From a virus, in IMG/VR virus record IMGVR_UViG_3300034061_003620, positions 1 through 32,437 of that record: a DNA stretch of 32,437 nucleotides. One strand, given 5' to 3'. Positions 1 to 32,437 of the stretch are shown one piece after another (the first letter of the stretch is position 1; every line of letters starts with the position of its first letter). The notes under the pieces were generated by a model. That model did not search any database, had not been told where the DNA came from, and saw only the letters and a program-made list of their open reading frames with translations. A program made the translations under genes and the position numbers.

Positions 1-81
1 CAATACGGCGAGAACCGCGTCGATCAGGCCGACATCGCCCGCTGGAACGCCCTCGGCACCCGGAAGGCGGTGGCCGCGTGA
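1..81 (+). CDS. C-terminal end of an unidentified phage early protein (partial)
   Basis: The reading frame is open from the window edge and ends at TGA 79-81, giving 26 visible residues that end in RKAVAA. The stop overlaps the next start in a GTGA junction, as in the rest of this operon, which supports real coding. The visible part has no recognisable domain, so no function is assigned. The start lies outside the window. Confidence 0.6.
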   Translation, partial: QYGENRVDQADIARWNALGTRKAVAA

Positions 82-269
82 TCGCCCTTGTCCGCAAGCT
101 GCTTTCCCGCCCCGACGCCCGGATCGTCGCCCTTGAACGCCGCAGCGCCGCCAAGGACGCGCTGAGACGTGCCCGCGTCCGTGGCGACACCCGATCCATC
201 CATGAACATGAAGCCGCCTTGCGGGACGCCACCACGGCCCTGCTGCGGGCAGAACTGAGGGTGAAATGA
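78..269 (+). CDS. Small basic phage early protein, unknown function
   Basis: This is a 63-aa protein with a GTG start at 78 that overlaps the preceding stop by four bases; its own stop overlaps the next ATG at 266. It is strongly basic (many Arg and Lys) and its residues 15-60 are predicted to be mostly helical and Ala/Arg rich. No known motif is visible. It belongs to the tightly coupled rightward early operon upstream of the helicase. A nucleic-acid-binding role would fit the charge but is only an inference. Confidence 0.6.
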   Translation: MIALVRKLLSRPDARIVALERRSAAKDALRRARVRGDTRSIHEHEAALRDATTALLRAELRVK

Positions 270-427
270 ACCGCCAGACCTACATCGTGGAGAGCGCCTA
301 TGTCGGCCGCGACGGCAAGCCTCGCGTCTTTGTGAAGAACAACCCGCTGCCCTTCCACACCGACGAACCCGTGAGCGAAGGCGACGCTGTGGTCCTGGTC
401 GGCTCCAAGGCGGTGAGGGCACGATGA
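266..427 (+). CDS. Small phage early protein, unknown function (53 aa)
   Basis: An ATG at 266 overlaps the previous TGA, and the frame ends at TGA 425-427, which overlaps the next ATG at 424. Both junctions are ATGA, the pattern of every gene in this block, so I take it as real despite its 53 aa. It begins MNRQTYIVESAYVGRDGK and looks like a small beta-rich protein with a central NNPLPFHTDEPV segment. No family is recognised. Confidence 0.6.
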   Translation: MNRQTYIVESAYVGRDGKPRVFVKNNPLPFHTDEPVSEGDAVVLVGSKAVRAR

Positions 428-807
428 CCCGCGCTTTCTGGACAGAAGCCGAAACCGACAGCCTCGCCCGACTGTATGTCGAGGGCGTGTCCTGGGAGGG
501 CATTGCGGCGGCGCTCAACCGGCCCACGAAAAGCTGCACCGTTCGCATGGTTGAGGTGCGCCGGGAACGTAAAATCCCGGTGCGCCCTCGCAGCGACAAG
601 CCCGATGCCGAGCGCATGGCAGACGTGCGGGAGGTCTTGCCGGTCACCCTCAATGACGACGCTGCGCTGGTTCGCCTGACACTTGCCGAGGGCGGCTTCC
701 CCCGCGCCGTCATTACTCCTCACGGAACCGTGTGGGTCGGGCCAGATGGCAAGGGCTGGCGTCACTATACCGTGCAGCGTCGCGGTTCTCTGCGGAGGGC
801 CGCATGA
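424..807 (+). CDS. GcrA-like helix-turn-helix DNA-binding protein
   Basis: This is a 127-aa protein. Residues 5-45 read like the DNA-binding domain of GcrA and related Myb/SANT-like HTH proteins: a WTEAETDSLARLY helix, then GVSWEGIAAALNRP, then a recognition-like helix before VRMVEVRRERKIP. GcrA is an alphaproteobacterial cell-cycle transcription factor, and phages of these hosts often carry short homologues. The C-terminal half (about 60-127) is not recognised. Start ATG 424 overlaps the previous stop and the stop overlaps the next ATG. It probably regulates transcription, either of phage early genes or of GcrA-responsive host promoters. The similarity is by eye, so the family is likely and the target unknown. 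Confidence 0.6.
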   Translation: MTRAFWTEAETDSLARLYVEGVSWEGIAAALNRPTKSCTVRMVEVRRERKIPVRPRSDKPDAERMADVREVLPVTLNDDAALVRLTLAEGGFPRAVITPHGTVWVGPDGKGWRHYTVQRRGSLRRAA

Positions 808-908
808 ACACGCCGGTCAATGAACAGAAGCGGAGCATGTGGGATAATCACTGCATGACGTGCTTCGGTTCCGGGACAACTCAGCGGCAAGCGGAGGTGG
901 CCGCATGA
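804..908 (+). CDS. 34-aa peptide with a CxxC motif
   Basis: ATG 804 overlaps the stop of the upstream gene and TGA 906-908 overlaps the next ATG at 905. The product is 34 aa and contains HCMTCFGSG, a half zinc-knuckle that resembles one end of a DnaJ-type CxxCxGxG motif. It could bind metal as a dimer or be the remnant of a longer zinc-ribbon protein. The evidence for coding is the two ATGA junctions. Confidence 0.45.
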   Translation: MNTPVNEQKRSMWDNHCMTCFGSGTTQRQAEVAA

Positions 909-1240
909 GACGCGACCCCGCTGATCCCATCATCTCCAGGATCGACAAGGACCGCCGCTCCGGTGCTGAAAAGGCCCGTGACGCGAAGGTGACCCTGAAG
1001 GGCTATCTGTCCACCCGGGCCGCCATAAAAGCCGTGGCAGAGACCGACCGCGTCCGCCATTGCGAAGGGGCTCTGGACGCCATTCGCGCCGCCCTGACCG
1101 AGCATTCCGACGCCGCGTTGGCGTCTTCCATCATCGCGTCCAAGGCCGTCCAGCCCATCATCGCCAAGGGTGCAAGGGCGCGGGCGGAACAGGCGTTTTC
1201 CAAACTGGCCAACCCCGCCAACGACAGCGAGGCGGCATGA
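905..1240 (+). CDS. Helical phage early protein, unknown function (111 aa)
   Basis: I chose ATG 905 because it overlaps the previous TGA in the ATGA arrangement used across this operon. A longer frame from GTG 860 would run through the whole preceding small gene. The 111-aa product is Ala/Arg rich and predicted almost entirely helical, with a charged N-terminus (RRDPADPIISRIDKDRR). It sits directly before the replicative helicase and is coupled to it by ATGA at 1237. Its place next to a DnaB-type helicase allows a role in replication, but nothing in the sequence identifies one. Confidence 0.6.
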   Translation: MRRDPADPIISRIDKDRRSGAEKARDAKVTLKGYLSTRAAIKAVAETDRVRHCEGALDAIRAALTEHSDAALASSIIASKAVQPIIAKGARARAEQAFSKLANPANDSEAA

Positions 1241-2667
1241 CACCGGCACCCCTCGCACTTCCGCACAATCTGGAAGCCGAACAAGCCCTGCTTGGGGCCT
1301 TGATGTTCGACAACGCCGTGTTCGACCGCATCGGCTCCGGCCTTCGCGGATCGCACTTCTATGAGCCATTCCACCAACGCCTGTTCGACGTTATCGCCGA
1401 GCGTATCCGCGCCGGTCAGCTTGCCGAACCGACCGTCCTGATAGACCGCTTCCGACATGATCCGGCGTCCGAAGAGTTCGGCGGTCTGCGCTACCTCGCC
1501 GACTTGATGGACCGGGCTCCCCCAGGGGCCAACGCGCCGGAGTATGCCGAGACCATATCCGACTTGGCCACACGGCGCGAGCTAATCCGCCTTGCTGGCG
1601 AGATCATCAAGGACGCCCCCGATCCTGACCATCCGGCTACGAAACACGTCATCGCCGCAGAACGGGCTCTTTCGGAGCTGGCCAACGCCGGAACCGACCG
1701 CACTGCATGGGCGAAGGTCAACGAGGTTATCGGCGAGGCCGTTGTCACTGCCAAGGCTAAGGCGGGGCGGATCGAGCTTCCCACGGGCCTGATTGAGCTT
1801 GACCGTCTGACCGGGGGCCTTCGCCGCGGCGAAATGCAGATCATCGCCGGGCGGCCTGCTATGGGGAAAAGTTCGGCAGGCCTGACCGTCGCCCGCTCGC
1901 TGGCCTCACAGGGCAATGGCGTGGCGTTCTTCTCAATGGAGATGCCCCGGACAGCTCTGGGCCTCCGCATGGCCTGTGACCTCGCCTATGACCCCGATGC
2001 GCCGATCTACAGCGGCGAGACGACCAACCCGACGTATTTCAAGGCCGACCGGAACGAACTGGACGCCAACCAATGGAAGTGGCTGGAGGACGCCGCCGCC
2101 CGCGTCGCGTCATGGCCCCTGCTGTTTGACGCCCGGCCCGGCCTGACTGTTGGCCAGATGGAGTCCTGCGCCCGCCGCGCGATCCGGGATTGGGACCGCA
2201 AGGGCATCACCCCCGGGGCAATCATCGTTGACCACCTGACCATTGCCCGGGCGGATCAGGACCGGAAGGGCAACAAGGTCGCCGAGGTCGGTGACATTTC
2301 CAGATCCCTCGCCGAGATGGCCAAGCGCCTGGACGTGCCCGTCGTGGCCCTGTGTCAGCTATCCCGCCAGGTGGAAGCCCGGACCAATGCCGACAAGCGC
2401 CCCAGCTTGTCCGACCTCCGCTGGTCTGGTGAGATTGAGCAGGACGCCCGCTTGGTCATGTTCCTCTACCGCCCGGAATACTACTGCCGACGCCCCGAGG
2501 ACGAAAGCGACCACGAGGCCATGATGGAGTGGAAGACCAAGCTGGACAAGGTCCGGCGTCGTCTCTGGTGGCTGGTCGAGAAGAACAACAACGGCCCGAC
2601 CGGAGAGGTCGAGACGCACTGCGACATCGCCTGTTCGGCCATTCGTGACCGGAGGGGGGTGCAATGA
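1237..2667 (+). CDS. dnaB: Replicative DNA helicase, DnaB family
   Basis: This 476-aa protein has the usual DnaB length. Residues 5-110 form the N-terminal domain (LPHNLEAEQALLGALM). The RecA-like domain starts near residue 180 with LPTGLIELDRLTGGLRRGEM. Walker A is GRPAMGKS at residues 205-212; Walker B is the IIVDHL segment; late motifs include LCQLSRQVEAR and DLRWSGEIEQDARLVM. It unwinds DNA 5' to 3' at the phage fork as a hexamer. ATG 1237 overlaps the previous stop and gives the canonical DnaB N-terminus; earlier in-frame starts would overlap the upstream gene heavily. The next gene is the probable origin-binding protein, so the pair forms the phage replication module. Confidence 0.95.
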   Translation: MTPAPLALPHNLEAEQALLGALMFDNAVFDRIGSGLRGSHFYEPFHQRLFDVIAERIRAGQLAEPTVLIDRFRHDPASEEFGGLRYLADLMDRAPPGANAPEYAETISDLATRRELIRLAGEIIKDAPDPDHPATKHVIAAERALSELANAGTDRTAWAKVNEVIGEAVVTAKAKAGRIELPTGLIELDRLTGGLRRGEMQIIAGRPAMGKSSAGLTVARSLASQGNGVAFFSMEMPRTALGLRMACDLAYDPDAPIYSGETTNPTYFKADRNELDANQWKWLEDAAARVASWPLLFDARPGLTVGQMESCARRAIRDWDRKGITPGAIIVDHLTIARADQDRKGNKVAEVGDISRSLAEMAKRLDVPVVALCQLSRQVEARTNADKRPSLSDLRWSGEIEQDARLVMFLYRPEYYCRRPEDESDHEAMMEWKTKLDKVRRRLWWLVEKNNNGPTGEVETHCDIACSAIRDRRGVQ

Positions 2668-3572
2668 GCGTCCAGGCGATCACATGGGCGCTCGGCTTTG
2701 ACGTCAAGAGCCCGACAGAGAAAGCGATCCTCCTCGTCCTCGCCAACTATGCAGACGGCGATGGTGTCTGCTTCCCGGGGCAGGATAGCATCGCCGCGCA
2801 AGCCGCCTGCACTGATCGCACGGTTCGCGCCGTCCTGACCGCGTTCGAGCAGCGCGGCGTCATCGCCCGCGTTCACCGCCAGCGCCGGGATGGATCGCGA
2901 ACGTCTGACGAGATCAGGCTGGTCGCCTTTGCAAGCGCCAACCGGAAAGAAATGCCGGAAGGCCAACCGGAAGCAGCTTCCACAAGGCCAACCGGAAATC
3001 CACGCACATCCAACCGGAAATCTACGTCGATCCAACCGGAACAGATTTCCGGGCTCACTACGTTTGAACCGTCAGAGGAACCGTCAGGAGAACCGTCACC
3101 TGTTTTGTCCGTCGCGCCGAAAGCGCGTCGGACACCCACACCCGACGAAGTTGACGCGATCTGGAACGACGCCCCTCGCCTAGCCAGGCAGCGGTCCAGC
3201 AAAGCCGACGTCAACCGATCCCTGACTTCCGCGCTCCGGCGCGGTCATTCGGTTGGCGCGGTGGCTGCGGGGCTGCGGGCGGCCTATGCGTCGCCAAGCT
3301 ACTCCGGGGACCACGCCAAGGGCATCCACCGCCTGATCGAGAACGACCGCTGGCAGAGCTTTGCCGAGCCGGAGAAGCCAGCCAGCAGCGCGTGGGACGA
3401 CGCTCGCTGGCGCTCGGCCCTCTCGCTTCACCGCGACGAAGGCTGGTGGCCCGACACGCTCGGACCTCGGCCTGGGGCGTCAGGGTGCCCGGCTCCTGCC
3501 GCCATTCTCGCCGAGTTTGGTTATCATCCACACGCCGCCAATGACCCCGCTGTCCAAGGAAAAGCAGCATGA
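2664..3572 (+). CDS. Phage replication initiator-like protein with winged HTH and internal iterons
   Basis: This 302-aa protein has a winged-helix domain of the HTH_36 type at residues about 15-90 (EKAILLVLANYADGDG, then DSIAAQAACTDRTVRAVL and GVIARVHRQRRDGS). A low-complexity Ser/Pro/Asn-rich linker runs from about 92 to 150, and a Trp-rich C-terminal region from about 155 to 302 is not recognised. The linker DNA holds five direct repeats (2938-3042). This is the lambda O plan: an N-terminal origin-binding domain, iterons inside the gene, and a C-terminal domain that contacts the helicase machinery. The gene follows dnaB with an ATGA overlap. The role as origin-binding protein and helicase recruiter is inferred from domain and context. 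Confidence 0.75.
   Translation: MSVQAITWALGFDVKSPTEKAILLVLANYADGDGVCFPGQDSIAAQAACTDRTVRAVLTAFEQRGVIARVHRQRRDGSRTSDEIRLVAFASANRKEMPEGQPEAASTRPTGNPRTSNRKSTSIQPEQISGLTTFEPSEEPSGEPSPVLSVAPKARRTPTPDEVDAIWNDAPRLARQRSSKADVNRSLTSALRRGHSVGAVAAGLRAAYASPSYSGDHAKGIHRLIENDRWQSFAEPEKPASSAWDDARWRSALSLHRDEGWWPDTLGPRPGASGCPAPAAILAEFGYHPHAANDPAVQGKAA
2938..3042 (+). repeat. Five-copy iteron array, putative phage replication origin
   Basis: The core CCAACCGGAA occurs five times in direct orientation starting at 2938, 2963, 2988, 3010 and 3032. Spacing is 25, 25, 22 and 22 bp. Copies 3 and 4 match over 18 of 22 positions. Because 25 and 22 are not multiples of three, the repeats are read in all three frames of the gene (NRK, QPE, PTGN, NRK, QPE), so what is conserved is DNA and not protein. 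An inverted TTTCCGG follows at about 3046. Iterons inside an initiator gene mark the origin in lambdoid phages, hence this call. Confidence 0.75.
3066..3101 (+). repeat. Three tandem 12-bp repeats beside the iteron array
   Basis: Units beginning GAACCGTCA start at 3066, 3078 and 3090 with exact 12-bp spacing and differ mainly in the last three bases. They keep the codon phase (EPSE, EPSG, EPSP), so they may be a protein-level repeat in the linker. Their position 24 bp after the last iteron makes a part in the origin possible. Confidence 0.6.
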
Positions 3573-3709
3573 ACGAATGGACCGAAGAAAAGCCGATCCA
3601 AGCTGGCTGCGGACATTGGGTGGCCTCGCATGACGATTTGGTTGAGGTCGAGGGCGGGACCGTCTGCCGCGACTGCCACGAATATGGCCTGCCGGATCAG
3701 GACGCATGA
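3569..3709 (+). CDS. Small putative zinc-ribbon protein (46 aa)
   Basis: ATG 3569 overlaps the stop of the replication gene and TGA 3707-3709 overlaps the next ATG at 3706. The 46-aa product contains CGHW near residue 14 and CRDCHE near residue 33, the spacing of a compact CxH/CxxC zinc ribbon. Such mini zinc-ribbon proteins are common in phage early operons. The substrate or partner is unknown. Confidence 0.6.
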   Translation: MNEWTEEKPIQAGCGHWVASHDDLVEVEGGTVCRDCHEYGLPDQDA

Positions 3710-3759
3710 TCCGCCCCGCCAACGACCTCCCCCGCCAGACCGGAGACAAAGCCGCATGA
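3706..3759 (+). CDS. Possible 17-aa coupling peptide
   Basis: ATG 3706 overlaps the previous stop and TGA 3757-3759 overlaps the next ATG at 3756, so this frame fits the operon's ATGA chain exactly. The product (MIRPANDLPRQTGDKAA) is only 17 aa. It may serve to carry ribosomes to the next gene and not as a functional protein. Evidence is limited to the junctions. Confidence 0.35.
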   Translation: MIRPANDLPRQTGDKAA

Positions 3760-4493
3760 CCCGCCTGACCGCCAACACGAACGCCAAGGCCGCCTTGGAG
3801 CGGAAGAAGCTGGAGAAGCGAGCCGAGATCCTGCGCGCCCGGGTCGAGGCCATGCCGGGTGCCCATCAGGCCGGGCCGTTGGCCAAGGCCGAAAACTACA
3901 TCGCCCTGCGGATGCTCAACCAGGCGCGGGAGGACATGGACCTGATCGACCGCAAGCTGGCGGACTATGCCGAGCGTTTGGCCGACGAGGAAATGGCTTG
4001 TGCCGGCGCAGAGCAGGCCCGGCTTTTGGCTGGTCGCGGGATTGAAACCGACAAAGCCCACGAGGGCACAACCCGCGACGGATGGGTATGGCTCACGACC
4101 CGCAAGCAGCGCCGCCTAAGCGGGGCTCAGATCACGACGGGCAACCGATACGCGGACTTATACGCCCAGGCCAAGAAAGACGACCTTCGCATAAGCGCGA
4201 ACGACAATCGGGGCGGCGGCATCGAGCCGACCATCGAGGAGATCAAGCGCCGGGCCTTCGATAAGCAGAACGCAGCCGACGCGATCCGCGCCGTCCACCA
4301 CCATCTGGATCAGGCCACCGGCGCGACCCGCCTGTCATCAGTCATCGAGGCGGTTTGCGGCCAAGGCCAGAACCTTCGCCAACTGGCCGGTGGCGATGAT
4401 CGCGCCGTTTTGGTGATGGAGTCCGAACTGCGCCTTGCCCTTGACATGGCCAGCGTCGCGTTCAGGCTGCTTCCCAGGCGAGAGGCGGCTTGA
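3756..4493 (+). CDS. DUF6456-like putative phage regulator
   Basis: This is a 245-aa protein; ATG 3756 was chosen for its ATGA overlap and because an upstream in-frame start at 3630 would run through two small genes. Residues 5-95 are charged and helical, probably a coiled coil. The C-terminal half resembles DUF6456 proteins of alphaproteobacteria and their phages: LSGAQITTGNRYADLY, then a basic/Gly segment, then EAVCGQGQNLRQL and a final LRLALDMASVAF helix. The gene is last in the early block, followed by a strong hairpin and then terS. Late-gene activators or antiterminators (Q, RinA, ArpU types) occupy this place in other phages. That role is inferred from position and domain type. Confidence 0.55.
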   Translation: MTRLTANTNAKAALERKKLEKRAEILRARVEAMPGAHQAGPLAKAENYIALRMLNQAREDMDLIDRKLADYAERLADEEMACAGAEQARLLAGRGIETDKAHEGTTRDGWVWLTTRKQRRLSGAQITTGNRYADLYAQAKKDDLRISANDNRGGGIEPTIEEIKRRAFDKQNAADAIRAVHHHLDQATGATRLSSVIEAVCGQGQNLRQLAGGDDRAVLVMESELRLALDMASVAFRLLPRREAA

Positions 4494-4548
4494 CGTTTCC
4501 GCGCAAATCGACCTATCAAAAGGGTAAGAGGCGCTTCGCGCGTCCGGA

Positions 4549-4584
4549 GACAGGCCCCGGCTCTTACGAGCGCGGGGCTTTGTC
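4549..4584 (+). terminator. Hairpin between the early and late modules, terminator-like
   Basis: Arms GCCCC 4554-4558 and GGGGC 4574-4578 flank an inner GCTC/GAGC stem with loop TTAC, extended by GACA 4549-4552 with TGTC 4581-4584. It is followed at 4596-4601 by a short T run after GGCCGG. The 144-bp gap 4494-4637 has no convincing gene. The hairpin lies between the DUF6456-like gene and terS, so it may end early transcription or be the target of late antitermination. No clear promoter was found downstream. Confidence 0.5.
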
Positions 4585-4637
4585 GTATCTGGCCGGTTTT
4601 TCAAAGCTGGCCCGAAAACAATCAAAGGAAATCAAAC

Positions 4638-4928
4638 ATGGCCCGAGGCGGTGCGCGCCCCGGCGCTGGGCGCAAGAAAGGCGCTCTGACCACAAAGACG
4701 CGCGAGATCGCCGAGGCCGCCTTGGCTGAAGGCATCACGCCGCTGGCTTACATGTTGTCGGTCCTGCGGGACGACGAGCAGCCGGTAGCGATGCGCTTCG
4801 AAGCGGCCAAGGCCGCAGCCCCCTTTGTCCACCCGCGCCTGTCCTCGGTTGAGGCCAAGGTCGAGGGCGACATGACGCTGATGCCGAGCGTGGTCGAGTT
4901 CGTGGCCCCTGATGCGGGCGACGATTGA
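4638..4928 (+). CDS. terS: Terminase small subunit-like protein
   Basis: This is a 96-aa protein that starts MARGGARPGAGRKKGA, the Gly/Arg/Pro-rich opening typical of many phage small terminases and packaging HTH proteins. It is followed by a helical region (about 20-75) ending in AAAPFVHPRLSSVEAKV. The family recognises the pac or cos site and regulates the large subunit. The start has a good ribosome-binding site (AAAGGAAA, about 8 bp upstream). It overlaps terL by 17 bp. It is at the short end of the family, so the DNA-binding and oligomerisation domains must be compact. Confidence 0.75.
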   Translation: MARGGARPGAGRKKGALTTKTREIAEAALAEGITPLAYMLSVLRDDEQPVAMRFEAAKAAAPFVHPRLSSVEAKVEGDMTLMPSVVEFVAPDAGDD

Positions 4929-6150
4929 GGAAATCCCGAAGATCACGCGCAACTTCGCCAAACCGGCGAGGACGCGGGTCTTCAAGGGCGGGCGCGGATC
5001 GGGAAAAACCAGGGGCCTTGCGCTCCGGTCTGCCCTTCGGGTCTACCAGCTTGCCGAGATGGGCGTTGAAGGCGTGTTCCTCGCCAGCCGGGAGCATCTG
5101 AACTCGCTGGACGAGTCCTCGATGGAGGAGATCAAGGCGGCGATCCGGTCGATCGACTGGCTGGCGGCCTACTTCGACGTCGGCGAGAAGTACATCCGGA
5201 CCCGCAATCGCCGGATCAGCTACGCCTTCGCCGGGCTTCGTCACAACCTCGACAGCATCAAGTCCAAGGCCCGGATCATTGGGAACTGGACGGACGAGGC
5301 CGAGAACGTCTCGGAGATGGCCTGGCGCAAGCTGATCCCCACGCTTCGCGCCGAGGGTGACGGCTGGATCGCCGAGAACTGGATCAGCTACAACCCGGAG
5401 AGCCCGGAGAGCGCGACCCACAAGCGGTTCGTGGCGCAGCCTGATCCGAACGTCATTGTCACGACGGTCAACTGGTCGGACAATCCGTGGTTTCCGGCCA
5501 AGCTGAACGGCGACCGTCTGGACGATATGCGGCTACGGCCGGAGATTTACGACCACGTCTGGGAAGGCGAGTTCCTGACCCTGACGGACGCCCAGGTGTT
5601 CGCCGGCAAGTGTTTCGTCGAGGAGTTTGAGGTCGGTGCCGATTGGGACGGGCCCTATCAGGGCCTCGACTTCGGTTTCGCCCAGGATCCGACCGCAGCC
5701 GTCCGGGCCTACATCCACGGCCGCACGCTCTACATCCGCAACGAGGCGGGCAAGACCAAGCTGGAGCTGGACGACACCGGCCGTTTCATCTGCGATCGCA
5801 TCCCCGGCTTTGCCGAGCACGTCACCCGTGCCGACAACGCCCGGCCGGAAAGCATCAGCCACCTGACGCGCCACGGCCTGCCGAGGATCAAGGCGGTCGA
5901 GAAGTGGAAGGGCAGCGTCGAGGACGGCGTCGCCTTCATCCGGTCGTTTGAGCGGGTCGTGATCCACCCGGACTGTCCGCAGACCGCCCGCGAGGCCCGG
6001 CTTTACAGCTACAAGGTCGATCCCCGCTCGGGCGACATCAAGCCCGACATCCTGGACGCCAACAACCACTTCATCGACGCGCTGCGATACGCGCTGGAGC
6101 CGATGATCAAGCGTCGCGGTGATCTCCGGGTCGCCCCCCTTCGCATCTAG
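4912..6150 (+). CDS. terL: Terminase large subunit, PBSX/Terminase_3 type
   Basis: This 412-aa packaging motor has an N-terminal ATPase with Walker A KGGRGSGKT at residues 25-33 and Walker B region IIGNWTDEAENV near residue 125. The C-terminal RNase H-like nuclease starts at GLDFGFAQDPTA (about 250), with further acidic motifs at ADNARPESI and DANNHFIDALRYAL. It translocates DNA into the prohead and cuts concatemers. The ORF starts at ATG 4912 inside the end of terS, which suggests coupling. The length is normal for PBSX-type large terminases. Confidence 0.93.
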   Translation: MRATIEEIPKITRNFAKPARTRVFKGGRGSGKTRGLALRSALRVYQLAEMGVEGVFLASREHLNSLDESSMEEIKAAIRSIDWLAAYFDVGEKYIRTRNRRISYAFAGLRHNLDSIKSKARIIGNWTDEAENVSEMAWRKLIPTLRAEGDGWIAENWISYNPESPESATHKRFVAQPDPNVIVTTVNWSDNPWFPAKLNGDRLDDMRLRPEIYDHVWEGEFLTLTDAQVFAGKCFVEEFEVGADWDGPYQGLDFGFAQDPTAAVRAYIHGRTLYIRNEAGKTKLELDDTGRFICDRIPGFAEHVTRADNARPESISHLTRHGLPRIKAVEKWKGSVEDGVAFIRSFERVVIHPDCPQTAREARLYSYKVDPRSGDIKPDILDANNHFIDALRYALEPMIKRRGDLRVAPLRI

Positions 6151-6158
6151 GAGGCCGT

Positions 6159-7547
6159 ATGGAGGCGAACGAACGATCCGCCGCCGCCTCACAGATGGCG
6201 AAGGCTCACCCCATGCTGGAGGCCCTGACCAAGGGCACGGCGGCCATGCGGGAGGCGGGCAAGACCTTCCTGCCGAAGTGGCCGAACGAGGAAGAAGACG
6301 CCTGGACCGCGCGGCTCAACACCTCGACGCTGTTCCCGGCCTATCGCCGGACGGTGTCGGTCATGGCAGGCAAGCCGTTCTCCAAGGCCGTGACGCTCGA
6401 CAAGGACGTTCCCGACCAGATCGAGGAATGGGCCGAGGACATCGACCGCGAGGGGGTGAACCTCCACACCTTCTGCGCCGAGATGTTCGCCGAGGGCTTC
6501 TATGGCTTGGCCGGCATCCTCGTGGAGAGCCCGAAGGCCCCGCCTCCTGGTCTCCGGCCGCTGACCGTAGAGGAACAGCGCGGCCTCGGCATCCGGCCCT
6601 ACTTCGTTCGGGTCATGCACGACCAGGTCCTCGGCTGGCGCTTCAGCCGCGAGGCCGGCGCCCGTCGACTGGTCCAGCTTCGGATCAGCGAGAACACGAC
6701 GATCCCGGATGGCGACTTCGGCGAGAAGAAGGTCGAGCGCGTCCGCATCCTTGAGCCCGGCACGTTCCGGGTGCTGGAGAAGCAGACCAAGGACGCCGGA
6801 AAGGCCGAGTGGGCCGAGATCGACGCCGGGACGACGGGCCTGGCCTACATCCCGTTCGTGCCGATCTATGGTCGCCGCTGCGGCCTGATGCACGGCGAGC
6901 CGCCGCTGATCGACCTGGCCTATCTGAACGTCAAGCACTGGCAGTCCCAGAGCGACCAGGACAACATCCTGCACGTCGCGCGGGTGCCGATCCTGTTCCT
7001 CAGCGGAGGAGACGAGAAGACCTCGCTGACCGTGGGCGGCTCTGCGGCGGTACAGGCCCCGGAGGGTGCCGACCTCAAGTGGGTCGAGCACTCGGGCAAT
7101 GCGATCGGGGCGGGCGAGAACTCGCTCAAGGCCCTCGAAGAACAGATGATCCAGGCGGGCGCCGAACTGCTGGTCAAGAAGCCGGGCGACCGTAGCGCGA
7201 CCGAAGCCGCCAACGATGCGGAGGCCAACAAGTCCGACCTTCAACGGATGGTCGAGGACTTCGAGGACAGCATCGACGCGGCCCTGCAGATGATGGCCGA
7301 CTACGCCTCGCTCCCGAGCGGTGGCCACGTCTCGCTGTTCAAGGACTTCGGCGCGGCGACGCTGCAATCGGCCTCGGCCCAGCTGATCCTCTCGATGAAC
7401 CAGTCCGGCCTGCTGTCGGACGAAACAACCATCTCGGAGATGAAGCGGCGCGGCGAGCTTTCGGCGGAAGTCGACTACGCCACCGAGCGGGACCGCATCG
7501 CGGATCAGGGACCGGCGCTGGGGACGGTTGAAGGCGGTGCAGCTTGA
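6159..7547 (+). CDS. Portal protein, DUF4055 family
   Basis: This 462-aa protein follows terL by 8 bp, with a strong TAGGAGG ribosome-binding site at 6148-6154. Sequence and length match DUF4055 phage portal proteins: RRTVSVMAGKPFSKAVTL in the N-terminal third, then FCAEMFAEGFYGLAGILVE, IPFVPIYGRRCG, and a long C-terminal helical region (SATEAANDAEANKSDLQRM). The portal forms the dodecameric ring at the capsid vertex through which TerL pumps DNA and onto which the connectors and tail assemble. Confidence 0.88.
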   Translation: MEANERSAAASQMAKAHPMLEALTKGTAAMREAGKTFLPKWPNEEEDAWTARLNTSTLFPAYRRTVSVMAGKPFSKAVTLDKDVPDQIEEWAEDIDREGVNLHTFCAEMFAEGFYGLAGILVESPKAPPPGLRPLTVEEQRGLGIRPYFVRVMHDQVLGWRFSREAGARRLVQLRISENTTIPDGDFGEKKVERVRILEPGTFRVLEKQTKDAGKAEWAEIDAGTTGLAYIPFVPIYGRRCGLMHGEPPLIDLAYLNVKHWQSQSDQDNILHVARVPILFLSGGDEKTSLTVGGSAAVQAPEGADLKWVEHSGNAIGAGENSLKALEEQMIQAGAELLVKKPGDRSATEAANDAEANKSDLQRMVEDFEDSIDAALQMMADYASLPSGGHVSLFKDFGAATLQSASAQLILSMNQSGLLSDETTISEMKRRGELSAEVDYATERDRIADQGPALGTVEGGAA

Positions 7548-7786
7548 GCGACAACGTCATCAGCATCGGCGGCGATCGTGTCATTGGCGAAGGTATCACC
7601 GTCTCACCCGACGCGGTCCTGACCGGCGCCGTGGCCAAACTGGACTCGGTAGTCGTCGTCGGCGTCGACAAGGACGGGGCCATCTATGTCGCGTCCAGCG
7701 AAGGGCAGCCAGAAGCTGTGGCGACCCTCGACTTGGCCAAGCGATGGATGCTGGATCAGATCGCGGCGCTTCGCGGCTGGGACTGA
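7544..7786 (+). CDS. Small virion-module protein, unknown function
   Basis: This 80-aa protein starts at TTG 7544, overlapping the portal stop in a TTGA junction; TTG starts at such overlaps are usual when translation is coupled. It begins SDNVISIGGDRVIGEG and has beta-rich repeats of VVVVGVDKDGAIYVASSEG, ending in a helix with DLAKRWMLDQIAALRGWD. Small proteins of this look often sit between portal and head morphogenesis genes in alphaproteobacterial phages. The function is unknown. Confidence 0.65.
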   Translation: MSDNVISIGGDRVIGEGITVSPDAVLTGAVAKLDSVVVVGVDKDGAIYVASSEGQPEAVATLDLAKRWMLDQIAALRGWD

Positions 7787-7789
7787 CCC

Positions 7790-8908
7790 GTGCCGAACGT
7801 CAACGAGCGACTTCTCGACCGGGCCATTGATCACGCCCACGACCTCCAGCGGTACGCCAACGGAGTCGTCCGTCGCATCATCGCCCTGCTGAACCGGGCC
7901 GACGCCGACCTGGTCGCACGGATCGCGGAGGCGCTGACCCGGATCGAACCGGCAGAGGCTACCATCGAACGGCTGGAGGCCATCCTTTCGTCAGTCCGGG
8001 CGCTCAACGCCGACGCCTACCGGATCGCCTATGGGGCGCTCCCCGGCGAGATGGAGGCTCTGGCAGGATACGAGGCCGACTGGCAGGTCAGGACGCTCCA
8101 GGCGGCCATTCCGGCTGACGCGCGGGCGCTGATCGTCTTCAACCGGGTCGCTCCGGCCCAAGCCTATGCGGCCGCCCTGTCGCGCCCGTTTCAGGGGGGG
8201 CTACTTCGGGACTGGCAGGCGTCAGGCGAAACGGGTCGAATGAAGGCCGTCCGGGATGCGATCCGGCTCGGCTTCCTTGAAGGCAAGACGACCGACGAGA
8301 TCATCCGGGGCATCCGCGGCACGAGGGCCAAACAGTACAAGGACGGGCTGCTGGATCGCTCGCGCCGGTCTGTCGAGACGATGGTCAGGACGGCTCTCTC
8401 TCACACCGCTGCGACGGCCCGAGACGAGGTCTATCGGGGCAACTCCGACGTCATCAAGGCGGTGCGCTGGGTGGCCACTCTGGACAGCCGCACGTCACCG
8501 ATGTGCCGCGTCAGGGACGGGCTGCGCTACACCGCCGACGAGGCCCACAAGCCGATTGACCACAAGGTTCCGTGGCTTCAAGGGCCCGGCCGCCTCCACT
8601 TCGGATGCCGCTCGGTTTCGGTGCCGGTGACCCGCTCGTTCCGGGAGCTTGGCCTCGACATCGACGAGATCAGCCCGGCCACCCGCGCCAGCATGGACGG
8701 CCAGGTGCCGGCCGACCTCACCTACTCCGAATGGCTGGGCCGTCAGAGCGCGGCGCGTCAGGATGAAATCCTCGGCCCGGAGCGCGGTCGCCTGATCCGT
8801 CAGGGCGGGCTGTCACCGGATCAACTTTACAGCCCGCGTGGCGACTTCCTCACGCTGGACCAGCTTCGAGAGAGAGACGCTTCGGCATTCCGCCGCGCCG
8901 GGCTATAG
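7790..8908 (+). CDS. Phage head morphogenesis protein, MuF-like
   Basis: This is a 372-aa protein with a GTG start at 7790. The C-terminal half holds the MuF / SPP1 gp7 minor-head domain: RSVETMVRTALSHTAATAR, then WVATLDSRTSPMCRVRDG, and PGRLHFGCRSVSVPV with a conserved HFGCRS near residues 274-279. The N-terminal half is helical. MuF-like proteins are minor capsid proteins needed for head assembly and sometimes for DNA delivery. Its place between portal and scaffold is canonical. No fused toxin domain is visible after the MuF motif; the 85-residue tail is charged and unrecognised. Confidence 0.88.
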   Translation: MPNVNERLLDRAIDHAHDLQRYANGVVRRIIALLNRADADLVARIAEALTRIEPAEATIERLEAILSSVRALNADAYRIAYGALPGEMEALAGYEADWQVRTLQAAIPADARALIVFNRVAPAQAYAAALSRPFQGGLLRDWQASGETGRMKAVRDAIRLGFLEGKTTDEIIRGIRGTRAKQYKDGLLDRSRRSVETMVRTALSHTAATARDEVYRGNSDVIKAVRWVATLDSRTSPMCRVRDGLRYTADEAHKPIDHKVPWLQGPGRLHFGCRSVSVPVTRSFRELGLDIDEISPATRASMDGQVPADLTYSEWLGRQSAARQDEILGPERGRLIRQGGLSPDQLYSPRGDFLTLDQLRERDASAFRRAGL

Positions 8909-8915
8909 AGGCCGG

Positions 8916-9167
8916 GTGAAGCGCCCGTCTCACCTGTCCGTGGTGCCTGCCGAACCCGTTGCGGGAAATCCCGTCTCGGCCTCCCGTGCTCGCATCAAAG
9001 CCATGTCGCACCCAGGCGACGTCATCCAGTGCCCCCGATGCGGAGGGCGTGAGACCATCGAGACCCGGATCGGCGTCATGCGCCGGCCGAACGGAACCAC
9101 CCACGGCGGGACGAAGGCGCTGATCTGCGCTGCCTGCCATCGGAACGGCGAACGCATCGTCGTCTGA
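8916..9167 (+). CDS. Zinc-ribbon protein (83 aa)
   Basis: I placed the start at GTG 8916 because an upstream in-frame start at 8838 would lie inside the MuF-like gene. The product has CPRCGG near residue 49 and CAACH near residue 72, a four-cysteine zinc ribbon with a basic hairpin (RRPNGTTHGGTK) between the knuckles. Such proteins bind nucleic acid or protein. It is the last gene before a rho-independent terminator. Role in the virion or regulation is unknown. Confidence 0.65.
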   Translation: MKRPSHLSVVPAEPVAGNPVSASRARIKAMSHPGDVIQCPRCGGRETIETRIGVMRRPNGTTHGGTKALICAACHRNGERIVV

Positions 9168-9192
9168 CATTCCCGCCACTGGCGAGAAGACC

Positions 9193-9222
9193 AACCCCGT
9201 TCCGTGTGGATCGGGGTTTTTT
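9193..9222 (+). terminator. Rho-independent terminator
   Basis: AACCCCG (9193-9199) pairs with CGGGGTT (9212-9218) around a 12-nt loop and is followed at once by more T, giving six T in a row at 9217-9222. It would separate the packaging/portal transcripts from the scaffold and coat genes, perhaps partially. Confidence 0.8.
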
Positions 9223-9236
9223 CATGCTCTCAGCCG

Positions 9237-9270
9237 GGATCGGCGGGGCGCCTGGGCCAGATAGCCCGCC
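9237..9270 (+). promoter_or_regulatory. Twin leader hairpin element, copy 1 (before scaffold gene)
   Basis: GGAT, then stem GGCGGG (9242-9247), loop GCGCCTGGGCCAGATAG, then CCCGCC (9265-9270). A second copy lies at 10089-10123 before the coat gene. The loop is nearly identical in both while the stem sequences differ at paired positions, so the secondary structure appears conserved. It may be a structured mRNA leader or a protein-binding hairpin. It resembles no element I can name. Confidence 0.55.
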
Positions 9271-9282
9271 AGCCACGGTCGG

Positions 9283-10071
9283 ATGACCGAGAAAGCCACC
9301 ACCATGAAGCTCAAGACCGTAGAGGTTGACGGCAAGACCTATGCCGAGGTCCAGGACGGCAAGCCCGTCTATGAGGACACCGATGGGAAGGTCGTTGCGT
9401 TCGACGCGCCCGGCACCCGTGACACCATCACCCGCCTGAATGCGGAGGCGAAGGGTCACCGCGAGGCCAAGGAAGCCGCCGAGAGCAAGCTCCGGGCCTT
9501 CGAGGGCATCACTGATCCCGTGGCCGCCAGGAAGGCGCTGGAGACCGTCACGTCGATCGACCAGAAGAAGCTGATCGACGCTGGCGAGGTGGACAAGGTC
9601 CGCAACGAGATTTCGCAGAGCTTCCAGGCAAAGCTGGACGCCGCTGAAAAGCGCGCCGCCGAGCTGGAGGGCTCGCTCTACTCCGAGAAGATCGGGGGAG
9701 CCTTCGCCCGGTCCAAGTTCATCGCCGACAAGGTCGCCATCCCGGCCGACTTCGTTCAGGCCAAGTTCGGCGGCGCGTTCAAGATCGAGGACGGCAAGGT
9801 CGTTGCCTACGGTCAGGACGGCAACCGCATCTACTCCCGCGCCCGGCCGGGCGAGTTGCCCGACTTCGACGAGGCGCTGGAAATCCTGGTCGACGGCCAC
9901 CCGACCCGTGACGCCATCCTCAAGGGCGACATCAAGGGCGGCGGCGGTGCCCAGCAGCCCGGAAGCGTCGGCGGCGGAAAGACCATGAAGCAGTCGGCGT
10001 TTAACGCCCTGCCCCCGCGCGAGCGCGCCGCCAAGATGGGCGAGGCCGGCTTCCAGGTCGTTCCCGACTAG
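9283..10071 (+). CDS. Capsid scaffold-like protein, DUF6651 type
   Basis: This 262-aa protein lies directly before the coat gene, the usual scaffold position. It starts MTEKATTMKLKTVEVDGKTY (an alternative start is ATG 9304), has a long charged helix at about 55-135 (RLNAEAKGHREAKEAAESK), a middle domain FGGAFKIEDGKVVAYGQDG, and a Gly-rich stretch before the C-terminal PPRERAAKMGEAGFQVV. The pattern matches DUF6651 and Mu I-like or GP20-like scaffolds: coiled coil, then a basic C-terminus that touches the coat. No protease motif is visible. It is preceded by a terminator and the copy 1 leader element. Confidence 0.7.
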   Translation: MTEKATTMKLKTVEVDGKTYAEVQDGKPVYEDTDGKVVAFDAPGTRDTITRLNAEAKGHREAKEAAESKLRAFEGITDPVAARKALETVTSIDQKKLIDAGEVDKVRNEISQSFQAKLDAAEKRAAELEGSLYSEKIGGAFARSKFIADKVAIPADFVQAKFGGAFKIEDGKVVAYGQDGNRIYSRARPGELPDFDEALEILVDGHPTRDAILKGDIKGGGGAQQPGSVGGGKTMKQSAFNALPPRERAAKMGEAGFQVVPD

Positions 10072-10088
10072 CATCTTTGCCCTCCCTC

Positions 10089-10123
10089 GGATGGGGGAGA
10101 GCGCCTGGGCCGGATGGCTCCCT
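10089..10123 (+). promoter_or_regulatory. Twin leader hairpin element, copy 2 (before coat gene)
   Basis: GGAT, stem GGGGAG (10094-10099), an extra A, loop GCGCCTGGGCCGGATGG, then CTCCCT (10118-10123). Against copy 1 the stem shows two compensatory changes (C-G to G-C and G-C to A-U) and one G-C to G-U, with the loop changed at only two purines. It lies in a 128-bp leader (10072-10199) that has no gene and ends with an AAAGAAAGG purine tract before the coat start. Confidence 0.55.
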
Positions 10124-10199
10124 GCGCGGCTAGGTCAAGCCGCACCCCTCCGAAAACCCAGACCACCCTCCCCCATTTGAAAGAAAGGGCTTCGCAGCC

Positions 10200-11333
10200 A
10201 TGCCTAACACCCTGACCGCCCTCCAGCCGATCGCGTACAGCGCCGCCAAGGAGGTCGCCGCCGAACCCACCGCCGCTCTGGGCGCAATCAACATGTCCTT
10301 CGACGACAAGGGCGTGGCCCGTGGCGACAAGGTCCGCGTCCCCGTTGCGCCGACCCGCGCTGGCGCTGACTTCACGCCCGGTGCTACCAATCCGGAAGGC
10401 GCGGACGCCATCGCCTCGAACATCGAGGTCGAAATCACCAAGAGCCGCAAGGTCTCTTGGAACCTGACCGGCGAGCAACTGCAGTCGCTCCAGAACGGCA
10501 CGACCGATCAGGAGTGGATCCGCCAACTGCTGGCCCAGGGTATGCGCGCCCTGCGCAACGAAGCGGAAGTCGACTGCGTCGCTGCCATCCGCCGGGGCGC
10601 TTCGCGCGCATTCGGCACCGCTGGCACGACCCCGTTCGCGTCCGACTTGTCGATGCTGACCAACCTGCGCAAAATCCTGCAGGACAACGGCGCCCCGCTG
10701 GCGGACCTCCAGTACGTCTGCGACACCAACGCCGGTCTGAACCTGCGCAACCTCGGCGTCCTCCAGAACGCCTATCAGGCGGGCTCGGAAGAAGAGCGCC
10801 GCTCGGGCCGTTTCCTGCCGCAGATGGGCTTCGCCATCCGCGAGTCGGCCGGCATTTCGACCGTCACCAAGGGCACCGGCTCCGGCTACTTGGTCAACAT
10901 GGCTGGCGGCCTTGCGGTCGGCGGCACTGATGTCACCGTTGACACCGGAACCGGCACCATCTTGGCGGGCGACATCGTCACCTTCGCAGGCACGTCGGCT
11001 CACCGCTACGTGGTCAACTCGACGCTGGCCTCGAACGTCTTCCGCATCGGCGCTCCCGGCTCTCGCGTTCTGGAAGCCGACAACGACGCGATCACGGTCG
11101 GCAACGACTTCACGCCGTCGTTGGCCTTCGAGCGCAGCGCGGTCGTCGGCATCATGCGCCCGCCGATCTTCCCCGAGAACGCCACGATCCAGAAGATCCT
11201 GGTCTCGGATCAGAGCGGCCTGACCTACCTGCTGGCGCAGCTCGACCAGTACGGTCAGACGAGCTGGGAACTTCACCTCGCGTGGGGCTTCCAGTCGGTG
11301 AACCCCGAGTTCATCGCGGTCGGCCTGGGCTAA
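10200..11333 (+). CDS. Major capsid protein, P22 coat-like
   Basis: This 377-aa coat protein is related by eye to P22 gp5-like coat proteins. It has an N-terminal LTALQPIAYSAAKEVAAEP arm, a SRKVSWNLTGEQLQSLQNG segment, a spine-like helix at EWIRQLLAQGMRALRNEAEVD, and a small beta insertion of the P22 Ig-like type near 230-270 (VGGTDVTVDTGTGTILAGDIVTFAG). The C-terminal SWELHLAWGFQSVNPEF is typical of this group. It forms the HK97-fold shell on the scaffold. A long structured leader precedes it and a terminator-like hairpin follows, which fits a highly and separately expressed gene. Confidence 0.85.
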   Translation: MPNTLTALQPIAYSAAKEVAAEPTAALGAINMSFDDKGVARGDKVRVPVAPTRAGADFTPGATNPEGADAIASNIEVEITKSRKVSWNLTGEQLQSLQNGTTDQEWIRQLLAQGMRALRNEAEVDCVAAIRRGASRAFGTAGTTPFASDLSMLTNLRKILQDNGAPLADLQYVCDTNAGLNLRNLGVLQNAYQAGSEEERRSGRFLPQMGFAIRESAGISTVTKGTGSGYLVNMAGGLAVGGTDVTVDTGTGTILAGDIVTFAGTSAHRYVVNSTLASNVFRIGAPGSRVLEADNDAITVGNDFTPSLAFERSAVVGIMRPPIFPENATIQKILVSDQSGLTYLLAQLDQYGQTSWELHLAWGFQSVNPEFIAVGLG

Positions 11334-11341
11334 TCCGCCGG

Positions 11342-11371
11342 AGGGCTCGGGGCTTAGGCTCTGGGCCCTTT
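11342..11371 (+). terminator. Terminator-like hairpin after the coat gene
   Basis: AGGGCTC (11342-11348) pairs with GGGCCCT (11363-11369), one pair being G-T, with a 14-nt loop and three T after it. The T run is short, so it may reduce rather than stop readthrough, keeping connector genes below coat expression. Confidence 0.5.
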
Positions 11372-11398
11372 CGCTTCCCCTAACACTTGGAGACCGAA

Positions 11399-11803
11399 AT
11401 GAAGGCCATCGCCATGATCCGCGACGCCGACGCGTTCCCGGACTCGCATCACGCCACGGTCGACGAGGTTGATGTCGCCGCGTGGCAGGAGGCTGGTTGG
11501 CAGGTCGCCGACCCGCTGGACCACGACCGCGACGGCAAGCCGGGCGGTTCCGCCGCTGGCGAGGCCGACGCCCTGCGCGAGCGCATCACCAAGCTCGGCG
11601 GAACCTTCCACCACAAGGCCGGTGTCGAGAAGCTGACCGACGCGCTGAACGAGCTTCTGGACGCCACCCACGACGACGCTGGCGGCCTGTCGCACCGTGA
11701 ACTGAACGCGGACCTGGAAGCTGCGGGCGTCGAGTTCGACCCCTACGCCAGCCCGGCCGACAAGTTCGCCCTCCTGAACGCCGCGACCCAAGGCGAGGGC
11801 TGA
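11399..11803 (+). CDS. Small head protein with HeH/LEM-like repeats
   Basis: This is a 134-aa protein; I chose ATG 11399, which has TTGGAGA upstream, over an in-frame TTG at 11387. It contains two short helix-extension-helix-like units: ITKLGGTFHHKAGVEKL (about 60-80) and NADLEAAGVEFDPYASPADK (about 102-122). Such HeH/LEM-like units occur in phage head decoration, fibre and connector proteins. The N-terminal 45 residues are acidic. It sits between coat and connector genes, where head decoration or head-tail connector genes are found. The exact role is unknown. Confidence 0.6.
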   Translation: MKAIAMIRDADAFPDSHHATVDEVDVAAWQEAGWQVADPLDHDRDGKPGGSAAGEADALRERITKLGGTFHHKAGVEKLTDALNELLDATHDDAGGLSHRELNADLEAAGVEFDPYASPADKFALLNAATQGEG

Positions 11804-11807
11804 TCCG

Positions 11808-12341
11808 ATGACAATCGTGACCGAGGACGGGACAGGCAAGGCTGACGCCGAGACCTACGTCTCGCTCTCGGCCGCGACCACTTACCACGCCAATCGGGGC
11901 AACGCGGCTTGGGCGAACCTGGCCTCCGATGCGGTTCGGGAGCAATGCCTCCGCAAGGCGACCGACTACATGCTGTCCGTCTACCGCGATCGCTGGGCCG
12001 GATATCGCAACACGGTCACCCAAGCCCTGGACTGGCCGCGGTCGGACGTCCAGATGCGCGACGGGCCGGGCCGGGCGGGCTTCAGCTACGGCTCCCCGTC
12101 CTACTATCCGAACAACACGGTTCCGGCCGCTGTGGCCAACGCTTGCGCCGAGCTTGCGCTGCGGGCCGCGACCGGACCCCTGATCCCCGACGAAGGTCAA
12201 ATGGTGAAGCGCCAGAAGGTCGGGTCGGTCGAGGTCGAGTACCAGGACTACAGCCGGGCCACGAAGACCTATCGGGCGATCGACACGCTGCTGGCCCCTC
12301 TGCTTGCCGCTGGCGGCGGCCTACGGGTGGTCCGGGCGTGA
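11808..12341 (+). CDS. Head-tail connector, DnaT-like family
   Basis: This 177-aa protein begins MTIVTEDGTGKADAETYVSL and continues with ATTYHANRGNAAWANL, CLRKATDYM, DRWAGYR and ALDWPRS. This is the pattern of the phage family labelled putative DnaT-like single-stranded DNA binding, which in tailed phages is the adaptor below the portal (gp6/gp15 type). The late VKRQKVGSVEVEYQDY segment is also typical. Its name is historical; the position after the coat gene favours the connector role. The stop overlaps the next GTG at 12338. Confidence 0.75.
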   Translation: MTIVTEDGTGKADAETYVSLSAATTYHANRGNAAWANLASDAVREQCLRKATDYMLSVYRDRWAGYRNTVTQALDWPRSDVQMRDGPGRAGFSYGSPSYYPNNTVPAAVANACAELALRAATGPLIPDEGQMVKRQKVGSVEVEYQDYSRATKTYRAIDTLLAPLLAAGGGLRVVRA

Positions 12342-12718
12342 CCTTCTATGCCGACATGGCGGCCACCGCTGCCGACCTGATCGCGGAGTTCGGCCAGCCG
12401 CTCACCCTGACCCGCTCTGTCCCGGGGACGTACAACACCGCTACCGCCACGAACGGCGCACCCGAGGTGACGACGCAGTCCTGCCTTGCCGTGGAGGACG
12501 CCTATAAGGCCCGCGAGATCGACGGGACGTTGATCCGGGTCGGCGACAAGAAGCTGATCCTCTCACCCCAGACTTCGGCCGGCGCATCGGTCACCGCACC
12601 CCAGACCGGCGACACGGTGACGTTCGCCGACACTTCGGTCTGGACGGTCAAGGCCGTGGAGCCGCTCTCACCGGGCGGGACGGCGTTGATCTACACACTC
12701 CAGCTTCGGCAGGGCTGA
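12338..12718 (+). CDS. Head closure / head-tail joining protein
   Basis: This is a 126-aa protein with GTG 12338 overlapping the previous stop. The sequence MTFYADMAATAADLIAEFGQ, followed by LTLTRSVPGTYNTATAT and beta strands including GDTVTFADTSVWTVKAVEPL, matches small beta-barrel head-tail joining (stopper) proteins. It would close the connector after packaging and accept the tail. The order DnaT-like adaptor, stopper, gp10-like, tail terminator is standard. Confidence 0.7.
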   Translation: MTFYADMAATAADLIAEFGQPLTLTRSVPGTYNTATATNGAPEVTTQSCLAVEDAYKAREIDGTLIRVGDKKLILSPQTSAGASVTAPQTGDTVTFADTSVWTVKAVEPLSPGGTALIYTLQLRQG

Positions 12719-12719
12719 C

Positions 12720-13124
12720 GTGGCGGGCCCGTTCGAGGTCGCCGTGCGGGCCTTCGCCGACCGCGCGATGGAGAACGCCGATCAGGTCGTCCGCAAGGTG
12801 GTTCTGGACGTCTGGGGGGCGTTGATCCTCCGGTCGCCTGTCGACACAGGACGCTTCCGCCAGAACTGGTTCTATGGGGCCGACGCCCCGCCCCGCCAGA
12901 CCATCCCCGGAACGGGCACCAGCGAAAGCCCGGCTCCGGCCCCGCAGTTTCCCGGTGTGACCGGCGAGGCCTTGGGCCTGATCCACTACATCTCGAACAA
13001 CCTGCCCTACGCCCGGCGGCTTGAGTACGGCTGGTCAAAACAGGCTCCGCAGGGCATCGCCGGCCTGACGGCGGTCGAGTTCAACGACTTCATCCAGCGG
13101 GCCCTTGGCGAGGTGCGGTCATGA
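12720..13124 (+). CDS. HK97 gp10-like tail completion protein
   Basis: This 134-aa protein with a GTG start at 12720 carries the HK97 gp10 signature: a helix ending LRSPVDTGRFRQNW (about 38-51), then a Pro-rich loop, and NNLPYARRLEYGWSKQAP (about 92-109) followed by a C-terminal helix. The family acts at the head-tail junction or as a tail component. It overlaps the next gene by four bases. Confidence 0.8.
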   Translation: MAGPFEVAVRAFADRAMENADQVVRKVVLDVWGALILRSPVDTGRFRQNWFYGADAPPRQTIPGTGTSESPAPAPQFPGVTGEALGLIHYISNNLPYARRLEYGWSKQAPQGIAGLTAVEFNDFIQRALGEVRS

Positions 13125-13528
13125 GCATCGTCCACGTCCGCGCCGCTCTGGAAGGCGCTCTGGCGGCCATGTCGTCTCCCCTCGCCACGGCATGGGAAAA
13201 CCGCGAACCGCCGACCGTGAACAACGCCACGCCCTATCAGCGGGCCAACCTTCTGACCGCCACCCCCGAAAACCTGGAGATGTCCTCCGCGTGGACCGAG
13301 CGGGGCTTCATGCAGGTGACCCTCTGCTATCCGCAGGGGGCCGGGGCCGGGGACGCCATGTCACGCGCCCAAGCGATCCGGGACGCCTTCCCGAGAGGCC
13401 GCACCCTCACGGAAAGCGGCGTCACCGTTCTGATCTCCGGCACCCCGGCGATCATGCCGCCCCTCAACGAAGGCGACCGCTACGTCGTCCCCGTTCGAGT
13501 GCCCTTCCGGGCGAACATCCAGGCCTGA
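13121..13528 (+). CDS. Tail terminator-like protein, DUF4128
   Basis: This 135-aa protein has an N-terminal helix (VRAALEGALAAMS), a WENREPPTVNNATPYQRANLL segment, central strands with GFMQVTLCYPQGAGAG, and a final VVPVRVPFRANIQA strand. It resembles DUF4128 and the lambda U-type tail terminators, which cap the tube and stop tail polymerisation. It is placed directly before the tail tube gene. Confidence 0.72.
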   Translation: MSIVHVRAALEGALAAMSSPLATAWENREPPTVNNATPYQRANLLTATPENLEMSSAWTERGFMQVTLCYPQGAGAGDAMSRAQAIRDAFPRGRTLTESGVTVLISGTPAIMPPLNEGDRYVVPVRVPFRANIQA

Positions 13529-13563
13529 TCTCAGGCAACACCTCTCATTGAAAGGAGCCTACC

Positions 13564-14775
13564 ATGCCTGAGGCACAAGGCATTTCGAAGCTGCTCGCCT
13601 ACAAGGCGCAATCCGGTCTCGGCGTTCCGGCGACGGGCTCGGGCGGTCAACTGCTGCGCCGCCGCACGTTCGTCGGCACTCTGGGCCGCGACACCTACTC
13701 GTCCGACGAGATCGTCAGCCACCAGCAGTCCACGGGAGCCACGGCGGGCATTCGTCGGGCTTCGGCGGCCCTGTCGGCCCTGCTGTCGCCCGGAACGTAC
13801 GAAGACCTGTTCGCCAACCTGCTCCGCAAGGACTTCGCCGCGACCACGTCGATCACCGGCCTGTCGATCACGGTCGCGGGTTCGGGCCCGACCTTCACCA
13901 TCACCCGCGCGTCCGGCGACTTCCTGACCGGCGGCATCAAGGCCGGTGACGTGGTGCGCCTGACGGCCGGCTCTTTCAACGCCGCGAACCTGAACAAGAA
14001 CTGCCTGGTCGTCTCGCTGACGGCCACGGCCCTGACGGTTCGCCCGCTCAACGGTGTCGCCTTGGTCGCCGAAGGCCCCATCGCCTCTGCCACGCTCGCC
14101 GTGCCGGGCAAGAAGGCCATCGTCCCGGTCACCGGCCACACCAACGGGTACCTCACCTTCGAGGAGTGGTACGCCGACCTGTCTCGCTCGGAAGTCTACA
14201 CCGATGTCAAGGTGATCTCGGCGGCGATCAACCTGCCCGCCACCGGCAACGCTGAAGCCAACTTCAACCTCGTCGGCCTGAACCGCACGACCTCGGGCAC
14301 GCGCTCGCTGACCTCCCCGACCGCAGAGACTTCGACTTCGGTCCTGACGGCGGTGAACGGCGGCATCCTCGTCAACGGTGCCCTGACGCCCCTGACCGGG
14401 CTGCAGATGACTATCGACGGCAACATCGCCCCCTCTGACGCTGAGATCGGTTCCAACGTCTCGTCGGACCTGCAGCGCGGCCGGGTCATGGTCTCGGGCA
14501 GCTTCACCGCGAAGTTCACCGACGCCACGCTTCAGGCGCTCTACGAGAACCAGACCGCGATCCAGATCGTGGCGGTCATCTCGGACGGCACCGCAGCCAA
14601 CGCGGACTTCGTCGCCTTCAGCCTGCCCCGTGTGAAGGTGTTCTCCGACACGCCGGACGATGGTGAGAAAACTGTGATTCGTACGTATGCCTTCACCGCC
14701 GAGTACAACGGTTCGGGCGGTGCCTCGCTGGCGTTGGATCAGACCATCCTCAGCATCCAGGACGCGCAAGCCTGA
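13564..14775 (+). CDS. Major tail (tube) protein
   Basis: This 403-aa protein begins MPEAQGISKLLAYKAQSGLG, a typical opening of phage tail tube proteins of the Phage_tube_2 group, and is beta rich throughout. The region of about residues 100-170 (ITGLSITVAGSGPTFTITR onward) looks like an inserted beta domain. The C-terminal half holds DGNIAPSDAEIGSNVSSDLQ. It polymerises into the tail tube around the tape measure. It has a strong ribosome-binding site (AAAGGAG) and is followed by two hairpins and the tail chaperone, the standard order. Confidence 0.85.
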   Translation: MPEAQGISKLLAYKAQSGLGVPATGSGGQLLRRRTFVGTLGRDTYSSDEIVSHQQSTGATAGIRRASAALSALLSPGTYEDLFANLLRKDFAATTSITGLSITVAGSGPTFTITRASGDFLTGGIKAGDVVRLTAGSFNAANLNKNCLVVSLTATALTVRPLNGVALVAEGPIASATLAVPGKKAIVPVTGHTNGYLTFEEWYADLSRSEVYTDVKVISAAINLPATGNAEANFNLVGLNRTTSGTRSLTSPTAETSTSVLTAVNGGILVNGALTPLTGLQMTIDGNIAPSDAEIGSNVSSDLQRGRVMVSGSFTAKFTDATLQALYENQTAIQIVAVISDGTAANADFVAFSLPRVKVFSDTPDDGEKTVIRTYAFTAEYNGSGGASLALDQTILSIQDAQA

Positions 14776-14782
14776 CCCTGAC

Positions 14783-14860
14783 GGGGCGGCCGACGAAGCC
14801 GCCCCGCTTCCCCCTTCCCTGAAAACTCTACTGCGGGCGGTCGCGCCCCCGCAGCCTTTT
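14783..14860 (+). terminator. Two tandem hairpins between tail tube and chaperone
   Basis: Hairpin one: GGGGCGGC 14783-14790 pairs perfectly with GCCGCCCC 14798-14805, 7-nt loop, followed by a C/T tract. Hairpin two: CTGCGGG 14831-14837 pairs with CCCGCAG 14848-14854 and is followed by TTTT at 14857-14860. Either can act as an attenuating terminator after the tube gene. The 99-bp gap holds no gene. Confidence 0.65.
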
Positions 14861-14874
14861 GAAAGGCAACACCC

Positions 14875-15294
14875 ATGACCATTTCCCTCGACGCCCTCGA
14901 CGCCCGCAGCGACAACCCGATCGACGTCCCGTTCCACTTCTTCCTGCCGGACGGCTCGGAGGGCGTCGTCACCTTCCAGGTCCTCAGCGTGCACTCGGTG
15001 ACGGTCACGGCGGCGCTTAACGCCCTGAGCAACGAACGTCGGCGCAAAGAGGCGGCGGCTGCGGCGAGCGCCATGGGCGGCCGGAACAACCCGCCTGTCA
15101 CGACCGTCGAAGAAGACATCGCCTATGGCCAGAAGGCTGTCGCGGCCCGCCTGGTCGGCTGGCGCGGCATCAAGGACGAGTTCAGCCCGGCAGCCGCCCT
15201 GCGCCTCGTTCAGTCCAACCCCGAGGCCGCAGACGTGATCCTGCGGGCGAGCAGCGACTTGTCGCGTTTTACGACAGTCTCGCCGAAAGCCTGA
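14875..15294 (+). CDS. Tail assembly chaperone, short form (lambda G type)
   Basis: This 139-aa protein begins MTISLDALDARSDNPIDVPF and matches the N-terminal tail assembly chaperone by position (tube, chaperone, tape measure), length and a mixed N-terminal strand / C-terminal helix pattern (VTAALNALSNERRRKEA, LVGWRGIKDEF). It binds the tape measure protein and loads the tube. The stop is at 15292-15294. Before it, the minus-one frame is open and carries the typical chaperone C-domain, so a second, longer product is expected by frameshifting. Confidence 0.8.
   Translation: MTISLDALDARSDNPIDVPFHFFLPDGSEGVVTFQVLSVHSVTVTAALNALSNERRRKEAAAAASAMGGRNNPPVTTVEEDIAYGQKAVAARLVGWRGIKDEFSPAAALRLVQSNPEAADVILRASSDLSRFTTVSPKA
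15267..15270 (+). promoter_or_regulatory. Candidate -1 frameshift slip site (TTTT)
   Basis: In the zero frame the codons here are CGT TTT ACG. A one-base back-slip of the TTT codon at 15268-15270 onto 15267-15269 is fully matched, and the next codon then becomes TAC. The joined sequence would read SSDLSRF then YDSLAESLIAF. It is not the canonical XXXYYYZ heptamer, and I see no strong pseudoknot, so the exact site is uncertain. Confidence 0.4.
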
Positions 15295-15665
15295 TCGCCT
15301 TCGCGCGAGACCAGTTCGAACTTGCCGCCCCACAAGAAGACGGGGCGGCGCTGAGGGATCATCTCCACGTTCTGGCCAGACAGGGCGACGCCGAAGCCGA
15401 GCTACGGCTGGCCCAAGCGTCGCAAATGCCAGAGCACGGCGGTTACCTGTGGGCCGCCTTCTGCGAACTGTCGGCGACACGGGGATCTACGGGCTTCGGC
15501 CCGGCCCCGATCAGCAGGCACGATATCCACGCATGGGAGGCCGACACCTTCACCCGTCTCGACCCGTGGGAGCGCCAAACGGTGCTGGCCATCGACCGGG
15601 CCTATCTTGATGCCGCAGCCGATCGCGTTAAGCAGGACAAGGAACGGTCGAAGGGGTCGAGGTAA
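15270..15665 (+). CDS. Tail assembly chaperone C-terminal extension (T domain, by -1 frameshift)
   Basis: The frame is open with good coding character from within the short chaperone to the TAA at 15663-15665, about 131 aa. It has no ATG, GTG or TTG between the overlap and ATG 15426, yet the part before 15426 (SLIAFARDQFELAAPQEDG, LRDHLHVLARQGDAEAEL) reads as real protein. The later part, PAPISRHDIHAWEADT with VLAIDRAYLDAAADR, looks like the T domain that binds the tape measure in lambda GT-type chaperones. Full-length product would be about 263 aa. Translation from ATG 15426 alone would give 79 aa and is the alternative. Confidence 0.65.
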   Translation, partial: YDSLAESLIAFARDQFELAAPQEDGAALRDHLHVLARQGDAEAELRLAQASQMPEHGGYLWAAFCELSATRGSTGFGPAPISRHDIHAWEADTFTRLDPWERQTVLAIDRAYLDAAADRVKQDKERSKGSR

Positions 15666-15913
15666 TGCGAAGGCTGTTGATGGCGTCGGGGCTCCTGGTG
15701 GCCCTCGCGGGTTGTTCCGATCCTGTCCGTGACGCCGAGCGCGAGCTTGAGATCATCCAGCGTGCCGAGGGTTCGCCAAACGAGCTTTGCCGAGCCCGTC
15801 GCAAGGTCGCTGAGGCCTATCTGAAAGCCAACGACGCCGAAGGATACGAGACGGCGGACCTGTACGCAGACACCGCCTGCCTAAGCGCCCGGCTTGATCC
15901 CGGAATAGTCTAG
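15665..15913 (+). CDS. Small lipoprotein in the tail operon
   Basis: This is an 82-aa protein whose ATG overlaps the chaperone TAA (TAATG). It has a clear type II signal: MRRLL, a hydrophobic core, and lipobox LAGC with the lipid-bearing Cys at residue 17. Ser at +2 suggests outer-membrane sorting. The mature part is charged and helical (RDAERELEIIQRAEGSPN) with two further cysteines. A lipoprotein is not a usual tail component. It could be a superinfection-exclusion protein, since some phages encode such lipoproteins near tail genes, or an odd virion-associated factor. Function is unproven. Confidence 0.7.
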   Translation: MRRLLMASGLLVALAGCSDPVRDAERELEIIQRAEGSPNELCRARRKVAEAYLKANDAEGYETADLYADTACLSARLDPGIV

Positions 15914-15957
15914 CCGCGCACTTGCCGCCTTACGGGGTGGCGTCCGGTTCCAACCAG

Positions 15958-15984
15958 AGGGCGGTTCTTCGGAGCCGCCCTTTT
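15958..15984 (+). terminator. Rho-independent terminator before the tape measure gene
   Basis: AGGGCGG (15958-15964) pairs with CCGCCCT (15975-15981), with a 10-nt loop and a TTTT run. The ribosome-binding site AGGAGG for the next gene follows a few bases later. Confidence 0.75.
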
Positions 15985-16001
15985 CATTTGAGGAGGCGAG
16001 C

Positions 16002-19000
16002 ATGACCGAAGTCGCAAACCTCCAGATCACCATTGACGCGCGCCAGGCCGAACAGGCGTCGGTCTCGCTGGAAAAGATGGCCACGGCCAGTGCTCGGGCA
16101 GAGGGACGCACGCTCGCACTGACCCAGCAGGTCCGGTCGTCGCAGGCCGGTGTCCAGCAGCTCGGGTTTCAGATCAACGACTTCGGCACGCAGCTTTCGG
16201 CTGGCGTCAACCCGATTGTGGCGTTCAATCAGCAGCTCGGTCAGGCCGGTTTCGCCCTGTCGCAGATGGGCGGCCGCCTTGGTCAGGTCGGCAACTTCCT
16301 CGCTGGCCCGTGGGGCGCTGCCGTCACCATCGGTATCGCCCTTCTGGGAACGATGGCGACGCGGTTGTTTGAGCAGAACCAGGCGCTCGACGAAGGCATC
16401 GCCAAGCTCCGAGAGGACGCCAGAGAGACCGAGAACGCCCGGCGCGCGAAGGAAGCCTTCGCCCAGACGACCGAGGGTCTTTACGACGCAATCGTCAGGC
16501 TCAACGAAGTCACCGAGCGCAGCATTCGGTCGTCGCGTGAGGCCGCGCAAGCGACCCTCGCGGAAGCCATGGCGCAGCGAGCGCGAACGGTCGAAATCCG
16601 GCGCGGCCTTGAGGCGCAGCTAGAGGGTCAACGGCTCTTGGCCCGGGCGCAGTTGACCTCGGCCATGCAGCCCAACCAGCGCGGCGAAGCAGCGACACAA
16701 GGTCTGGCGGCGGCTCGCCGGGCTGTCGAAGAAGCCGAGGCCGCACTGTCGGCCAACGCCGTCAAGATCGAGGAGGCGCAGCAAAGCGTCCGTAACGCCA
16801 CCATCGGCATCGCCATCACGGCAGCCGAAGAGACCGCGACGGCGGTCGGCCGGATCAATCGTCAGTATGACGTGCTGCGAGATCGCGCCGTCGCCGCCGC
16901 TCGCGGTTCCGACGCCCTGACCGCCAGCTTGGCGGGCACCCTCGGCCGCATCGAGGCCAACCGGCAGGCCGCCCTTGACCTGGAGCAGCAGCAGAACCGG
17001 ACCACCCGGGCGACGCGCGAGCGAGCGGCGGCGATGACCGAGGCCGAACGCGAGTATCAATCAACCATCCGGGCGTCGGAAAGCCTGATTGAGCGCCTGA
17101 CGCGCGAGGCCGACACCTACGGCATGACCGAGACGGCGCTTCGTCGCTACACGGCGAGCCAGCAGATCGCGGCCTTGGCGGCGAACGGCTGGACGCAGGA
17201 AGAGATCGCGCTGGCCGACGCCATCATGAACCGCGTCCGCGCCGTCGAAGAGGCAGAGCGCGACCGGACGCAAGTCTTTGATCGCCCGGACAACGTCACG
17301 CTCCAGCCGCTCAATATCGACACGGTCACCCTGCTTACGCCGATCCAGGAAGCCGTCATCGCCCTTCGCGAGATGGACGAGGTCGCCCAAGGTCTTGGGG
17401 AAAGCCTGTCGCGTTCGTTCGGTCGCAGCGGTCAGGCCATTGGCGACGTTGTTGCTGGCATCACAGGCTATCGTGCCGAGGTCGCCCGCATGTTTGAAGA
17501 GGCGGGCCAGAACGAGCTGATGCGGGAGAAGGCCTTCCGCAGGCAGGCGCAGATGGAGGTCCAGCTTTACGGCGACCTTGCCGGCAGCGCGAAGCAGTTC
17601 TTCGACGAGAAGTCGACGGGCTATCAGATCCTCACCGCTGTCGAGTCGGCATACCGGGCCTTCGAGCTGGCGTCGTCCATCGCCTCCATCGCCCAGGGCT
17701 GGACCGAGACGGGCCAGAAGGTGGCTCAATCCACGGCCAAGACCACAGCCTCAACGGCGGCGGGCGGGGCCAAGCTGTTCGAACAGTTGGGCGTGTTCGC
17801 TTTCCCGGTCATCGGCGCGATGGTTGCCGTTTTGGCAGGCCTAGGGGCGCGCGGCGGGGGTGGGGGCGCGGCCACGCCGACCCTGCCGACCACCAACGAG
17901 GGGCGAGGCTCCGTCTTGGGCGACTCGGCGGCTCAAAGCGCCAGCATCGGGAACTCGCTGGACCGTGCCGAGCGCTATTGGGCCAGAGACCTCCAGTTCA
18001 GCAACGACATGGTGAAGGCCCTTCGGTCGATCGACACCCAGATCGGCAGCGTGACCACGGCCATCGCGCGGGAACTCGGCGTCGGTGGCGGCTTGAACTC
18101 GTCGGGCCTTGGCCTCGGCACCACGACCTCGGGCGGGTTCCTGGGGATTGGCGCGACGACCCGGACGACGGAACTGGTGGATCAGGGTATCGCCCTCAAT
18201 GGCGGCTCGCTGGCGGACCTGATCACCCGGGGCGTGTCGGGCAACCTGTACCAGATTGTCCAGACCACCTCGCGCAACAACGGCTTCCTGGGGATTGGGG
18301 CCTCGACCCGGACCCGGAACAACGAGACCACCACGGGCCTCGACTCCGGCCTGTCGGGCGAGTTCTCGCGCCTGCTGGCCAGCCTTCGCACGGGCGTCCT
18401 GACGGCGGCCGGTGTGGTCGGTGTGCAAGGGGCGGAAGCCCTGCTTGATGCGTTCAACGTCCAGATCGGCCGGATCAGTTTCGACGGCCTGTCCTCGTCG
18501 GAAATCCGCGAGCGCCTGACCGCCGTGTTCTCTGCCGTGGGAGACGATCTGGCCGCCGCTGCCCTGCCCGGGATTGAGCGGTTCCAGCGTGCCGGCGAAG
18601 GGGCGTTTGAGACGCTGACCCGTCTCGCCACGGAATACGAGGCGGTGGACAACACCCTGCGCTCCATTGGTCAGGCCTTCCGTCTGGTCGGGGTGGAGAG
18701 CATCGAGGCCCGGTCGCGCCTGATCGAACTGTCGGGCGGTCTGGACGCCTTCATCGAGGGCACACAGGCCTTCTCCGAAGCCTTCCTGACCGACGCGCAA
18801 CGCATCGCCCCGATCCAGGCTGCGGTGACGGCCGAACTGACCCGCCTCGGCATCGCCACCGATATCAGCCGCACGGGCTTTGCGGACCTCGTTCTGGGCC
18901 TGGACGTGTCCACGGCGGCCGGGGCGGCGATGTATGCCAGCCTGATCAATCTGGCCCCCGCGCTGGATCAGGTCATCACCTATCAGGACGAACTGGCGCA

Positions 19001-20033
19001 GTCGGCCGCCGACGCCGCCCGTGAACTCGCCGACGCCGCCGCCGAGGCCGCACAGTCCGCAGTGGACGCCGCCCGGTCGGACCTGACGCAGGCCTATGAG
19101 CGCGAAGCCGGGGCCCTGCGGGACACCGAGAGCCGCTTCCTGTCGTTCGCCAAGTCGCTGGCCGAGTTCCGCCGCTCGCTGGATCTCGACAACGGCATCG
19201 GGGGCATGGGTTACGGCGCTGCCCGGGGTCGGTTCAACGAGGTGGCATCTCTGGCCGCGCTCGGTAACGAGGAAGCCCTCGGCGAACTCCAGGGCGTGTC
19301 TCAGGCCTATCTGGAACAGTCCAAGCTCTACGCCAAGGACAGCCTGACCTATCTCCGCGACCTTTCGGCGGTGAAGATCGCGCTACAACGCGCCGAGGGC
19401 ACCGCGACCCGTACCGCGTCGAACGCCCAGATGCAGCTTGCCGCTCTGGATGCGTCGGTCGCCGGGCTGATCACGCTGAACACGTCGGTCCTGTCGGTGC
19501 GCGACGCCATCGTCCGCCTTCAGGCCGCCCTTGCCGGTCAGGCCTCGCTCTCGGTGGCATCGACCGGGTTCGGGCTCGCTACGGGGCAGGCCGGCAACAT
19601 GGCGGGCCGCGACTACGGCAACCCGTTCAACCGCTATCTGGCGTCCCAGACCGGCTACATGGGGTCGTTCGAGGGCGGCGCGTTCGAGGCGTGGATTGCC
19701 ACCCAGAACGCCATGACCCGCAACGCGGCGCGTCAGGCCTATGCCAACTTCGACATGATCCCCGGCTTCGCCACGGGCGGGTCGTTCACGGTCGGGGGAT
19801 CGGGCGGCACGGACACGACCCCGGTCATGTTCCGGGGCACTCCGGGCGAGCTGGTCAACGTCAGCAGGTCCGACTCCATGGCGCAAATGGCCGCCGAGGT
19901 CCGGGCGCTGCGGCAGGAAATGGCCGACATGCGCCGTGACAGCCGCCGGGCCGCCGACGCTGCGGAGAAGACCGCCACGACCCTCGTTCGCGTGACCCGC
20001 GACGGTGACAGCCTGCTTACGGAAGCCGCCTGA
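16002..20033 (+). CDS. Tail length tape measure protein
   Basis: This is the longest gene (1343 aa), placed after the chaperone as expected. The N-terminal 130 residues match prophage tape measure proteins (QLGFQINDFGTQLSAGVNP, then GPWGAAVTIGIALLGTMA, a membrane-like helix near 103-124). Long coiled-coil regions cover about 125-420. A second hydrophobic stretch lies near 595-615 (FPVIGAMVAVLAGLGARGG). Two FLGIGA-type segments recur near 714 and 763. The C-terminus has the typical Gly-rich motif FATGGSFTVGGSGGTDTTP and ends in a coiled coil. It sets tail length and is ejected into the host envelope. ATG 16002 has AGGAGG upstream. Confidence 0.93.
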   Translation: MTEVANLQITIDARQAEQASVSLEKMATASARAEGRTLALTQQVRSSQAGVQQLGFQINDFGTQLSAGVNPIVAFNQQLGQAGFALSQMGGRLGQVGNFLAGPWGAAVTIGIALLGTMATRLFEQNQALDEGIAKLREDARETENARRAKEAFAQTTEGLYDAIVRLNEVTERSIRSSREAAQATLAEAMAQRARTVEIRRGLEAQLEGQRLLARAQLTSAMQPNQRGEAATQGLAAARRAVEEAEAALSANAVKIEEAQQSVRNATIGIAITAAEETATAVGRINRQYDVLRDRAVAAARGSDALTASLAGTLGRIEANRQAALDLEQQQNRTTRATRERAAAMTEAEREYQSTIRASESLIERLTREADTYGMTETALRRYTASQQIAALAANGWTQEEIALADAIMNRVRAVEEAERDRTQVFDRPDNVTLQPLNIDTVTLLTPIQEAVIALREMDEVAQGLGESLSRSFGRSGQAIGDVVAGITGYRAEVARMFEEAGQNELMREKAFRRQAQMEVQLYGDLAGSAKQFFDEKSTGYQILTAVESAYRAFELASSIASIAQGWTETGQKVAQSTAKTTASTAAGGAKLFEQLGVFAFPVIGAMVAVLAGLGARGGGGGAATPTLPTTNEGRGSVLGDSAAQSASIGNSLDRAERYWARDLQFSNDMVKALRSIDTQIGSVTTAIARELGVGGGLNSSGLGLGTTTSGGFLGIGATTRTTELVDQGIALNGGSLADLITRGVSGNLYQIVQTTSRNNGFLGIGASTRTRNNETTTGLDSGLSGEFSRLLASLRTGVLTAAGVVGVQGAEALLDAFNVQIGRISFDGLSSSEIRERLTAVFSAVGDDLAAAALPGIERFQRAGEGAFETLTRLATEYEAVDNTLRSIGQAFRLVGVESIEARSRLIELSGGLDAFIEGTQAFSEAFLTDAQRIAPIQAAVTAELTRLGIATDISRTGFADLVLGLDVSTAAGAAMYASLINLAPALDQVITYQDELAQSAADAARELADAAAEAAQSAVDAARSDLTQAYEREAGALRDTESRFLSFAKSLAEFRRSLDLDNGIGGMGYGAARGRFNEVASLAALGNEEALGELQGVSQAYLEQSKLYAKDSLTYLRDLSAVKIALQRAEGTATRTASNAQMQLAALDASVAGLITLNTSVLSVRDAIVRLQAALAGQASLSVASTGFGLATGQAGNMAGRDYGNPFNRYLASQTGYMGSFEGGAFEAWIATQNAMTRNAARQAYANFDMIPGFATGGSFTVGGSGGTDTTPVMFRGTPGELVNVSRSDSMAQMAAEVRALRQEMADMRRDSRRAADAAEKTATTLVRVTRDGDSLLTEAA

Positions 20034-21187
20034 TGCGCGTCCTGCCTCCCCTGGAGATGACCGAGGCCCGGTTGACGTCGTCCACGGCTGCCGAACCCGG
20101 TGTCGGCGAAGCGGCGTGGGCGTCGGGCACGACCTATGCGGCCGGCGACAAGGTGATCCTCGGGTCGCCATCCTCGGCCGTGACCATCACCATCGCCTCG
20201 CCGGGCGTGGTGTCGTGGGCCTCCAACGGCCTGCCGAACGGGACTCCGGTCGTCCTGACCACGACAGGGGCGCTCCCCACGGGTCTGACGGCCGGGCGCA
20301 TCTATTACGTCATCAACCGGGCGGCAGGCTCGTTCCAACTTTCCGCCACACTGGACGGCGCGCCCATCGTCACGACGGGGTCGCAGTCGGGCACCCACAC
20401 CGCCACGGCGCAAATCCACCGCAAGTACGAGAGCCAGGTCGGATCAAACACCGGCAACCCGCCCGCCATCGACGACGGGTCCAAGTGGCTGGATATCGGC
20501 CCGACGAACCGCTGGGCCATGTTCGACCTCCTGCGGAACACGGCGACCATCGTGGCCTCGCCACTGACCGTGGTCATCACCCCGGGGCAGCGCATCGATG
20601 CGATCGGTCTGGTGGGGCTGGTGGCCGACAGCGTCACGGTGACCGTCACAGTCTCCGGCTCGCCGGTCTACTCGGTGACCCGCAACCTCTCGACCCGCAA
20701 CGTCGCCTCGTGGAGGGACTACTTCTTCGAGCCGTTCTCGACGGCTCCGTCGCTCGCCCTGTTTGACCTGCCGCCCTACACCAACGGCGTCATCACCGTG
20801 ACGCTCACCCGGTCGACGGGGATGGTGTCCTGCGGCGGCCTGCTGGTCGGGACGTCGGTCTATCTCGGCGAGACCCAATACGACGCGGTGTCGGACGCTC
20901 TCAACTTCTCCCGGATCGAGCGGAACTTCGCCGGAGAGGCCAGCCTGACGCCCCGCCGCACGGTCCCCAAGGTCATCGCCCGCGTCATGACGCCCAAGGG
21001 CATCGTCAACAAGGTCCGGGAAGTGCGGACGGACCTGAATGCCGTGCCCGCCCTCTGGTCCGGTCTGGACGACGCGGACCACCCCTACTTCGAGGCCGTC
21101 CTGATCCTCGGCATCTACAAACAGTTCAGCATCAACCTGGACTTCCCCGAACACGCCCTCACGACGCTCGAGCTCGAGGAGATCTGA
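20033..21187 (+). CDS. Tail tip protein with a carbohydrate-binding-like module
   Basis: This 384-aa protein starts at an ATG overlapping the tape measure stop. Residues about 28-45 (AAWASGTTYAAGDKVIL) resemble the start of CBM5/12-type carbohydrate-binding modules common in tail proteins, followed by beta repeats up to about 160. The C-terminal half (YDAVSDALNFSRIERNFAG and PYFEAVLILGIYKQFSINL) is beta rich and unrecognised. Its place directly after the tape measure suggests a distal tail or hub-type protein, and it may be the main tip protein since no lambda J homologue follows. Confidence 0.65.
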   Translation: MRVLPPLEMTEARLTSSTAAEPGVGEAAWASGTTYAAGDKVILGSPSSAVTITIASPGVVSWASNGLPNGTPVVLTTTGALPTGLTAGRIYYVINRAAGSFQLSATLDGAPIVTTGSQSGTHTATAQIHRKYESQVGSNTGNPPAIDDGSKWLDIGPTNRWAMFDLLRNTATIVASPLTVVITPGQRIDAIGLVGLVADSVTVTVTVSGSPVYSVTRNLSTRNVASWRDYFFEPFSTAPSLALFDLPPYTNGVITVTLTRSTGMVSCGGLLVGTSVYLGETQYDAVSDALNFSRIERNFAGEASLTPRRTVPKVIARVMTPKGIVNKVREVRTDLNAVPALWSGLDDADHPYFEAVLILGIYKQFSINLDFPEHALTTLELEEI

Positions 21188-21190
21188 CGC

Positions 21191-22030
21191 ATGGCCCTGA
21201 CGCCCCTTCCCCAAGCCCCGAGCATCAACGACCCGACGAACTTCGAGAGCGAGGCCGACGCCTTCCTCGGGGCCCTGCCGGGGCTGGTGACCGAGTGGAA
21301 TGACGAGATCGTCGACCAGAACGAGGCGATTGCCGCAGCGCAAGCCAACCTCAATGCCCTCATCGCGGCAGCGGGCTTCTCGGGCACGTCCACCACGTCG
21401 AACAGCATCGGCACGGGGTCGAAGACCTTCACCACCCAGACCGGCAAGGCGTGGGTCGTCGGCTCCCGGCTTGTGGCGGCGGACACGGCGGCACCGAGCA
21501 CCAACTACATGGCCGGCACGGTCACGGCCTACAACTCGGGCACGGGTGAACTGACCTTCACGTCGGACTTCACGCAAGGCTCGGGCACCAAGACGGCATG
21601 GACCCTGTCGCTCTCCGGCCCTCCCGGTGTGACCATCTCCAAGGCCTCGGCGGCTGAGATCAGGGACGGCGACGAGGATACCAAGTTCGTCACGTCCAAA
21701 GGGCTGATGGACGCCGCGGCTTTCGTCCAGATCAGCGCGGGCGGCTCCTACACCCTGGACCTTTCGACCGGGATCAACTTCGAGATCACCCTCACGTCCA
21801 ACATGACGTTCGCGGTCCCCTCCAATCTGGAGGACGGCGCGTCGGGCATCCTGACCTTCCTGCAGCAATCCTCGGGCGGTACGTACAACCGGACCCTCGC
21901 CTTCAACGCCTCCATCCGTAAGCCTGGCGCGGCCCCGACCATGCCGACCGGCCTCGGGGCGCAGGCGCGGTTCGGCTACATCGTTCGGGGCTCGACCTTC
22001 GAGATCACCGGCATGGAGACCGTGCTTTGA
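21191..22030 (+). CDS. Tail fibre-like protein
   Basis: This 279-aa protein has a helical N-terminus (FESEADAFLGALPGLVTEWN, a common opening in tail fibres), a coiled-coil segment about 25-60, then beta modules: TGSKTFTTQTGKAWVVGSR and MAGTVTAYNSGTGELTFTS, typical of phage fibre shaft domains, and a C-terminal head-like part (ISAGGSYTLDLSTGINFEI). It likely contributes to host binding. The stop overlaps the next start (TTGA). Confidence 0.7.
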   Translation: MALTPLPQAPSINDPTNFESEADAFLGALPGLVTEWNDEIVDQNEAIAAAQANLNALIAAAGFSGTSTTSNSIGTGSKTFTTQTGKAWVVGSRLVAADTAAPSTNYMAGTVTAYNSGTGELTFTSDFTQGSGTKTAWTLSLSGPPGVTISKASAAEIRDGDEDTKFVTSKGLMDAAAFVQISAGGSYTLDLSTGINFEITLTSNMTFAVPSNLEDGASGILTFLQQSSGGTYNRTLAFNASIRKPGAAPTMPTGLGAQARFGYIVRGSTFEITGMETVL

Positions 22031-22617
22031 TCCCCCGCCCTGCGGTGACGATCGGTCGGACGGGCTTCGCAGTCACCACGTGGAACCCGGCGGACAAACG
22101 CAGCACGGTCAATTTGTCGAATGGTGACCGGACGGCCACGGGCGACGGGACGGCCAGCTATGGCCTTGTGCGCTCCACCACGTCCAAGTCGACCGGCAAG
22201 TGGCACTTCGAGGTGACCTTCGCGGCCCTTGGCGGGGCGTCGGACTCCACCCCGGCCGCTGGCCTTGCGCCTGCCGGAACGTCGCTGACGTCGAACCCGG
22301 CGTCGTCCGGGCTAATCGAGGTGGCGGTCAACATCACCCCGGGCGTTTCGCGCGTCTGGTTCGCCGGTTCACCGACCGATGGCGTCGACAACCTCGGGGC
22401 CGGGCAAGTCGTCGGCTTCGACGTGGATCTGGACACCGAAGAGCTTTGGTATCGCGTCGGGCCTTCGGGGACCGAGCAGGGGCCGTTCTCGTTCTCCAGC
22501 CTGACCGGCCCCTACTTCATCTGCGGCAACGTCCGGGTGAACGCGCAGGTGATCCTCAACACCGGCCGCGAGACGTTCCTGACCCCGGTCAAGTCCGGCT
22601 TTTCCGCCTGGGGCTGA
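22027..22617 (+). CDS. SPRY/concanavalin-like phage tail protein
   Basis: This 196-aa protein starts at TTG 22027, overlapping the previous stop, and begins IPRPAVTIGRTGF. The core looks like the SPRY/B30.2-type beta sandwich of phage tail proteins: NLSNGDRTATGDGTASYG, STGKWHFEVTFAAL, VVGFDVDLDTEELWYRVG and a closing FICGNVRVNAQVILN strand. Such modules bind surface ligands. It is probably a receptor-binding or fibre-tip protein following the fibre gene. The TTG start rests on the overlap and on the lack of another start before the SPRY core. Confidence 0.65.
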   Translation: MIPRPAVTIGRTGFAVTTWNPADKRSTVNLSNGDRTATGDGTASYGLVRSTTSKSTGKWHFEVTFAALGGASDSTPAAGLAPAGTSLTSNPASSGLIEVAVNITPGVSRVWFAGSPTDGVDNLGAGQVVGFDVDLDTEELWYRVGPSGTEQGPFSFSSLTGPYFICGNVRVNAQVILNTGRETFLTPVKSGFSAWG

Positions 22618-22643
22618 CCCCTTCCTGACATTCGGAGCCCGCC

Positions 22644-23198
22644 ATGATCCTGACCAAGGACGGCCAGACCTTGCCCTATGGCCAAGACGTCACCTTCGAG
22701 GTGGACGGCGAGGAATACGTCATCTCGTGGGCCTCTCTGGTGGCTTCGGAGGATGCGAGGGAACAGGCCGGGGTGGTTGTGGTCGATCCTGCCGCCCCGA
22801 CCCTCGCCGAGGCCAAGGCCGCCAAGAGCCGCGCTGTCACCGCCAAGCGGGAAGCGGTGTTCTCCGCAGGCTACACCCCTGCCACCGGCCCCCTCGCCGG
22901 TCACACCCTGCAATGCCGGGACGTTCAAGACCGGACGAACTGGCTAACGTCGGCGGTCGGTTACTCTGCCGCTGTCCAAGCCGGGGCGGGCAATGTCGCG
23001 GGGGCCACGTTCCGCACCCAAGACAACGAGACCGTCACCATCACCTATACCGAGGCGGCGACCGTCCTGCTCCAGGGGATGCAAATCTGGGGCGCTGACA
23101 TCATGCAGCGGTCGTGGGAACTGAAAGACGAAATCGACGCCGCCGAGGATCAAGCCGAACTCGACGCCATCGACGTCAACACCGGCTGGCCCGAGTGA
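22644..23198 (+). CDS. DUF4376-like tail accessory protein
   Basis: This 184-aa protein begins with a small N-terminal domain (MILTKDGQTLPYGQDVTFEV) and a C-terminal helical part with AKAAKSRAVTAKREAVFSAG and LQCRDVQDRTNWLTSAVGY, the pattern of DUF4376 proteins. These are encoded next to tail fibres and are thought to be fibre assembly chaperones or tip components. A GGAGCCCGCC ribosome-binding region precedes ATG 22644. Confidence 0.65.
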   Translation: MILTKDGQTLPYGQDVTFEVDGEEYVISWASLVASEDAREQAGVVVVDPAAPTLAEAKAAKSRAVTAKREAVFSAGYTPATGPLAGHTLQCRDVQDRTNWLTSAVGYSAAVQAGAGNVAGATFRTQDNETVTITYTEAATVLLQGMQIWGADIMQRSWELKDEIDAAEDQAELDAIDVNTGWPE

Positions 23199-23199
23199 C

Positions 23200-23562
23200 G
23201 TGTCCCGGTTCACGGATGCCCAAGTCGAGGCTTTCGATGACGGGATCCACCTGATCACACCTCTGGCCTACGAGCTGTTCTTTCTCGGGTCGGGCCTGAT
23301 CATCGAAGCCCCGGCCGGGTTCTGGTCGGACGGTGTGAGCCTTCGCGGCCCCCAATGGTTCCGGCGCGTCCTTCGGCGGATCATGCCCATCGATCGCATG
23401 AAGCGCGCCGCCGTCGTCCACGACCTGACCCGCAGAGATCGCCGCTGGCACAAGCTCCACGGTGACTATGCCTTCTGGGAGGCCATGGGCGTCGACCGCG
23501 TACCGACCTTCTGGCGAACGGTGGCGACCCTCGCCGTCCTGCTCAACTTCTCCCGCTACTGA
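23200..23562 (+). CDS. DUF1353 family protein
   Basis: This is a 120-aa protein with GTG start at 23200. It has the DUF1353 pattern: a GFWSDGVSLRGP motif (about 42-53), a helix with AAVVHDLTRRDRRW (about 68-81), and GDYAFWEAMGVDR (about 88-100). The conserved HD and D residues suggest a metal site, but the family's activity is not established. DUF1353 genes commonly sit between the tail fibre and lysis genes, as here. Confidence 0.75.
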   Translation: MSRFTDAQVEAFDDGIHLITPLAYELFFLGSGLIIEAPAGFWSDGVSLRGPQWFRRVLRRIMPIDRMKRAAVVHDLTRRDRRWHKLHGDYAFWEAMGVDRVPTFWRTVATLAVLLNFSRY

Positions 23563-23578
23563 CCGAAAGACCTAGGCC

Positions 23579-23872
23579 ATGAACGAAGCCGCGTGGATCG
23601 CACTTGTCATCGGGTGCATCGGCGTCCTGCTGAACATCGTCGGGATCGCTGTTGCCTACGGCATCCTCCAGGGGACCGTGAAGGCCATCGACAGCCGCGT
23701 GAAGGCTCTTGAGGCCGAGATCGGCACCCTGAACGAGCTGAAGGTCACCGTGGCCGAAGTGAAGACGTCCCTCGCCTTCCTGGTGGAGCAGTTCAAGGAC
23801 TTGAACGCCTCGATCCGGTGGATGCGCGAGCCCGCCGCCGCCAAGCGCCAAACCCGGGGAACCCAGCCATGA
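23579..23872 (+). CDS. Membrane-anchored coiled-coil protein, lysis region
   Basis: This 97-aa protein has one N-terminal membrane helix (about 5-29, AWIALVIGCIGVLLNIVGIA) followed by a predicted coiled coil (about 33-78, KALEAEIGTLNELKVTVAE) and a basic C-terminus. It lies immediately before the holin candidate and overlaps it. The layout resembles hemolysin XhlA-type proteins that assist holins in other phages. Role as holin partner is an inference. Confidence 0.65.
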   Translation: MNEAAWIALVIGCIGVLLNIVGIAVAYGILQGTVKAIDSRVKALEAEIGTLNELKVTVAEVKTSLAFLVEQFKDLNASIRWMREPAAAKRQTRGTQP

Positions 23873-24135
23873 CCCTTCCGCCACGCTTTGAACGTGTCGT
23901 CTCTGCCCTCGGCGACCTTGCCCGGCCTGCCGTCCTCTACCTCGCCGCCCTGTCCTCGGCCATCGCCACCGTCGCCATTGTCTTCCTCGGCCTCGACCTG
24001 ACGGCTGGCGCTTTGTTCATCGGCACGGCATGGGGCGGCGTGGCCGTCCTCTACGGTGCCAAGGCCGCCGAGGTCGCGGCCATCAAGAAGCGCGACGCCG
24101 AAATCGAGATCGCGCGGTCCAACCGCGAAGCCTGA
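23869..24135 (+). CDS. Holin candidate (two membrane segments)
   Basis: This is an 88-aa protein; ATG 23869 overlaps the previous stop. It has two hydrophobic segments, about 20-42 (AVLYLAALSSAIATVAIVFL) and 47-68 (GALFIGTAWGGVAVLYGAKA), and a charged C-terminal tail (IKKRDAEIEIARSNREA). Size, topology and position right before the endolysin fit a class II holin, which opens the inner membrane at the programmed time. The endolysin lacks a signal peptide, so a large-pore holin is needed. Confidence 0.72.
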   Translation: MTLPPRFERVVSALGDLARPAVLYLAALSSAIATVAIVFLGLDLTAGALFIGTAWGGVAVLYGAKAAEVAAIKKRDAEIEIARSNREA

Positions 24136-24161
24136 CCTCCCCACACAATCGGAGCCTGCCC

Positions 24162-24851
24162 ATGACGCGCGCCGCCATGTTCGCTGCCGTGCGCCCTTTT
24201 GCGCCCGGTGGCCGGTTCACTCCCGAGATGGTCAAGGCCGGTGACGCCTTCGCCGACGCGCTGGGACTGCCGAGGGAGGAGGCCAGGCCCTTCGACGGCA
24301 AGATCACCGCCCGGATCGCCGCCGAGCTACTGGCACACGAGGCTATCGTTCTCGAGGCCTATCTCGACAGCGTGAAGGTGTGGACCTGGGGCGTCGGTGT
24401 CACCAACGCATCCGGCCATGACGTTTACCCCCGCTACAAGGACAACCCCCAGACCGTGGAGAAGGCGCTGGAGGTGTATCTCTGGCTCCTGCGGGCCAAG
24501 TATGCCCCGGCCGTGGTGGAGGCCTTCGACGGCTTCCCCCTGACCGAAGAACAATACGCCGCCGCCCTCTCGTTCCACTACAATACCGGGGCCATCGGTC
24601 GGGCCTCGTGGGTCAAGTCGGTGAAGGCCGGCAAGATCGAGCTGGCCCGCGCCGAGTTCATGCAGTGGCGTCGCCCTGCCGAGATCATCCCCCGCCGCCG
24701 TGCCGAGTGCGCCCTGTTCTTCGACGGCAAGTGGTCGGCGGACGGCACCACCACGATCTGGCCGGTCAGGAAGCCTTCCTACTCCCCGGATTGGTCCAAG
24801 GGCCGCAAGGTCAACGTCATGGCCGATCTGGAGAAGGCGCTGGCGTCGTGA
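24162..24851 (+). CDS. Endolysin, GH24 lysozyme (T4 type)
   Basis: This 229-aa muramidase has the GH24 catalytic spacing: Glu60 (HEAIVLEAY), Asp69 (LDS) and Thr75 (WTWGVGVT), the same 9 and 6 residue steps as Glu11, Asp20 and Thr26 of T4 lysozyme. LSFHYNTGAIGRASW and MQWRRPAEIIPRRRAE are also family-typical. An N-terminal extension of about 45 residues (FTPEMVKAGDAFADALGLP) is unrecognised. There is no signal peptide or SAR segment. I chose ATG 24162 because the longer frame from 24030 would overlap the holin. Confidence 0.92.
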   Translation: MTRAAMFAAVRPFAPGGRFTPEMVKAGDAFADALGLPREEARPFDGKITARIAAELLAHEAIVLEAYLDSVKVWTWGVGVTNASGHDVYPRYKDNPQTVEKALEVYLWLLRAKYAPAVVEAFDGFPLTEEQYAAALSFHYNTGAIGRASWVKSVKAGKIELARAEFMQWRRPAEIIPRRRAECALFFDGKWSADGTTTIWPVRKPSYSPDWSKGRKVNVMADLEKALAS

Positions 24852-24931
24852 CCAACAAGCTCGCCCTCTACGCCGCCGCCATCGTGTTCGCCGTGGCGGT
24901 GTTCGTCATCCTGCGGAGACTGTGCCGATGA
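24848..24931 (+). CDS. 27-aa single-membrane-segment peptide in the lysis cassette
   Basis: GTG 24848 overlaps the endolysin stop (GTGA) and the TGA at 24929-24931 overlaps the next ATG at 24928. The product (MTNKLALYAAAIVFAVAVFV then ILRRLCR) is one membrane helix with a basic C-terminus. Both junctions support translation. It might tune holin timing, as a pinholin-like or antiholin peptide, or only couple translation to the spanin gene. Confidence 0.5.
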   Translation: MTNKLALYAAAIVFAVAVFVILRRLCR

Positions 24932-25251
24932 CTGCGATCCTGACCTTCCTCGCCCGCCTCCCCTGGCAGATCAAGGTGTCCATAGCGGTCGCCATCTGCC
25001 TCGCCGGGTTCTGGGCCGCCTTGTCCTATCAGACCGCCCGTGCCGACCGCGCCGAGGCACAGGCCCGCCAATCCCGCGTCGTGGTGGACGCCCTTGATAC
25101 CGTCGCCACGCAAACCCCCATCATCCGCTCCGAACAAGAGGAGAAGCAACGTGCGGTCGATCAAATCCAAGGTGCTGATCAGCGGCTTCCTGATGGCTTC
25201 GGCCGCGAGCTTGAGCGCGTGCGCCAGCAGCGGAGTGCAGATCCCCGATAG
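24928..25251 (+). CDS. i-spanin (Rz-like)
   Basis: This is a 107-aa protein with an N-terminal membrane helix at about 16-35 (KVSIAVAICLAGFWAALSY) and a periplasmic charged helical domain (ADRAEAQARQSRVVVDALD, EEKQRAVDQIQ). The gene is preceded by the lysozyme and contains the start of a lipoprotein gene in another frame, the classic Rz/Rz1 layout. With the outer spanin it fuses inner and outer membranes at the last step of lysis. Confidence 0.8.
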   Translation: MTAILTFLARLPWQIKVSIAVAICLAGFWAALSYQTARADRAEAQARQSRVVVDALDTVATQTPIIRSEQEEKQRAVDQIQGADQRLPDGFGRELERVRQQRSADPR

Positions 25252-25438
25252 CCTGCGGACGCCCTGTGTTTCGACCGTCGATGTCTCGACTGCGGAAACG
25301 GTCGGTGACCTTGGCCGGGCGATCATCCAGGGCGACGGCGACCTTCGCGTCTGCGAGGCCCGCCGCTCTGCCGTGGTGGCTATCGCCGAGGGCCAGCGCC
25401 CGTGGTGGGCACGACTTAGGCCACACGACCCGGGCTAG
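25151..25438 (+). CDS. o-spanin lipoprotein (Rz1-like), overlapping the i-spanin gene
   Basis: This 95-aa product starts at GTG 25151 with GAGGAG about 8 bp upstream, inside the i-spanin gene in another frame (101-bp overlap), and runs beyond its end. It has a lipoprotein signal of 23 residues with lipobox LSAC (Cys24). The mature part is not proline rich but is short and charged, with IPDSLRTPC and a second Cys. It would anchor in the outer membrane and bind the i-spanin. The nested-then-extended gene order fits overlapped spanins. Confidence 0.78.
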   Translation: MRSIKSKVLISGFLMASAASLSACASSGVQIPDSLRTPCVSTVDVSTAETVGDLGRAIIQGDGDLRVCEARRSAVVAIAEGQRPWWARLRPHDPG

Positions 25439-25504
25439 TCCGCAAACCCTGCGGAGAATACCCCGCACAATCTCCGCGTCGAGCCCCCGCTCCGCACCCC
25501 TCGC

Positions 25505-25534
25505 GCCCCCGTTGCCCCAACCGGCGACGGGGGC
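25505..25534 (+). terminator. Strong hairpin after the lysis cassette
   Basis: A 12-bp stem with one G-T pair (25505-25516 with 25523-25534) encloses loop CCAACC. The T run after it is weak (GTCGTCATATCT). It lies in a 129-bp gap after the spanin and probably limits late readthrough into the accessory region. The gap is otherwise empty. Confidence 0.6.
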
Positions 25535-25567
25535 GTCGTCATATCTGAACCCTGACAAGGACCGATC

Positions 25568-26770
25568 ATGGCCCTGACGTTCACACCGGCAGAGACGGCA
25601 GACGGACCCATATGGGAGGACACGACGCTCCTGTCGTTCGCCACCGAACGAGAGCTGCGGATCATTGAGGCCTACCAGGAACACGGGACGCATCAGAAAG
25701 CCGCCCGGGCCATGGGATGCGCGGTCAGCAACATCAGCGACGCCATCGGCAAGCTCAAGAAGCGCGCGGCCAAGGCAGGCTATGCCCCCGGCCATTTCGT
25801 CCACGGCGTCGCCCCCGGCAACCGCATGGGCAAGGTCACCATCCAGCGAGGGCCGGGCGGATCGATCGAACGGACATGGGAGCGCCAGAGCCCGGAAGAC
25901 CTCAAGAACCAGGCGGTCATCGAGGCCATCCGCGAAGCCGCTGACGACCTCCCCCGTCTGCCGGCGCTACCCCTTCCCGCCGACACCCTGTCGTCGCTGC
26001 TGAACCTCTACGTTTTCACCGACTACCATTTGGGCATGAGGGCATGGGCCGAAGAGGGCGGGGCCGATTGGAACCTGGAGATCGCCGAGGGGCTGATCGT
26101 CCGGGCTTTTGAGCACATGGTGGCCTCTGCCCCGGCCGCGCGGGTCGCCGTGGTCGGCCAGCTTGGCGACTTCCTCCACACCGACAGCCTGATCAACGTC
26201 ACCCCGACAAGCCGCCACGTCGTGGACACAGCGGCCCATTACAAACAGGTGGTCCGGGCGGCGATCCGCATCATGCGCCGGATCATCGACTTCGCCCTGC
26301 ATCGCCACGAAAGCGTCGTGGTCATCAACTGCGAAGGCAACCACGATATCATCGGCGGCGGGATCTGGCTTCCCGAGGCCATCCGCCCCTACTACGAGAA
26401 CGACCCACGGGTCTCGTTCATCGAAAGCTCCACGCCCTACTATGCCTACGAGTGGGGCGCGACCATGCTGGCCTTCCACCACGGCCACATGAAGAAGCTG
26501 GAGTCCCTGCCCCTCGTCTTCGCCGAGCGTTACCCGGAAATCTGGGGCAGGACGAAGAAGCGGTACGCCCACGCCGGGCACTATCACCACGAGGTGGACA
26601 AGAAGGACGTCGGCGGGATGCGGGTCACGCAACACCCGACCCTGGCACCGAACGACAGCCACTCAGCGCGAGGCGGCTATCCCGCCAACCAGCAAACGTC
26701 GGTGATCACCTATCACCAGCGGTTCGGCAAAGTCGGCGAGACTGTCGTGACGCCCGAGATGCTCGCCTGA
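25568..26770 (+). CDS. HTH domain fused to a metallophosphoesterase
   Basis: This 400-aa protein joins two parts. Residues 24-70 look like a helix-turn-helix (RELRIIEAYQEHGTHQKAARA and AVSNISDAIGKLKKR). Residues 147-385 carry the calcineurin-like metallophosphoesterase signature: TDYHLG (Asp152, His154), GQLGDF (Asp201), CEGNHD (Asn258, His259), HHGH (about 304-307) and GHYHHE (His338, His340). All metal ligands are present, so it should be active on phosphodiesters, for instance DNA or nucleotides. Similar HTH-phosphoesterase proteins occur in other phages, with unknown substrate. It lies between lysis and attachment regions, between hairpins, where cargo genes are common. Confidence 0.8.
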   Translation: MALTFTPAETADGPIWEDTTLLSFATERELRIIEAYQEHGTHQKAARAMGCAVSNISDAIGKLKKRAAKAGYAPGHFVHGVAPGNRMGKVTIQRGPGGSIERTWERQSPEDLKNQAVIEAIREAADDLPRLPALPLPADTLSSLLNLYVFTDYHLGMRAWAEEGGADWNLEIAEGLIVRAFEHMVASAPAARVAVVGQLGDFLHTDSLINVTPTSRHVVDTAAHYKQVVRAAIRIMRRIIDFALHRHESVVVINCEGNHDIIGGGIWLPEAIRPYYENDPRVSFIESSTPYYAYEWGATMLAFHHGHMKKLESLPLVFAERYPEIWGRTKKRYAHAGHYHHEVDKKDVGGMRVTQHPTLAPNDSHSARGGYPANQQTSVITYHQRFGKVGETVVTPEMLA

Positions 26771-26820
26771 CAACAGATAGGTGATCAAAAGGCCCCGCCT
26801 TGATCACACATAGATGATCG
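26701..26820. promoter_or_regulatory. Cluster of four TGATCA-centred sites, operator-like
   Basis: Sites resembling ATAGGTGATCA occur at 26703-26713 (minus orientation, perfect), 26777-26787 (plus, perfect), 26801-26811 (minus, two mismatches) and 26810-26820 (plus, two mismatches). Sites two and three form an inverted repeat, GTGATCAA 26781-26788 and TTGATCAC 26800-26807. The first is inside the end of the phosphoesterase gene. This looks like a multi-site protein-binding region or a hairpin. Confidence 0.4.
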
Positions 26821-26821
26821 C

Positions 26822-26856
26822 AGCCCCTCGTCCCCTCACCGGGGCGGGGGGCTTTC
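26822..26856 (+). terminator. Rho-independent terminator after the phosphoesterase gene
   Basis: AGCCCC (26822-26827) pairs with GGGGCT (26848-26853), with an inner stem formed by CCCC and GGGG, followed by TTT at 26853-26855. It ends the transcript of the HTH-phosphoesterase gene. Confidence 0.6.
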
Positions 26857-26920
26857 ATGCGTCTGTGACGGCCCCTCTGGTTCCGTTGGGCTATAGCGCC
26901 ACTATCAGAACAGGTGGTGA

Positions 26921-26958
26921 ACATTAGGGTTTGAACGGCTACCGAACACCGCTAATGT
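26921..26958. promoter_or_regulatory. Inverted repeat upstream of the HNH gene
   Basis: ACATTAG (26921-26927) is repeated inverted as CTAATGT (26952-26958), with partly paired GGTTTG and CGAACACC inside. It lies in the 257-bp gap 26771-27027, which has no gene besides these sites. It could be an operator, a weak hairpin or part of the HNH promoter region. Confidence 0.35.
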
Positions 26959-27027
26959 CGGGCCGACGAAGCGTCTTGCACACGCTCGCCGACCCTAACC
27001 ACAGCCGCCCGTAGGAGGGGCGACGCC

Positions 27028-27576
27028 ATGGCTACTGACCCTATTGATGAAGTGCTGTCCGATGTCCACCTTCGCCTGGGGGTGGAGGAACGGTTCTGGC
27101 CCAAGGTCATGCGGCCGATGGACTGGACGTCGTGCTGGGAATGGCAGGGTGCCAAGCGCCGCCTCGGCTATGGCCGGTTCAAGACCAAGAGCTACACAAC
27201 CGTCTCTGCGCACCGGCTGTCCTATGCGCTCTACTACGGCGTCAGCCCCGGTGAGATGCACGTCTGCCACCGTTGCGACAACCCTCAGTGTGTGAACCCG
27301 GAGCATCTGTTTCTCGGCACGAACGCCGACAACGTGGCCGACAAGGTCGCCAAGGGTCGGGCAGTCGGGCGTGATCAGCGCGGCGAACGGAACGCGGCCG
27401 CGAAGCTGACGGCAAGGGCGGTTGACGAGATACGCGACTTGATTTCAGCCGGGCACAAGAACACGCACATAGCCGCTCGCTACGGCGTGACGCACCAACT
27501 GATCAGTCGGATCAGGCGGGGCCGGTCGTGGGTGGTGGGGATGGAGGGTGTCGAACCCCCGACCTCCTGCGTGTGA
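27028..27576 (+). CDS. HNH endonuclease with C-terminal helix-turn-helix
   Basis: This 182-aa protein has a strong AGGAGG-type ribosome-binding site. The HNH domain spans about 35-115: CWEWQGAKRRLGYGRF, then MHVCHRCDNPQCVNPEHLF, LGTNADNVADKVAKGR. A C-terminal HTH follows (AAKLTARAVDEIRDLI, NTHIAARYGVTHQLIS). This is the layout of phage HNH nucleases that behave like homing enzymes or assist packaging. The last 15 residues (GMEGVEPPTSCV end) are encoded by the antisense of a tRNA-Val, so the natural C-terminus may be near RGRSWVV. The stop lies in the tRNA anticodon loop. Confidence 0.85.
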   Translation: MATDPIDEVLSDVHLRLGVEERFWPKVMRPMDWTSCWEWQGAKRRLGYGRFKTKSYTTVSAHRLSYALYYGVSPGEMHVCHRCDNPQCVNPEHLFLGTNADNVADKVAKGRAVGRDQRGERNAAAKLTARAVDEIRDLISAGHKNTHIAARYGVTHQLISRIRRGRSWVVGMEGVEPPTSCV

Positions 27577-27607
27577 AGCAGGCGCTCTCCCGTTGAGCTA
27601 CATCCCC
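27533..27607 (-). tRNA. tRNA-Val (anticodon CAC), complete with CCA
   Basis: The minus strand folds as a full cloverleaf: acceptor stem GGGGATG with CATCCCC, D-arm GCTC/GAGC, anticodon stem CCTGC/GCAGG with loop TTCACAC, T-arm GGGGG/CCCTC with loop TTCGACA, discriminator A and an encoded CCA. The anticodon CAC reads the Val codon GTG. It overlaps the HNH gene end by 44 bp on the other strand. It may be phage-borne, the host gene at an att junction, or both; int lies 195 bp away. Confidence 0.93.
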
Positions 27608-27801
27608 GGTTCCGTTGAACCAGCCGACCGACCCTAGCGCCTTGTTTTCACGAAGCCGCACGACTCCGTGTGAACGAGTAGCGCGTCCCGGAAAAGGCCG
27701 TCATAACTGGCGAAAGCGCCGATGTTCCCCGCGAACAAGCGACGAACACGATAGCAACATCCGGTGCAAAGTGGGCAGGTGACCCGGAGAGCAACTAGGG
27801 T
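27608..27801. other. Putative attachment region between tRNA and integrase
   Basis: This 194-bp gap has no gene. It starts with the inverted repeat GGTTC/GAACC (27608-27621) beside the tRNA 5' end. On the minus strand GCTAGGGT (27631-27638) with TTCGTGA (27648-27654) loosely resembles a Caulobacter-type promoter, which could serve the tRNA. Similar short units (CGAACAAG and CGAACACG near 27740-27760) may be integrase arm sites. GGTTCCGTTG also occurs at 26879-26888, before the HNH gene. The core att sequence cannot be fixed from this window alone. Confidence 0.4.
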
Positions 27802-28767
27802 TTACCAGTCCAAGGCCTCCGACGCGGCCTTCAGGTAATCGGGATGCAGCTTGGCATAGACCCGCTCTGTGACCCCGACCGACGAGTGGCCGAGATACCG
27901 GCTGATCTCCAGCATCGGAACGCCCGCCATGGCCATCCAGGAAGCCGCTGTGTGTCGCAGGACGTGCGGTGTGACCCCGGACAGCCCGGCACGGTCACAA
28001 GCGGCGCGGAAGCCCTTCTTGATGGACAGAACGCGGTGTCCGCCCCACTCGATCACATAGTCTGACGTTCGGGCGCGGTAGAGGGCCTGCAGATACATGC
28101 GAGCCCTGCGGTTCATGGGAACGCTCGCCCGGCGCTTCCGCGTCTCGTCCAGATCGTCGCCAAGGGACAGGGAGACGCGGCCGGTGCGGAAGTCCACCCG
28201 ATCCCATGTCAGCTCGAGCAAGGCCGACTGGCGGGCTGCTGTGGTCAGGGACAGGACGATGAAGGCCCGGACGTGCGAAAAGGGTCGGGCCTTGGTGACA
28301 AGGCGGCGGGCCTCGGCTTTCGACAGGAAGCGATCCTTGGGCCTTGGCTGCGGCGGTAGCTCAAACACGGCCCCCGGCTTCTTGAAGAAGTTGAGCGCGG
28401 CCCGGACGACCTCCAGTTCCTTCCGCACCGTGGCGGGCTTTCGTCCCTGTCGATACCGGGCGTCCCGATAGGAGCGGCACAGGTCGCGGGTGATCTGATC
28501 CGGGCGAAGGTGGCCGAAGGTGGCCTCGGCCTGTTTCCAAGAACCGCGAAGATCCTTGGCCCGGATCGCGGTCTTGTCCTTGTCGTCTAGATAGGCCGCG
28601 ACGATCTCGCCAACGGTCTCGCCGGTCGGCTTGGCGATGAAGTCGGCTAGGCGGCGCTTTGCCTCGTCAGGATCGGCGGTGCGGAGCGAGACCCGTTCCG
28701 TCTGACCGTTGTGCGATCGGACGGCGGCGTACTTGCCTCGATAGAGTTTGAGCCGCCATTCTGGCAC
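27802..28767 (-). CDS. int: Tyrosine recombinase, phage integrase
   Basis: This 321-aa protein begins MPEWRLKLYRGKYAA, an N-terminal arm-binding-type domain, followed by a SAM-like core-binding domain (about 48-130) and the catalytic domain with Arg179 (TTAARQSA), a Lys near 211, His268 and Arg271 (TPHVLRHTAA), His294 (GHSS) and nucleophile Tyr304 (RVYAKLH). All catalytic residues are present. It uses a GTG start at 28767 with GAGGAA upstream. It inserts and excises the phage DNA at attP/attB. It is the last gene of the leftward operon, points toward the tRNA, and overlaps the excisionase gene by 121 bp. Confidence 0.95.
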   Translation of the reverse strand: MPEWRLKLYRGKYAAVRSHNGQTERVSLRTADPDEAKRRLADFIAKPTGETVGEIVAAYLDDKDKTAIRAKDLRGSWKQAEATFGHLRPDQITRDLCRSYRDARYRQGRKPATVRKELEVVRAALNFFKKPGAVFELPPQPRPKDRFLSKAEARRLVTKARPFSHVRAFIVLSLTTAARQSALLELTWDRVDFRTGRVSLSLGDDLDETRKRRASVPMNRRARMYLQALYRARTSDYVIEWGGHRVLSIKKGFRAACDRAGLSGVTPHVLRHTAASWMAMAGVPMLEISRYLGHSSVGVTERVYAKLHPDYLKAASEALDW

Positions 28768-28943
28768 GGGCGTTCCTCGTATTCGATCACGGCCTCGGGC
28801 CGGATGCGGATTTGCCGACCTATGCGAAAGGCGCGCAAGTCTCCAGACCGAACGAGGTTGCGGACGGTCGCCGCTGATACGCCCCAGCGTTCCGCCAGGG
28901 TCTCCGGTGTCAGAGCCCGGTTATCGTTCGCCGGCTCACCCAT
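28647..28943 (-). CDS. xis: Excisionase-like HTH protein
   Basis: This 98-aa protein has an N-terminal MerR/HTH_17-type helix-turn-helix (about 11-55): LTPETLAERWGVSAATVRNL, then DLRAFRIGRQIRIRPEAVIEY. That is the excisionase-family pattern. The C-terminal 40 residues are Ser/Arg-rich and overlap int in another frame by 121 bp, so they may be unstructured. Start ATG 28943 has AGGAGAAGGG upstream. It would direct Int toward excision and may be a transcription regulator as well. Confidence 0.8.
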   Translation of the reverse strand: MGEPANDNRALTPETLAERWGVSAATVRNLVRSGDLRAFRIGRQIRIRPEAVIEYEERPCQNGGSNSIEASTPPSDRTTVRRNGSRSAPPILTRQSAA

Positions 28944-29172
28944 CTCCCTTCTCCTGAAGGATGGCGTCGATCATGGCGACCCATGTGAAATCGGCCGACG
29001 TGTTGATCGCGCGCCCAGCCCAAAGCGCATCGTCTCCCGGCTCCCTCACCGCAAGCAGGACGGCGCGGGCTATGTCGATGGCGTCGTTTGGATCAAAGCC
29101 GTACCAGCCGGTTTCGTGCTGCGCCTCATCCCACTCAATGAGCGCCCTCGCTGCTTTCTCCAGGCTAGTCAT
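28936..29172 (-). CDS. Small phage early protein, unknown function (78 aa)
   Basis: I chose ATG 29172 (MTSLEKAARALIEWDEAQHE) because the longer frame from 29223 would overlap the upstream gene by about 60 bp. The product has Trp/Tyr-rich helices (GWYGFDPNDAIDIARAVLL) and no known domain. It overlaps xis and the upstream gene by 8 bp each, as part of the tightly packed leftward operon. Confidence 0.6.
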   Translation of the reverse strand: MTSLEKAARALIEWDEAQHETGWYGFDPNDAIDIARAVLLAVREPGDDALWAGRAINTSADFTWVAMIDAILQEKGDG

Positions 29173-29416
29173 TCTCTTTGTCCTTTCGGGCTTGGCCGCG
29201 CTGAGCCGCCTCGTATCCGGCAAACCATGCGGAGTGGGTTTCTTCCTCCAGCTCCCTCACCCGTTCAGCCAGTGCCTCGATATGTGCGGCGGCTTCTGGG
29301 CCATCGGGGTTTTCCAAACGCCCGCCCGGCCACTGGAGATGGCCGTAGCGTTTTCGCAGCTTGGCGAGGAGCTGGGGTATCCGCTCGATCAGGTCGTTGG
29401 TCATGGGCGGGGTCAT
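29165..29416 (-). CDS. Small phage early protein with a coiled coil (83 aa)
   Basis: ATG 29416 overlaps the upstream stop (ATGA), which decides the start against a TTG at 29428. The product is 83 aa, with an EAAAHIEALAERVRELEEE coiled-coil segment, resembling Ead/Ea22-like early phage proteins in layout. The C-terminal end is charged (ARKDKEND). No function is known. Confidence 0.55.
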   Translation of the reverse strand: MTPPMTNDLIERIPQLLAKLRKRYGHLQWPGGRLENPDGPEAAAHIEALAERVRELEEETHSAWFAGYEAAQRGQARKDKEND

Positions 29417-29778
29417 GCTGCCTCCCAATGGTCAATCTCACACTCGCGGGCGAGTGTGATCGCGGCGTCCTGATCCCAGGCATATGCTGGGTCACCGAAC
29501 TTGATCTTGTCGTCGCGCAGGAAGTCGCGAACGGTCGAAACCGCGAGCGCCTTTGCGTTCATGGGCTCCATGCTGCGGTCAGTTCGCATGAACTCGAAAG
29601 CCACCTGCCAGACGAAGGCGGTCGCCGTCAGCTTCCCCGCGACCTTCTTGTTGTCTCGCGCGGCCTTGCGCAGAACGTCGTCAATAATTTCGTTCATGCG
29701 GGTCTCGATCAGACCTCCCGGCTTGGCAGCGTCTTCAAGGGCGCGGTCCACGGTGCGCTTGATGGCCTCTCCAATCAC
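29413..29778 (-). CDS. Helical phage early protein, unknown function (121 aa)
   Basis: This is a 121-aa protein from GTG 29778, overlapping the upstream stop (GTGA). It is helical and charged (MIGEAIKRTVDRALEDAA, IIDDVLRKAARDNKK) and ends LARECEIDHWEAA. Phage early operons carry many such proteins, some aimed at host factors. Nothing in the sequence identifies the target. Confidence 0.6.
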   Translation of the reverse strand: MIGEAIKRTVDRALEDAAKPGGLIETRMNEIIDDVLRKAARDNKKVAGKLTATAFVWQVAFEFMRTDRSMEPMNAKALAVSTVRDFLRDDKIKFGDPAYAWDQDAAITLARECEIDHWEAA

Positions 29779-29972
29779 GACACAGCCTCCTTCGCCCTTA
29801 CCAGGGCAATGACTAGGGCTAGGGGTGGGGTGGGGGCGTGGGCGTGAGCCATTGCGGCCTCATAGGTCGGATGCCCGTCCCAACGGTCGCTCGGCTGTGG
29901 GTCGGGGCAGTTGCAGCCGTAGTCCACAACGGACTGGCAAACCGGACAGGTGAACATGTAATGGCCGGTCAT
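29775..29972 (-). CDS. Small putative zinc-ribbon protein (65 aa)
   Basis: This 65-aa protein contains CPVC (about 9-12) and CNCP (about 20-23), a compact four-cysteine zinc-binding unit, then PSDRWDGHPTYEAAMAHAHA. ATG 29972 overlaps the upstream stop (ATGA). Short zinc-ribbon genes recur in this phage (3569-3709, 8916-9167). A nucleic-acid or protein-binding role is likely but unspecified. Confidence 0.6.
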   Translation of the reverse strand: MTGHYMFTCPVCQSVVDYGCNCPDPQPSDRWDGHPTYEAAMAHAHAPTPPLALVIALVRAKEAVS

Positions 29973-30304
29973 GCGCCGACCTTCCGCTTGCCGGTCTCGC
30001 TCTTGAGCATCCGGGCCATCTGGAAGCAGGAGCCCTCAGTCGTAGCGAGGACGTAGACAATGCCGACTGCTGCGATCTTGAGCGGGTCGCCAGTCGTCAG
30101 GGCTTGGAACAGCACGCCGAAGATTAGCACCTGGGTCACGAACCAGACGCCGTTGGACGCCCAAGCGCAGCGGCGGTGATAGTCCACATCGGCAGAGTTG
30201 CGAGATCGAGACACGGCGGTAAAGGCCATGTTCTGAACGAACGCCACGGCACCCAGCAGAGGCAGAAGCGCCCAAAGCGGAAGCGACGTCAGGTAGTCGG
30301 TCAT
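29969..30304 (-). CDS. Small membrane protein, unknown function (111 aa)
   Basis: This is a 111-aa protein with probable membrane helices at about 10-28 (LWALLPLLGAVAFVQNMAF), 51-67 (NGVWFVTQVLIFGVLFQ) and 75-92 (LKIAAVGIVYVLATTEG), with a basic C-terminus. It resides in the inner membrane if expressed. An early phage membrane protein may act in superinfection exclusion, but no such domain is visible. The start overlaps the upstream stop (ATGA). Confidence 0.65.
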   Translation of the reverse strand: MTDYLTSLPLWALLPLLGAVAFVQNMAFTAVSRSRNSADVDYHRRCAWASNGVWFVTQVLIFGVLFQALTTGDPLKIAAVGIVYVLATTEGSCFQMARMLKSETGKRKVGA

Positions 30305-31125
30305 GCAGCGTCTCTCAGGTTTTGCTCGGCAATGAAGCAGGTGATCCCGCAGCTAATCGGCTCGGGTGTGTCGTCATCGGCCCCGTCCAGCGGGTCGAGT
30401 TCGTCCAGAAAGACGCCGACCTTTTCTCCATCGATGGTCTTGCGAACCAGGGCGTAGCCAAGTTCACGCTCCATCGCCGCCATGCGCTCAAACAGGTGCG
30501 GGAAGTTGCGGCGGATGCGGTTCCAATAGGCCGGCCCCTCCGCCTTCACGCAGGGCAGGCAGTTGTTGTTGTCGAAGCCCAGCAGATACGGAACCGGCAG
30601 CTTGATCCCGGCGCGTTCTACGATGGCGTAGCAATCCGCCTTCGACAGCGAGGCGTCGATCAGCGGAAACTCGCAGACCATCTCGCCGTAATGGTGGCGG
30701 CGGAACGTGTCAGCGCGCTTGCGTTCTTCGGTGGTGAAGCCCCAAAGCTGGATCGCATCGGCGGGGATCGCCATGTCGCTTCGGACACCGCGCTTAAGCT
30801 CAGTCGTGCAAGGTGCGCCTGACGGACCACGAAGGAACCGCCGCGCACTCCAGACCGCCCAGGTGTCCTCATACTTGGCCGACCGCACCGTCTGGATCGG
30901 CTTCCCATACCAGGCCGCCAGATCGTCCAGAAAGCGCACCGTGTCGGGATGTTCCGACCCCGTGTCGATGTAGGTCAGTTCGACCCGATCCAGCCCATAC
31001 TTGGCGATGGCCATCTTGCACGTCACCGCAGACGCCGCGCCGCCAGATACCCAACCGATGACGCGAGCATCCAACTCCCGGCTTCCCCGTTCTGCGGACT
31101 GGAGGGCGGTGAGGAGGTCAGTCAT
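30301..31125 (-). CDS. PAPS reductase-like PP-loop protein
   Basis: This 274-aa protein belongs to the adenine nucleotide alpha-hydrolase / PAPS-reductase superfamily. The loop is SGGAAS (residues 27-32), not the canonical SGGKDS. Further signatures are YIDTGSEHPDT, CTTELKR (Cys106), NNNCLPCVKAEGPAYWNRI (Cys189, Cys192), and a late C-x3-C (Cys259, Cys263), which may bind an iron-sulfur cluster with Cys106. Phage members of this group exist but their reaction is not settled; sulfur transfer or nucleotide modification are possible. I used ATG 31125 because a longer frame to 31182 runs into the upstream gene. It is the only clear enzyme in the leftward operon. Confidence 0.8.
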   Translation of the reverse strand: MTDLLTALQSAERGSRELDARVIGWVSGGAASAVTCKMAIAKYGLDRVELTYIDTGSEHPDTVRFLDDLAAWYGKPIQTVRSAKYEDTWAVWSARRFLRGPSGAPCTTELKRGVRSDMAIPADAIQLWGFTTEERKRADTFRRHHYGEMVCEFPLIDASLSKADCYAIVERAGIKLPVPYLLGFDNNNCLPCVKAEGPAYWNRIRRNFPHLFERMAAMERELGYALVRKTIDGEKVGVFLDELDPLDGADDDTPEPISCGITCFIAEQNLRDAA

Positions 31126-31534
31126 TGCCAGGCCCCGGCTGCATGGCGGCGATGAGGGCGCGGGCTTCTGCATTTTCAGCACGCTTTTCGGCGGCAGCGA
31201 GCCGTTCGTTCAGGTCCGCGATCAGATACCGCTCGCGTTCATGGCTGATCGACAGATCGAAGATCAGGCCCGCAATCACGTCAGCGACGGCGGTGCCCTT
31301 GTGAGCGTCGTAGATTGGCTTCACCGTCAGCGGGTGAAGGTGCTTAATCGACGGGATTTCGCCAGACGGGACGTGCGCCTGTCCCTCGCCGATCACAGTT
31401 CGCCACCACGTGTCCCGCTCCACCAGGTCACCGGCTGGGGCTGGGGATGCGGAGCCTTTGGCGGTGCATTTGCTGCGCGGATGACCGCAGTCAGGCCAAG
31501 GCCCTTCGCACTTAATCCGATAGTCACTGGCCAT
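31118..31534 (-). CDS. Cys/His-containing phage early protein (138 aa)
   Basis: The start ATG 31534 follows GGAGAAG and an adjacent in-frame ATG at 31537; a longer frame to 31585 would run 62 bp into the upstream gene. Near the N-terminus is C-x7-C-x-H-x4-C (CEGPWPDCGHPRSKC), a possible zinc site. The C-terminus is a coiled coil (ADLNERLAAAEKRAENAEA). No known family was recognised. Confidence 0.55.
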   Translation of the reverse strand: MASDYRIKCEGPWPDCGHPRSKCTAKGSASPAPAGDLVERDTWWRTVIGEGQAHVPSGEIPSIKHLHPLTVKPIYDAHKGTAVADVIAGLIFDLSISHERERYLIADLNERLAAAEKRAENAEARALIAAMQPGPGND

Positions 31535-31805
31535 CATTCTTCTCCATGTGGGTGAGGGCTTGGCGGGCTTTTTTCCCGCGATCATACATGACTTCCACGT
31601 TCAAGATTATGCGACGGCCATACGCTTCGGCTTTCGAGTAATAAACCAAAGCCTCCCGCGCCTCCCTGACCTGTTCGGAAAGGCGGGCGATCTCTGCGAG
31701 AGTGGCGCGGAGGTCGCGCGTCTGCACCATAGCGACAAGGGCGTGTGGGCCGCCCAAGTCTAGCTCCCGCTGCACCCGCTCCACTGCTTCTGATACGGGG
31801 GTCAT
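31524..31805 (-). CDS. Coiled-coil phage early protein, unknown function (93 aa)
   Basis: This is a 93-aa protein beginning MTPVSEAVERVQRELDLGG, with a central helix (TLAEIARLSEQVREAREALV) suited to dimerisation. ATG 31805 overlaps the upstream stop (ATGA). It is part of the gapless leftward operon. No function is recognised. Confidence 0.55.
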   Translation of the reverse strand: MTPVSEAVERVQRELDLGGPHALVAMVQTRDLRATLAEIARLSEQVREAREALVYYSKAEAYGRRIILNVEVMYDRGKKARQALTHMEKNDGQ

Positions 31806-32083
31806 GCGGGGTCTCCCAAGTGTGGATTGGCGCGCAAAAAGCTGTCATGCTCGGCCACCGCTGCGGCCCCGCGATCTGCGTCTCGGAAATCAGACAGGAT
31901 CATTTGCCGGTCGTAGTCGGCGCGGCCCGCCTCGGCCCTCATCTCCTTCAGAAGCCAAAGCAGGTTCGGGCTTCCGCCATAGGCACCAAGAGACAGGATC
32001 AACTGACGAACGATGCCCCCCGCGCTTGCGTTTGGATGTTTCTCGCGCAAAGCCGCAATATGCTGTTCGGCTGTGTCGCTCAC
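31802..32083 (-). CDS. Phage early protein, unknown function (93 aa)
   Basis: This is a 93-aa protein with a GTG start at 32083 in a GTGA overlap with the upstream stop. It starts SDTAEQHIAALREKHPNAS and is helical, ending RANPHLGDPA. No domain is recognised; the evidence for coding is the coupled junctions and the codon pattern. Confidence 0.55.
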   Translation of the reverse strand: MSDTAEQHIAALREKHPNASAGGIVRQLILSLGAYGGSPNLLWLLKEMRAEAGRADYDRQMILSDFRDADRGAAAVAEHDSFLRANPHLGDPA

Positions 32084-32437
32084 CCCGCCTCTCCCATAAC
32101 TGCGTTGATCTTGGCGTCCCGACGTGAGATGCGAGACGGTCGAACGGGTTGCGGCGGGTCACTGCCCTTGTCGGCGTCAAAAGTGACAAGCGGCCAACCT
32201 TCGCAATCGCCACGGTAAGTGCAGCGAACTTTGACGCCCTCGCCCATATCGTAAAGCAACAAGTCCCCCACCCTCAGCGCCTCTAGCGGGTCAGCCGTGA
32301 CGTTCTGCGGCCCGTCGTAAACCGGGATGACGCGGCCCTTGTTGCCCATGAACGGGGTCGGCTGCCCCTTGTCGATGAAGACCGCGCCGACGCCAGAGTT
32401 CGGGACGATCAAGTGCCCGAGGAACGTCGGGTCAGGG
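32080..32437 (-). CDS. Phage early protein, partial at the window edge
   Basis: The frame remains open to the right edge (DPTFLGHLIVPNSGVGAVF visible), so the start is probably outside the window; the TTG at 32412 is only the first possible start inside it. The visible 119 residues form a beta-rich region (RVGDLLLYDMGEGVKVRCT, GWPLVTFDADKG), followed by a basic helical end. No family is recognised. Confidence 0.55.
   Translation of the reverse strand, partial: PDPTFLGHLIVPNSGVGAVFIDKGQPTPFMGNKGRVIPVYDGPQNVTADPLEALRVGDLLLYDMGEGVKVRCTYRGDCEGWPLVTFDADKGSDPPQPVRPSRISRRDAKINAVMGEAG

Follow-up and report, generated by a model that had tools for sequence, protein, structure and literature searches.

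The integration region of the window

The window, i.e., the entire stretch of DNA analyzed here, is a complete IMG/VR virus record of 32,437 bp and consists of a single metagenomic contig. Its gene set, which includes a DnaB helicase, a replication initiator, a terminase, a portal, a major head protein and an integrase, is that of a temperate tailed phage, and a megablast search with positions 24000-32437 yielded no match among 50,697 named phage records. The region of interest is composed of an HNH endonuclease gene, a tRNA gene on the opposite strand and the gene of a tyrosine integrase (int), which is overlapped at its start by an excisionase-like gene (Table 1). The presumed P arm of the phage attachment site (attP) also contains TAGTTGCTCT-like motifs, which are found in relatives of the phage as well. 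Two other genes of the window are a PAPS reductase-like gene (phrog_424; 30301-31182, minus strand) in the leftward early region and, just upstream of the HNH gene, a gene for a phrog_704 "DNA repair exonuclease" family protein (25568-26770, plus strand). An ORF resembling the latter is found after the tRNA-nuclease region of the related contig L004 (5706-6836, minus strand).

Table 1. Features of the window, of three related phage contigs (L002-L004) and of the prophage locus L176 in genome G063.
Locus	Feature	Position	Strand	Evidence or remark
Window	HNH endonuclease gene	27028..27576	+	HNH_3 (Pfam E 1e-11); phrog_1872/phrog_59
Window	Complete tRNA-Val(CAC), CCA encoded; putative rescue tRNA	27533..27607	-	ARAGORN; Rfam RF00005; homologues in L002-L004, G063; compensatory changes
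Window	Spacer between core and tRNA, 60 bp; presumed P' arm of attP	27608..27667	-	60-62 bp also in L002, L003, L004, G063
Window	attP core block CTCGTTCACACGGA	27665..27678	-	Identical in four phages; same block at G063 junctions
Window	Presumed P arm of attP, int to core	27679..27801	-	Short direct repeat GATAGCAAC/GAGAGCAAC
Window	Tyrosine integrase	27802..28767	-	Phage_integrase E 4e-20; phrog_1
Window	HTH_17 excisionase-like gene, overlaps int start	28647..28943	-	HTH_17; phrog_66 excisionase
L002	Core-tRNA-nuclease frame	5034-5564	same as tRNA	T5orf172/MUG113
L003	Core-tRNA-nuclease frame	4971-5795	same as tRNA	HNH_3
L004	Core-tRNA-nuclease frame	5071-5628	same as tRNA	T5orf172/MUG113
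L176	Host transporter gene	22-1311
L176	Host tRNA 5' half	starts 1368		Ends CACCTCGTTCACAC, then phage GGATGG
L176	tRNA-nuclease frame	1412-1882	same as tRNA	T5orf172/MUG113
L176	Complete prophage tRNA-Val(CAC)	1467-1541		62 bp behind host 5' half
L176	Phage genes	between tRNA and int		~15 kb
L176	int	16364-17332
L176	Other junction	~17457		ACCTCGTTCACAC, then CGAGGGGGTCACAGGTTCAATCCCTGTCGCGTCCACCA (CGAGG...), host 3' half, host kinase-like gene

The tRNA gene, a tRNA-Val(CAC), is the only one identified by ARAGORN in the window and scores 69 bits against Rfam RF00005 (gathering score 29). The HNH stop codon (TGA, 27574-27576) overlaps the anticodon triplet of this tRNA, and antisense tRNA sequence starts in HNH codon 169. 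The first-pass annotation had recognized this overlap, although its estimate of about 15 antisense-read residues is replaced by a count of 13-14 of 182; it was also right that the 3' end of the tRNA faces the HNH gene while int is located on the 5' side. Nearly all of 33 HNH homologues end 2-6 residues past the residue aligned with positions 168-169, and the window protein is 58% identical to that of L003.

A full tRNA-Val(CAC) is found at the same place and in the same orientation relative to int in L002, L003 and L004, the closest complete viral relatives by integrase (68-73% identical to that of the window), so that the arrangement is not due to chance; the whole tRNA is within phage DNA. 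A counterpart of the window terminase was found only in the record of L002 (53% identity) among the relatives' records, which may be fragments, and the four phages may share little beyond the integration module. When the tRNAs of the window, L002-L004 and the G063 prophage (see below) were aligned with one host copy, all 21 stem pairs were found to be kept, i.e., 100% pairing over 126 cells, with 14 pairs changed on both sides; pairing that high was seen in 0 of 500 shuffles. Because all stem pairs are maintained, most of them through changes on both sides, the phage-borne tRNAs appear to be functional.

A comparison with the host copy, which had been proposed at the outset, was made with the tRNA-Val(CAC) of the Brevundimonas type. 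The window tRNA differs from it at 24 of 75 positions, the anticodon stem included, and none of 84,980 genomes contains an exact match to its 3' half; it is therefore no copy of the target. An exact match to the window tRNA is also absent from IMG/VR.

The attP core

Between int and the tRNA, the sequences of the window and L002-L004 have diverged strongly, except for a 14-bp block, CTCGTTCACACGGA, which is identical in all four phages and the last 13 bases of which have one exact match in the window. The initial 11 bases of this block, CTCGTTCACAC (27668-27678), are identical to the anticodon arm of the Brevundimonas tRNA-Val(CAC), CCTCG-TTCACAC-CGAGG. Across the phages the match between core and arm extends over 11-14 nt; in the window the match to the assumed Brevundimonas-type host is 11 bp only, which is the longest identity to the host tRNA between int and the phage tRNA, and 11 nt were reached in 147 of 20,000 mononucleotide shuffles of the spacer. 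The distance from the core loop to the tRNA is 60-62 bp in the window, L002, L003, L004 and G063. Strand exchange likely takes place over TTCACAC, and attB of the window phage would presumably be found in the host tRNA-Val(CAC), given that the core block is identical to that of the relatives. The window core is flanked by non-tRNA sequence on both sides, and its attP does not include the host tRNA 3' half by which classical integration reconstitutes the tRNA. An att core far from the tRNA had been named as an observation that would speak against the first-pass annotation; the core is just 60 bp away.

A split host tRNA in a lysogen chromosome

From this architecture, a lysogen is expected to display the host tRNA 5' half, phage DNA and, ~60 bp further on, the full phage tRNA at one end, and int followed by the orphan 3' half at the other. 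A search for CTCGTTCACACGGA in 390 Caulobacteraceae genomes gave two matches. That in G045 is located in a protein gene, without a tRNA, and was rejected as a chance match; that in the 3.2-Mb contig C1 of G063 is the predicted junction (L176, G063:C1:1639000-1658500). Here, the host tRNA-Val(CAC) is cut in the anticodon loop with its halves 16 kb apart, the halves when joined give the intact tRNA of G060 (L186), and the repeat common to both ends is ACCTCGTTCACAC (13 bp). A pattern search for tRNA-Val genes in G063 identified a single gene each for GAC and TAC, besides the split CAC and the prophage CAC, and no others, i.e., the prophage tRNA is the sole intact tRNA-Val(CAC) found in this genome. 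The 16-kb prophage is decayed; its capsid gene, beside int, is cut at the N-terminal side, with a match that covers positions 195-378 of the 381 in the profile, and an early region was not seen. Despite this decay the prophage tRNA keeps all stem pairs, and int is intact. The tRNA would be expected to persist in a decayed prophage if it keeps the remnant locked at its site.

The main lysogen evidence is thus one chromosome, of a relative with an integrase 75% identical to that of the window. This is the nearest lysogen of the same mode; none of the 390 genomes was found to contain the window phage itself, and a search of viral contigs for an attR-like junction pattern gave nothing. In most of the 358 Caulobacteraceae genomes with a match, tRNA-Val(CAC) is single-copy, while ~30 of the 390 genomes have no match, many of these being small and perhaps incomplete. 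Two suspected split tRNAs, in G349 and G361, were discarded, one because it has no encoded CCA and the other because it is cut by a contig end.

Anticodon stems of phage and host tRNAs

The host tRNA-Val(CAC) has the anticodon stem CCTCG/CGAGG in all listed Brevundimonas-type genomes (G045-G161) but G085 and G097, where the count omits G063, whose matching copy is the prophage one. The five phage tRNAs, in contrast, have the stems CCTGC/GCAGG, TTCGC/GCGAA, CTGCT/GGCAG, CCACG/CGTGG and CGCCC/GGGCG, all unlike that of the host. Only three bases distinguish the copy in L004 from the G046-type host tRNA, and two of these pair with each other in the anticodon stem; the stem in L002 is that of genomes G020-G044, another group in the family. 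A phage tRNA with the stem of the target would itself be an attB, and selection against such tRNAs would explain the foreign stems; we infer that a tRNA with a different stem should not be an attB. This pattern is drawn from five cases that are perhaps not independent. The unusual stems of G015, G085 and G097 (L196, L197 and L198) were considered as replaced tRNAs and rejected, as these genes are found in host context without int or split halves; they appear to be natural variation. Hosts of this kind, with a stem unlike the CCTCG/CGAGG of related genomes, might resist integration at the site.

Expression and overlapping nuclease frames

After integration, the phage DNA upstream of the tRNA amounts to 60-62 bp and is preceded by the promoter and 5' half of the host tRNA. 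A simple scan of the int-HNH region of the window, for the E. coli-type consensus only, gave no sigma-70-like promoter. The simplest expectation is that the host tRNA promoter would transcribe the phage tRNA through the orphan 5' half, with 5' processing by RNase P.

In L002, L003, L004 and the attP of G063, for which the two flanks were joined computationally, the core and the complete tRNA form the 5' part of a single open frame on the same strand, which runs on into a nuclease domain (Table 1). In L002-L004, this frame likely starts 7 codons ahead of the core-encoded LVHT; in G063 the likely start is a GTG 13 codons ahead of it. No in-frame start codon is found between the tRNA and the nuclease domain in L002, L004 and G063. 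Judging from these frames, integration would remove the upstream start of the nuclease frames in L002-L004 and G063. In the window the nuclease frame is broken and the HNH gene is inverted, which is why its overlap with the tRNA is antisense.

Proposed mechanism and alternative explanations

The tRNA, the core, the architecture common to four phages and the lysogen chromosome, with its split host tRNA and intact prophage tRNA, are observed directly, and together they make it very probable that this is an integration module and that the temperate phage to which it belongs relies on tRNA-dependent lysogeny. In its own host the window phage would behave likewise. The integrase would recombine the attP core with the anticodon arm of the single tRNA-Val(CAC) of the host, with strand exchange probably in the TTCACAC loop. 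As attP includes no more than ~11-14 bp of the tRNA and not the 3' half, integration would split the host gene, and the phage would supply, as a rescue tRNA, a complete same-strand tRNA-Val(CAC) at a distance of 60 bp to the core. In the lysogen this tRNA would be located just behind the host tRNA promoter and the orphaned 5' half; the predicted junction for the window phage is the tRNA-Val(CAC) 5' half followed by GGAGTCGTGC. By wobble, GUG could also be read by the tRNA-Val(TAC) that is present in G063, and tRNA-Val(CAC) may then not be essential.

A more elaborate version, which we offer tentatively and consider somewhat doubtful, adds promoter capture and self-protection. The tRNA would be silent or driven by the phage in free phage, integration would switch it to the host promoter, the stem would be kept unlike attB and, in the relatives, the nuclease gene would be cut from its start codon. 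The promoter switch follows from the short length, ~60 bp, of upstream phage DNA that stays with the rescue tRNA.

The first-pass annotation regarded the HNH-tRNA overlap as the product of recombination at a tRNA-type att site and considered the full tRNA as a possible attP, in which case the complete tRNA would recombine with the host copy and a full tRNA would be found at both ends. A tRNA-type att system is indeed present, the complete tRNA is close to int, and most relatives of the integrase use tRNA sequence as att. However, the crossover in G063 took place at a separate core, a 14-bp block in the phages, and left the prophage tRNA whole, and the reading of the overlap as a recombination junction is not supported; together with the differences from the Brevundimonas-type tRNA and the unmatched 3' half described above, this renders a whole-tRNA attP very improbable. 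The other option that had been raised, that the phage adds a tRNA-Val, is borne out by the complete tRNA-Val(CAC) in the window, L002-L004 and G063. A chimeric contig, or a right-hand side that belongs to another element, would be conceivable for a record that is a single metagenomic contig, but the same int-core-tRNA order in L002-L004, which originate from other metagenomes, and in the G063 chromosome leaves this explanation with next to no likelihood.

The tRNA could also be an ordinary phage tRNA that serves lytic growth, by codon supply or by resistance to tRNA-cutting defences, and resides beside int by chance. Lytic roles are discussed for phage tRNAs in the account of PMC10865867, and such a role would be compatible with one in lysogeny. 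As the sole explanation it is nevertheless unlikely: the tRNA is the only one in the window, its anticodon is that of the target tRNA of the integrase, it keeps a constant distance of 60-62 bp to the core in five cases, and the phage shows no excess of GTG, which makes up 135 of 467 Val codons (29%) compared to about half in three host genes. With regard to the HNH protein, the frame is open up to its stop in the anticodon loop, as it would be if the antisense-tRNA tail were a selected part of the protein. That almost all homologues end near the tail's first residue, and that a similar extension of 18 residues is described for Fionnbharth gp37 (PMC10865867), make selection of the tail a very unlikely explanation. 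Within tRNA-dependent lysogeny, the best explanation is that the tail is a by-product of a tRNA placed at the 3' end of the gene, which we regard as very probable together with the reading as a whole.

Comparison with known systems

In tRNA-dependent lysogeny, as described by Guerrero-Bustamante and Hatfull (2024, PMC10865867), a tyrosine integrase uses an attB in a single-copy host tRNA, the core is about 10 bp (8-17 bp) and the tRNA is not rebuilt; lysogens are viable only if the phage provides a tRNA of the same isotype, and clear plaques are formed without it. The phenomenon is proven in mycobacteriophages and described for actinobacteriophages, and its prevalence is posed as a question in that account. 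The system described here shares with that of Fionnbharth the type of integrase, the single-copy target and the absence of tRNA reconstruction, as well as a cognate phage tRNA that is not closely related to that of the host; the core is 11-13 bp here, as compared to the above range of 8-17 bp. In Fionnbharth, an opposite-strand tRNA-Lys lengthens gp37 by 18 residues (PMC10865867), similar to the 13-14 residues added to the HNH protein. The differences are that the phages considered here are those of Caulobacteraceae, that tRNA-Val(CAC) is used and that the integrase is of another family. Furthermore, the rescue tRNA here has the same orientation as the host tRNA, at a distance of 60-62 bp to the core, and is faced by the split host promoter, whereas a promoter of its own has been demonstrated for the Fionnbharth tRNA. 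The requirement of the phage tRNA for lysogeny is demonstrated in PMC10865867; in the window phage the tRNA may have such a role.

Broken tRNA genes that are replaced are also described in another alphaproteobacterium: prophages of S. meliloti make up for an inactivated tRNA with a phage tRNA of the same isoacceptor, which resembles the tRNAs of other species more closely (PMC11476347). The host order, tRNA genes and phages differ from those considered here, the account in PMC11476347 rests on genome comparison, and the S. meliloti tRNA list given there contains no tRNA-Val(CAC). Prophage Lj965 of Lactobacillus johnsonii, cited in PMC10865867 as not reconstructing the tRNA and encoding a cognate one, has a host among the Firmicutes, unlike the window system. 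For phiLM21-like prophages, PMC12429752 reports that no feature of tRNA-dependent lysogeny was found. Classical tRNA-targeting prophages and islands reconstitute the host tRNA (Islander, as outlined in PMC4383910); the window phage shares their class of target, but its attP is without the tRNA 3' half.

In the available parts of open-licence papers on tRNA-dependent lysogeny, no case in Caulobacteraceae was found. What is new here is a lineage in this family with tRNA-Val(CAC) as the target, a rescue tRNA whose position would allow its transcription from the host tRNA promoter, and anticodon stems of rescue tRNAs that, in the five cases compared, are always unlike that of the target. An independent lineage with tRNA-dependent lysogeny bears on the question of prevalence, and G063 adds a chromosome in which the host tRNA is split and replaced and the rescue tRNA survives in a decayed prophage. 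Two rules are suggested, i.e., that a rescue tRNA must not contain attB, which may explain the foreign look of rescue tRNAs, and that it can be positioned to capture a host promoter. In this manner a phage can lock itself into a genome and replace a core tRNA gene.

Integration modes in the integrase family

Where the flanks of an integrase family member could be read, tRNA sequence extending from the anticodon loop to CCA is mostly present in the element or adjacent to it, which indicates that these members rebuild the host tRNA; the target isotypes include Val (TAC, GAC and CAC), Thr (GGT), Arg (CCT and CCG), Pro (CGG), Met (CAT) and others. This anticodon-loop-to-CCA sequence is seen in L082/G001, L177/G161, L007 and L010, and L007, L010 and L177 carry the tRNA 3' part in att. 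An integrase tree places the window in a clade of eight (support 100/100) in which both modes are mixed: L002, L003, L004 and G063 have the replacing arrangement, L005 is cut off, and the nearest sister of the window is L082, from a Brevundimonas MAG, which is 78% identical and of the classical mode (fork support 93/86). Because the clade mixes both modes and the window is nearest to a classical member, the mode has probably switched within this small clade. A similar pair is found in PMC10865867, where the integrases of Fionnbharth and Boilgate are 78% identical and differ in mode. That L082 might prove the classical mode for the window was considered and overturned by the core block and G063.

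The same tRNA-Val(CAC) is used classically in a Brevundimonas MAG with a related int (L178 and L179; contigs 39 and 44 of G001), where the intact tRNA is on the int side and the orphan 3' half on another contig. The orientation of int relative to att in G001 is opposite to that in L007, L010 and the window.

A more distant phage, L018 (int 43% identical), harbors a full tRNA-Val(CAC) with the loop TTCACAT, 805 bp behind int as judged from the T-arm position. An HNH ORF (5595-6218) includes this tRNA-Val in frame in its 5' end, and a candidate core, CCCTTCACAC, is found 115 bp upstream of it. L018 is a candidate for what is perhaps an independent case of tRNA replacement.
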